Virus record (IMG/VR): IMGVR_UViG_3300034104_001181
Coordinates: 1 to 30,393 of that record
DNA from: a virus
Direction: 5' to 3' (one strand)
DNA length: 30,393 bases
In this document: piece by piece, positions 1 to 30,393 of the stretch
Position numbering within the stretch: position 1 is the stretch's first letter
How the letters are laid out: each line of letters starts with the position of its first letter
Notes under the pieces: model-generated
Seen by the model: the letters and a program-made list of their open reading frames with translations, nothing else
The model's database searches: none
What the model was told of the DNA's origin: nothing
Position numbers and translations under genes: made by a program

Positions 1-137
1 GAAACTTGTTACAGGTTTAAAGCAACACCTGATAACTATAGACAATCTTACTTAATACCTAATAGAGAAGAAGATGCTATTAATTGTAGTATGTATTGGG
101 AATACTGTAATAAATGCCATCAATTAAATGGAGTACA
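1..137. repeat. Terminal direct repeat, left copy (circular-genome overlap)
   Basis: These 137 bases recur at 30257-30393 with one difference: G at position 15 against A at 30271. The repeat lies inside one open reading frame that reads continuously from the right end into the left end. This means the window is a circular or circularly permuted genome opened inside a gene, or a genome with short terminal redundancy. The mismatch changes AGG to AGA, both Arg, so it looks like genuine population variation rather than a random error. The circular unit would be 30,256 bp. Confidence 0.93.
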
Positions 138-180
138 CAAAATAAGTTGTTCAACACAAAAAATAGAAATAAGATTATGA
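1..180 (+). CDS. Small cysteine-rich phage protein, 3' part (5' part at 30212-30393)
   Basis: This is the end of a gene that begins at ATG 30212 and crosses the genome junction; the frame at base 1 is in phase (GAA ACT TGT). Joined, the protein has about 74 residues, starts MADIAMCRDVLCKSKETC and is rich in cysteines: C7, C12 and C18 early, then a later group containing C-N-K-C-H. The N-terminal C-x4-C-x5-C-Y-R-F pattern resembles a small family common in tailed phages whose function is unknown to me; the cysteines suggest a small metal-binding fold. The stop TGA (178-180) overlaps the ATG at 177 of the next gene, so the two are probably translationally coupled. Confidence 0.8.
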   Translation, partial: ETCYRFKATPDNYRQSYLIPNREEDAINCSMYWEYCNKCHQLNGVHKISCSTQKIEIRL

Positions 181-320
181 CAGCAAAAGAAAAACAAAAG
201 CAATCAGATCTACAAAGAATAAAAAGAGTAATAAACTTTTACTATAATAGAGGATGCAATAAAGAATCAGTAAACGATTTATATAGAAAGATACTTAAAC
301 AAAAATTAAATAAACTATGA
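177..320 (+). CDS. Small basic hypothetical protein
   Basis: The protein has 47 residues, is lysine/arginine-rich and probably helical (MTAKEKQKQSDLQRIKRV...). I chose the ATG at 177 because it overlaps the upstream stop as ATGA. A longer frame from ATG 114 would run out of phase across the end of the junction gene. The C-terminal part (NFYYNRGCNKESVNDLYRKI) looks like a small helical DNA-binding or adaptor module, but I do not recognise a family. Its stop TGA overlaps the ATG of the next gene (317), so 177, 317 and the junction gene form a tight small-gene cluster leading to the terminase operon. Confidence 0.65.
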   Translation: MTAKEKQKQSDLQRIKRVINFYYNRGCNKESVNDLYRKILKQKLNKL

Positions 321-448
321 AAAATATAGAACAATACATTTTACTTTCAGTTTTAGGAATAGTAGTTATACTTGGATTAGCTTTAATAGTTACTTTGTAC
401 TTAGCTATATCAGAACAAATAAAGATTAAATCTAATTATAGAAAATGA
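317..448 (+). CDS. Small single-pass membrane protein
   Basis: This 43-residue protein (MKNIEQYILLSVLGIVVILG...) has one strongly hydrophobic segment at residues 8-31, followed by a basic tail ending KIKSNYRK. The charge pattern suggests that the C-terminus stays in the cytoplasm. It starts with ATG overlapping the previous stop (ATGA). The function is unknown; small single-pass proteins of this kind in phages can be holin-like, superinfection-exclusion or inhibitor proteins, but nothing here decides between these. It is supported by the clean overlap and the coherent membrane segment. Confidence 0.6.
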   Translation: MKNIEQYILLSVLGIVVILGLALIVTLYLAISEQIKIKSNYRK

Positions 449-466
449 TTTAACAATTAGCTATTT

Positions 467-485
467 ATATTATTTTTAAATAAAC
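467..485 (+). promoter_or_regulatory. AT-rich structural-gene leader motif (copy 1)
   Basis: ATTATTTTTAAATAAAC resembles the leader TTAATTTTTAAAATAAAA found in front of other structural genes (about 2845, 9851, 10694, 11791 and 14087). Here it lies about 20 bp before the terminase small subunit ATG at 506. It may be a translation-initiation leader, as Bacteroidetes genes use A-rich upstream regions rather than Shine-Dalgarno sites, or part of a late promoter. Confidence 0.4.
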
Positions 486-505
486 AATAGTTGATTTTTA
501 TTGAT

Positions 506-802
506 ATGGAAAAGATAGATAAAAGAAAGTTCAATGGTGGTAACAGTACCAAGTCAAATGGAGCTGATAAAAGAAAGAACGAATATCGTACAGCATTAGA
601 ACAAGCTGCAACTGTAGAAGATGTAATACAGGTAATTAAAATGGTACATACTAAAGCAGTAAGTAAACAAGATATAAAAGCAGCTCAATTATTCTTAGAA
701 TACTATTTAGGAAAACCAAATCAAAGTATTGATATTAACTCTAGCGAAGGGTTTAATATTGACTTTAGAAATCTATTTACTTTTAATGATTCAAATAAAT
801 AA
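506..802 (+). CDS. terS: Putative terminase small subunit
   Basis: This 98-residue protein lies directly upstream of the large terminase and overlaps it by 17 bp. It would bind phage DNA at the packaging site and hand it to the large subunit. The N-terminus is basic (KIDKRKFNGGNSTKSNGADKRKN). The middle is helical, and its segment DIKAAQLFLEYYLGKP matches the 'Ala-rich helix then lGkP' pattern I know from small terminase proteins of many phages. I chose ATG 506 over an in-frame TTG at 491. The assignment rests on position plus this weak motif; the protein is short for a full TerS. Confidence 0.7.
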   Translation: MEKIDKRKFNGGNSTKSNGADKRKNEYRTALEQAATVEDVIQVIKMVHTKAVSKQDIKAAQLFLEYYLGKPNQSIDINSSEGFNIDFRNLFTFNDSNK

Positions 803-1994
803 CAAGTATCGAGTTATCGGTGAAGCTGATAGTAGATATTTTGTAGTTACAGGTGGTAGAGGATCTGGTAAATCTTACTCAGTGAATCTACTACTTACTA
901 TGCTTACTTATGAAGCAGGTCACACAATACTATTTACAAGATACACTTTAACATCAGCTTATATTTCTATCATACCTGAGTTTATAGATAAAATAGAAAC
1001 GCTAGGGTTACATAACGACTTTCACATAACGAAAGAAGAAATAGTAAATCTAAGAACTGGTAGTAAGATATTATTTAAAGGAATTAAAACAAGTAGTGGA
1101 GATCAAACAGCAAACCTTAAATCTTTACAAGGTGTTACTACTTGGGTACTAGATGAAGCAGAAGAACTAGTAGATGAAGATACTTTTGATAAAATAGATT
1201 TGTCTATTAGAAGCAAAGACAAACAGAATAGAGTTATTTTAATACTTAACCCAACTACAAAAGAGCATTGGATATATAAACGCTTCTTTGAAAGTAAAGG
1301 TATACAAGAAGGAAGTAATATAACTAAACAAGATACTACTTACATACACACAACTTATTTAGATAACTTAGATAATCTTTCGGAATCTTTTATAACTCAA
1401 ATAGAAGATATAAAGAAACGCAGACCTGAAAAGTTTAAACATCAAATCGAGGGTGGCTGGTTACAAAAAGCAGATGGTGTTATCTTTAATAATTGGAGTA
1501 TCGGTAAATACGAACACGTAGGAAAAACTGTCTGGGGACAAGATTTCGGTTTCAGTAATGATCCAACAACTTTAATAGAATGCAATATAGACGTTTCTAA
1601 CAAACGAATTTATATTAATGAATGCTTTTACTTACCTAACCTTACAACATCGCAGATATTCAATTTAAATAAGCAATACGTTAACGATGGACTTATAATA
1701 GCAGATAGTGCAGAGCCAAGATTAATAACTGAGTTAGCACAATCAGGTTTAAATATTACTCCTGCAATTAAAGGACCAGGATCTGTTACATACGGAATAA
1801 GTTTATTACAAGATTACGATTTAATAATAACACCTGAATCAGTTAACTTAATTAAAGAGTTAAACAATTACGTTTGGTTAGAAAAGAAATCAAACACTCC
1901 AATCGATGCGCACAATCACCTTTTGGACGGACTCAGATACGCTGTTAGTTATCAATTAGAGAATAAGCACAAAGGTAACTATTACGTTTACTAA
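786..1994 (+). CDS. terL: Terminase large subunit (packaging ATPase and nuclease)
   Basis: This 402-residue motor protein pumps DNA into the prohead and cuts it. The ATPase domain has Walker A GGRGSGKS at about residues 23-30, Walker B TWVLDEAEE with D123-E124, and a coupling motif ILILNPT. The RNase H-like nuclease domain shows its three acidic sites in WGQDFGFSNDPTT, IIADSAEPRLI and DAHNHLLDGLRYAV. Length and motif order fit the Terminase_3/6 type. I start it at ATG 786 (MIQINNKYRV); an in-frame TTG at 729 would add residues lying out of frame over the small subunit. The 3' end overlaps the next ATG by one base (TAATG). Confidence 0.95.
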   Translation: MIQINNKYRVIGEADSRYFVVTGGRGSGKSYSVNLLLTMLTYEAGHTILFTRYTLTSAYISIIPEFIDKIETLGLHNDFHITKEEIVNLRTGSKILFKGIKTSSGDQTANLKSLQGVTTWVLDEAEELVDEDTFDKIDLSIRSKDKQNRVILILNPTTKEHWIYKRFFESKGIQEGSNITKQDTTYIHTTYLDNLDNLSESFITQIEDIKKRRPEKFKHQIEGGWLQKADGVIFNNWSIGKYEHVGKTVWGQDFGFSNDPTTLIECNIDVSNKRIYINECFYLPNLTTSQIFNLNKQYVNDGLIIADSAEPRLITELAQSGLNITPAIKGPGSVTYGISLLQDYDLIITPESVNLIKELNNYVWLEKKSNTPIDAHNHLLDGLRYAVSYQLENKHKGNYYVY

Positions 1995-2146
1995 TGACTT
2001 ACGGAGAAATAATAGCAGTAATACAATGCTACATACATCATAGCACAGGAAAAGAAGTACAAATCAATTTACCTAGAACTGTAGGTGAGATTAAGAAGAT
2101 GAAAGCTATGTACGAAGTATCTATTAAAATGTTAAAGTTTTGTTAA
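1994..2146 (+). CDS. Small hypothetical protein
   Basis: This protein has 50 residues (MTYGEIIAVIQCYIHHSTGK...), starting at the TAATG overlap with the terminase stop. I do not recognise it. The frame ends in codons for K-M-L-K-F-C followed by TAA, which lie inside the first two TGTTAAAG operator-like repeats, so coding and regulatory sequence share the same bases here. The one-base overlap with terL implies translational coupling. Confidence 0.65.
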   Translation: MTYGEIIAVIQCYIHHSTGKEVQINLPRTVGEIKKMKAMYEVSIKMLKFC

Positions 2147-2159
2147 AGAAATGTTAAAG
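2130..2159 (+). promoter_or_regulatory. Operator-like array O1: three TGTTAAAG elements, 11-bp period
   Basis: TGTTAAAG occurs at 2130-2137, 2141-2148 and 2152-2159, exactly one 11-bp step apart, so all copies face the same side of the helix. The last copy starts 33 bp upstream of the -7 box of P1. The same tandem element at the same period precedes promoters P2, P3 and the minus-strand P4. Confidence 0.7.
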
Positions 2160-2162
2160 TTT

Positions 2163-2192
2163 TTTTAGTTTAAAATATTGTTTGTAGTTTTA
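2163..2192 (+). promoter_or_regulatory. Promoter P1 (Bacteroidetes type, weak match)
   Basis: TTTT at 2163-2166, an 18-bp spacer and TAGTTTTA at 2185-2192 match the TTTG-N18-TATATTTG of P2 and P3 with deviations. The placement is fixed mainly by the leader that follows, CATAATTAAAAACAAA then ACTATGAAA, which is nearly identical at P2 (22251) and similar at P3. It drives the gene at 2216 and probably the tail operon. Confidence 0.5.
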
Positions 2193-2215
2193 CACCATAA
2201 TTAAAAACAAAAACT

Positions 2216-2317
2216 ATGAAAACATTTATTAAATTCTTTTTACAGAACAAAAGACCACAGCTTACATTTGCTTATTTAGTTTTAATCTATGTAATAATTC
2301 AAATAGCAAGAATATGA
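2216..2317 (+). CDS. Small single-pass membrane protein (first gene of P1 unit)
   Basis: This protein has 33 residues: a basic N-terminus (MKTFIKFFLQNKRPQ) and one hydrophobic helix (LTFAYLVLIYVIIQIARI). It is the first ORF after promoter P1, and its stop TGA overlaps the next ATG (2314). There is no recognised family. The preceding leader is shared with the first genes of P2 and P3, so these leaders appear to be optimised translation starts. Confidence 0.55.
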   Translation: MKTFIKFFLQNKRPQLTFAYLVLIYVIIQIARI

Positions 2318-2544
2318 TAGATCCTACAGAAACTTGGACAGGTGATTGGGAGTATAGCAACGAAAGAAACTTCTGGCACAATCAGGACTTCGAAAGTGAT
2401 GAAGCTAAGATATATGTTAAAGAACTTGAAGCTAAAATATCTAGCACTAAAAAAGAACTAACTAAGCTTAAAGATTATTTTAAAACAACCAATCAAATAC
2501 TATTGACTAATGAACTTGAAGGAATACTTAAAAGATTACAATAA
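2314..2544 (+). CDS. Hypothetical coiled-coil protein
   Basis: This is an acidic 76-residue protein. The first 25 residues are rich in Trp/Tyr/Asp/Glu (ETWTGDWEYSNERNFWHNQD). A predicted coiled coil covers about residues 28-75, with repeated Leu/Ile and Lys (KELEAKISSTKKELTKLKDY). It starts by ATGA overlap with the small membrane protein. I do not recognise a family; position between terminase and tail genes and its small size suggest an accessory role. Confidence 0.7.
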   Translation: MIDPTETWTGDWEYSNERNFWHNQDFESDEAKIYVKELEAKISSTKKELTKLKDYFKTTNQILLTNELEGILKRLQ

Positions 2545-2548
2545 AACA

Positions 2549-2767
2549 ATGGAAGCTTTTAAATGGTGTATAGAGAATGGTATTACTATTTACCCTATTT
2601 GCTTACAAGATTATTATATGGAAGGCAAAAGAAAGATAAACAAAGTAAAGATAGAAATAAATATAAACGGAAGTAAGTTACAAGGTAAACAGATATATAA
2701 GCAGGATCAGGAACTGCATAATAAAATAAGCGAATTATATTTGCATTATAAAAACAGAGCTTCATAA
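2549..2767 (+). CDS. Hypothetical protein
   Basis: This is a basic 73-residue protein beginning MEAFKWCIENGITIYPICLQ. I prefer ATG 2549, four bases after the previous stop and preceded by the A-rich leader ATAAAACA. An upstream in-frame ATG (2510) would overlap the preceding gene by 35 bp and is the alternative start. The segment YPICLQDYYMEGKRKINKVKI, then a basic 'K-I-Y-K-Q' stretch and a helical end, has no family I recognise. It closes the P1 unit: a strong hairpin terminator follows at 2795. Confidence 0.65.
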   Translation: MEAFKWCIENGITIYPICLQDYYMEGKRKINKVKIEININGSKLQGKQIYKQDQELHNKISELYLHYKNRAS

Positions 2768-2794
2768 TTAGTAGGTTAAATTTTGTTTGGTTAG

Positions 2795-2820
2795 GGTAGT
2801 CAGAAATGGCTACCTTTTTT
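2795..2820 (+). terminator. Intrinsic terminator
   Basis: GGTAGTCA, loop GAAA (a GNRA tetraloop) and TGGCTACC form an 8-bp stem including one G-T pair, followed by six T. It ends the small-gene unit before the tail operon. The GGTAG...CTACC stem recurs in four of the other terminators of this genome. Confidence 0.88.
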
Positions 2821-2844
2821 GCTTTATACAAATAGCTTAAATAA

Positions 2845-2862
2845 TTATTTTTAAAATAAAAT
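2845..2862 (+). promoter_or_regulatory. AT-rich structural-gene leader motif (copy 2)
   Basis: ATTATTTTTAAAATAAAAT ends immediately before the tail chaperone ATG at 2863. It is nearly identical to the leaders at 9851, 10694 and 14087. Confidence 0.5.
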
Positions 2863-3549
2863 ATGCAACTACAAATAACTATACCAACTTCTTTAAACGA
2901 AATTACCTTAGAGCAATATCAAAGGTTTGTATCTATTATGGAGAACAATCCTGAAAGTGATTTTGTACAGCAAAAGATGATAGAGATATTTTGTAATGTA
3001 CCTTTAAAGTTAGTTCCTACAATTCCTTTAAAAGAAGTTAACGAAATTATAGCTTTACTAAACGAAATGTTTAATGCAGAATATAAACTTAAACCTATAT
3101 TTAAACTGGGTAATACTAACTTTGGTTTTATTCCTAACTTAGATGAAATTAGTTTAGGTGAGTTTAGTGATTTAGATGCTTACTTTGGTAAGTGGGATAA
3201 GATGCATAATGCTATGGCTGTATTATATAGACCAATAGTAGAAAAGTATAAAGATAAATATAATATAGAAGATTATAACGGAAGTATTACTTACTGTGAT
3301 GTAATGAAACAGATGCCAATGGATGTAGTAATGGGTGCTATGGTTTTTTTTTACAATTTAAGCAGCGAGTTAATAATCAGTTCCCTGAATTATTTGGAGA
3401 AGAATCCTCAGGTACAAGCTATGATAGACAAGCACAATTTGGAGCAAAATGGGGATGGTATTCATCTTTCTATGCTTTATCTAAAGGAGATGTTAGAAGA
3501 TTTGATGAAGTTTCCAAATTACGATTATATGCAGCCCTTACATTCCTAA
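2863..3549 (+). CDS. Tail assembly chaperone, short form (gpG-like)
   Basis: This 228-residue protein is the unshifted product. It should help the tape measure protein and tail tube assemble and is not part of the virion. The N-terminal half (residues 1-160) is mixed and contains KMHNAMAVLYRPI and MPMDVVMGAMVFF, a pattern I associate with tail chaperones of Bacteroidetes phages. At codons GTT TTT TTT TAC (3343-3354) the sequence is slippery. Without a shift the chain continues YNLSSELIISSLNYL to the stop at 3549; with a -1 shift it gives the long form ending at 3608. The terminator and leader motif just upstream suggest that it begins a transcription or translation unit. Confidence 0.78.
   Translation: MQLQITIPTSLNEITLEQYQRFVSIMENNPESDFVQQKMIEIFCNVPLKLVPTIPLKEVNEIIALLNEMFNAEYKLKPIFKLGNTNFGFIPNLDEISLGEFSDLDAYFGKWDKMHNAMAVLYRPIVEKYKDKYNIEDYNGSITYCDVMKQMPMDVVMGAMVFFYNLSSELIISSLNYLEKNPQVQAMIDKHNLEQNGDGIHLSMLYLKEMLEDLMKFPNYDYMQPLHS
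3344..3352 (+). other. Putative programmed -1 ribosomal frameshift site (nine T)
   Basis: In frame the bases read GTT TTT TTT TAC, which contains the X XXY YYZ heptamer T TTT TTT. Slipping back one base gives TTA CAA as the next codons and opens 85 codons with no stop. The frame is closed upstream by a TGA near 3297 and has no good start, so it can only be reached by frameshifting (or by an indel in the T run). Confidence 0.75.
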
Positions 3550-3608
3550 CTTTTGAAAAAGAAAAACAAGATATAGAAACACAAATGCTAAAACGAAATG
3601 GTATATAA
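3351..3608 (+). CDS. Tail assembly chaperone, frameshifted C-terminal domain (gpT-like)
   Basis: This is the extension reached by -1 slippage, giving a fusion of about 248 residues (163 from frame 0 plus 85). Its protein reads LQFKQRVNNQFPELFGEE, then FGAKWGWYSSFYALSKGD, VRRFDEVSKLRLYAALTFL and TFEKEKQDIE. That run is highly protein-like and matches a pattern I know from Bacteroidetes-phage tail proteins (F-x-W-G-W-y-x-s-i-y-a-L-a-K-G-D, then F-E-K-E-K). For about 200 bp both frames code. The fusion ends 11 bp inside the next gene. In lambda the corresponding gpG-T binds tail tube and tape measure; that role here is inferred. Confidence 0.8.
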   Translation, partial: LQFKQRVNNQFPELFGEESSGTSYDRQAQFGAKWGWYSSFYALSKGDVRRFDEVSKLRLYAALTFLTFEKEKQDIETQMLKRNGI

Positions 3609-4020
3609 TTTAATACAAACTATTAAGGATGCTTTATTAGCAGAACCTTTTTGTAACACAGTAACTGAAGGAGATATATTTCAAGTTGATTTAAACAAAC
3701 GCACTATATTTCCTTTAACTCACATTATGGTTAATTCTTCAACGCATCAAGGTAATGTTATTTCATTTAACGTTACAATGCTTTGTATGGATATGATAAA
3801 CCAAAAGGAATCAGATAACAAAGTAGATATTTGGAATACTCAGCACTTATTAGCTACAAGGGTTTTAGATTTACTTAATAGAGGTGATTTAAGAGATAGT
3901 ACTTACGAGTTAACAGGTAACCCAAGTTATGAGCCTTTTACAGAAAGATTTGAAAACGATCTAGCAGGTTGGGCAGTTACATTTGATATATTAGTTAGAA
4001 ACGATATGAGCATATGTTAA
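3598..4020 (+). CDS. Putative tail terminator / minor tail protein
   Basis: This 140-residue protein begins MVYNLIQTIKDALLAEPFCN. The opening 'short helix, then F-x-N-T-V-T-E-G-D-I-F-Q-V-D-L' and the later strand-rich body with R-F-E-N-D-L-A-G-W-A-V-T-F-D fit the small alpha/beta proteins that sit next to the head-tail joining genes of siphoviruses and cap the tail tube. Position between the chaperone and the gp10-like protein supports this. It overlaps the frameshifted chaperone by 11 bp and the next gene by 7 bp. The role is inferred from order and shape. Confidence 0.6.
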   Translation: MVYNLIQTIKDALLAEPFCNTVTEGDIFQVDLNKRTIFPLTHIMVNSSTHQGNVISFNVTMLCMDMINQKESDNKVDIWNTQHLLATRVLDLLNRGDLRDSTYELTGNPSYEPFTERFENDLAGWAVTFDILVRNDMSIC

Positions 4021-4526
4021 AAACAGATGAAGTATATAAATACTTAAATAACTTTGCTAAATATGTTATACAGCAATCTAGGAGTAACTTAACTAAGCAA
4101 GATAAGAATGTAAATAAAAAACTTTATGATAGCTTAGATGCAGAAATAGAAGTAGGTGCTAATAGTTTTAGGTTAGAATTTTTAATGGAAAACTATGGTG
4201 TATTCCAGGATCAAGGTGTTAGTGGTACACAAAGAAAATATGATACACCATTTAGCTATAAATCTAAAATGCCACCTGCAAAACCTATTACTGATTGGGT
4301 GGCTAAAAAAAGATTTCAATTTAGAAAAGCAGATGGTAAATTTATGAGTTACCAGCAAACAAGTTATTTAATAAGAAGTAGTATATTTAAAAAAGGTATA
4401 AAACCAAGTTTGTTTTTTACCAAACCATTTGAAGCAGCGTTTAAAAACTTACCAGATAAATTAGTAGATAAGTTTGGTTTAGATATAGAAAAATTAATAG
4501 AACATAGTTTAAAAGATATAAAATAA
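4014..4526 (+). CDS. Tail completion / neck protein (HK97 gp10-like)
   Basis: The protein has 170 residues. A helical N-terminal region (residues 1-45, KYLNNFAKYVIQQSRSNL) is followed by LEFLMENYGVFQDQGVSGTQ, the characteristic 'Y-G-x-[FY]-x-D-x-G-x-x-G' segment of gp10-like head-tail joining proteins. It also has KPSLFFTKPFEAAFKNLPD. Such proteins connect the tail to the neck of the capsid. It overlaps both neighbours: 7 bp upstream and one base downstream (ATAATGG). The family call is good; the exact role in this virion is inferred. Confidence 0.72.
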   Translation: MLKTDEVYKYLNNFAKYVIQQSRSNLTKQDKNVNKKLYDSLDAEIEVGANSFRLEFLMENYGVFQDQGVSGTQRKYDTPFSYKSKMPPAKPITDWVAKKRFQFRKADGKFMSYQQTSYLIRSSIFKKGIKPSLFFTKPFEAAFKNLPDKLVDKFGLDIEKLIEHSLKDIK

Positions 4527-5644
4527 TGGAAGTATTTAATTGTAGAAGTCCTTATATAGTTTCGATAAATGAAGCATCAACACAAATAGAAACTAAGTTA
4601 GAGCTTTTTATTTGGAATTTTAATGAAACAGAGCCAACAACACCTACTAAAGTTTTACAAAAAACAAGGTTTAGCGACACACAATATATTAATCATTATA
4701 ATATATCACCTTTTGTATATGATTTAATTTTACCTTATAATATTAATTCATCAGTATATAATGTAAAATATCTTACATATTATAAAGATGAAGGAGATAC
4801 TGAATTTACTTATATTAGTACTTATAATCTTTTAAGTGTTAATGGATATAGTGAATATAATGAAGGAACAAACGCTATTAAAACTATTAATGAAGGAGCA
4901 TTACCATTATTAAACCCTGATATAAATCGTTATATAAATTATTATAGAGCAGGTGGATCTTTATATGAGCCAACTATAGATGTAATATTTGATTTTACAG
5001 TTTATGATAGATATAGAGTTACTATTGAAAGTGGAGAATATGGAAATGTTACTTATATAGATGCAGGAGATTATGATACTGATTATGCTGTTAGTAGCTT
5101 TTATATGAGTGCAGCAGGAGTGCCTGAAGTTGCAAATGGAAATGATTTTATTATTGAATATCGTTATGAAGGTAATTATTATGAATTGGTAAGATATACT
5201 TTAACTCCTATATGTGAAACTAAATATACTCCATATATTTTAGATTTTGTAAATAATTGGGGTGGTTTACAAAAAATTACTTTATTTAAAAATAGCACTA
5301 AAACTATTGATGTAAAAGGATCTGATTATAATACAAATACTTTTACAAGTGGTTATCCAAATTATGATGCTCAATTAGGACAAAAAAGAATATTTAATAA
5401 AAACGGAACTACTACAATAAAATGTAATACAGGTTGGATAAAAGAAATTGAAAATGCTAATATTAAAGATATAATGTTATCTGAATATTTATATCTTAGG
5501 TCAGCAGATTCAGGTTTAAGTTTTGCAGCAGCTGTTACTTTAAAAAATAGTTCTATGTTAATGAAAACGCATTTAAACGAAAAAGTAATTAACTATGAGT
5601 TAGAGTTTGAAGTAGCAAATAGTTTAATAAACAATGTAGTATAA
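4526..5644 (+). CDS. Tail-tip protein of a Bacteroidetes phage family
   Basis: This is a 372-residue, beta-rich protein with no signal or membrane segment. The C-terminal half has a signature I know from Bacteroidetes phages: CETKYTPYILDFVNNWGGLQ, then GYPNYDAQLGQKRIFNKNGT, CNTGWIKEIENANIKDIMLSE and MKTHLNEKVINYELEFEVA. It sits beside the next, larger tail protein and upstream of the tape measure. In related phages such proteins lie at the distal tail; that location is inferred. The stop overlaps the start region of the next gene. The middle part (residues 130-240) is less conserved-looking and Tyr/Asp-rich. Confidence 0.65.
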   Translation: MEVFNCRSPYIVSINEASTQIETKLELFIWNFNETEPTTPTKVLQKTRFSDTQYINHYNISPFVYDLILPYNINSSVYNVKYLTYYKDEGDTEFTYISTYNLLSVNGYSEYNEGTNAIKTINEGALPLLNPDINRYINYYRAGGSLYEPTIDVIFDFTVYDRYRVTIESGEYGNVTYIDAGDYDTDYAVSSFYMSAAGVPEVANGNDFIIEYRYEGNYYELVRYTLTPICETKYTPYILDFVNNWGGLQKITLFKNSTKTIDVKGSDYNTNTFTSGYPNYDAQLGQKRIFNKNGTTTIKCNTGWIKEIENANIKDIMLSEYLYLRSADSGLSFAAAVTLKNSSMLMKTHLNEKVINYELEFEVANSLINNVV

Positions 5645-7920
5645 TGGTATCAGTAGAAGTATATATTAAAGTAGGAGAAGAATACAAGCGATTAGATTTG
5701 TTTAAAGATGAGAAGATTAGTTTAACTTCTTCTATTCAAAATGTAAACGATTTAAGCAAGGTATTTACTGATTACACTCAGAGCTTTACTGTACCTGCAT
5801 CTAAAGTAAACAATCAAATATTTAACTATTGGAATGAAAATGCAGTTAATGATGGTTTCGATCAACGAGTAAGATACGATGCAATAATAGAACTTAATAC
5901 AATACCATTTAAAAAAGGGCAGATACAAATTGAAAAGGCAAACGAAAAAAATAATAGAGTTGAAAGCTTCTCAGTTACTTTCTATGGTAAAGTAAAACAA
6001 ATTAAAGATTTATTTAAGGATGATAGATTAGGTGTTTTAGATTACACTTCACTTAATCATAATTATACGCCTACAGAGGTTAGAAATAGAATTGATGGAA
6101 CGACAAACGATGGCGTTTATTATCCTATTGTAGGTAATCAACACCAATACACTTATGGGAATGGCGGAGCTTACGATGTAACTATTGGGTCAAGCCCGGA
6201 CACTTCGGTAGTTTATTCCGATTTATTCCCTGCTATTCCTGTAAGTAAAGTGTTTGAGTTTATAGAGAATAGATATGACATAACTTTTACAAGCACTTTG
6301 TTTGATACTTCCTATTTGAGTGAACTTTATTTGTATTGTAAGAATAGTGAGCAACAAAAGATATTATCAGCACCTGAAAGAGTTTTATTTACAACAAATA
6401 CTGGTGACTATATTGATGCAGTAAATCAAACAAACAATACTTTTACTTTTAATCCATCTCAAGGCAATACGTTAAGGTTAGTATTAAAATGCACCCCGGA
6501 TAATGATACTATTATGTATAGAGTACATAAAAAAAGTACAGATGGAAATATGCATACTATTTACGATAATTTATATGGAGAGCAATTTGTAATAATTTTT
6601 GATGGTAGTGAATTTGGTTTAAATAATACAATTTATTTTGAAATAGAATCAGCTGGAGTTTTAAATTTTAGTACAAGATTATCAGTTCAATATTATGGAT
6701 ATGATGAATTTGGAGATTTTACAAATTATTTAGTTGGGTTTTATTCAGGAGTATTAAGCACTACCTCTACTATTGATTTAGGTGTAAGAGTTCCAGACAT
6801 AAAAGTAGTAGATTTTTTCAACGGAATTATTAAATTATTTAATCTTACAATTACTGCAACTTCGGAAACTTCTTTTAATTTAGAACCTTTGGAATTTTAT
6901 TATGCTTATGGTGATTATATAGATATTAATAGCTATGTAATTAATGATAGTGTAGATTTAGAAAGAACTAAATTATTTAAGAAGTTGTCTTTTAGCCACG
7001 AAAAATCGGATAATATATTAAACAACTATTTTAGAAATACGTTTCAAAGAGGTTACGATTATGGAGATTTAATTTATGAAGATAATTTAAGTAATGAAAG
7101 TAATACATACGAAATAAAAACTCCTTTTGAGAATGTAATGTGGGAAAGAGTAACTGATGAAAACTTTTTAACTACTTCATTAATTGATAAAGATTTAAAA
7201 CCATACAAACCTAAACCTATATTAATGTATAAAAATAATTTAGGTGGTGATGCTACAGATTTAAATACTGCAATTAAATTATTTGATGGTACTAATTATA
7301 ATGATTTAATTAAGTATGTAAGATTTTCAAATGAATTATTTATTAATAATGATATAGCAAGTTTAAACTTTAATGAGGAGCAGTCAAGTTGGAATTTAAG
7401 TGCTTTAGCAAGTGATAGTTTATTTGCTCTTTGGTATAGAAACTATATTAGTGGTTTATATGATATACGCTGTAGAATAGTTAAATTAAAAGCTATTATG
7501 CCTATTACTAAATTATCTGATATTAAATTAAATGATAAAATAGTTTATAAGGATAAAAAATATATTATAAATCAATTTACTGCTGATTTAACTTCAGGCG
7601 AAGTTGATTTTGAATTAATATCTGATTTTAGAGCAGTAACTAATTCTGCAAATGGTACTGATAGATTTGCTTTAAAACAAATATTTACAATAGATAATAC
7701 AGCACAAGATTTAGAAGTAACTATTTTAAAATTAAATAGTGAATATTACGATGTAGCGTATGCAGGTACTTCTTACGAAAGTTTAGATAATTATGCAGAT
7801 GGAACTTTTATAATACCTATTGATGATAATACTACTGGTGATTATGCTTATAAACAAATAGAAATTACTTACCACAACCCTGATTTAAAACAATACATAA
7901 ACATTATACAAAATGCTTAA
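5644..7920 (+). CDS. Large tail-tip / hub-like protein
   Basis: This 758-residue protein starts MVSVEVYIKVGEEYKRLDLF and contains SSIQNVNDLSKVFTDYTQSF, TVPASKVNNQIFNYWNE and IPFKKGQIQIEKANEKNN, a widely shared start of large tail proteins in Bacteroidetes phages. A second conserved part is PDIKVVDFFNGIIKLFNLTI (about residue 380). It probably forms the tail hub or adhesion base together with the upstream 372-residue protein. Bases 6060-6230 and about 6490 use CCC/CCG/ACG/TCG-type codons that the flanks avoid, hinting at an exchanged internal segment (residues about 140-290). It overlaps the small gene at 7913. Confidence 0.72.
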   Translation: MVSVEVYIKVGEEYKRLDLFKDEKISLTSSIQNVNDLSKVFTDYTQSFTVPASKVNNQIFNYWNENAVNDGFDQRVRYDAIIELNTIPFKKGQIQIEKANEKNNRVESFSVTFYGKVKQIKDLFKDDRLGVLDYTSLNHNYTPTEVRNRIDGTTNDGVYYPIVGNQHQYTYGNGGAYDVTIGSSPDTSVVYSDLFPAIPVSKVFEFIENRYDITFTSTLFDTSYLSELYLYCKNSEQQKILSAPERVLFTTNTGDYIDAVNQTNNTFTFNPSQGNTLRLVLKCTPDNDTIMYRVHKKSTDGNMHTIYDNLYGEQFVIIFDGSEFGLNNTIYFEIESAGVLNFSTRLSVQYYGYDEFGDFTNYLVGFYSGVLSTTSTIDLGVRVPDIKVVDFFNGIIKLFNLTITATSETSFNLEPLEFYYAYGDYIDINSYVINDSVDLERTKLFKKLSFSHEKSDNILNNYFRNTFQRGYDYGDLIYEDNLSNESNTYEIKTPFENVMWERVTDENFLTTSLIDKDLKPYKPKPILMYKNNLGGDATDLNTAIKLFDGTNYNDLIKYVRFSNELFINNDIASLNFNEEQSSWNLSALASDSLFALWYRNYISGLYDIRCRIVKLKAIMPITKLSDIKLNDKIVYKDKKYIINQFTADLTSGEVDFELISDFRAVTNSANGTDRFALKQIFTIDNTAQDLEVTILKLNSEYYDVAYAGTSYESLDNYADGTFIIPIDDNTTGDYAYKQIEITYHNPDLKQYINIIQNA

Positions 7921-8071
7921 AAATATTATAACACTATTACAGCTACACGAACATTATGGAGTTAGTGAAAATATAGAAATTGCAAAAGGTAAAAATGAAT
8001 TACCTAAAACATTTAAAAAAACAATACCACAACTTAAAAGAGTAATAAAATGGCAATTACAAAAACAGTAA
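7913..8071 (+). CDS. Small hypothetical protein before the tape measure gene
   Basis: This basic 52-residue protein (MLKNIITLLQLHEHYGVSEN...) ends KRVIKWQLQKQ. It starts inside the end of the hub gene and ends 22 bp inside the tape measure gene, in a different frame from both. The compact overlap on both sides and the coherent helical sequence support a real gene. I know similar short ORFs at this position in Bacteroidetes phages, but not their function. Confidence 0.6.
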   Translation: MLKNIITLLQLHEHYGVSENIEIAKGKNELPKTFKKTIPQLKRVIKWQLQKQ

Positions 8072-9831
8072 GCTTAGATGTACAAACTAATTTAGACGAA
8101 ACTACTAAATCAGTAGGTAGTTTAAAAGCACAATTAAGAGAAGCACAAGCTGAGGTTGCTGCATTATCTGATAAGTTTGGTGCTACTTCTAAAGAAGCTG
8201 TAGAAGCTGCTAAAAGAGCTGCTGAATTAAAAGACAGAATAGGAGATGCAAAAACATTAACTGAAGCATTTAATCCTGATGCTAAATTTGCTGCTTTAAC
8301 AAATAGTTTATCAGGTGTAGCAGGTGGGTTTTCTGCTGTTACTGGTGCTATGGGATTGCTTGGTAGTGAAAGTGCGGAAGTAGAGCAAATGATACTTAAG
8401 GTTCAATCTGCTATGGCTATTTCACAAGGAATACAAGCAGTTGGAGAAAGTATAGATAGCTTTAAACAATTAGGAGCAGTTATTAAAAGTGCAACTGTAT
8501 TTCAAAAATTAAATTCAGCAGCAACTACAGTAGCGGCTACAGTTCAAAAATTATTCACAGGAGCAGTAAACACTACAGCAGTATCATTTAATGCTTTAAA
8601 AGCAGCTATTGTATCTACAGGAATAGGTGCATTAGTAGTTGGTTTAGGTTTTTTAATATCAAAGTTAATGGCTAGTAGTGATGCTACAAAAGAGTTAACT
8701 GATAAACAAAAGTTATTGAATGAGGAGTTAGAATATACTAAAGAATTATCAGAAGATAATGCAAAAACAATAGACTATAACACTAAAACAGCTATAGCTT
8801 CTGCAAAACAAAGAGGTGCTTCTGAAAAAGAATTATTAAAAATTCAATTAGATGCTTTAGAGAAAAAAGGTAAAGCTAATGCTGCTGAATATGAGAAAAT
8901 AAAAAGTTCACAAGATAAAGAATATAATTTAACTAAAGAACAAACTAAAAGATTACAAGAATTAAGAGAACAAAATATTGGTTTACAAAGAGAAGGTAAT
9001 TTACTTATTGCTGAAATAAATGCTTCTGCTGCAGAAAAAGCTAGACAAGAAAATCAAAAAAATGCAGATGCAGCTGCAAGTAAAAATAAAGCTGATAGAG
9101 AAAAACAAATAGCAGAAGAAAAAGCAAGAAGGGAAAAAGAATTACAAGATTTAAAAGATTTTCAAAAAATAATTAGAGATGCAGAAGCTGAAGATGGTGC
9201 AGCTAAAGTTTCTGAAAGATTATCTAGAGAACAAAGTACAATAGATTCTTTAAATGCTATTGCAGATGAACAAGATAGGATAGAAGAAGAAAATTTAAGA
9301 AAAAGACAAGAAGCCGCAGATAAAGAATTAGAAATAGAAAGATTAAAACAACAAGGAAAAGTAGTTTTAGCACAAAAAACATCTGAGTTATTAGGTACAT
9401 TTTCTGATTTATTAGGTAAACAAACTGCAGAAGGTAAAGCTCTAGCAATAGCACAAGCCACTATTAATGCTTATTTAGGTATTTCGGAAGTATGGAAAGC
9501 AAAAAATGTTTATCCTGAGCCTTTTGGAACTGCAACTAAAATAGCATCTACTGTTGTTATAGCTGCCTCTGCATTTAAAACTGTTAAAGATATTGCTGCT
9601 GTACAAGTTCCTGGTGGTGGCGGTGGTGGTGCTGGATCTGCTCCTGCTGCTGGTGGTGCTGCTCCTGCTGCTCCTTCTTTTAACGTAGTAGGTAATAGTG
9701 GTACAAATCAACTTGCACAAGTAATGAATCAACAAGGAATGCCACCTGTACAAGCTTTTGTAGTTGCAAGTAATGTAACATCAGCACAAAGTTTAAATAG
9801 AAACATAGTAAACAACGCTACTTTAGGCTAA
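8050..9831 (+). CDS. Tape measure protein
   Basis: This 593-residue protein is Ala/Lys/Glu-rich. It would span the tail lumen and set tail length; at roughly 0.15 nm per residue this predicts a tail near 90 nm. It shows an N-terminal coiled coil (about residues 15-75, SLKAQLREAQAEVAALSDKF), a hydrophobic stretch ALVVGLGFLISKLM near residue 200, long charged coiled coils (about 220-460) and an Ala/Gly/Pro-rich linker near residues 520-540 (GGGGGGAGSAPAAGGAA). It starts at ATG 8050 after the A-rich GTAATAAA leader. Reverse-strand frames inside it are shadows of its repetitive composition. Confidence 0.85.
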   Translation: MAITKTVSLDVQTNLDETTKSVGSLKAQLREAQAEVAALSDKFGATSKEAVEAAKRAAELKDRIGDAKTLTEAFNPDAKFAALTNSLSGVAGGFSAVTGAMGLLGSESAEVEQMILKVQSAMAISQGIQAVGESIDSFKQLGAVIKSATVFQKLNSAATTVAATVQKLFTGAVNTTAVSFNALKAAIVSTGIGALVVGLGFLISKLMASSDATKELTDKQKLLNEELEYTKELSEDNAKTIDYNTKTAIASAKQRGASEKELLKIQLDALEKKGKANAAEYEKIKSSQDKEYNLTKEQTKRLQELREQNIGLQREGNLLIAEINASAAEKARQENQKNADAAASKNKADREKQIAEEKARREKELQDLKDFQKIIRDAEAEDGAAKVSERLSREQSTIDSLNAIADEQDRIEEENLRKRQEAADKELEIERLKQQGKVVLAQKTSELLGTFSDLLGKQTAEGKALAIAQATINAYLGISEVWKAKNVYPEPFGTATKIASTVVIAASAFKTVKDIAAVQVPGGGGGGAGSAPAAGGAAPAAPSFNVVGNSGTNQLAQVMNQQGMPPVQAFVVASNVTSAQSLNRNIVNNATLG

Positions 9832-9850
9832 ATAACAATTTAATATAATA

Positions 9851-9868
9851 TTAATTTTTAAATAAAAA
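9851..9868 (+). promoter_or_regulatory. AT-rich structural-gene leader motif (copy 3)
   Basis: TTAATTTTTAAATAAAAA lies 4 bp before the protease ATG at 9873 and matches the leaders at 2845, 10694 and 14087. Confidence 0.5.
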
Positions 9869-9872
9869 CTAA

Positions 9873-10466
9873 ATGAATTTAATTGAATTAATTATAGACG
9901 ATAACGAAGAATTGCAAGGTGTAGAAGCTATTAGCGTAGTAGAATCACCTGCAATAGAATCTGACTTTGTAGCTTTAAAAACAGAAGAAGTTAAACTTGC
10001 TGAGGTAAGTAAAGAAAAGCGTATCTTAATGGGTGCTGTATTAATACCGGAAAAACCTATCTATAGAAAAAGTGGAGATACTGAATATTACATTTACTTT
10101 TCTAAAGATACTGTAGTAAAAGCATCTCAATTATTTTTAAAGAAAGGTAACCAATCTAACAGCACTTTAGAACACCAAAAAGCTATTGAAGGTTTAACAG
10201 TAGTTGAAAGTTGGATAGTAGAAGATTTAACTAAAGACAAATCTGCTTTATATAATTTAAGTGTACCTGTAGGGACTTGGATGGCTTCTATAAAGGTTGA
10301 TAATGATGAAATATGGAATGACTTTGTAAAAACAGGTAAGGTTAAAGGGTTTAGTTTAGAAGGATATTTTGCAGACAAATTAGAATCTAAAAAAGAATTA
10401 AGCAAAGAACTTACAGAAGAAGAAAGTTTAATAGAGCAAATTAAAGAAGTATTAAGAAACAATTAA
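9873..10466 (+). CDS. Prohead maturation protease, XkdF-like serine protease
   Basis: This 197-residue protein would cleave scaffold and capsid delta regions during head maturation. It opens MNLIELIIDDNEELQGVEAI with VVESPAIESDF, a feature of XkdF-like (S78-type) phage proteases, followed by RILMGAVLIPEKPIYR. The likely catalytic residues are His101 in STLEHQKA and Ser161 in VKGFSLEGYF. The C-terminus is a charged helical tail (KELSKELTEEESLIEQIKEV). It lies upstream of the scaffold-like and capsid genes, as expected, but after the tape measure gene, which is not the common order. Confidence 0.85.
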   Translation: MNLIELIIDDNEELQGVEAISVVESPAIESDFVALKTEEVKLAEVSKEKRILMGAVLIPEKPIYRKSGDTEYYIYFSKDTVVKASQLFLKKGNQSNSTLEHQKAIEGLTVVESWIVEDLTKDKSALYNLSVPVGTWMASIKVDNDEIWNDFVKTGKVKGFSLEGYFADKLESKKELSKELTEEESLIEQIKEVLRNN

Positions 10467-10476
10467 AATAAATAAT

Positions 10477-10671
10477 ATGAGCAAAAAAACAAAAAGTAAA
10501 ACAAGCCCAGAAGGTGGTAGAAAAGGTTGTTTATGTGATGACGGAACTTATAAATCAGAATGCTGTAATGGAGATCTACAAAATCAAGGTGTAGGTACAT
10601 TAGTAAGTCAAGGTGTTAGCGAAGTAACTAATACAAATGAAGCTAGAGTAATAAGTAACTCAAGAGGTTAA
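10477..10671 (+). CDS. Small cysteine-containing phage protein
   Basis: The protein has 64 residues: a basic Lys/Ser/Thr-rich start, then GRKGCLCDDGTYKSECCNGD, then a polar Gln/Val/Ser-rich tail. The G-C-L-C-x-D-G-T-Y-x-x-x-C-C pattern is common in small ORFs beside capsid genes of Bacteroidetes phages, in my recollection. The four closely spaced cysteines suggest metal binding or disulfides. It starts 10 bp after the protease stop. The function is unknown, but its position suggests a head-associated role. Confidence 0.65.
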   Translation: MSKKTKSKTSPEGGRKGCLCDDGTYKSECCNGDLQNQGVGTLVSQGVSEVTNTNEARVISNSRG

Positions 10672-10693
10672 AAATATAACAAATAAACAATTA

Positions 10694-10710
10694 TTAATTT
10701 TTAAAATAAA
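10694..10710 (+). promoter_or_regulatory. AT-rich structural-gene leader motif (copy 4)
   Basis: TTAATTTTTAAAATAAA lies 4 bp before ATG 10715; it is one of the best copies of the shared leader. Confidence 0.5.
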
Positions 10711-10714
10711 AACA

Positions 10715-11071
10715 ATGCGTAACGAATTAAACAACGTAACAAGCAAGTTATTTAAAACAGAATTAGCAAATCATAAAGTTGATCTAGCTTTAATTGATGA
10801 TATTAAAGGATCTACAAAAGGTGTAAATAATTTTTCAAATAATATTGATATAGATGTAAAAGAATTAGAACAAATTAAAAATTCTTTAACAGTTGATTTA
10901 AAAGATTTAAAACGAGATTTAGATAGATTAAAAAATGAAATAAATAAATTAAATTCAACAACTAAAGATTTAGGTTTAAATCCAGATACTATTGATGGAT
11001 ATAAAGAAGCTTTATCAGCTATTAAAAAAGGTGAAGAAAAAATAAATTTAGGTGAAAAATTTATAAAATAA
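10715..11071 (+). CDS. Hypothetical coiled-coil protein near the head genes
   Basis: This is a 118-residue, charged and helical protein. A predicted coiled coil runs over about residues 45-85 (ELEQIKNSLTVDLKDLKRDL). I do not recognise a family. Its place between protease and scaffold-like gene and its own copy of the shared leader suggest a late, head- or tail-associated product. A bidirectional-looking hairpin terminator follows at 11090, and beyond it the genes turn to the minus strand. Confidence 0.7.
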   Translation: MRNELNNVTSKLFKTELANHKVDLALIDDIKGSTKGVNNFSNNIDIDVKELEQIKNSLTVDLKDLKRDLDRLKNEINKLNSTTKDLGLNPDTIDGYKEALSAIKKGEEKINLGEKFIK

Positions 11072-11089
11072 AATATTTATAATATTAAA

Positions 11090-11117
11090 GGGTAACTTAA
11101 TTGTTACCCTTTTTTTA
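11090..11117 (+). terminator. Intrinsic terminator between convergent genes
   Basis: GGGTAAC, loop TTAATT and GTTACCC form a perfect 7-bp stem followed by eight T. It lies between the plus-strand gene ending at 11071 and the minus-strand gene ending at 11115; on the minus strand the run after the stem is only TTTAATATT, so termination there would be weaker. Confidence 0.88.
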
Positions 11118-11327
11118 TAAGTTTTCAATATGTTCTTTTAAATGATGTATTTCTGCATCTCTTTCTATAAGTTCTTCCATTAATTCATTATTTTTTACTT
11201 GTATATTATAATAATAATTTGTTTTTGATATAATTTCATCAATAAAATGTATCCATAAATAAATAATACAAGGTATCATAGTTAAGAATAACATAACAAA
11301 AAAAGTTATTTCTATTGTTTCTTTCAT
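11115..11327 (-). CDS. Small membrane-anchored coiled-coil protein (minus strand)
   Basis: This 70-residue protein has a hydrophobic segment at about residues 8-30 (ITFFVMLFLTMIPCIIYLWI), then a charged helix ending EELIERDAEIHHLKEHIENL, likely a coiled coil in the cytoplasm or periplasm. It is the last of three genes on the minus strand, an island inside the otherwise plus-strand structural region. I do not recognise it. Minus-strand inserts of this kind are often 'morons' with host-directed or exclusion roles; that is inference from position only. Its leader contains a tandem repeat (11335-11388). Confidence 0.65.
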   Translation of the reverse strand: MKETIEITFFVMLFLTMIPCIIYLWIHFIDEIISKTNYYYNIQVKNNELMEELIERDAEIHHLKEHIENL

Positions 11328-11334
11328 AATTATT

Positions 11335-11388
11335 TTTTTAAGGTTATAAGTTTAAAATTTATTTATTTTTTAAGGTTATAAGTTTAAA
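11335..11388 (-). repeat. Tandem direct repeat, 22-bp unit, 32-bp period
   Basis: The unit, five T then AAGGTTATAAGTTTAAA on the plus strand, occurs at 11335-11356 and 11367-11388 without mismatch. It lies in the leader of the minus-strand gene 11115-11327 and includes the stop of the gene 11384-11482. A repeat with AT-only spacing may be a protein-binding or RNA element, or the result of a duplication. Confidence 0.75.
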
Positions 11389-11482
11389 TTTTTTTATTTC
11401 TTTCTTTTAATTCTCCTATCTTAATATATATTCTAGCTTGTATAATATAAACTAAAATAAATGTAATAACTTTCCAAATCAT
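11384..11482 (-). CDS. Small membrane peptide (minus strand)
   Basis: This 32-residue protein begins MIWKVITFILVYIIQARIYI and ends with a basic tail KIGELKERNKKI. One hydrophobic helix covers residues 2-16. The ATG overlaps the stop of the 72-residue gene upstream on the minus strand (ATGA), so coupled translation is likely. The function is unknown. It is short, so the overlap and hydrophobic helix are its main support. Confidence 0.5.
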   Translation of the reverse strand: MIWKVITFILVYIIQARIYIKIGELKERNKKI

Positions 11483-11697
11483 AACCTTTCTATTTCTTGT
11501 TTAACTTCTGTATAAAATTTTTCAATAGCCCAATTTTCTTCATCACAATTAGAAAGTCCTAAATTCAAATCTATTATTTCATCAATTGCTATTAATGCAC
11601 ATTCCTTAGCTATATCAAAATGACCATTAAAAATATATTCACCTAATAATTGATAATATTCATCAACTAACATTTCTGCTTTTTCTTTTGGTTTCAT
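11479..11697 (-). CDS. Hypothetical acidic helical protein (minus strand)
   Basis: This acidic 72-residue protein begins MKPKEKAEMLVDEYYQLLGE and continues with FDIAKECALIAIDEIIDLNL; it is likely all-helical. Small proteins with this 'K-A-x-x-L-[VI]-x-x-[YF]' opening are common in flavobacterial phages and their hosts, but the function is not known to me. It is the first gene behind the minus-strand promoter P4 (-7 box 11712-11719), which carries the same TGTTAAA array as the plus-strand early promoters, so it is probably expressed with them. Confidence 0.7.
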   Translation of the reverse strand: MKPKEKAEMLVDEYYQLLGEYIFNGHFDIAKECALIAIDEIIDLNLGLSNCDEENWAIEKFYTEVKQEIERL

Positions 11698-11711
11698 AAT
11701 TTATTTTTTCA

Positions 11712-11741
11712 CAAATATACAAACTAATTTAATATAAAAAA
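11712..11741 (-). promoter_or_regulatory. Promoter P4 (minus strand, Bacteroidetes type)
   Basis: On the minus strand TATATTTG at 11719-11712 is a perfect -7 box. TTTT lies 18 bp upstream (11741-11738). The start ATG is at 11697, after the leader GAAAAAATAAATT. This drives the three-gene minus-strand island. Confidence 0.7.
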
Positions 11742-11743
11742 CA

Positions 11744-11762
11744 TTTTAACATAACATTAACA
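11744..11762 (-). promoter_or_regulatory. Operator-like array O4: two TGTTAA elements, 11-bp period
   Basis: On the minus strand TGTTAATG (11762-11755) and TGTTAAAA (11751-11744) are 11 bp apart; the nearer one starts 32 bp upstream of the P4 -7 box. This repeats the geometry of O1 and O3 on the opposite strand. Confidence 0.6.
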
Positions 11763-11790
11763 TTTATAAAAATGTAACAAACTATAATAA

Positions 11791-11809
11791 CTTTTATTTT
11801 AAAATAAAG
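11791..11809 (+). promoter_or_regulatory. AT-rich structural-gene leader motif (copy 5, diverged)
   Basis: CTTTTATTTTAAAATAAAG lies 24 bp before ATG 11834. Upstream (about 11759-11778) is an imperfect inverted repeat, AACATTT then AAATGT. No TAnnTTTG box facing the plus strand is evident in this divergent spacer. Confidence 0.35.
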
Positions 11810-11833
11810 TATTTAACTAAATTAAATATAAAT

Positions 11834-12427
11834 ATGTCAAATGTAATTAATCAAATCAAAACCATTTTGGGAATGGAAGTAAAACTTGCCCAAATGAAGT
11901 TAGATAACGGAACGGTTTTAGAAGCTGAAGCTTTTGAGGCTGGTATGCCTGTTTTTATCGTTAACGAAGAAGATCGTATCGCTTTACCAGTTGGAGAGTA
12001 CAAACTAGAAGATGGTATGATGCTAATCGTTGTTGAAGAAGGTATTATCGCTGAAGTTAAAGAAGCAGAAATGCCTGAAGCTGAAGCAGAAATGCCTGAA
12101 GTAGAAGTAGAAATGCCTGAAGTAGAAGTAGAAGTTGAGCAAGAAATGTCAGAAACTGCTACTCCTAAAAAAGTTATCGAATCTACTATTAGAGAATCTC
12201 ACTTTTCAAAAGAAGAAGTAGACGCTTTAAAAGCAGAAATTGAAGCTTTAAAAACTGAATTAGCTTCTTTAAAAGAAGTAAAAGAAGAAGAAGGTGTAGA
12301 ATTATCTGCACAACCTTTAGTACACAACCCAGAAGCTAAATCTGAAGTTAAATTAAACTTATACTCACAAAGCAGAAGTAAAACTACTTTTGATACTGTG
12401 TTAGGTAAAATTGCAAATATTAAATAA
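11834..12427 (+). CDS. Putative capsid scaffolding protein
   Basis: This very acidic 197-residue protein lies directly upstream of the major capsid gene. The first part (residues 1-75) contains QMKLDNGTVLEAEAFEAGMP and LPVGEYKLEDGMMLIVVEEG. Then a Glu-rich repeat of EMPEVEV-type heptads (about residues 79-105), a coiled coil (KEEVDALKAEIEALKTELAS) and a basic C-terminus ending SKTTFDTVLGKIANIK follow. Acidic body plus basic capsid-binding tail is the usual scaffold plan, and I know this family just before capsid genes of Bacteroidetes phages. The head protease upstream may remove it. Confidence 0.72.
   Translation: MSNVINQIKTILGMEVKLAQMKLDNGTVLEAEAFEAGMPVFIVNEEDRIALPVGEYKLEDGMMLIVVEEGIIAEVKEAEMPEAEAEMPEVEVEMPEVEVEVEQEMSETATPKKVIESTIRESHFSKEEVDALKAEIEALKTELASLKEVKEEEGVELSAQPLVHNPEAKSEVKLNLYSQSRSKTTFDTVLGKIANIK
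12066..12136 (+). repeat. In-frame 21-bp tandem repeat coding EMPE(V/A)E(V/A)
   Basis: Three tandem units of GAAATGCCTGAAG plus eight more bases encode EMPEAEA, EMPEVEV and EMPEVEV inside the scaffold-like gene. The last two are nearly identical at DNA level, suggesting recent duplication and likely length variation between relatives. Confidence 0.75.
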
Positions 12428-12450
12428 TAACAAATTAAACACTAAAAAAG

Positions 12451-13404
12451 ATGCCGACTACAACATCAATTACAACTACTTATGCTGGTGAATTTGCAGG
12501 TAAATATATCTCTGCTGCTTTATTATCAGCTGCTACTATCGAAAACGGTGGTATTGAAGTAAAACCAAACGTTAAATACAAAGAAGTAATTAAAAAAATT
12601 GCTACTGATGCTATCGTTAAAGATGCAACTTGTGACTTTACTGCTACTTCTACTGTAACTTTAACTGAGAAAATTTTACAACCTGAAGAATTTCAAGTAA
12701 ACTTACAACTTTGTAAAAAAGATTTCCACTCAGATTGGGAAGCTGTACAAATGGGTTACTCTGCTTTTGATTCTTTGCCACCATCATTTGCTGATTTCAT
12801 TTTATCTCACGTAGCTGCTAAAGTTGCTGAGAAAACAGAACAAAACATCTGGAGAGGTGTTACTGCTAATGCAGGTGAATTTAACGGATTCGCTACATTA
12901 TTAGCTGCTGATGCTGCTTTACCAACTGCACAAGAAGTTGCTGGTACTACAGTTACTGCTTCTAACGTAGTTGCTGAGTTAGGAAAAATTGTTGATGCAG
13001 TTCCTGCTTCACTTTACGGAAAAGAAGATTTATACTTATATGTGTCTCAAAACATCGCTAGAGCTTATGTAAGAGCTTTAGGTGGTTTTGGTGCTTCAGG
13101 TTTAGGTGCTAATGGTACTAACAATATGGGTACACAATGGTGGAATAACGGAAGTTTATCATTTGATGGTATTAAAATTTTCGTTGCTAATGGTTTAGCT
13201 GCTAACACTGCTGTAGCTACTTTAAAATCTAATTTATTCTTTGGAACAGGTTTATTAAACGACCTTAACCAAGTTAAATTGATTGATATGGCAGATTTAG
13301 ATGGATCTGAAAATGTAAGAGTAGTTGTACGTTTCACTGCAGGTGTACAATACGGAATTGTTGAGGATATCGTAACTTACGGAATCACTAACTCTGCTAA
13401 CTAA
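12451..13404 (+). CDS. Major capsid protein
   Basis: This 317-residue protein is the main shell subunit. The sequence MPTTTSITTTYAGEFAGKYI, VKYKEVIKKIATDAIVKDAT and NLQLCKKDFHSDWEAVQMGY matches the Bacteroidetes-phage major capsid family that I know from flavobacterial and gut phages. It presumably has the HK97 fold. Ala/Gly-rich stretches and well-used codons (GCT, GTT, AAC, TTC are more frequent than in neighbours) fit high expression. It follows scaffold by 23 bp and is followed by a strong terminator at 13427. Confidence 0.88.
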   Translation: MPTTTSITTTYAGEFAGKYISAALLSAATIENGGIEVKPNVKYKEVIKKIATDAIVKDATCDFTATSTVTLTEKILQPEEFQVNLQLCKKDFHSDWEAVQMGYSAFDSLPPSFADFILSHVAAKVAEKTEQNIWRGVTANAGEFNGFATLLAADAALPTAQEVAGTTVTASNVVAELGKIVDAVPASLYGKEDLYLYVSQNIARAYVRALGGFGASGLGANGTNNMGTQWWNNGSLSFDGIKIFVANGLAANTAVATLKSNLFFGTGLLNDLNQVKLIDMADLDGSENVRVVVRFTAGVQYGIVEDIVTYGITNSAN

Positions 13405-13426
13405 TAATTAGCAAACTAACTTAAAA

Positions 13427-13458
13427 GGGTGGTGGAAAAAACACCATCCTTTTTTTTT
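13427..13458 (+). terminator. Intrinsic terminator after the capsid gene
   Basis: GGGTGGTG, loop GAAAAAA and CACCATCC form an 8-bp stem with one G-T pair, followed by nine T. Confidence 0.9.
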
Positions 13459-13487
13459 ACTAATAACTCAAAATAAATATATAAATT

Positions 13488-14015
13488 ATGGCTTGTGATA
13501 TTTCATTAGGTAGAATCGAACCTTGTAAAGATTCAGTAGGTGGATTGAAAGCTGTTTATTTCGTAAATTATGGTGATGCAACAGGGTACACTTATGATGC
13601 TACAAATACAGATGTTATTACAGATGTAGCAGGTACACCATCAGCTTATAAATACGATTTAAAAGGTGCTTCTACATTTACACAAAACGTAAATAGCTCT
13701 AGAGAAAATGGTACTACATTTTACGAGCAAGTACTTGAACTAACATTTAAAAAATTATCTATTGTAGATAACAAACAACTTAAACTTATGGCTTATGGTA
13801 GACCACAAGTAATTGTTGAAGATAACAATGGTAATTTCTTTTATTCAGGTTTAAAGCACGGAATGGATGTAACTGGTGGTACTATTGTAACAGGTGGTGC
13901 TATGGGAGATTTAAGTGGATATACTTTAACTCTTACAGGTATGGAGCCAGTACCAGCTAACTTTATCGGAGATACTTTAGCAGGTGCAGGGTTTACTGTA
14001 GTTTCAGGATCTTAA
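13488..14015 (+). CDS. Major tail (tube) protein
   Basis: This is a 175-residue, beta-rich protein. It begins MACDISLGRIEPCKDSVGGL and contains FYEQVLELTFKKLSIVDNKQ, VIVEDNNGNFFYSGLKHGMD and GAMGDLSGYTLTLTGMEPVP, a pattern I associate with tail tube proteins of Bacteroidetes siphoviruses. It sits as its own unit between two terminators (13427 and 14039), as expected for an abundant protein. Gly/Thr-rich content and the final 'tTG-E-P-x-P' strand fit a tube fold. The alternative would be another abundant virion protein such as a head decoration. Confidence 0.78.
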   Translation: MACDISLGRIEPCKDSVGGLKAVYFVNYGDATGYTYDATNTDVITDVAGTPSAYKYDLKGASTFTQNVNSSRENGTTFYEQVLELTFKKLSIVDNKQLKLMAYGRPQVIVEDNNGNFFYSGLKHGMDVTGGTIVTGGAMGDLSGYTLTLTGMEPVPANFIGDTLAGAGFTVVSGS

Positions 14016-14038
14016 TATTTAACTATATTACTTTTAAA

Positions 14039-14063
14039 GGGTGGCTAATTGCTACCCTTTTTT
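14039..14063 (+). terminator. Intrinsic terminator after the tail tube gene
   Basis: GGGTGGC, loop TAATT and GCTACCC form a 7-bp stem with one G-T pair, followed by six T. Confidence 0.88.
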
Positions 14064-14086
14064 AGTTATAACAAATTTGTACTTTT

Positions 14087-14104
14087 TTAATTTTTAAAAT
14101 AAAA
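14087..14104 (+). promoter_or_regulatory. AT-rich structural-gene leader motif (copy 6)
   Basis: TTAATTTTTAAAATAAAA lies 2 bp before ATG 14107; together with the copy at 10694 it defines the consensus. Confidence 0.5.
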
Positions 14105-14106
14105 CA

Positions 14107-14436
14107 ATGATAATACTAAAAGAACAGGAAGGAGTACAAACATTAAAATTAGCAATTAATGGATGCAGTGCTACTTCAATAGTTTTAGTAGATGAAGAAA
14201 CTAGTTTAGAAACTGAAATTAATTGTGAGTTTTATATATCTGCTTACTATATGGAAATTAACGTAGTATTAGATGTAAAAGAAAATAAATACTATACAGT
14301 TAAAGTTAAAAATGACACTGAAGTAGTTTATACAGGTTTAGCTTTTTGTACAAACCAAGATATTGTAGATTATAGTATAAACAATAATGTTTACACAGAA
14401 AATACTACTAATAACGAATTTATAATTTATGAATAA
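14107..14436 (+). CDS. Putative structural protein upstream of the portal
   Basis: This is a 109-residue, beta-rich acidic protein beginning MIILKEQEGVQTLKLAINGC, with NKYYTVKVKNDTEVVYTGLA then FCTNQDIVDYSINNNVYTEN. The 'YxGxxFCTxQ...YSI' ending is one I recall from short proteins next to portal or tail genes of Bacteroidetes phages. It probably forms part of the tail or head-tail joint. It overlaps the portal gene by 8 bp (same direction), so expression is coupled. Confidence 0.6.
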   Translation: MIILKEQEGVQTLKLAINGCSATSIVLVDEETSLETEINCEFYISAYYMEINVVLDVKENKYYTVKVKNDTEVVYTGLAFCTNQDIVDYSINNNVYTENTTNNEFIIYE

Positions 14437-16219
14437 TATCCACATTTTAAATTTAAGTGCTTATACTTCTCCGATAATAGAGGAAAGCAAGAATAAAGAT
14501 TTTGTACAATATGGTGCAGATAATAACTATTTTCAATACTTAATTGATAGATTTCTTTACTCTAATACTAATCACGCTATTATTACAGGTGTAACTAATA
14601 TGGTTTATGGTAAAGGTATTGCTGCTACTGATTCTAATAGAAAGCCTGATCAATATGCTCAAATGATGTCCATAATAAAAGGAGATTGTTTAAAAAGAGT
14701 AGCTTTAGAAAGAAAGCTTTTAGGTATGGCAGCTATGCAGGTAGTTTACTCAAAAGGTAAAGTTACTACTATAGACCATTTTCCAATGCAAACTTTAAGG
14801 GCTGAAAAATGCAACGATAAAGGAGAGATTGAAGCTTGGTACTACCACCACGATTGGAGCAAATATAGAAATGGTGATGTATTAAAACGTATTCCTGCTT
14901 TTGGTTTTGGTAACGGAAACGAAGTAGAACTTTATATAGTTAAGCCTTATATTAGTGGATATTATTATTATACACCTATTGACTATTCAGGTGCTTTACC
15001 TTATGCTAAATTAGAAGAAGAAATTGCAGATTATTTAATTAATGATGTAATGAATGGCTTTAGTGGTACTAAAGTTATCAACTTTAATAACAATATACCA
15101 CCAGAAGAAAAAAGGCAAGAAATTGCAAACGATGTTAAGCGTAAATTAACAGGTGCTAAAGGAGATAAAGTAATTGTATCTTTTAATGCTTCACAAGAGA
15201 ATAAAACTACTGTAGACGATATTCCTTTAAATGATGCTCCTGCTCACTATGAGTACCTATCTACTGAATGTTTTGAAAAGTTAATTGTAGGTCACAGAGT
15301 TACTTCACCAATGCTTTTAGGAATTAGAGATACAGGTGGTGGTTTAAGTAATAACGCAGATGAAATTGAAACAGCAACTAGATTATTTGATAATATTGTT
15401 ATTAGACCTTACCAAATTGAAATTATAGATGCCTTAGATGTTATTTTAGCAGTTAATGGTATTTCGTTAAACTTATATTTTAAAACAATACAGCCTTTAG
15501 ATTTTATCGATGTTAATACTGCTAATGCTACTACAAATGAAGAAGAAACTGGAGTCAAAATGGCTAAAGTTTGTTGTGCAAGTGATAAAGATACTTCTGT
15601 GGATCTAGCAGATGCTTTAACTGAAAAAGGTGAAGTATTAGGTGCTGAATGGGTTTTAATTGATGAAAGCGAAGTAGATTTAGATGCAGAAGAAGAATTA
15701 GATGCAGAAATTAATTTTTTAAATAACAAAGGTAAAAAAGATAAAAATTTACTTTCTAAATTAGTTGATTTAGCTTCTACTATTACAGGTAGACCTAACG
15801 CAAGTTCTAACCAAGATGAAAATATAGATGGTATTCGTTTTATTACACGCTATAAATATAGTGGTGATGCTACAGGAGAAAGAGAATTTTGTAAAAGAAT
15901 GTTAGCAGCTGATAAACTTTACAGAAAAGAAGATATTAAACAAACTACTTCTAATGAAGTCAATCCTGGACAAGGTCACAATGGTAATAATTATGATTTA
16001 TTTCTTTACAAAGGTGGAGTAAATTGTAAGCATAAATGGTTAAGACAAACTTACGTTTCTTTTGAAAATGTAAAAATTGATGTAAATAACCCTAATGCTA
16101 CTACTATTTCAACTAATAAAGCAGAAAAATATGGATATAGAGTAAGAAACCCAAAAGAAGTAGCTATGCGACCTTACGATATGCCTAATCACGGACACCA
16201 CCCAAATTATAATAAATAG
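14429..16219 (+). CDS. Portal protein with C-terminal extension
   Basis: This 596-residue protein forms the dodecameric ring at the capsid vertex. The portal part (about residues 1-390) shows DFVQYGADNNYFQYLIDRFL, VTNMVYGKGIAA, then VGHRVTSPMLLGIRDTGGGL, a typical portal helix and loop. From about residue 450 a second domain follows a Lys-rich linker: FITRYKYSGDATGEREFCKR, LYRKEDIKQTTS, NPGQGHNGNNYDLFLYKGGV and CKHKWLRQTYV. That segment is one I know attached to portals of Bacteroidetes phages, perhaps an ADP-ribosyl or MuF-like head morphogenesis module; its function is uncertain. Position far downstream of terL is unusual. Confidence 0.82.
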   Translation: MNNIHILNLSAYTSPIIEESKNKDFVQYGADNNYFQYLIDRFLYSNTNHAIITGVTNMVYGKGIAATDSNRKPDQYAQMMSIIKGDCLKRVALERKLLGMAAMQVVYSKGKVTTIDHFPMQTLRAEKCNDKGEIEAWYYHHDWSKYRNGDVLKRIPAFGFGNGNEVELYIVKPYISGYYYYTPIDYSGALPYAKLEEEIADYLINDVMNGFSGTKVINFNNNIPPEEKRQEIANDVKRKLTGAKGDKVIVSFNASQENKTTVDDIPLNDAPAHYEYLSTECFEKLIVGHRVTSPMLLGIRDTGGGLSNNADEIETATRLFDNIVIRPYQIEIIDALDVILAVNGISLNLYFKTIQPLDFIDVNTANATTNEEETGVKMAKVCCASDKDTSVDLADALTEKGEVLGAEWVLIDESEVDLDAEEELDAEINFLNNKGKKDKNLLSKLVDLASTITGRPNASSNQDENIDGIRFITRYKYSGDATGEREFCKRMLAADKLYRKEDIKQTTSNEVNPGQGHNGNNYDLFLYKGGVNCKHKWLRQTYVSFENVKIDVNNPNATTISTNKAEKYGYRVRNPKEVAMRPYDMPNHGHHPNYNK

Positions 16220-16221
16220 AT

Positions 16222-16734
16222 ATGGCTTACGCACTATTAATAAGTACAGAGGATATTAAAAAGTTTACTATTCTAAATGGTAATTTAGATGTAGATGATT
16301 TTATACAATATATAAAAATAGCACAGGATGTTACTATCCAAAATTATTTAGGTACTGATTTATACAATAAATTCCAGGATCTTATAATTTCAGGTGATAT
16401 TAATGAAGCAGAGTTTTTAAGCTATAAAACGCTTTTAAACACTTATATTAAACCAATGCATATACACTGGAGTATGGTTTACTATTTACCATTTGCATCC
16501 TATACAATAGCTAATAAAGGAGTATTTAAACATACTTCTGAGAATGCTAATACTTTAGAGAAGTTAGAAATAGATTATTTAGTAGAAAAGGAAAGAGATA
16601 TTGCAGAACATTACACACAAAGGTTTATTGATTATATGTGTTTTCAGCAATCGGAATTCCCTGAGTACACTTCTAATTCAAATGAAGATATGAACCCTGA
16701 TACAAATAATTTCTATGGAAGTTGGGTGCTTTAA
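16222..16734 (+). CDS. Head-tail connector / adaptor protein (DUF6712-like)
   Basis: This 170-residue helical protein begins MAYALLISTEDIKKFTILNG and contains IKIAQDVTIQNYLGTDLYNK, followed by HWSMVYYLPFASYTIANKGV. The 'D-V-x-I-Q-x-x-L-G-T-x-L-Y-x-K' segment is typical of a Bacteroidetes-phage adaptor family that sits next to the portal. It should attach below the portal ring. It begins two bases after the portal stop and overlaps the next small gene by 20 bp. Confidence 0.75.
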   Translation: MAYALLISTEDIKKFTILNGNLDVDDFIQYIKIAQDVTIQNYLGTDLYNKFQDLIISGDINEAEFLSYKTLLNTYIKPMHIHWSMVYYLPFASYTIANKGVFKHTSENANTLEKLEIDYLVEKERDIAEHYTQRFIDYMCFQQSEFPEYTSNSNEDMNPDTNNFYGSWVL

Positions 16735-16846
16735 AAAACAAAGAAAGAAAGTAGGTAATTATAAACCTAAAGAACAGAACAAAGAAAAATTACAATTATT
16801 CTTAATAAAGTTAGAAAAAAATGGGCTTGAACTTCCAAAACATTAA
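16715..16846 (+). CDS. Small basic protein overlapping connector and adaptor genes
   Basis: This 43-residue protein begins MEVGCFKKQRKKVGNYKPKE and ends LQLFLIKLEKNGLELPKH. It fills the gap between the connector (ending at 16734) and the next gene (starting at 16821), overlapping both in another frame. Basic Lys-rich start and a helical end with no membrane segment. It is below usual length cut-offs, but the sequence is coherent and the overlaps fit the compact style of this genome. The function is unknown. Confidence 0.55.
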   Translation: MEVGCFKKQRKKVGNYKPKEQNKEKLQLFLIKLEKNGLELPKH

Positions 16847-17156
16847 AGGCGATACTTTCGAACAAGTAAACTTTGAAGTTAAAATTAATGATGTAGCTGT
16901 AGATTTAACAGATGCAGTTATTCGTATGCAACTTAGAAAAGAATATGGTGGTGTAATTGCTTTATCTTTAACTTCAGTTGCTAATGCTGGTATAACTATT
17001 ACAACTCCCGCAAGTGGTTTGTTTAAAATAAATAAACAAGTTATAGATGTAGCACCTTATAATTACATTTACGATATTGAAATTCATTTTGATAACGGAG
17101 ATATTAAAACTTGGATCAGTGGTAACTTTCTAATTTTAGCAGATGTCACAAGATAA
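16821..17156 (+). CDS. BppU-like N-terminal domain protein, fibre adaptor
   Basis: This 111-residue beta-rich protein begins MGLNFQNIKGDTFEQVNFEV and contains VDLTDAVIRMQLRKEYGGVI, GLFKINKQVI and YIYDIEIHFDNGDIKTWISG, ending NFLILADVTR. The order 'dLT-a-x-i-x-M-q-l-R', 'G-x-F-x-I', 'Y-x-Y-D-I-E', 'G-x-F-x-I-x-x-D-V-T-R' is the pattern of the small BppU-type domain that often forms the base of receptor-binding complexes. It precedes the fibre gene and overlaps it by 14 bp, supporting a role in fibre attachment. Confidence 0.65.
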   Translation: MGLNFQNIKGDTFEQVNFEVKINDVAVDLTDAVIRMQLRKEYGGVIALSLTSVANAGITITTPASGLFKINKQVIDVAPYNYIYDIEIHFDNGDIKTWISGNFLILADVTR

Positions 17157-19530
17157 TATAAATATAAACATAGAAGAAACTAACGATATTGTAAATATTG
17201 TAAGTTCGGAAGTAACCGAGCTTATTGATATTAATGTAGGTGAAACTGTAGAAGAAGTTACTTTAAATATCACTGAAGAAATTATCCAAGTTAATATTAA
17301 TAAAGTTACAGGTGGTGGTGGCAATCAAACTTTAGCCCAAACACTTGTTTTTGGTAACCAAACAGATGGTACTGATATATTTCTAAATAATGAAGATTCT
17401 TTATTATTAGAAAATACTTCTAGTTTAAAAAAAGGAACTTATAATTTTGGTGGTAATGGTGGTATTTCTCGTATATGCTCAAATAATTATGAGGATATGT
17501 GGCAAAATGGTTTTAGACACGTATTCGATCAAAGTGGTTTTATAAGAAATTCAACTAATTGTTTTGATGCAATACCTAATTCATCTTACGATGTTACATT
17601 AAGATTTAAAATTGGCTCTATTTGGACTTTAGATAATGGAACTAATTATATTTGTACTGATGCTACTGAAGGGGCTGCAGTTTGGGAACTTTACAATGTA
17701 ATACCAACTAATACAAGTGATTTAAATAACGATAGTAATTTTGTATCAGATGCTTCTTATGTACATACTGATAACAATTTTACTACTGCAGAACAAACTA
17801 AATTAGCAGGTATTGAAGCAGGTGCTGAAGTTAATGTAAATGCTGATTGGAACGCTACAAGTGGTGATGCTCAAATTTTAAATAAACCTACTATACCTTC
17901 TTTAACAGGATATGTACCTTATACAGGAGCTACAACTAATGTAAATTTAGGAGAGTACGAAATAAAAGCAGGTCAAATTACATTTGATACTTCACCAACA
18001 GGAACTGCTGCAGTAGCTACTACAAGATGGAATGATACTATAGGAAGTGCAGAAACTACTTTAAAAGGTGGTAGTGTAGTATTAAAAAATGGAGTTGATT
18101 TAGTTGCAAGAGTAGTTAATAAAGTAAGTCCTAATACAACTTTAACTAAAGCAGCATATCAAGTAGTTAGAGTTACAGGAGCTCAAGGTCAAAGATTGGC
18201 TGTAGAATTAGCTCAAGCAAATAACGATAATAATTCAGCTGATACTTTAGGAGTAGTTACTGAAACTATAGCTGCTAACCAAGAAGGGTTTATTTTAACA
18301 GTAGGTCAAATTGAAAATATAAATACAACAGGAAGTTTACAGGGTGAAACTTGGGCAGATGGTGATGTACTTTATTTAAGTCCTACTACAGCAGGAAAAA
18401 TGACTAATATAAAACCTACAGGTGCAACAGGTCACATAGTAATTTTAGGTTATGTAGAATATGCTCACTCAAATCACGGTAAAATCTATGTAAAGATAAT
18501 GAATGGTTGGGAGTTAGATGAACTTCACAATGTATATATTTCTAGCGTTGCAGATAAACAATTATTGTCTTATGATAGTGCAACATCACTTTGGAAAAAT
18601 AAAAGCGTTACAACAGCTGATATTCCTGCAAGTACAGATAAAAATTATGTTACTGATGCACAAGCTACAATAATAGGTAATACAAGTGGAACTAATACAG
18701 GTGATGAAACTACTGCTACGATTAAAACTAAATTAGGTGCAGCAACTACTTCGGTTGATGGTTATTTAACTTCTACTGATTGGAGTACTTTCAATAATAA
18801 AGGAAATAAAATAATTGACATTTCAAATTTTGAAGATAGTGGAGTTTGGGATATATTTCAAAATAAAAATATTAGTTATTTTTTAGGGCAATATGGTGGA
18901 ACTGCTTCATATTTTACTTTACGTTCAAATAGTAGTATCGTTACAAGTGGCACATCAAACGACTTTACATATAATTCAATTTTATATTCAACTACCGCAG
19001 CAGCCGGAACGTTGGCATATCAAAGAGGGTCTAACATAGTAATGTCAACAACTAATATATATAATTTTACATATTTGAGAAGATTTCAAATAAATCAAGT
19101 TTCAAGTGATACAAGATTTTTTATTGGATTAACTAATATGTATATTGTGTCAAATCCTACAAATATCGAACCTACTTCAATGACTCAATGTATAGGTTTG
19201 GCAAAATTATCAACTTCAAACAATTTATTTTTAATTTATAATGACGGAACCGGAACGGCTACGTCTGTTGATTTAGGAATAAATTATCCGGCAAATAGTT
19301 TGTTTTTTTATGATTTGTTAATTAGAAAAAATAGTTCAAGTAGTTTTTCGGTAACAATTAGAAAAACAAGAATAACAACAGGCGAAATTATAAGTACTAC
19401 AAATAATATAAGTACTAATTTTCCAAATATATCGAATGCCTCTCCGGCTGCTTGGATAACTAATAATGCAACCGCTGCCTTAAATAGTTTTCGTGATTTT
19501 GGTTGTGTAATTTATAATAATAGTATATAA
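17143..19530 (+). CDS. Tail fibre / receptor-binding protein
   Basis: This 795-residue protein has an acidic N-terminus rich in Ile/Val/Glu (residues 1-55, strand-like), then a Gly-rich link (GGGGNQ), then about residues 210-260 with EQTKLAGIEAGAEVNVNADW and DAQILNKPTIPSLTGYVPYT, segments common in Bacteroidetes-phage fibres. A middle domain with LGVVTETIAANQEGFILTVG and GDVLYLSPTTAGKMTNIKPT follows. From about residue 560 (18,820) the C-terminal part is a different, strand-rich Ser/Asn/Thr domain. Its bases use CCG, ACG, TCG and CCGG more than the rest of the window, pointing to exchange of the receptor-binding end. Confidence 0.8.
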   Translation: MSQDNININIEETNDIVNIVSSEVTELIDINVGETVEEVTLNITEEIIQVNINKVTGGGGNQTLAQTLVFGNQTDGTDIFLNNEDSLLLENTSSLKKGTYNFGGNGGISRICSNNYEDMWQNGFRHVFDQSGFIRNSTNCFDAIPNSSYDVTLRFKIGSIWTLDNGTNYICTDATEGAAVWELYNVIPTNTSDLNNDSNFVSDASYVHTDNNFTTAEQTKLAGIEAGAEVNVNADWNATSGDAQILNKPTIPSLTGYVPYTGATTNVNLGEYEIKAGQITFDTSPTGTAAVATTRWNDTIGSAETTLKGGSVVLKNGVDLVARVVNKVSPNTTLTKAAYQVVRVTGAQGQRLAVELAQANNDNNSADTLGVVTETIAANQEGFILTVGQIENINTTGSLQGETWADGDVLYLSPTTAGKMTNIKPTGATGHIVILGYVEYAHSNHGKIYVKIMNGWELDELHNVYISSVADKQLLSYDSATSLWKNKSVTTADIPASTDKNYVTDAQATIIGNTSGTNTGDETTATIKTKLGAATTSVDGYLTSTDWSTFNNKGNKIIDISNFEDSGVWDIFQNKNISYFLGQYGGTASYFTLRSNSSIVTSGTSNDFTYNSILYSTTAAAGTLAYQRGSNIVMSTTNIYNFTYLRRFQINQVSSDTRFFIGLTNMYIVSNPTNIEPTSMTQCIGLAKLSTSNNLFLIYNDGTGTATSVDLGINYPANSLFFYDLLIRKNSSSSFSVTIRKTRITTGEIISTTNNISTNFPNISNASPAAWITNNATAALNSFRDFGCVIYNNSI

Positions 19531-19531
19531 A

Positions 19532-19870
19532 ATGAAATATTTTCAAACAAAAAACGGGGTTATAATTGATGAAAATAGGAACATAATTCCTATGGATGAA
19601 TCTAATGCAATATATCAAAAATATTTAGATTTTCTTAAAGCAGATGGTACAGTTGAACAAACTGATTTGTTATCTGATTTTGAAATTGACTTAGCTAAAA
19701 ATGAAGGTATTGATAAATTAAAAAAAGAATGCTACGATGAACTTGCTTTAACTGATTGGTATTTTGTAAGAAAAATGGATATTGGTATAGAAGTACCTAA
19801 AAAAATTATAGAGCAACGAAATGAAATAAGAAAAAAATATAATGATTTAATAAATGAAAACCTATCTTAA
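19532..19870 (+). CDS. Small tail-fibre partner, possible fibre assembly protein
   Basis: This acidic 112-residue protein begins MKYFQTKNGVIIDENRNIIP and ends with a basic helix EQRNEIRKKYNDLINENLS. The middle ECYDELALTDWYFVRKMDIG and IEVPKKIIEQRNEIRK pattern ('L-x-x-x-D-W-[YF]-x-x-R ... P-x-x-I-x-x-x-R') is found in small proteins and tail-fibre assembly chaperones after fibre genes. It starts one base after the fibre stop and overlaps the holin gene by 17 bp. The role as chaperone is inferred; it may be a minor tail protein. Confidence 0.55.
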   Translation: MKYFQTKNGVIIDENRNIIPMDESNAIYQKYLDFLKADGTVEQTDLLSDFEIDLAKNEGIDKLKKECYDELALTDWYFVRKMDIGIEVPKKIIEQRNEIRKKYNDLINENLS

Positions 19871-20288
19871 TTATTTTCTTACTGGTTTAGTATTATTTTT
19901 TGCACCTATTCAAGGATTGCTTATTGCAGTAGCGTTTGGGATAATGTTAGATACATTTACTGGTATCTTTAAGAGTATAAAGTTAAAAGGGTTGCAGTCT
20001 ATCCGATCTCGTACTTTATCTAATGTTATCTCTAAAATGCTATTATACCAAGTATCTATTATTAGTTTATATACTATTGATAAATACCTTTTAAATGAAT
20101 TAGTAAACTTACACTTTAGCACTCAATTTTTATTTACAAAGTTAATAGCTATTATTTTAGTGTTTATTGAATTAGTTTCAATTAAAGAAAATATAGAAGA
20201 AGCTTTAAATGTAGATATTTGGAAAATGCTTAAAAACTTAATGAAAAGAGCTAAAGAAGTTAAAACCGATATAGATAGTTTAAAATGA
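19854..20288 (+). CDS. Holin (phage holin family 4-like)
   Basis: This 144-residue membrane protein would form the pore that releases the endolysin. I see three or four hydrophobic segments: about 8-30 (LTGLVLFFAPIQGLLIAVAF), 58-78 (VISKMLLYQVSIISLYTI) and 93-110 (LFTKLIAIILVFIELVSI). The segment FIELVSIKENIEEAL is the characteristic 'E-[LV]-x-S-I-x-E-N' of toxin-secretion/phage-lysis holins. A basic, helical C-terminus follows. It overlaps the endolysin gene by 4 bp (ATGA) and follows the fibre genes. Confidence 0.82.
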   Translation: MKTYLNYFLTGLVLFFAPIQGLLIAVAFGIMLDTFTGIFKSIKLKGLQSIRSRTLSNVISKMLLYQVSIISLYTIDKYLLNELVNLHFSTQFLFTKLIAIILVFIELVSIKENIEEALNVDIWKMLKNLMKRAKEVKTDIDSLK

Positions 20289-20737
20289 TAGTAACTAAAA
20301 ACTTAACGCTAGAAGAATTAATACACTCTGATACTGCTAAAGCTAAAGGTATAGATAATAGCCCTACAAATGAGCATTTAAAAAGCTTAATTGAAATAGC
20401 TAATAATATATTCCAACCTTTAAGAGATGCTATAGGTAAACCAATTAGAATTTCAAGTGGTTATAGAAGTGAAAAGTTAAATAAAGCAGTAGGTGGATCT
20501 AAAACATCACAGCATAATAAAGGTCAAGCTTTAGATTTAGTAGCTACTTCAGGCTTTACTAATAAAGATATATTTGATTATATTAAAAATAACTTAGAGT
20601 TCGATCAAATGATTTGGGAGTTTGGTACAGATAAAAACCCTGATTGGGTTCACGTTTCTTATAATAAAGGTAAAAATAGAAAGCAAGTACTTAAAGCAAT
20701 AAAAAAAGATGGTAAAACTTTATATATTAATTATTAG
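20285..20737 (+). CDS. Endolysin, M15 peptidase (D,D/L,D-carboxypeptidase-like)
   Basis: This 150-residue enzyme would cut peptide bonds in peptidoglycan. The M15_3 pattern is clear: ISSGYRSEKLNKAVGGSKTS, then QHNKGQALDLV with zinc ligands His77 and Asp84, and WVHVSY with His123. The catalytic Glu/Asp is likely Asp120 in NPDWVHV. The N-terminus NLTLEELIHSDTAKAKGIDN is the usual lead-in helix. It has no signal peptide, so it needs the holin. It overlaps the holin start/stop (ATGA) and the spanin gene by 29 bp. Confidence 0.9.
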   Translation: MIVTKNLTLEELIHSDTAKAKGIDNSPTNEHLKSLIEIANNIFQPLRDAIGKPIRISSGYRSEKLNKAVGGSKTSQHNKGQALDLVATSGFTNKDIFDYIKNNLEFDQMIWEFGTDKNPDWVHVSYNKGKNRKQVLKAIKKDGKTLYINY

Positions 20738-21155
20738 TTTATTTTTATTTAGTTGTGGTAGCAGAAAAGCTATTGTAAATAAAGCAGAAATTAAACAAGA
20801 AACTTTAAAAGAAACTACTACTACTTTAACTGATAGTAGTAATGTTACTATTAAATACGATATAACTACAGATTTACTAACTGTATTTGCTAAAGATACT
20901 TTAAAACCATTTACTTATAATGGTAATACCTATTTTAACGCTGTTTTAAGACACGAAAAGAAAAAAGATAACACTTTATATACTAAACAAAATAATGTTA
21001 AATATAAGCAAGTAATTAAGTATGTAACTAAAACTATTACTGTAACTAAAACTAAAGAAGTAATTAAAAAAGAAAGTTATTTTAAATACATTATATTTTT
21101 ACTATTATTAGTAGCTGTTTACTTAGCTAATAAATACAAAAAATACTTTATTTAA
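20709..21155 (+). CDS. Unimolecular spanin-like lipoprotein
   Basis: The 148-residue protein has an N-terminal lipoprotein signal, MVKLYILIISLFLFSCGSRK, with lipobox LFSC (Cys16), and a C-terminal hydrophobic segment YFKYIIFLLLLVAVYLANKY (about residues 124-143). Between is a periplasmic Lys/Thr-rich, beta-rich or extended stretch. Lipid anchor in the outer membrane plus a membrane segment in the inner membrane is exactly the u-spanin plan (as in T1 gp11), and it sits last in the holin, endolysin order. It would fuse the membranes in the final lysis step. Its stop lies in an inverted TTAACAA/TTGTTAA repeat. Confidence 0.78.
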   Translation: MVKLYILIISLFLFSCGSRKAIVNKAEIKQETLKETTTTLTDSSNVTIKYDITTDLLTVFAKDTLKPFTYNGNTYFNAVLRHEKKKDNTLYTKQNNVKYKQVIKYVTKTITVTKTKEVIKKESYFKYIIFLLLLVAVYLANKYKKYFI

Positions 21156-21167
21156 CAAATTGTTAAT
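21151..21167. promoter_or_regulatory. Inverted pair of TTAACAA / TTGTTAA
   Basis: TTAACAA (21152-21158), centre A and TTGTTAA (21160-21166) form a perfect 7-bp inverted repeat around the spanin stop. The right half is the same TGTTAA core as the tandem arrays, but here the copies are head to head. It lies about 39 bp upstream of promoter box 21200. Confidence 0.45.
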
Positions 21168-21177
21168 AACATCATTT

Positions 21178-21207
21178 TTTTAAATTCATTTTTTCTCTAT
21201 AAATTTG
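21178..21207 (+). promoter_or_regulatory. Promoter for the first GIY-YIG endonuclease
   Basis: TAAATTTG at 21200-21207 is a good -7 box; TTTT at 21178-21181 is 18 bp upstream. The ATG lies at 21236. Confidence 0.55.
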
Positions 21208-21235
21208 TGCTATAATTTTAACACAAAGAAATATA

Positions 21236-21724
21236 ATGAAATTAGAATATATAGTTAATTGTAAATACTATGGTGTTTCTAAAGTATATAATAAAGTTTT
21301 CTATTCAGATAAAGAATATTTTAACTTTAAGGAGTGGATAACACATAAGAAAGGATATACTAATGTTAAGTTTCTTAAAAAAGTAGTTGAAGATAGATCT
21401 GTATCTCCACTACAAATTAAACTACAAAGAAAAAATACAAAAGATAAATTAAAACAATACTTACTACATAATAAAAAAGAAGTATTATTTTTTAAGTTTA
21501 TATATTGTTTAATACATAATGAAGAAATAGTTTATGTAGGTAAAACAATTAATATACAGAATAGAATATTAGAACATAAAAAAGATAGTACTAAAGTTTT
21601 TGATAGTTTTTCTGTAATATCTCAATTACCAAATGAAATACCAGATAACGAATTACTTGCTTTAGAAGAAAAGTACATTAAGTTATTAAAGCCTAAATAT
21701 AATATTATACATAATAAAGTATAA
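21236..21724 (+). CDS. GIY-YIG homing-endonuclease-like protein
   Basis: This 162-residue protein has the GIY-YIG core in the second half: FIYCLIHNEEIVYVGKTINI, where FIY replaces GIY and YVG replaces YIG. RILEHKK and the C-terminal catalytic-type Glu in LEEKYIKLLKPKYNI follow. Residues 1-95 are a basic region that may bind DNA. It sits as a free-standing gene with its own promoter between lysis and recombination genes, which fits a selfish endonuclease insertion. The weak first motif could mean reduced activity. Confidence 0.72.
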   Translation: MKLEYIVNCKYYGVSKVYNKVFYSDKEYFNFKEWITHKKGYTNVKFLKKVVEDRSVSPLQIKLQRKNTKDKLKQYLLHNKKEVLFFKFIYCLIHNEEIVYVGKTINIQNRILEHKKDSTKVFDSFSVISQLPNEIPDNELLALEEKYIKLLKPKYNIIHNKV

Positions 21725-21735
21725 ACAAATTTGCT

Positions 21736-21743
21736 TACATTTG
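21736..21743 (+). promoter_or_regulatory. Promoter -7 box before the NinG-like gene
   Basis: TACATTTG stands four bases before ATG 21748 (TACATTTGTACTATG). The transcription start would be at or just before the ATG, so the message may be leaderless. An equal arrangement, TACATTTGAACTATG, precedes the GIY-YIG gene at 24326. Confidence 0.55.
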
Positions 21744-21747
21744 TACT

Positions 21748-22125
21748 ATGAAAGCTAAAACAAAATCACAACTAGTAAAAGATTTAGATGCAGTATTTAG
21801 CAAGTATATTAGATACTCTAATGCTAAGAATGGATATTGCACCTGTATTACTTGTGATAGAGAATATGAAGTTAAGAAAATACACTGTGGGCATTTTATG
21901 AGTAGGCAATATATGAGTACCAGGTGGGATGAAAGAAATGTAGCTCCACAATGTTATGGATGTAATGTAATGCAGCAGGGTAAGCAATTCGAATTTAGCT
22001 TAAAAATAGGAAAACAACTATCAGAGGAATTATACTTACTTTCTAAACAAACTAAAAAATGGAGTTTAGATGAAATAAAAGATATGATAGAACAATATAA
22101 AGACAAATTAAAAGAATTTTCTTAG
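21748..22125 (+). CDS. NinG/Rap-like recombination nuclease
   Basis: This 125-residue protein matches the NinG (lambda Rap) pattern: GYCTCITCDREYEVKKIHCG, HFMSRQYMSTRWDERNVAPQ and CYGCNVMQQGKQFEF, i.e. a Cys-pair zinc site, a 'HCGHF' His cluster, R-W-D-x-x-N and a second C-x2-C pair. NinG promotes resolution of recombination intermediates, probably as a structure-specific HNH-like endonuclease. The C-terminus is a charged helix. It precedes the ERF gene and fits a recombination set. A terminator follows at 22153. Confidence 0.85.
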   Translation: MKAKTKSQLVKDLDAVFSKYIRYSNAKNGYCTCITCDREYEVKKIHCGHFMSRQYMSTRWDERNVAPQCYGCNVMQQGKQFEFSLKIGKQLSEELYLLSKQTKKWSLDEIKDMIEQYKDKLKEFS

Positions 22126-22152
22126 TTTTCATAGTAATTTTTGTTTGAAATT

Positions 22153-22180
22153 GGGTAGCGTAACAGCTGCCCTTTTTTTT
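22153..22180 (+). terminator. Intrinsic terminator after the NinG-like gene
   Basis: GGGTAGC, loop GTAACA and GCTGCCC form a 7-bp stem with one G-T pair, followed by eight T. Confidence 0.9.
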
Positions 22181-22186
22181 GCAATA

Positions 22187-22205
22187 TGTTAAAAATTTGT
22201 TAAAG
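22187..22205 (+). promoter_or_regulatory. Operator-like array O2: two TGTTAAA elements, 11-bp period
   Basis: TGTTAAA at 22187 and TGTTAAAG at 22198 are 11 bp apart and begin just after the terminator. The nearer copy starts 43 bp upstream of the P2 -7 box, one helical turn further than in O1 and O3. Confidence 0.65.
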
Positions 22206-22218
22206 TATTAATATTTAG

Positions 22219-22248
22219 TTTGGTATTTAAAAAATAGTTATATATTTG
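22219..22248 (+). promoter_or_regulatory. Promoter P2 (Bacteroidetes type)
   Basis: TTTG at 22219-22222, 18-bp spacer and TATATTTG at 22241-22248. It is followed by the leader CATAATTAAAAACAAA shared with P1. This is the best promoter in the window and drives the recombination/replication operon. Confidence 0.85.
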
Positions 22249-22272
22249 CTTCATAATTAAAAACAAATAACT

Positions 22273-22449
22273 ATGAAAGATTTAATCGATTACCAAAGAT
22301 TTCAAGTAGAAGCACTACAAAGAAAAGTTTGCGACCTTGAAAGTAAATTAAATGAAGTAAAAACCTATGTGTTTGAACTTTGTGAAGATGATTGCCCAGA
22401 AGAGTACAAAACAATTATTAAACAACAACTTTACGAAATTAGCAAGTAA
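22273..22449 (+). CDS. Small helical protein, first gene of P2 operon
   Basis: This 58-residue acidic protein (MKDLIDYQRFQVEALQRKVC...) has a probable coiled coil at residues 8-32 and an acidic C-rich part (FELCEDDCPEEY). The stop TAA overlaps the next ATG (TAATG), so it is coupled to the ERF gene. I do not recognise it. Each TGTTAAA-controlled promoter is followed directly by such a short ORF. Confidence 0.6.
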   Translation: MKDLIDYQRFQVEALQRKVCDLESKLNEVKTYVFELCEDDCPEEYKTIIKQQLYEISK

Positions 22450-23018
22450 TGAAATTATTACACGAAAAACTAAGTAAAATCCAAGTAGAATTTAAATCGA
22501 ATAAAAGTAAATTTAATTCATTTGGTAAGTACAATTTTAGAAGTGCAGAAGATATTTTAGAAGCACTTAAACCATTTAATGAAAAGTATGGTGTATACTT
22601 TACTATAACTGAGGAATGTTTATTTTATGGTGATATACCAACTATTTCTTCAGCAGCAACTATACACGATATTGATGGTGTACAGGAAATTAAAGCTACT
22701 GCAATAGTAGGAGTTGATTTAGCACAAAAAGGTATGCAGATTCCACAAGCTTTTGGATCAGCCTCTAGTTATGGTAAAAAGTATGCTTTAGGTAACTTAT
22801 TACTTATTGACGATACACAAGATGCAGATGCAACTAATACACACGGAAAAGAAAGTAAACCAGAAGTTAAAGAAAAAGAGTTATCTTGGCTGAATAAAAA
22901 TACACCTGAATTTACACAAGCTATTGAATACTTAAAAAAAGGTGGTAAATTAGCAGCAATAGAAACTAAATACAAATTATCAAAATCAGTAAAAGACGAA
23001 TTATTAAAAATTAAATAA
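22449..23018 (+). CDS. ERF-family single-strand annealing protein
   Basis: This 189-residue protein would anneal complementary single strands in phage recombination. The ERF pattern is clear: FGKYNFRSAEDILEALKPFN near the start, YFTITEE, EIKATAIVGVDLAQKGMQIP, then AFGSASSYGKKYALGNLLLI followed by DDTQDADATN. The remainder is a charged C-terminal tail with KKGGKLAAIETKYKLSKSVK, perhaps for partner binding. The neighbours (SSB-like protein, RecA-like helicase, exonuclease) support a recombination-replication module. It is preceded by the 58-residue gene with a TAATG overlap. Confidence 0.92.
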   Translation: MKLLHEKLSKIQVEFKSNKSKFNSFGKYNFRSAEDILEALKPFNEKYGVYFTITEECLFYGDIPTISSAATIHDIDGVQEIKATAIVGVDLAQKGMQIPQAFGSASSYGKKYALGNLLLIDDTQDADATNTHGKESKPEVKEKELSWLNKNTPEFTQAIEYLKKGGKLAAIETKYKLSKSVKDELLKIK

Positions 23019-23035
23019 CTATTAAATTAAAAATT

Positions 23036-23329
23036 ATGAGTACATTATTAAACATTGGAATTAAACAACAAGATGGAAGTTATAAAAACTATACTTTATC
23101 TTTAAACGATGAAACTAACGGATACGGACAAAATGTTTCAGTATGGGAATCACAAACTAAAGAACAACAAGCTGCAAAAGAACAAAGAAACTTTGTAGGT
23201 AACGGAAAAGTAGTTTGGACTGATGGTAATGTTAAAGTAGCTGATAAAGTTGTAACTAATACAGAACACAACAACGCTAGGAACATTAAAGTAAATGGTG
23301 CTGAGGTAGTTGCTGATTTACCATTTTAA
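23036..23329 (+). CDS. Putative single-stranded DNA-binding protein
   Basis: This 97-residue protein begins MSTLLNIGIKQQDGSYKNYT and looks like an OB-type small beta protein (LSLNDETNGYGQNVSVWESQ, KVVWTDGNVKVADKV). It ends VVADLPF, resembling the DDLPF/DIPF acidic tip by which SSB proteins recruit partners. Position between the annealing protein and the helicase strongly suggests SSB. The length is short for a canonical SSB and the fold is inferred. Codon use shows higher AAC/GGT, as in a well-expressed protein. A terminator follows at 23338. Confidence 0.62.
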   Translation: MSTLLNIGIKQQDGSYKNYTLSLNDETNGYGQNVSVWESQTKEQQAAKEQRNFVGNGKVVWTDGNVKVADKVVTNTEHNNARNIKVNGAEVVADLPF

Positions 23330-23337
23330 TTTATCAA

Positions 23338-23364
23338 GGGTAGTGTAAAAGCTACCCTTTTTTT
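23338..23364 (+). terminator. Intrinsic terminator after the SSB-like gene
   Basis: GGGTAG, loop TGTAAAAG and CTACCC form a 6-bp stem, followed by seven T. The next ATG (23379) is close and no new promoter is obvious, so this may act as an attenuator that lowers helicase expression. Confidence 0.8.
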
Positions 23365-23378
23365 AAACAAAAAAAACT

Positions 23379-24287
23379 ATGTTAGCGAATTTATTAGATA
23401 TACAAAAAAACATTTTAGATGTTAAATATGGTAGAGTTAAAGAAGGACTTAAAATAAACATACCAGAGTTTGACGAACACATTAGATTTAAACCTGCAAA
23501 CTTTAACGTAATTATAGGACACGCAAACGTAGGAAAAACTACAGTTATTCTTTACTTAATGACTATGTATACAATAAAGCATAATATTAAGTGGTTAATC
23601 TTTTCAAGTGAAAATACCTCAACCTCAGTAGCTAGAAAAATACTAGAATTTGCTAGAAATAAAGCAATACAGCAAATGACTGATGATGAAATAGAATTTG
23701 GTTTAAACTGGGTATTACAGCACTTTAAAATAATTGATGTAGATAAACTATACACTTATAAAGATTTACTTAAAGAAGCTAAAGAAATACACGATGAATG
23801 GCACTATGAAGGTTTACTTATTGACCCTTACAATTCATTAGCAAAAGATAGAGATTTAATGAAAAATGTAGGTAGCCACGAATACGATTATCAAGTATCT
23901 AGTGAAATGCGTTTATTTTGTAAAGAAAATCAAATATCTATTTGGTTAAATACCCACGCTGTTACAGAAGCTTTAAGAAGAACACACCCAAAAGAACACG
24001 AATATAATGGTTTACCAGTGCCACCCAATATGGCAGATGTAGAAGGTGGTGGTAAATGGGGTAACAGGGCAGACGATGTATTTACTATACATAGATATAC
24101 ACAGCATCCTACAGATTGGATGATTAGCGAAGTACACGTTAGAAAAGTTAAAGAAGTAGAAACAGGTGGTAGGCCTACCTCAATAGATGCACCTATTAAA
24201 TTAAGAATGATGCCTAACAATATTGGCTTTACTTATGCAGGTGTAAACTTACTACAAGCAAAAAACATTAAAGGATTGGACTTTTAG
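23379..24287 (+). CDS. DnaB-like helicase / RecA-fold ATPase
   Basis: This 302-residue RecA-fold ATPase would unwind the replication fork or load on recombination intermediates. Walker A is GHANVGKTT at residues 47-55; Walker B is GLLIDPYNS with Asp149; SSEMRLFCKENQISIWLNTH provides the sensor-like 'N-T-H' strand. It lacks the N-terminal helical domain of full DnaB, so it is closer to phage-type helicases of about 300 residues or a RecA-like KaiC relative. It follows the SSB-like gene and a terminator/attenuator. Confidence 0.8.
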   Translation: MLANLLDIQKNILDVKYGRVKEGLKINIPEFDEHIRFKPANFNVIIGHANVGKTTVILYLMTMYTIKHNIKWLIFSSENTSTSVARKILEFARNKAIQQMTDDEIEFGLNWVLQHFKIIDVDKLYTYKDLLKEAKEIHDEWHYEGLLIDPYNSLAKDRDLMKNVGSHEYDYQVSSEMRLFCKENQISIWLNTHAVTEALRRTHPKEHEYNGLPVPPNMADVEGGGKWGNRADDVFTIHRYTQHPTDWMISEVHVRKVKEVETGGRPTSIDAPIKLRMMPNNIGFTYAGVNLLQAKNIKGLDF

Positions 24288-24313
24288 TTATCTACTTATT
24301 AAAAATTAATTTA

Positions 24314-24321
24314 TACATTTG
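24314..24321 (+). promoter_or_regulatory. Promoter -7 box before the second GIY-YIG gene
   Basis: TACATTTG, four bases, then ATG 24326. The transcript may be leaderless. It has the same spacing as at 21736. Confidence 0.5.
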
Positions 24322-24325
24322 AACT

Positions 24326-24742
24326 ATGGAAAAAATGGTTTTAAGTTTAGAAGTAAATAAAAACTCAGAGCTTTACAATATTGATAAATTATTAGATTGT
24401 TTTTATTATTGTAATGAAGTAAGTTGGCATCATAGGTTTAATAATCATAAATATTATTTAGAAAGAAATTTAAAAGGAATTTATTTTTTATACAATACAG
24501 ATAAAGAAATAATTTATATTGGTAAAACAATTAATTGTATTAGACAAAGATTAAAAGAGCATTTATATTTAGATTTTTATAGAGGTTTAGATTATTATAA
24601 TCTTAAAAGAATGGTTTTAAAAAGAAAACAATCTGTATATTTTTCTTATATTGAAGTTGAAAAAAACTTAATTGATTCGGTAGAAATATTATTAATTAAT
24701 AAATATAAACCTAAATACAATGTACAGTTTAACAATTTATAA
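24326..24742 (+). CDS. GIY-YIG endonuclease
   Basis: This 138-residue protein has a good GIY-YIG core: KGIYFLYNTDKEIIYIGKTI (GIY at 51-53, YIG at 64-66), then IRQRLKEHLY and, near the end, EILLINKYKPKYN with the likely metal-binding Glu120. It has a short N-terminal extension (residues 1-48) with many aromatics. It is probably a selfish homing endonuclease inserted between the helicase gene and small operon genes. Its own promoter fits independent expression. Confidence 0.82.
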   Translation: MEKMVLSLEVNKNSELYNIDKLLDCFYYCNEVSWHHRFNNHKYYLERNLKGIYFLYNTDKEIIYIGKTINCIRQRLKEHLYLDFYRGLDYYNLKRMVLKRKQSVYFSYIEVEKNLIDSVEILLINKYKPKYNVQFNNL

Positions 24743-24752
24743 AATTTAAACA

Positions 24753-25070
24753 ATGGAAAAAATAACAATTAAAAATCATTTAAACGATTTGCAATTAAGC
24801 ACTAGCAGAATGTTAGTTTATCACTCTGATAATGCTGAACTATTAACCTACTTTAAAAATGTAACTTTTAAGCTACAAATGATAGAGGAGTTAATTAATG
24901 CAGAAGATGGCTTAGATTTTGCAGTTATTGAAGAAGCATTTAAAACGATTTTAAAGCAAGATAATGAATTAACTAATATAGAAATTAACATACAGGTTAA
25001 ACCTGCTTTAAAAGAGATAAAAATAGGTAAAATAAAAGCTAAACTTTTCAATTATGATATTGCTTACTAG
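24753..25070 (+). CDS. Hypothetical protein
   Basis: This 105-residue protein begins MEKITIKNHLNDLQLSTSRM. It is helical in the first 75 residues, then has strand-like VKPALKEIKIGKIKAKLFN. I do not recognise a family. It starts 10 bp after the GIY-YIG stop with an A-rich leader and overlaps the small membrane gene by 17 bp. This stretch (24753-27109) is a close-packed operon of early genes. Confidence 0.7.
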   Translation: MEKITIKNHLNDLQLSTSRMLVYHSDNAELLTYFKNVTFKLQMIEELINAEDGLDFAVIEEAFKTILKQDNELTNIEINIQVKPALKEIKIGKIKAKLFNYDIAY

Positions 25071-25251
25071 TTTATTAATATTTACTCTAATAACTTGGGC
25101 GGTTTACTCAGGTAAAGAGTTACAATTTGCAATTATACACGGCTTTATGATAGGCTGTTTATACGATGTAGATCAACAAGAAGAAGAAAATTACCACACT
25201 ATACAGGTGTTACTAGGTATTTTATCAATTAATATTTTATGGGAATCTTAG
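25054..25251 (+). CDS. Small membrane protein
   Basis: The 65-residue protein begins MILLTSLLIFTLITWAVYSG, one hydrophobic helix, and continues GKELQFAIIHGFMIGCLYDV, then an acidic loop DQQEEENYHTI and a second, weaker hydrophobic end VLLGILSINILWES. Two-segment hairpin topology is possible. Small proteins with an 'LLGI-x-S-I-x-x-LWE' ending occur in Bacteroidetes phages, as I recall; function unknown. It overlaps both neighbours. Confidence 0.62.
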   Translation: MILLTSLLIFTLITWAVYSGKELQFAIIHGFMIGCLYDVDQQEEENYHTIQVLLGILSINILWES

Positions 25252-25751
25252 AAAAAGTTGCAGAGTACCAAGATTACTTAGTAGAATTAGCTTCAGTATT
25301 TGACTCAGAATTTGCAGAAGATATTGTACAAGAATTTTACCTTTTGCTACATAAATACAAAGTAACAGAAGAACAAATGTTTACTAATGGTAAATTAAAT
25401 AGAGGTTATTGCTTTATTATTATTAGAAACATACATTTTCAAATTTACAATGTTAAGAAACGAATAACTAAATGCGAATTAAATGAAGAAATTTACAATA
25501 TGGTAGATGACTTTGATTTAGAAAAAGAGTTAGATTGGAACGAATTTAGAATTAAAGCAGAATCTGAAGTAAACAACTGGGATTGGTACGATAAAAAACT
25601 ATTTTCTATTTATAGAGATTCTAATATTAGTATTAGAGGACTTGCAAAAGAAACAGGAATAAGCTTTGTAAGTATATTCCACTCACTAAAAAAACATAAA
25701 GAAAAATTAAAAGAATTATTAAAAGAAGATTACGATAACTTAAAACTATAA
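25239..25751 (+). CDS. Sigma-factor-like regulatory protein
   Basis: This 170-residue protein has a sigma-70-like plan: an N-terminal region with SEFAEDIVQEFYLLLHKYKV, like region 2, then RGYCFIIIRNIHFQIYNVKK, then a C-terminal helix-turn-helix NISIRGLAKETGISFVSIFH followed by SLKKHKEKLKELLKEDYDNL, like region 4. A Trp-rich linker (NNWDWYDKK) separates them. It could redirect host RNA polymerase to phage promoters, perhaps the shared leader of structural genes; that target is a guess. It overlaps the upstream small membrane gene by 13 bp. Confidence 0.65.
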   Translation: MGILEKVAEYQDYLVELASVFDSEFAEDIVQEFYLLLHKYKVTEEQMFTNGKLNRGYCFIIIRNIHFQIYNVKKRITKCELNEEIYNMVDDFDLEKELDWNEFRIKAESEVNNWDWYDKKLFSIYRDSNISIRGLAKETGISFVSIFHSLKKHKEKLKELLKEDYDNLKL

Positions 25752-25754
25752 ATT

Positions 25755-26126
25755 ATGGCAAAAAGAAAACCAAAAGGATTAGGAGATACTGTAGAGCAAA
25801 TTACAACTGCTACAGGAATTAAAGCAGTAGTAGATGCTGTATCAAACGCTACAGGAATAGATTGTGGATGTAGTGCAAGAAAAGAATTTCTAAATAAGAT
25901 TTGGAGTTACAGAAAACCAAACTGCTTAAACGATGAAGATATAGAATTTTTACTACCTTACTTTCAGTTTAAAAAAGAAACTTTAACACCAAAAGAACAA
26001 TGGAGAATTAAAGATATTTATAAAGCTGTATTTAATGAAGTAATACAAGATAGTAACTGTGCTAGTTGCTGGAGAGATACTTTGAACGATTTAAGAAAAG
26101 TTTACGAAACTCAACAGGATGCATAA
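25755..26126 (+). CDS. Hypothetical protein with CGC and CxxC motifs
   Basis: This 123-residue protein begins MAKRKPKGLGDTVEQITTAT, with GIKAVVDAVSNATGIDCGCS, then a helical body and DSNCASCWRDTLNDLRKVYE at the end. The start 'K-G-L-G-D-T-V-E-x-I-T-x-A-T-G-I' with 'DCGC' is a pattern I know from small Bacteroidetes-phage proteins; its function is not known to me. The two cysteine pairs could bind metal or iron. It starts 3 bp after the sigma-like gene and overlaps the next gene by 8 bp. Confidence 0.65.
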   Translation: MAKRKPKGLGDTVEQITTATGIKAVVDAVSNATGIDCGCSARKEFLNKIWSYRKPNCLNDEDIEFLLPYFQFKKETLTPKEQWRIKDIYKAVFNEVIQDSNCASCWRDTLNDLRKVYETQQDA

Positions 26127-26520
26127 CTGGAACGAACAAGATCTATTTCTTTGGCTAAAAGAAAATATCTATAAGGACTTGGTTAAATCTAAAAACCAAA
26201 TGAGCCGATGGGATTGCTATTCACCACAATTTAAACACAGAATAGAATTGAAGTGTAGAACGGCACACTACGATAATATGCTTTTAGAAAAGAAGAAGTA
26301 TGATGCTATGTTAGTAGAATGTGAAAAGCATTTAGATATTCCTATTTATGTTAATTCTACTCCAAGGGGTGTTTACTTTTGGAATTTACTAATGGTAAAA
26401 CCTGATTGGGAAACTAACAACAAAAACCCTGCTTCTACACACTTTAGTTTACGATACAAAGTAGCAAAAGAAGTAACTTATTTAAAAATACAACCTGAAA
26501 ACATTTTAAAAGAAATATGA
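26119..26520 (+). CDS. Putative PD-(D/E)XK nuclease-like protein
   Basis: This 133-residue protein begins MHNWNEQDLFLWLKENIYKD. The segment SRWDCYSPQFKHRIELKCRT has D then E-L-K with the spacing of a PD-(D/E)XK core, followed by EKKKYDAMLVE, the usual helix. The later part (YVNSTPRGVYFWNL) is strand-like. It could be a Holliday junction or single-strand nuclease for recombination. The call is from the core motif only. It overlaps both neighbours by a few bases. Confidence 0.55.
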   Translation: MHNWNEQDLFLWLKENIYKDLVKSKNQMSRWDCYSPQFKHRIELKCRTAHYDNMLLEKKKYDAMLVECEKHLDIPIYVNSTPRGVYFWNLLMVKPDWETNNKNPASTHFSLRYKVAKEVTYLKIQPENILKEI

Positions 26521-26867
26521 ATATAATACAACTAGAATATTTAAAATCAATTATCTTAGGGCAACTACTTTTAGAAGCTAACGATAATTTAAAAACAACT
26601 ACACAATACAGACAAAGTTTAAAGAATAGAATTAACTCTTTAAATAAAGACCTGGAGCATATTGTAAGTGAAGAATATGTTAAGATGCATAAATCAGAAC
26701 CTGAAATGCTTTTAAACATAGAAAGAAAGATAGAAAGTTTAGTACACAAACTAGCAACTAAAACTATTGATGAATTAGTAATGTTAGAAGCTATTATAGA
26801 AAAGTACGAAACTAACAAAGAATGGTTTTTAGAATATGCTGAATCTGAATTTTTAAGAATAGAATAA
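26517..26867 (+). CDS. Hypothetical coiled-coil protein
   Basis: This 116-residue charged protein (MNIIQLEYLKSIILGQLLLE...) is helical throughout, with likely coiled coils around TTTQYRQSLKNRINSLNKDL and LLNIERKIESLVHKLATKTI. It does not match a family I know. A long reverse-strand frame over the same region is a shadow of its repetitive AT-rich sequence. It overlaps the preceding gene by 4 bp (ATGA) and abuts the DUF3310 gene (TAATG). Confidence 0.68.
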   Translation: MNIIQLEYLKSIILGQLLLEANDNLKTTTQYRQSLKNRINSLNKDLEHIVSEEYVKMHKSEPEMLLNIERKIESLVHKLATKTIDELVMLEAIIEKYETNKEWFLEYAESEFLRIE

Positions 26868-27109
26868 TGGGACAAGTAGATATGAGAGCAACACAGTTAC
26901 ATTACGAAAACAACAAAGGTTATGATGTAATAGATTTTATTAAAGATTATAACTTAAACTTCAATAGAGGTAATATAATTAAATACTTAGCTAGAGCCGG
27001 TAAGAAAGATAACGAACTCCAGGACTTAAGAAAAGCTTTAGATTATCTGCAAAGAGAAATAGAGCATTACGAAAAACTACAAACTGAATGGATTGAAAAC
27101 AATAAATAA
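26867..27109 (+). CDS. DUF3310 family protein
   Basis: This 80-residue protein shows YENNKGYDVIDFIKDYNLNF, then RGNIIKYLARAGKKDNELQD and LRKALDYLQREIEHYEKLQ. The 'H-Y..., G-N-x-[IV]-K-Y-[IL]-x-R-A-G-K-K, D-L-x-K-A-x-x-Y-L' signature is DUF3310, a common phage family sometimes called SaV-like or nucleotide-kinase-associated; its activity is not established. It starts at the TAATG overlap with the upstream gene. Confidence 0.85.
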   Translation: MGQVDMRATQLHYENNKGYDVIDFIKDYNLNFNRGNIIKYLARAGKKDNELQDLRKALDYLQREIEHYEKLQTEWIENNK

Positions 27110-27117
27110 TTTATACT

Positions 27118-27261
27118 ATGCCAATACCAACACCACAACCAGAAGAAAAAGAAAATGAATTTATACAAAGATGTATGATTGACGATATAATGGTAGAAGA
27201 ATACCCAGATAAAGATCAACGATACAGTATTTGTATAGCACAAATTAAGGGAAGCAAATAG
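27118..27261 (+). CDS. Small MPIP-type phage protein
   Basis: This 47-residue protein begins MPIPTPQPEEKENEFIQRCM, with MVEEYPDKDQRYSICIAQIK at the end. The order 'M-P-I-P, x-F-I-x-R-C-M, E-[YF]-P-x-x-x-Q-R-x-x-[IV]-C' is a motif I know at the start of phage capsid or protease proteins and as a free small protein; function unknown. The last codons and TAG lie inside the following terminator stem, so translation and termination may interfere. Confidence 0.72.
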   Translation: MPIPTPQPEEKENEFIQRCMIDDIMVEEYPDKDQRYSICIAQIKGSK

Positions 27262-27274
27262 CTTCCTTTTTTTT
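27249..27274 (+). terminator. Intrinsic terminator overlapping the MPIP gene stop
   Basis: GGAAGC (27250-27255), loop AAATA and GCTTCC form a 6-bp stem followed by eight T. The stop TAG (27259-27261) is in the loop and stem. Confidence 0.88.
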
Positions 27275-27292
27275 GTTAAATATTTGTTAAAA
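27274..27292 (+). promoter_or_regulatory. Operator-like array O3: two TGTTAAA elements, 11-bp period
   Basis: TGTTAAAT at 27274 and TGTTAAAA at 27285 are 11 bp apart and start at the end of the terminator T-run. The nearer copy starts 33 bp upstream of the P3 -7 box, as at P1. Confidence 0.65.
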
Positions 27293-27295
27293 AGT

Positions 27296-27325
27296 TTTGT
27301 AGTTAAAATAGAAGTTTTATATTTG
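27296..27325 (+). promoter_or_regulatory. Promoter P3 (Bacteroidetes type)
   Basis: TTTG at 27296-27299, 18-bp spacer and TATATTTG at 27318-27325, identical in geometry to P2. The leader TATAATTTAAAAACAAAC leads to ATG 27349. It drives the exonuclease-methyltransferase operon. Confidence 0.85.
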
Positions 27326-27348
27326 CTTATAATTTAAAAACAAACACT

Positions 27349-27558
27349 ATGAACAAACAAGAAATTATTACAAAACTAGAAAAGTTATTAGCTTTATCGG
27401 AAGCTAGAGAAGATGTTTACTTGGTAGCTAATTTAATGGATATTATAGCTGCTTTAACAAAAGAATTTGATTTAAGTGATATGTATGCACAAGAAATTAG
27501 AAACGCTTTGCAAATGGACGAAACAGAACAATTATTAAATAACATTAAAATAAGATAA
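27349..27558 (+). CDS. Small helical protein, first gene of P3 operon
   Basis: This 69-residue acidic, all-helical protein begins MNKQEIITKLEKLLALSEAR. I do not recognise it. Like the first genes after P1, P2 and P4 it is short, and it stands before the exonuclease gene by 1 bp. Its possible roles include a regulator or inhibitor made in quantity at the start of the operon. Confidence 0.66.
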   Translation: MNKQEIITKLEKLLALSEAREDVYLVANLMDIIAALTKEFDLSDMYAQEIRNALQMDETEQLLNNIKIR

Positions 27559-27559
27559 T

Positions 27560-28324
27560 ATGATAACTACATTTGATGGAAAACGCTGGGATAAAAAAGA
27601 AATATTAGATAATATGTACGATGATAGTTTTTACTATGGTTACTTAGGGCAAAACGCTTTAAGTAGTTCAAGTATTAAAACTTTATTATCTTCTCCTAAA
27701 ACTTATTATTTTACTACTAAATACGGATCAGGAGAAACACAAGCTTTAAGAGATGGCAAACTATTTCACACAATGGTATTAGAGCCAAATAAATTAGATG
27801 ATATGGTTTTTGTAGAAGCTGCAACAAAAGCAAGTAAAGAATATAAACTAGCAAAAGAATCAGGAAAAGAAGTTTACACTAATAGCGAACTAAAAGCAGC
27901 AGAAAGATTAACAGATGCTTTGTTTAGAAATGAAGCAGTAAAAGAATACTTAACAAAAGCAGAATTTGAAGTACCACAAATAGCTATGATAGATGGTATT
28001 CCAATTAGAGCAAAAGCAGATATACTAAAAGGCAATACTATTATAGATTTAAAAACTACTACAGGTATAAAAGATTTTAGATACTCAGCAGATAAATACT
28101 CTTACGATTTACAAGCTTGGCTGTATAGAGAAATGTTTGGTGTAGATAACTTTGTATTTATTGCAATAGATAAAGGTAGTTTAGATATAGCTATATTTGA
28201 ATGTAGTGATGAATTTTACGCTAAAGGAGAAGAAAAGTTTAAGCAAGGTGTGAGTAACTATAAATACTTCTTTCAAACTGAAGGAGTAGATTTAGACCAA
28301 TATGTACTAAGAGGAATATTATAA
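27560..28324 (+). CDS. PD-(D/E)XK exonuclease (RecE/DUF3799-like)
   Basis: This 254-residue nuclease likely resects double-strand ends to make single strands for the ERF annealing protein. It starts with FYYGYLGQNALSSSSIKTLL, then LRDGKLFHTMVLEP with His70, FEVPQIAMIDGIPIRAKADI with Asp154, and IIDLKTTTGIKDFRYSADKY with Asp163 and Lys165. SYDLQAWLYR gives the motif IV Gln/Tyr. The layout (His, D...DLKT, QxxxY) matches the PDDEXK_1/DUF3799 phage exonuclease family. It ends overlapping the next gene by a base (ATAATGG). Confidence 0.87.
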   Translation: MITTFDGKRWDKKEILDNMYDDSFYYGYLGQNALSSSSIKTLLSSPKTYYFTTKYGSGETQALRDGKLFHTMVLEPNKLDDMVFVEAATKASKEYKLAKESGKEVYTNSELKAAERLTDALFRNEAVKEYLTKAEFEVPQIAMIDGIPIRAKADILKGNTIIDLKTTTGIKDFRYSADKYSYDLQAWLYREMFGVDNFVFIAIDKGSLDIAIFECSDEFYAKGEEKFKQGVSNYKYFFQTEGVDLDQYVLRGIL

Positions 28325-28548
28325 TGGATAAAGAAAGAATAGAAGAACATTTTAAAATAGCTTTGTATGAACTTGAAAACGGATCTACAATAGATGAACT
28401 AAGAGAAATTATTACAGAATATGAAGCTGTAGAAGATTACGAGGTTTGTGCTGGTATTTATAGAGCTATTGAAATGGTTTCTTTTATAACTTTAACTGTA
28501 TTTGCAAAACAATTAGGAAGTAAAATAAGATTAAGATTTAAGAAATGA
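28324..28548 (+). CDS. Hypothetical protein
   Basis: This 74-residue helical protein begins MDKERIEEHFKIALYELENG. It is acidic for most of its length, with a basic C-terminus QLGSKIRLRFKK. The region IYRAIEMVSFITLTVFAKQL is hydrophobic but not a clear membrane helix. I do not recognise it. It is in a tight operon: one-base overlap upstream, 4 bp (ATGA) downstream. Confidence 0.66.
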   Translation: MDKERIEEHFKIALYELENGSTIDELREIITEYEAVEDYEVCAGIYRAIEMVSFITLTVFAKQLGSKIRLRFKK

Positions 28549-28976
28549 TTAAAGAAGAAATAAAAACTAAGATATTAAATACAATACAAAAAGTAACAGG
28601 AGTAGATATAACAACTAAAACAAGAAAGTATGAGTTTATAGAAGCTAGAATGATTTACTATAAGCTATTAAGAGATAGAGGATATTCTTTACAAGAAATA
28701 GGAGATACACTAGATAAAAACCACGCTACAGTATTACACGGAATTAATGTATTTAATGATATTAAAGATTACGATAAAGATTTAATGGAAAAGTACAGTG
28801 CAGCAATACAATTACTAGCAGGAGAAAAGATAAGCAAATATATTACACCAGATGAATATGCTGTAGAGTTTGCATACTGGTTACTAAAAGATAGCGACCT
28901 TGTTATTATTGATGTAAAAGATTTATTAAAAGAATTTAAAAAAGAAGTAGGATATGAATGTACTAAGCTTGTTTAA
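28545..28976 (+). CDS. DnaA domain IV-like DNA-binding protein
   Basis: This 143-residue protein has a helix-turn-helix near residues 35-70: EARMIYYKLLRDRGYSLQEI, then GDTLDKNHATVLHGINVFND. The 'G-x-x-L-x-[KR]-[DN]-H-[AS]-T-V-L-H-[GA]' signature (His60 to His65) is that of the DnaA C-terminal domain that reads DnaA boxes. No ATPase domain is present. It could bind the phage origin, recruit or block host DnaA, or act as a transcription regulator. The C-terminal half is unrecognised. It overlaps the methyltransferase gene by 23 bp. Confidence 0.74.
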   Translation: MIKEEIKTKILNTIQKVTGVDITTKTRKYEFIEARMIYYKLLRDRGYSLQEIGDTLDKNHATVLHGINVFNDIKDYDKDLMEKYSAAIQLLAGEKISKYITPDEYAVEFAYWLLKDSDLVIIDVKDLLKEFKKEVGYECTKLV

Positions 28977-29802
28977 TGGAATGAACACAGGTCGCCAAGC
29001 ATTAGAGAATGTAGGTATCAAAGTAAATAAATATTACTCAAGTGAAATTAAACCTTATGCAATAGAATTAACACAGCATCACTTCCCTGATACTATTCAG
29101 GTAGGAGATGTTACTAAATGGAAAGAGTGGGATATAGATTGGAGTAGTATTGATTTAGTATTAAGTGGATCACCTTGCCAAGATTTAAGTGCTGCAGGTA
29201 AAAGAGCAGGAATTAACGGAAAGAAGTCAAGTTTATTTTTTACATTTGTAGAAATATTAGAACATATAAAAGAATTAAACCCTAAAGTATTATTCTTACA
29301 AGAAAATGTAGGTAGTGCAAGAAAAGAAGATGTAGGTATTATGAGTAGAGCATTAGGAGTTTATCCTGTTAGAATTAATAGTAGTTTAGTAACTGCACAA
29401 TTAAGAGATAGATACTATTGGAGCAATATAAGAACTAAACAAGATGGTATGTTTGGAGATATTATAACTGATATACCACAGCCAAAAGATAGAGGAATAA
29501 TGTTTAAAGATATTATAACTAGTGGTGAAGTTGAAAGAGATAAAGCTTTAGCATTATTAGAAAGCGAAAGTAGAGTTTGTACAAGCCAGGAAAGTATTAA
29601 GAAAAGAGCAAAAAGGCAATTTATTAATATAATTTACGATGGAGATTTAGTAAGAACAGTAAACAAAATAGAAATGTGCCGTTTACAAGGTTTCCCTGAT
29701 GATTATTGTGATATACTTACAACTTTAAAAGCAGGTAGCTTACTAGGTGATGGTTGGACTTTACCAATAATAGAACATATATTTTCATTTATAAAAAACT
29801 AA
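28954..29802 (+). CDS. C5 cytosine DNA methyltransferase
   Basis: This 282-residue enzyme transfers a methyl group from SAM to C5 of cytosine. Motif I is VLSLFNGMNTGRQALENVGI; motif IV is SGSPCQDLSAAGKR with the catalytic Cys75; motif VI is FLQENVGS; motif VIII is AQLRDRYYW (Q149, R151, R153). The target recognition part lies about residues 165-240 and is short; EMCRLQGFPDDY and LGDGWTLPII (motifs IX/X) end it. No cognate restriction endonuclease is visible, so it is likely an orphan that protects phage DNA from host restriction. Confidence 0.94.
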   Translation: MNVLSLFNGMNTGRQALENVGIKVNKYYSSEIKPYAIELTQHHFPDTIQVGDVTKWKEWDIDWSSIDLVLSGSPCQDLSAAGKRAGINGKKSSLFFTFVEILEHIKELNPKVLFLQENVGSARKEDVGIMSRALGVYPVRINSSLVTAQLRDRYYWSNIRTKQDGMFGDIITDIPQPKDRGIMFKDIITSGEVERDKALALLESESRVCTSQESIKKRAKRQFINIIYDGDLVRTVNKIEMCRLQGFPDDYCDILTTLKAGSLLGDGWTLPIIEHIFSFIKN

Positions 29803-29805
29803 GAT

Positions 29806-30114
29806 ATGAATAAACAAAATATTTACGAAGTAATAGATATACTAAGAAAACAACCTAAGTGCTACCTATGGGATAAACAATACAATCAATGGGAAAAAGA
29901 CGACTTTACTTGTTTACAAACTATAATAGATAATACTTATGATGGTAAGATAAAAACTAAGAAAAGAAAAACAATTACAATACTATCACCAGATAAAGAA
30001 TTCTATACCTTTACAACCTATAAAGAAGCAGCTACTTTTTTAAAAGTTAAACTACCTGTAATATCTATAGCAGTAAAGAAAGGATATAATATTAACGGAC
30101 ACAAAATAGTTTAA
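29806..30114 (+). CDS. Small protein with NUMOD1-like DNA-binding end
   Basis: This 102-residue protein has an N-terminal part MNKQNIYEVIDILRKQPKCY, LWDKQYNQWEKDDF and a C-terminal part YTFTTYKEAATFLKVKLPVI, SIAVKKGYNINGHKIV. The 'a-A-x-F-L-x-V...I-S-x-A-[IV]-K-x-G-x-x-[IV]-x-G-[HY]-x-I' ending is the NUMOD1-type helix-turn-helix of homing endonucleases; no nuclease domain is present. It may be the remnant of a homing endonuclease or a regulator. It starts three bases after the methyltransferase stop. Confidence 0.6.
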   Translation: MNKQNIYEVIDILRKQPKCYLWDKQYNQWEKDDFTCLQTIIDNTYDGKIKTKKRKTITILSPDKEFYTFTTYKEAATFLKVKLPVISIAVKKGYNINGHKIV

Positions 30115-30117
30115 GAT

Positions 30118-30210
30118 ATGAATAAAAAACAAGAAACAATAATAATAGAAATTAGTGCTTGGTTAATAATAGCATCTATAATAGGTTTAATAATATATAA
30201 TACTATTTAA
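30118..30210 (+). CDS. Small single-pass membrane peptide
   Basis: This 30-residue protein begins MNKKQETIIIEISAWLIIAS and continues IIGLIIYNTI: one Ile-rich hydrophobic helix with a short polar start. It lies between the NUMOD1-like gene and the junction gene, with 3-bp and 1-bp gaps. The function is unknown. It is short, so it is supported by spacing and by the same leader GATATG as the preceding gene. Confidence 0.5.
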   Translation: MNKKQETIIIEISAWLIIASIIGLIIYNTI

Positions 30211-30211
30211 T

Positions 30212-30393
30212 ATGGCAGATATAGCTATGTGCAGAGATGTACTTTGTAAATCAAAAGAAACTTGTTACAGATTTAAAGCAACACCTGATAACTATAGACA
30301 ATCTTACTTAATACCTAATAGAGAAGAAGATGCTATTAATTGTAGTATGTATTGGGAATACTGTAATAAATGCCATCAATTAAATGGAGTACA
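30212..30393 (+). CDS. Small cysteine-rich phage protein, 5' part (3' part at 1-180)
   Basis: The gene begins at ATG 30212, one base after the stop of the 30-residue gene, and runs off the window end in frame with bases 138-180 at the left end. The first 60 residues carry C7, C12 and C18 and CYRFKATPDNYRQSYLIPNR. The full product is described at 1-180. The 137-bp terminal repeat starts at 30257, so all but the first 15 codons exist twice. Confidence 0.8.
   Translation, partial: MADIAMCRDVLCKSKETCYRFKATPDNYRQSYLIPNREEDAINCSMYWEYCNKCHQLNGV
30257..30393. repeat. Terminal direct repeat, right copy
   Basis: It matches 1-137 with one change (A at 30271, G at 15), synonymous in Arg codons AGA/AGG of the junction gene. 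Confidence 0.93.

Follow-up and report, generated by a model that had tools for sequence, protein, structure and literature searches.

This locus raises the question of whether a run of nine T inside a viral gene marks the entry into a second, hidden reading frame and, if so, what the gene does. The window analysed here is the whole stretch of 30,393 nucleotides of IMG/VR virus record IMGVR_UViG_3300034104_001181. In frameshifted tail chaperones such as lambda G/GT and P2 E/E+E', the products bind both the tape measure protein and the tail tube protein but are not part of the virion. An initial annotation of the window had proposed that the gene is the equivalent of lambda gpG/gpGT. Here, we report that this gene of Bacteroidota phages, which probably serves tail building, does contain a genuine second reading frame and, judging from the comparison of sequences, that this frame is very probably entered by ribosomes that move back one base at a defined position and thereby make a longer second protein. 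In total, we assign a probability of roughly 0.8 to the reading that the gene encodes a frameshifted tail assembly chaperone, with a product of 228 amino acids and a slippage-made fusion of 248 amino acids.

The slip site and the two reading frames

The 0-frame ORF (2863-3549, plus strand) encodes a gpG-like product of 228 amino acids that consists of an N-terminal domain followed by a 65-codon extension in the 0 frame, and that matches phrog_32199 (E 1.5e-19). The AF2 model of this product has a mean pLDDT of 87.7, with high confidence over the first ~180 residues and lower confidence in the remainder. Counted from the ATG at 2863, the nine-T run (3344-3352, plus strand) is read in the codons GTT TTT TTT TAC, i.e. 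the heptamer T_TTT_TTT (3345-3351) is placed in the 0-frame register required for tandem -1 slippage. The -1-frame ORF (3351-3608, plus strand) has 85 codons and a stop, and encodes a T-like domain with a W-G-W-Y motif that is predicted to be helical (AF2 mean pLDDT 83.2). This frame is closed upstream by TGA at 3297-3299, is open from 3300 to 3605 and ends with TAA at 3606-3608. It lacks a usable start; its sole ATG, GTG or TTG in the window is the ATG at 3585, which is codon 79 of 85. The predicted fusion comprises 163 + 85 = 248 residues. On re-reading the sequence, we found the T run and its codons, the 85 open codons up to 3608 with a TGA upstream, the lack of a usable start and the length of the fusion just as the initial annotation had given them. 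The next gene in the ORF list (3598-4020, plus strand, 140 amino acids) starts with an ATG inside the -1 frame and shares the last 11 bases of that frame; among the relatives described below, a next ORF was found in 289 of 317 rows, and in 260 of these 289 it overlaps with the -1 stop.

In the mechanism that we propose, the majority of ribosomes would translate 2863-3549 and yield the 228-amino-acid protein. At GTT TTT TTT, a fraction would slip back one base, with both tRNAs re-pairing on T_TTT_TTT, and would then read the -1 frame to 3608, yielding a 248-residue fusion whose last 85 residues form the helical T-like domain. We infer both the ribosomal nature of the slip and its rate. By analogy to lambda gpG/gpGT (PMC5009743), the shared N-terminal part may bind the tape measure protein while the -1 domain may recruit the major tail protein. 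A stimulatory RNA structure was not found in four windows past the site in the 40 of 62 representatives that were folded (mean z -0.42, -0.38, -0.10 and -0.04); in two comparison windows upstream of the site, the mean z was -0.34 and -0.12.

Conservation of the offset and replacement of the heptamer

Relatives were gathered by scans of viral contigs and one scan of genome contigs, which together gave several hundred loci; the sample leans towards sequences matching the query patterns, and the family is larger than the sample, with at least 587 viral contig stretches matched in one scan. The genome-contig scan gave two loci, both in metagenome-assembled genomes. A prophage search with the -1 profile in 395 genomes of the phylum gave two matches, one of which was a genome already known and the other a match of 34 residues (E 1.9e-4), and a DNA-level search of phage records gave short, weak matches only. 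When 431 loci were scanned with two profiles, the first part of the gene was missing in three and the second in six; after identical stretches had been collapsed, 315 non-identical stretches with both parts remained, including the window and the cultured Nonlabens phage P12024L.

In all 315 non-identical loci, the second part lies in the -1 frame. Since this offset is kept in every locus while identity to the window falls as low as 24% for the 0-frame protein and 22% for the -1 protein, it is not due to chance. A T run of a length that puts the two frames in phase, named by the initial annotation as the mark of an indel, was found in 0 of 315 rows, and eight loci with T10 runs also keep the -1 offset. 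Homologues of the -1 frame beside the 0-frame gene, which the initial annotation had likewise singled out as informative, are present in 315 of 315 rows by the way in which the rows were chosen, and 6 of the 431 loci lack the second part. A single gene broken by a fixed indel or by a homopolymer miscount during assembly is, therefore, ruled out by the 315 loci in the -1 frame: homopolymers do favour sequencing errors, but the offset recurs in the cultured phages P12024L and P12024S, selection on both frames (see below) contradicts a break, and we regard the probability of this explanation as negligible.

The heptamer T_TTT_TTT is in register in 313 of the 315 loci, and the length of the T run is 9 or 10 in 313 as well. 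The codons around the heptamer vary, with GTT, CTT, ATT, GGT, AGT or TTT preceding it and TAC, TAT, TGG, TCG, TTG, TTC, TGC, TCA or CTG following it. Moreover, of the 87 rows scored at position X, the free third base of the heptamer, 97.7% share one base (85 T, 2 A); the position ranks first among 35 third-base columns scored alike, of which the next reaches 74% and the median is 49%. Both Phe codons are TTT in all rows with T_TTT_TTT, compared with roughly three in four Phe codons upstream.

One of the two exceptions (L178, 2608-3216) lacks the internal stretch spanning the slip site, reflecting either an assembly error or a broken gene. The other (L368) has no T run and instead carries A_AAT_TTT in register. 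A scan with the -1 protein of L368 gave 19 loci; 15 of these contigs, including L368, have GTA, ATA or GCA followed by AAT TTT, and the remaining four carry the T run. In this clade, the X base stays A even though the amino acid encoded by its codon changes, and the two rows with A at position X in the scored set are rows with A_AAT_TTT. In a tree of 98 rows, which is based on few columns and has many open forks, the nine A_AAT_TTT rows form one side of a branch with support 100/99 and are nested among relatives with the T run.

The swap bears on the possibility that RNA polymerase, rather than the ribosome, slips on T9, so that a share of T10 mRNAs is read normally into the -1 frame and gives the same protein as the ribosomal product. 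The T9 run is longer than the heptamer and would also suit such transcriptional slippage, the near-universal T9 or T10 run fits it, and homopolymeric A or T runs are described as transcriptional slippage sites (PMC3711429). However, the longest homopolymer at the site in the 15 A_AAT_TTT contigs is four at most while the register is kept, i.e. a long homopolymer is not common to all members of the family. Similarly, rows in which the run is shifted (GGT or AGT TTT TTT TTG) still hold the heptamer in register, and the T flanking the heptamer are explicable by their own codons, which are mostly Val, Leu or Ile before it and mostly Tyr or Trp after it. With homopolymers of at most four left at the site, the A_AAT_TTT clade is unlikely to rely on polymerase slippage and, by common descent, T-run relatives would likewise do without it. 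For the family as a whole, we regard transcriptional slippage as unlikely. The swap drops the homopolymer and keeps X_XXY_YYZ and, therefore, makes -1 frameshifting on the ribosome more likely than an indel or slippage during transcription; a natural exchange of slip heptamers in one register is a clean comparative argument for slippage on the ribosome.

The two cultured Nonlabens phages carry members of the same gene family, with a T9 run and a -1 frame that ends in the same domain as in the window. In P12024L (L270, 14001-14695), the heptamer is in register, and the gene and its -1 frame are annotated as gp40 and gp41, the latter from an internal ATG; the corresponding pair in P12024S (L455) is gp38/gp39. 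In both phages, the two parts are annotated as two separate hypothetical genes. The annotation of gp41 fits the view that the -1 frame is such a gene with its own internal start and, of the 303 rows that have the W-x-x-Y motif, 120 do contain some ATG, GTG or TTG ahead of it. Nevertheless, none lies there in the other 183, the -1 frame has no ATG, GTG or TTG at all in 57 of 317 rows, and the only one in the window comes at codon 79 of 85. Moreover, a separate gene leaves the strict conservation of the slip heptamer unexplained. With ATG, GTG and TTG considered as starts, the rows without any of them rule out an internal start as the general route, and we regard this explanation as very improbable. 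Both P12024 phages probably carry the hidden fusion, as suggested by their sequences. Ordinary annotation missed it because the P12024 records annotate the -1 part only as a separate short gene. Among the papers listed by a literature search, we found no description of a -1 frameshift of this gene in Bacteroidota phages.

Dual coding in the overlap

The 0 frame continues past the heptamer for 65 codons in the window and for a median of 62 codons over 317 rows, so that 3352-3549 (plus strand) is read in both frames. The open-frame analysis used the 308 rows with both stops; the set of 317 arose when nine contigs from the A_AAT_TTT clade, which has 15 in all, were added to them. In 301 of the 308 rows, no stop interrupts the 0 frame within the first 50 codons after the site. 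When the -1 protein was kept and its codons were redrawn, the 0 frame was open for at least 50 codons in 4% of draws with upstream codon usage and in 17% with the region's own usage. In the converse analysis, in which the 0-frame protein was kept, the -1 frame was open throughout in 0.5% of draws. These rows are related to one another and are not independent trials.

The protein encoded by the 0-frame extension is also conserved. Among 62 representatives, its pairwise identity was 0.312 compared to 0.223 (SD 0.003) under a null that assumes independent synonymous choices, an assumption from which upstream codon identity departs slightly (0.464 vs 0.439). In 1118 distant pairs, the identity of the extension was 0.288 compared to 0.210 under the null, with upstream codon sharing of 0.427 vs 0.423 expected from independence. 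The stop count from this pairwise analysis is not a fair measure, the region being defined by the observed open frame; the codon-redraw test is the fair one.

Finally, we counted the differences per codon separately for the three codon positions, using 114 non-overlapping close pairs. For positions 1, 2 and 3, the values were 0.104, 0.065 and 0.306 upstream of the site; 0.136, 0.081 and 0.157 in the overlap, counted in the -1 phase; and 0.105, 0.065 and 0.227 where the -1 frame continues past the 0-frame stop. Thus, the excess at third positions is nearly gone only in the stretch where both frames run. Altogether, these observations support that the overlap of about 65 codons (~200 bp) is coded in two frames, both under selection, and specifies two different conserved protein ends. 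The open-frame, identity and codon-position analyses all agree with the ~200 bp of coding in two frames that the initial annotation had suggested.

The long extension is not universal; P12024L, with 25 codons, and three contigs near it have extensions of only 16-25 codons. We also observed that the +1 frame (from 3353 onward in the window) has a stop two codons past the heptamer in 284 of 313 rows. This early stop is probably forced by the two coding frames, and any product of a T8 run or of a +1 shift would also be cut short by it immediately.

The proposed chaperone role and the known systems

We infer the tail chaperone role from modest structural similarity together with genomic context, and not from a clear sequence family. 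In an alignment of 269 PDB chains with VIA-align 2, only three entries had Z of at least 2, and the HK97 tail assembly chaperone gp13 (PDB 2ob9) was the best, matching the N-terminal 74 residues with Z 4.2 and rmsd 3.5 over 66 residues, at just 6% identity over the structural match. A Z of 4.2 is modest and lies within the range where a match may reflect only a common arrangement. In BFVD, the 39 matches at E <= 0.001 were all uncharacterised or nameless; names first appeared among the weak matches, with a tail assembly chaperone at E 0.05 followed by a tail assembly protein at E 0.28. Foldseek gave no PDB match at E <= 0.001 and a profile search gave no PDB sequence at E <= 1. For the -1 domain alone, the comparison with solved structures gave no useful match, with a best Z of 2.3 and only three chains aligned.

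Sequence families gave a similar picture. No Pfam match was found for the window proteins of this gene, including to the family of P2 E; PF10109 (Phage_TAC_7) was matched weakly by 3 of 66 relatives (best E 0.0081), and NCBIfam gave scattered weak matches only. Among the relatives, 65 of 65 matched phrog_32199 and 3 of 65 matched phrog_166, a 'tail protein' (best E 0.00024). The -1 part matched phrog_38404 in 20 of 66 relatives, while the -1 ORF of the window itself has no PHROG match. Several unnamed viral proteins match the model of the N-terminal part and, less strongly, that of the -1 part, i.e. A0A516L5A8 (E 1.7e-6 and 2.5e-3), A0A6J5N0W0 (E 2.9e-10 and 0.065) and A0A6J7XA66 (E 0.061 and 0.03), which suggests that a single chain can hold both parts.

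The gene lies downstream of the gene for the terminase large subunit, terL (729-1994, plus strand; PF04466, E 8.2e-37), and upstream of a tape-measure-like gene (8050-9831, plus strand, 593 amino acids; phrog_9483 tail length tape measure protein, E 1e-10). Contrary to the initial annotation, which had placed the gene immediately before the tape measure gene, four ORFs (3598-7920) intervene between 3608 and 8050. Within positions 729-16219 of the window, terL comes first, and the genes for a protease (Peptidase_S78_2) and the portal follow after the chaperone and tape-measure-like genes, unlike the order in lambda. No ORF was recognised as a major tail protein gene. The ORFs at 12451-13404 and 13488-14015 have PHROG matches of unknown function only, and capsid and tail tube are guesses for them, with size and place behind the guess of a tail tube protein at 13488-14015. 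From their translations, the ORFs at 21236-21724 and 24326-24742 give the impression of GIY-YIG endonucleases.

The distance to the tape measure gene, the position soon after terL and the absence of a clear chaperone family match in the Pfam, PDB-sequence and NCBIfam searches would fit a gene in which the frameshift is real but the product is a head-tail or other morphogenesis protein. We consider this unlikely: among solved structures the HK97 chaperone matches best, tail assembly proteins are the first BFVD matches to carry a name, and genes of the tail chaperone class typically use -1 frameshifting to add a C-terminal extension (PMC5009743). Thus, of the proposed equivalence to gpG/gpGT, the frameshift design stands on the conserved offset and heptamer, while the chaperone part has a modest structural match and context in its favour.

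An in-register X_XXY_YYZ with a -1 ORF behind it is common to the window family and to the lambda G/GT and P2 E/E+E' type, and a -1 ORF that is under protein-level selection and, in the window, lacks a usable start also fits this type. A place directly upstream of the tape measure gene is usual for the type but does not define it; the lambda genes V-G-T-H are contiguous and P2 E+E' directly precedes the tape measure gene T, unlike the window gene. In P2, a -1 slip on TTTTTTG gives two products sharing an N terminus, with no downstream RNA structure (PMC3091744). We located TTTTTTG in the P2 sequence, and the window family resembles P2 in having a T-rich heptamer and no downstream structure; however, P2 E continues for 6 codons past the site compared to 65 in the window. 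In lambda, a -1 slip gives a minor fusion with the T domain (PMC5009743), and the window gene is similar in its predicted -1 fusion with a T-like domain; the lambda heptamer GGGAAAG lies 5 codons before the end of G. HK97 gp13 has an annotated -1 frameshift like the one proposed here, and no canonical in-register heptamer was found near its end. Among the systems compared, i.e. lambda, P2 and HK97, the 0-frame tail of the window gene is about ten times longer than those of lambda and P2.

A remote relative of the N-terminal part is gp10 of Flavobacterium phage 6H (L450, 10352-10927, minus strand), which was a remote structural match as R9VW65, tied to gp10 by its length of 191 amino acids, and a weak profile match within that genome (E 0.0035). 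It has T_TTT_TTC in register near its 3' end, and ~300 unannotated bases with open frames in other phases follow. We rejected 6H gp10 as an example of the same device because its -1 frame stops at once.

We conclude that the way of working of the gene resembles that of a frameshifted tail chaperone, with dual coding that extends much further than in lambda or P2. The likeness lies in the way of working, and the family searches gave no clear membership in a named sequence family. These observations provide a probable function for families filed as unknown (phrog_32199 and phrog_38404), which occur in hundreds of viral contigs. With its long dual-coded stretch, the gene departs from the layout of lambda and P2, and the function of the unshifted C terminus becomes open to experiment. 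A tentative idea, to which we give somewhat less than even odds, is that this family, which is large, spans Bacteroidota phages as well as uncultured viral contigs and has no name in the libraries searched, encodes in the same 200 bases two tail chaperones with alternative conserved C-terminal domains, the unshifted product having its own selected C terminus with a distinct partner or a role in timing. If so, the unshifted product would not be a mere truncated form, and the frameshift would be a switch between two specialised chaperones.

Follow-up and report, generated by a model that had tools for sequence, protein, structure and literature searches.

A putative moron-like cassette on the minus strand, with an early-type promoter, in the head-gene cluster of a probable Bacteroidota phage

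The DNA analysed here (the window) comprises 30,393 bases, a linear IMG/VR virus record from a phage whose host is probably a flavobacterial member of the Bacteroidota. Its plus-strand head genes include a head maturation protease of the Peptidase_S78_2 family (9873-10466), p118 (10715-11071), a scaffold-like protein (11834-12427) and a phrog_11320-family head protein (12451-13404) which, judging from its size and the gene order, we take to be the major capsid protein. The protease and the scaffold-like protein match two parts of one 349-aa profile, phrog_24921. Between p118 and the scaffold gene lies an island of three small minus-strand ORFs of 72, 32 and 70 aa. The preliminary description had pointed to a single change of direction in the genome, and this is indeed the only place in the window where minus-strand ORFs occur without being overlapped by plus-strand genes. 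The convergent genes are separated by an intrinsic-terminator-like hairpin (11087-11112). Its U tract is strong in the plus-strand RNA but weak in the opposite one, which makes it less certain that the minus transcript ends here.

The first gene of the island, P0001 (11479-11697, 72 aa), codes for a predicted three-helix bundle (pLDDT 88.5) and matches phrog_21441 at 1e-14. This family, found at 28 loci and itself without function, was the only match of P0001 in Pfam and PHROGs searches. Comparison of the predicted structure with the PDB gave no match below E 0.5, and the best matches in a viral structure library were uncharacterised phage proteins. The P0001 stop codon is overlapped by the ATG of a putative 32-aa hydrophobic peptide ORF (11384-11482). 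P0002 (11115-11327, 70 aa), with its hydrophobic N-terminal and charged C-terminal halves, has weak matches only in Pfam and PHROGs. At the DNA level, there were no near matches to the window among phage records.

The promoter elements of the island stand exactly where the preliminary description had placed them. The minus strand read from 11762 is TGTTAATGTTATGTTAAAATGTTTTTTATATTAAATTAGTTTGTATATTTGTGAAAAAATAAATTATG. It contains an activator-like 11-bp direct repeat of the TGTTAA-N5-TGTTAA type (11762-11746), made of TGTTAATG starting at 11762 and TGTTAAAA starting at 11751. The second copy begins 32 bp upstream of TATATTTG (11719-11712), an exact match to TAnnTTTG, the consensus of the Bacteroidota sigma-A type -7 box as given in two Flavobacterium promoter papers (PMC9723704; PMC6847099). 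The ATG of P0001 follows at 11697. TTTT is present at the spacing expected for the -33 TTTG box, which makes this a weak box.

Five exact repeats are present in the window: at 2130, 2141, 22187 and 27274 on the plus strand and at 11746-11762 on the minus strand, while 1000 dinucleotide shuffles of the window contained 0.042 on average. The composite of the repeat and TAnnTTTG at 32, 33, 42 or 43 bp was seen three times (0.001 expected from 1000 dinucleotide shuffles), in agreement with the earlier claim that such an arrangement is hard to obtain by chance. TAnnTTTG alone is not enriched in the window (50 seen, 56 expected), so the signal resides in the combination of repeat and box. Two promoters built alike are located on the plus strand. 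One of them (22187-22248, 43 bp) precedes 22273 and the recombination/replication operon with an Erf-like annealing protein and a DnaB-like helicase (22273-24287), the other (27274-27325, 33 bp) stands before 27349 and a DUF3799 nuclease. Both of these promoters (the ones at 22241 and 27318) have the -33 TTTG, unlike the minus promoter. Three TGTTAA copies in 11-bp steps (2130-2157, plus strand) are located in front of a small ORF at about 2218, with a degenerate -7 box. The minus promoter shares its architecture with those of the Erf-like/DnaB-like and DUF3799 nuclease operons, which supports the proposed connection of the island with early operons. Its putative early-type expression appears well supported by comparison. 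The accompanying suggestion that the small proteins of the island may act on the host early is plausible.

We collected 80 relatives by a capsid search with the phrog_11320-family head protein. In 878 kb of capsid relatives and the window, there are 18 exact repeats, compared to two occurrences of a control hexamer pair, and in 16 of the 18 the second copy begins 32/33 or 42/43 bp upstream of TAnnTTTG. In the capsid relatives, repeat promoters are located mainly at early operons. A set of 116 non-redundant intergenic -7 boxes, chosen without selecting on the repeat, has TGTTA peaks at 32-33, 43 and 54 bp upstream, with 11 bp as the commonest spacing of TGTTA pairs. If the -7 box is placed at -12 to -5, the repeats lie at about -44/-55 or one turn further upstream. 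This location suggests an activator site rather than the operator named in the preliminary description; no repressor was found.

Among 28 phage records tested, the repeat is mostly confined to the capsid relatives, and Nonlabens phage P12024S has none. The composite is also very rare in potential hosts: 100 Flavobacteriaceae genomes have 15 matches (control matches were few), several of which stand before unrelated host genes. Four host genomes (L240, L244, L245 and L247) carry a repeated gene family with a TGTTAA-repeat promoter-like site, and TGTTAAAGTTTTGTTAAAG is present as in the phages at two of these sites. RteC regulators were considered as the genes behind the host composites and dropped, as Pfam gives a LETM1-like domain instead; it is located at the C-terminus of the L240 family member. 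Separately, TTAACA-N5-TTAACA-like repeats at the host pst loci L274-L281 constitute a possible Flavobacteriaceae Pho box.

The phage promoters resemble Bacteroidota sigma-A promoters (-33 TTTG/-7 TAnnTTTG) in the exact -7 match and in the short, A-rich leader. They differ from these promoters, as far as the latter are described in the available text, by the addition of the upstream 11-bp TGTTAA repeat and, in the case of the minus promoter, by the weak -33 box. The 11-bp TGTTAA repeat is absent from the accessible parts of the two Flavobacterium promoter papers (PMC9723704; PMC6847099), and a literature search of partial coverage for such repeats at the promoters of Flavobacterium or Bacteroides phages returned nothing relevant.

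Comparison with the sister genomes L045, L029 and L048 defines the borders of the island. The flanks are about 90% identical in DNA, and the only break in identity runs from 10782-10806, within the conserved beginning of p118, to 11800-11819, shortly upstream of the scaffold gene. The exchanged cassette (approximately 10790-11812) includes the variable end of p118, the hairpin, the three minus genes with their promoter and a TGTAACAAA element. In its place the sisters have a short replacement, in which p118 ends differently and no minus genes precede the scaffold gene. GC content of the cassette is 18.4% compared to 28.2% for the window, and the minus-gene stretch belongs to the lowest 2.5% of 600-bp windows by GC.

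The product of p118 has a conserved N-terminus and a hypervariable coiled-coil-like C-terminal part. Members of its family, known in the window and 37 relatives, have a conserved N-terminal LFKTELASQKVELALIDD-like tag, and their genes adjoin those of the head protease and scaffold; in L074 (6754-7668) a family member is fused to the protease. Such proteins might reside inside the head and bear a targeting tag, similar to the internal proteins of T4.

The TGTAACAAA sequence (11773-11781, plus strand), located before the scaffold gene and beside the minus repeat, is a copy of a candidate late-gene element. The consensus of this element is AATTTATAACAAA. It is found in the family in 33 non-redundant copies, mostly 41-62 nt before late genes, and the window has copies at 10675, 11773 and 14067. 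The TATAACAA motif has a pronounced strand bias in the family (144 plus, 28 minus), and a plus-strand bias of the AATTTATAACAAA element is also seen in the relatives L029-L108. We infer that the TATAACAAA element may be a late promoter. With a copy at 11773, between the minus repeat and the scaffold gene, transcription of the head genes could restart there after the hairpin. A weak match to the phage sigma factor profile phrog_1740 (E 0.0004) was found at 25239-25751 in the window, which makes its product a candidate late regulator.

Minus-strand promoters of the repeat type are found five times: in the window, twice in L034 and once each in L059 and L097. All of them precede minus-strand ORFs, each island is located directly behind a p118-family gene, and hairpins separate the convergent genes in all five cases (z -3.2 to -4.3). 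The islands are rare. At the head locus they are present in the window and two of about 60 relatives, and two more lie downstream of the capsid gene. The cargo differs: the L059 island consists of a tRNA-like gene and three small ORFs, while those of L034 and L097 code for other small proteins. The L059 tRNA-like gene (1247-1327, minus strand), for which an odd anticodon was called, is located directly behind the repeat promoter. The two L034 islands have promoter blocks 86% identical and different genes, suggesting that the promoter block and the start of p118 may be recombination anchors. The preliminary description asked whether relatives carry the island and its promoter as one cassette. 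Judging by the sisters that lack both and by the recurrence in L034, L059 and L097, they do, and minus genes are present in every relative that has the minus motif.

Further minus islands, in L077 and L090, code for endonuclease VII-like proteins and have a -7 box that is not accompanied by the exact repeat. A conserved leader precedes the endonuclease VII-like gene on the minus strand (about 8010-8160 in L077, about 3872-4020 in L090) and contains pseudoknot-like complementarity, CCGCCAAG...CTTGGCGG and CCCTCT...AGAGGGGG. An Rfam search of six sources, including the L077/L090 leader, gave no match.

Relatives of the island genes are also found in early regions. In L002, a P0002 relative (58% identical) adjoins a P0001 relative, both of them located on the main strand of the early region between a DnaA-like gene and the terminase. 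Three capsid relatives have P0001-family genes at this place, likewise on the main strand, and a further family member follows a helicase gene in the early region of Nonlabens phage P12024S. In each of the two L034 islands, the first gene has a weak match to the P0001 family (E 0.0034 and 0.013). The best evidence comes from L233, where a P0001-family gene stands directly behind a repeat promoter orthologous to the one at 27274 in the window. This suggests that the island carries early genes which have moved into the late region.

An extra transcription unit inserted between conserved virion genes is reminiscent of the morons (Juhala et al., 2000; Hendrix et al., 2000) described for SPP1 (PMC6316719) and 0305phi8-36 (PMC2147016). 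The late region of SPP1 is interrupted by a segment with three moron genes bracketed by transcription signals (PMC6316719), and one moron of 0305phi8-36 is inverted (PMC2147016). Like morons, the island is absent from close relatives with contiguous flanks (L045, L029, L048), differs in base composition and codes for small proteins without assigned function. Its own promoter would be provided by the repeat and TATATTTG, whose geometry is conserved in relatives. The place of the terminator would be taken by the strong hairpin at 11087-11112, although its U tract favours plus-strand termination. Unlike morons, the island uses the early-type promoter of the family, is always located behind a p118-family gene and takes the variable part of p118 along in the exchange.

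Other explanations of the repeat concern the factor that recognises it. It could be an A/T-rich UP element of the host RNA polymerase, in which case the promoter would be merely strong and not of an early class. The repeats, one helical turn apart at about -44/-55, do occupy the place of the alpha-CTD subsites in other bacteria. However, Flavobacteriaceae rRNA promoters have A tracts in this position and no TGTTAA repeat, the relatives keep TGTTAA in both copies, and the composite hardly occurs in hosts, so we consider this explanation unlikely. Somewhat less likely still is a Pho-box-like site, through which a host OmpR/PhoB-type response regulator would activate both the early operons and the island, e.g., under phosphate stress. 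Such a regulator is possible because pst-linked host promoters have the same hexamer at 11-bp spacing: in several Flavobacteriaceae, TTAACA-N5-TTAACA-like repeats, the reverse complement of which is TGTTAA-N5-TGTTAA, immediately precede the -7 region of genes for porin-like proteins (about 400 aa) located next to pstS. Spacing of 11 bp is typical of OmpR/PhoB-type regulators, but it is also simply one helical turn. The phage repeat shares the spacing and the hexamer with the Pho boxes of PhoB/PhoP-type regulators and differs in orientation and position. In the host, TTAACA is read on the coding strand and adjoins the -7 box, whereas the phage TGTTAA is further upstream, at 32/43 bp. Moreover, none of the 15 host composites stands before an obvious phosphate gene. 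PhoB and Pho boxes are discussed for a Synechococcus virus under phosphate stress (PMC10976474).

The island itself could be an insertion of the free-standing homing endonuclease type and not a moron with early genes. The minus-strand endonuclease VII-like genes of L077 and L090, located between p64 and scaffold and equipped with their own -7 box, give a precedent. Still, neither P0001 nor P0002 matches a nuclease family and the exact repeat is missing from the L077/L090 promoters, which leaves this explanation very improbable. We give just as little credence to the idea that the minus ORFs are not genes and that the repeat serves the head genes of the plus strand or simply results from A/T-richness. 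In a block of 18% GC, chance ORFs and motifs are indeed commoner, but P0001 is a member of a conserved family and a relative 58% identical to P0002 exists, while the composite is not reached by chance and its geometry recurs before other minus ORFs.

Overall, we favour the minus island as a moron-like accessory cassette of the head-gene cluster, equipped with the early-type promoter of the family and exchanged as one unit, and estimate the probability of this account at about 80%. Its promoter architecture with the conservation of this, its boundaries, the hairpin, the recurrence with other cargo and the relatives of P0001 in early regions are read from the sequence. The early-type promoter would combine the host sigma-A -7 box with an 11-bp TGTTAA repeat three or four helical turns upstream, and this repeat is most likely a binding site of a transcription activator. 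The cassette would be swapped between the start of p118 and the sequence just before the scaffold gene. Its genes are probably transcribed with the early operons, the head genes would be read later from the plus-strand elements, and the hairpin would separate the two convergent units. Timing, the identity of the activator, the late function of the TATAACAAA element and action on the host are the inferred parts of this scheme.

More tentatively, we speculate that the exchange site of the head cluster swaps inverted early operons and the variable half of a structural-region protein in one recombination event, changing a possibly head-packaged protein along with early-expressed proteins, and that the TGTTAA repeat is a new phage-enriched activator site of Bacteroidota sigma-A promoters. 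Such a combination is possible, though doubtful as a whole. The sequence rule of TGTTAA-N5-TGTTAA followed by 26/27 or 36/37 bp to TAnnTTTG would predict early-type promoters in Bacteroidota phages of a large and mostly uncultured group, on whose promoters few data were found. The locus may be a hotspot for accessory-gene exchange and a place to seek host-takeover or counter-defence proteins, and the question of which factor turns on the early genes of these phages becomes testable.
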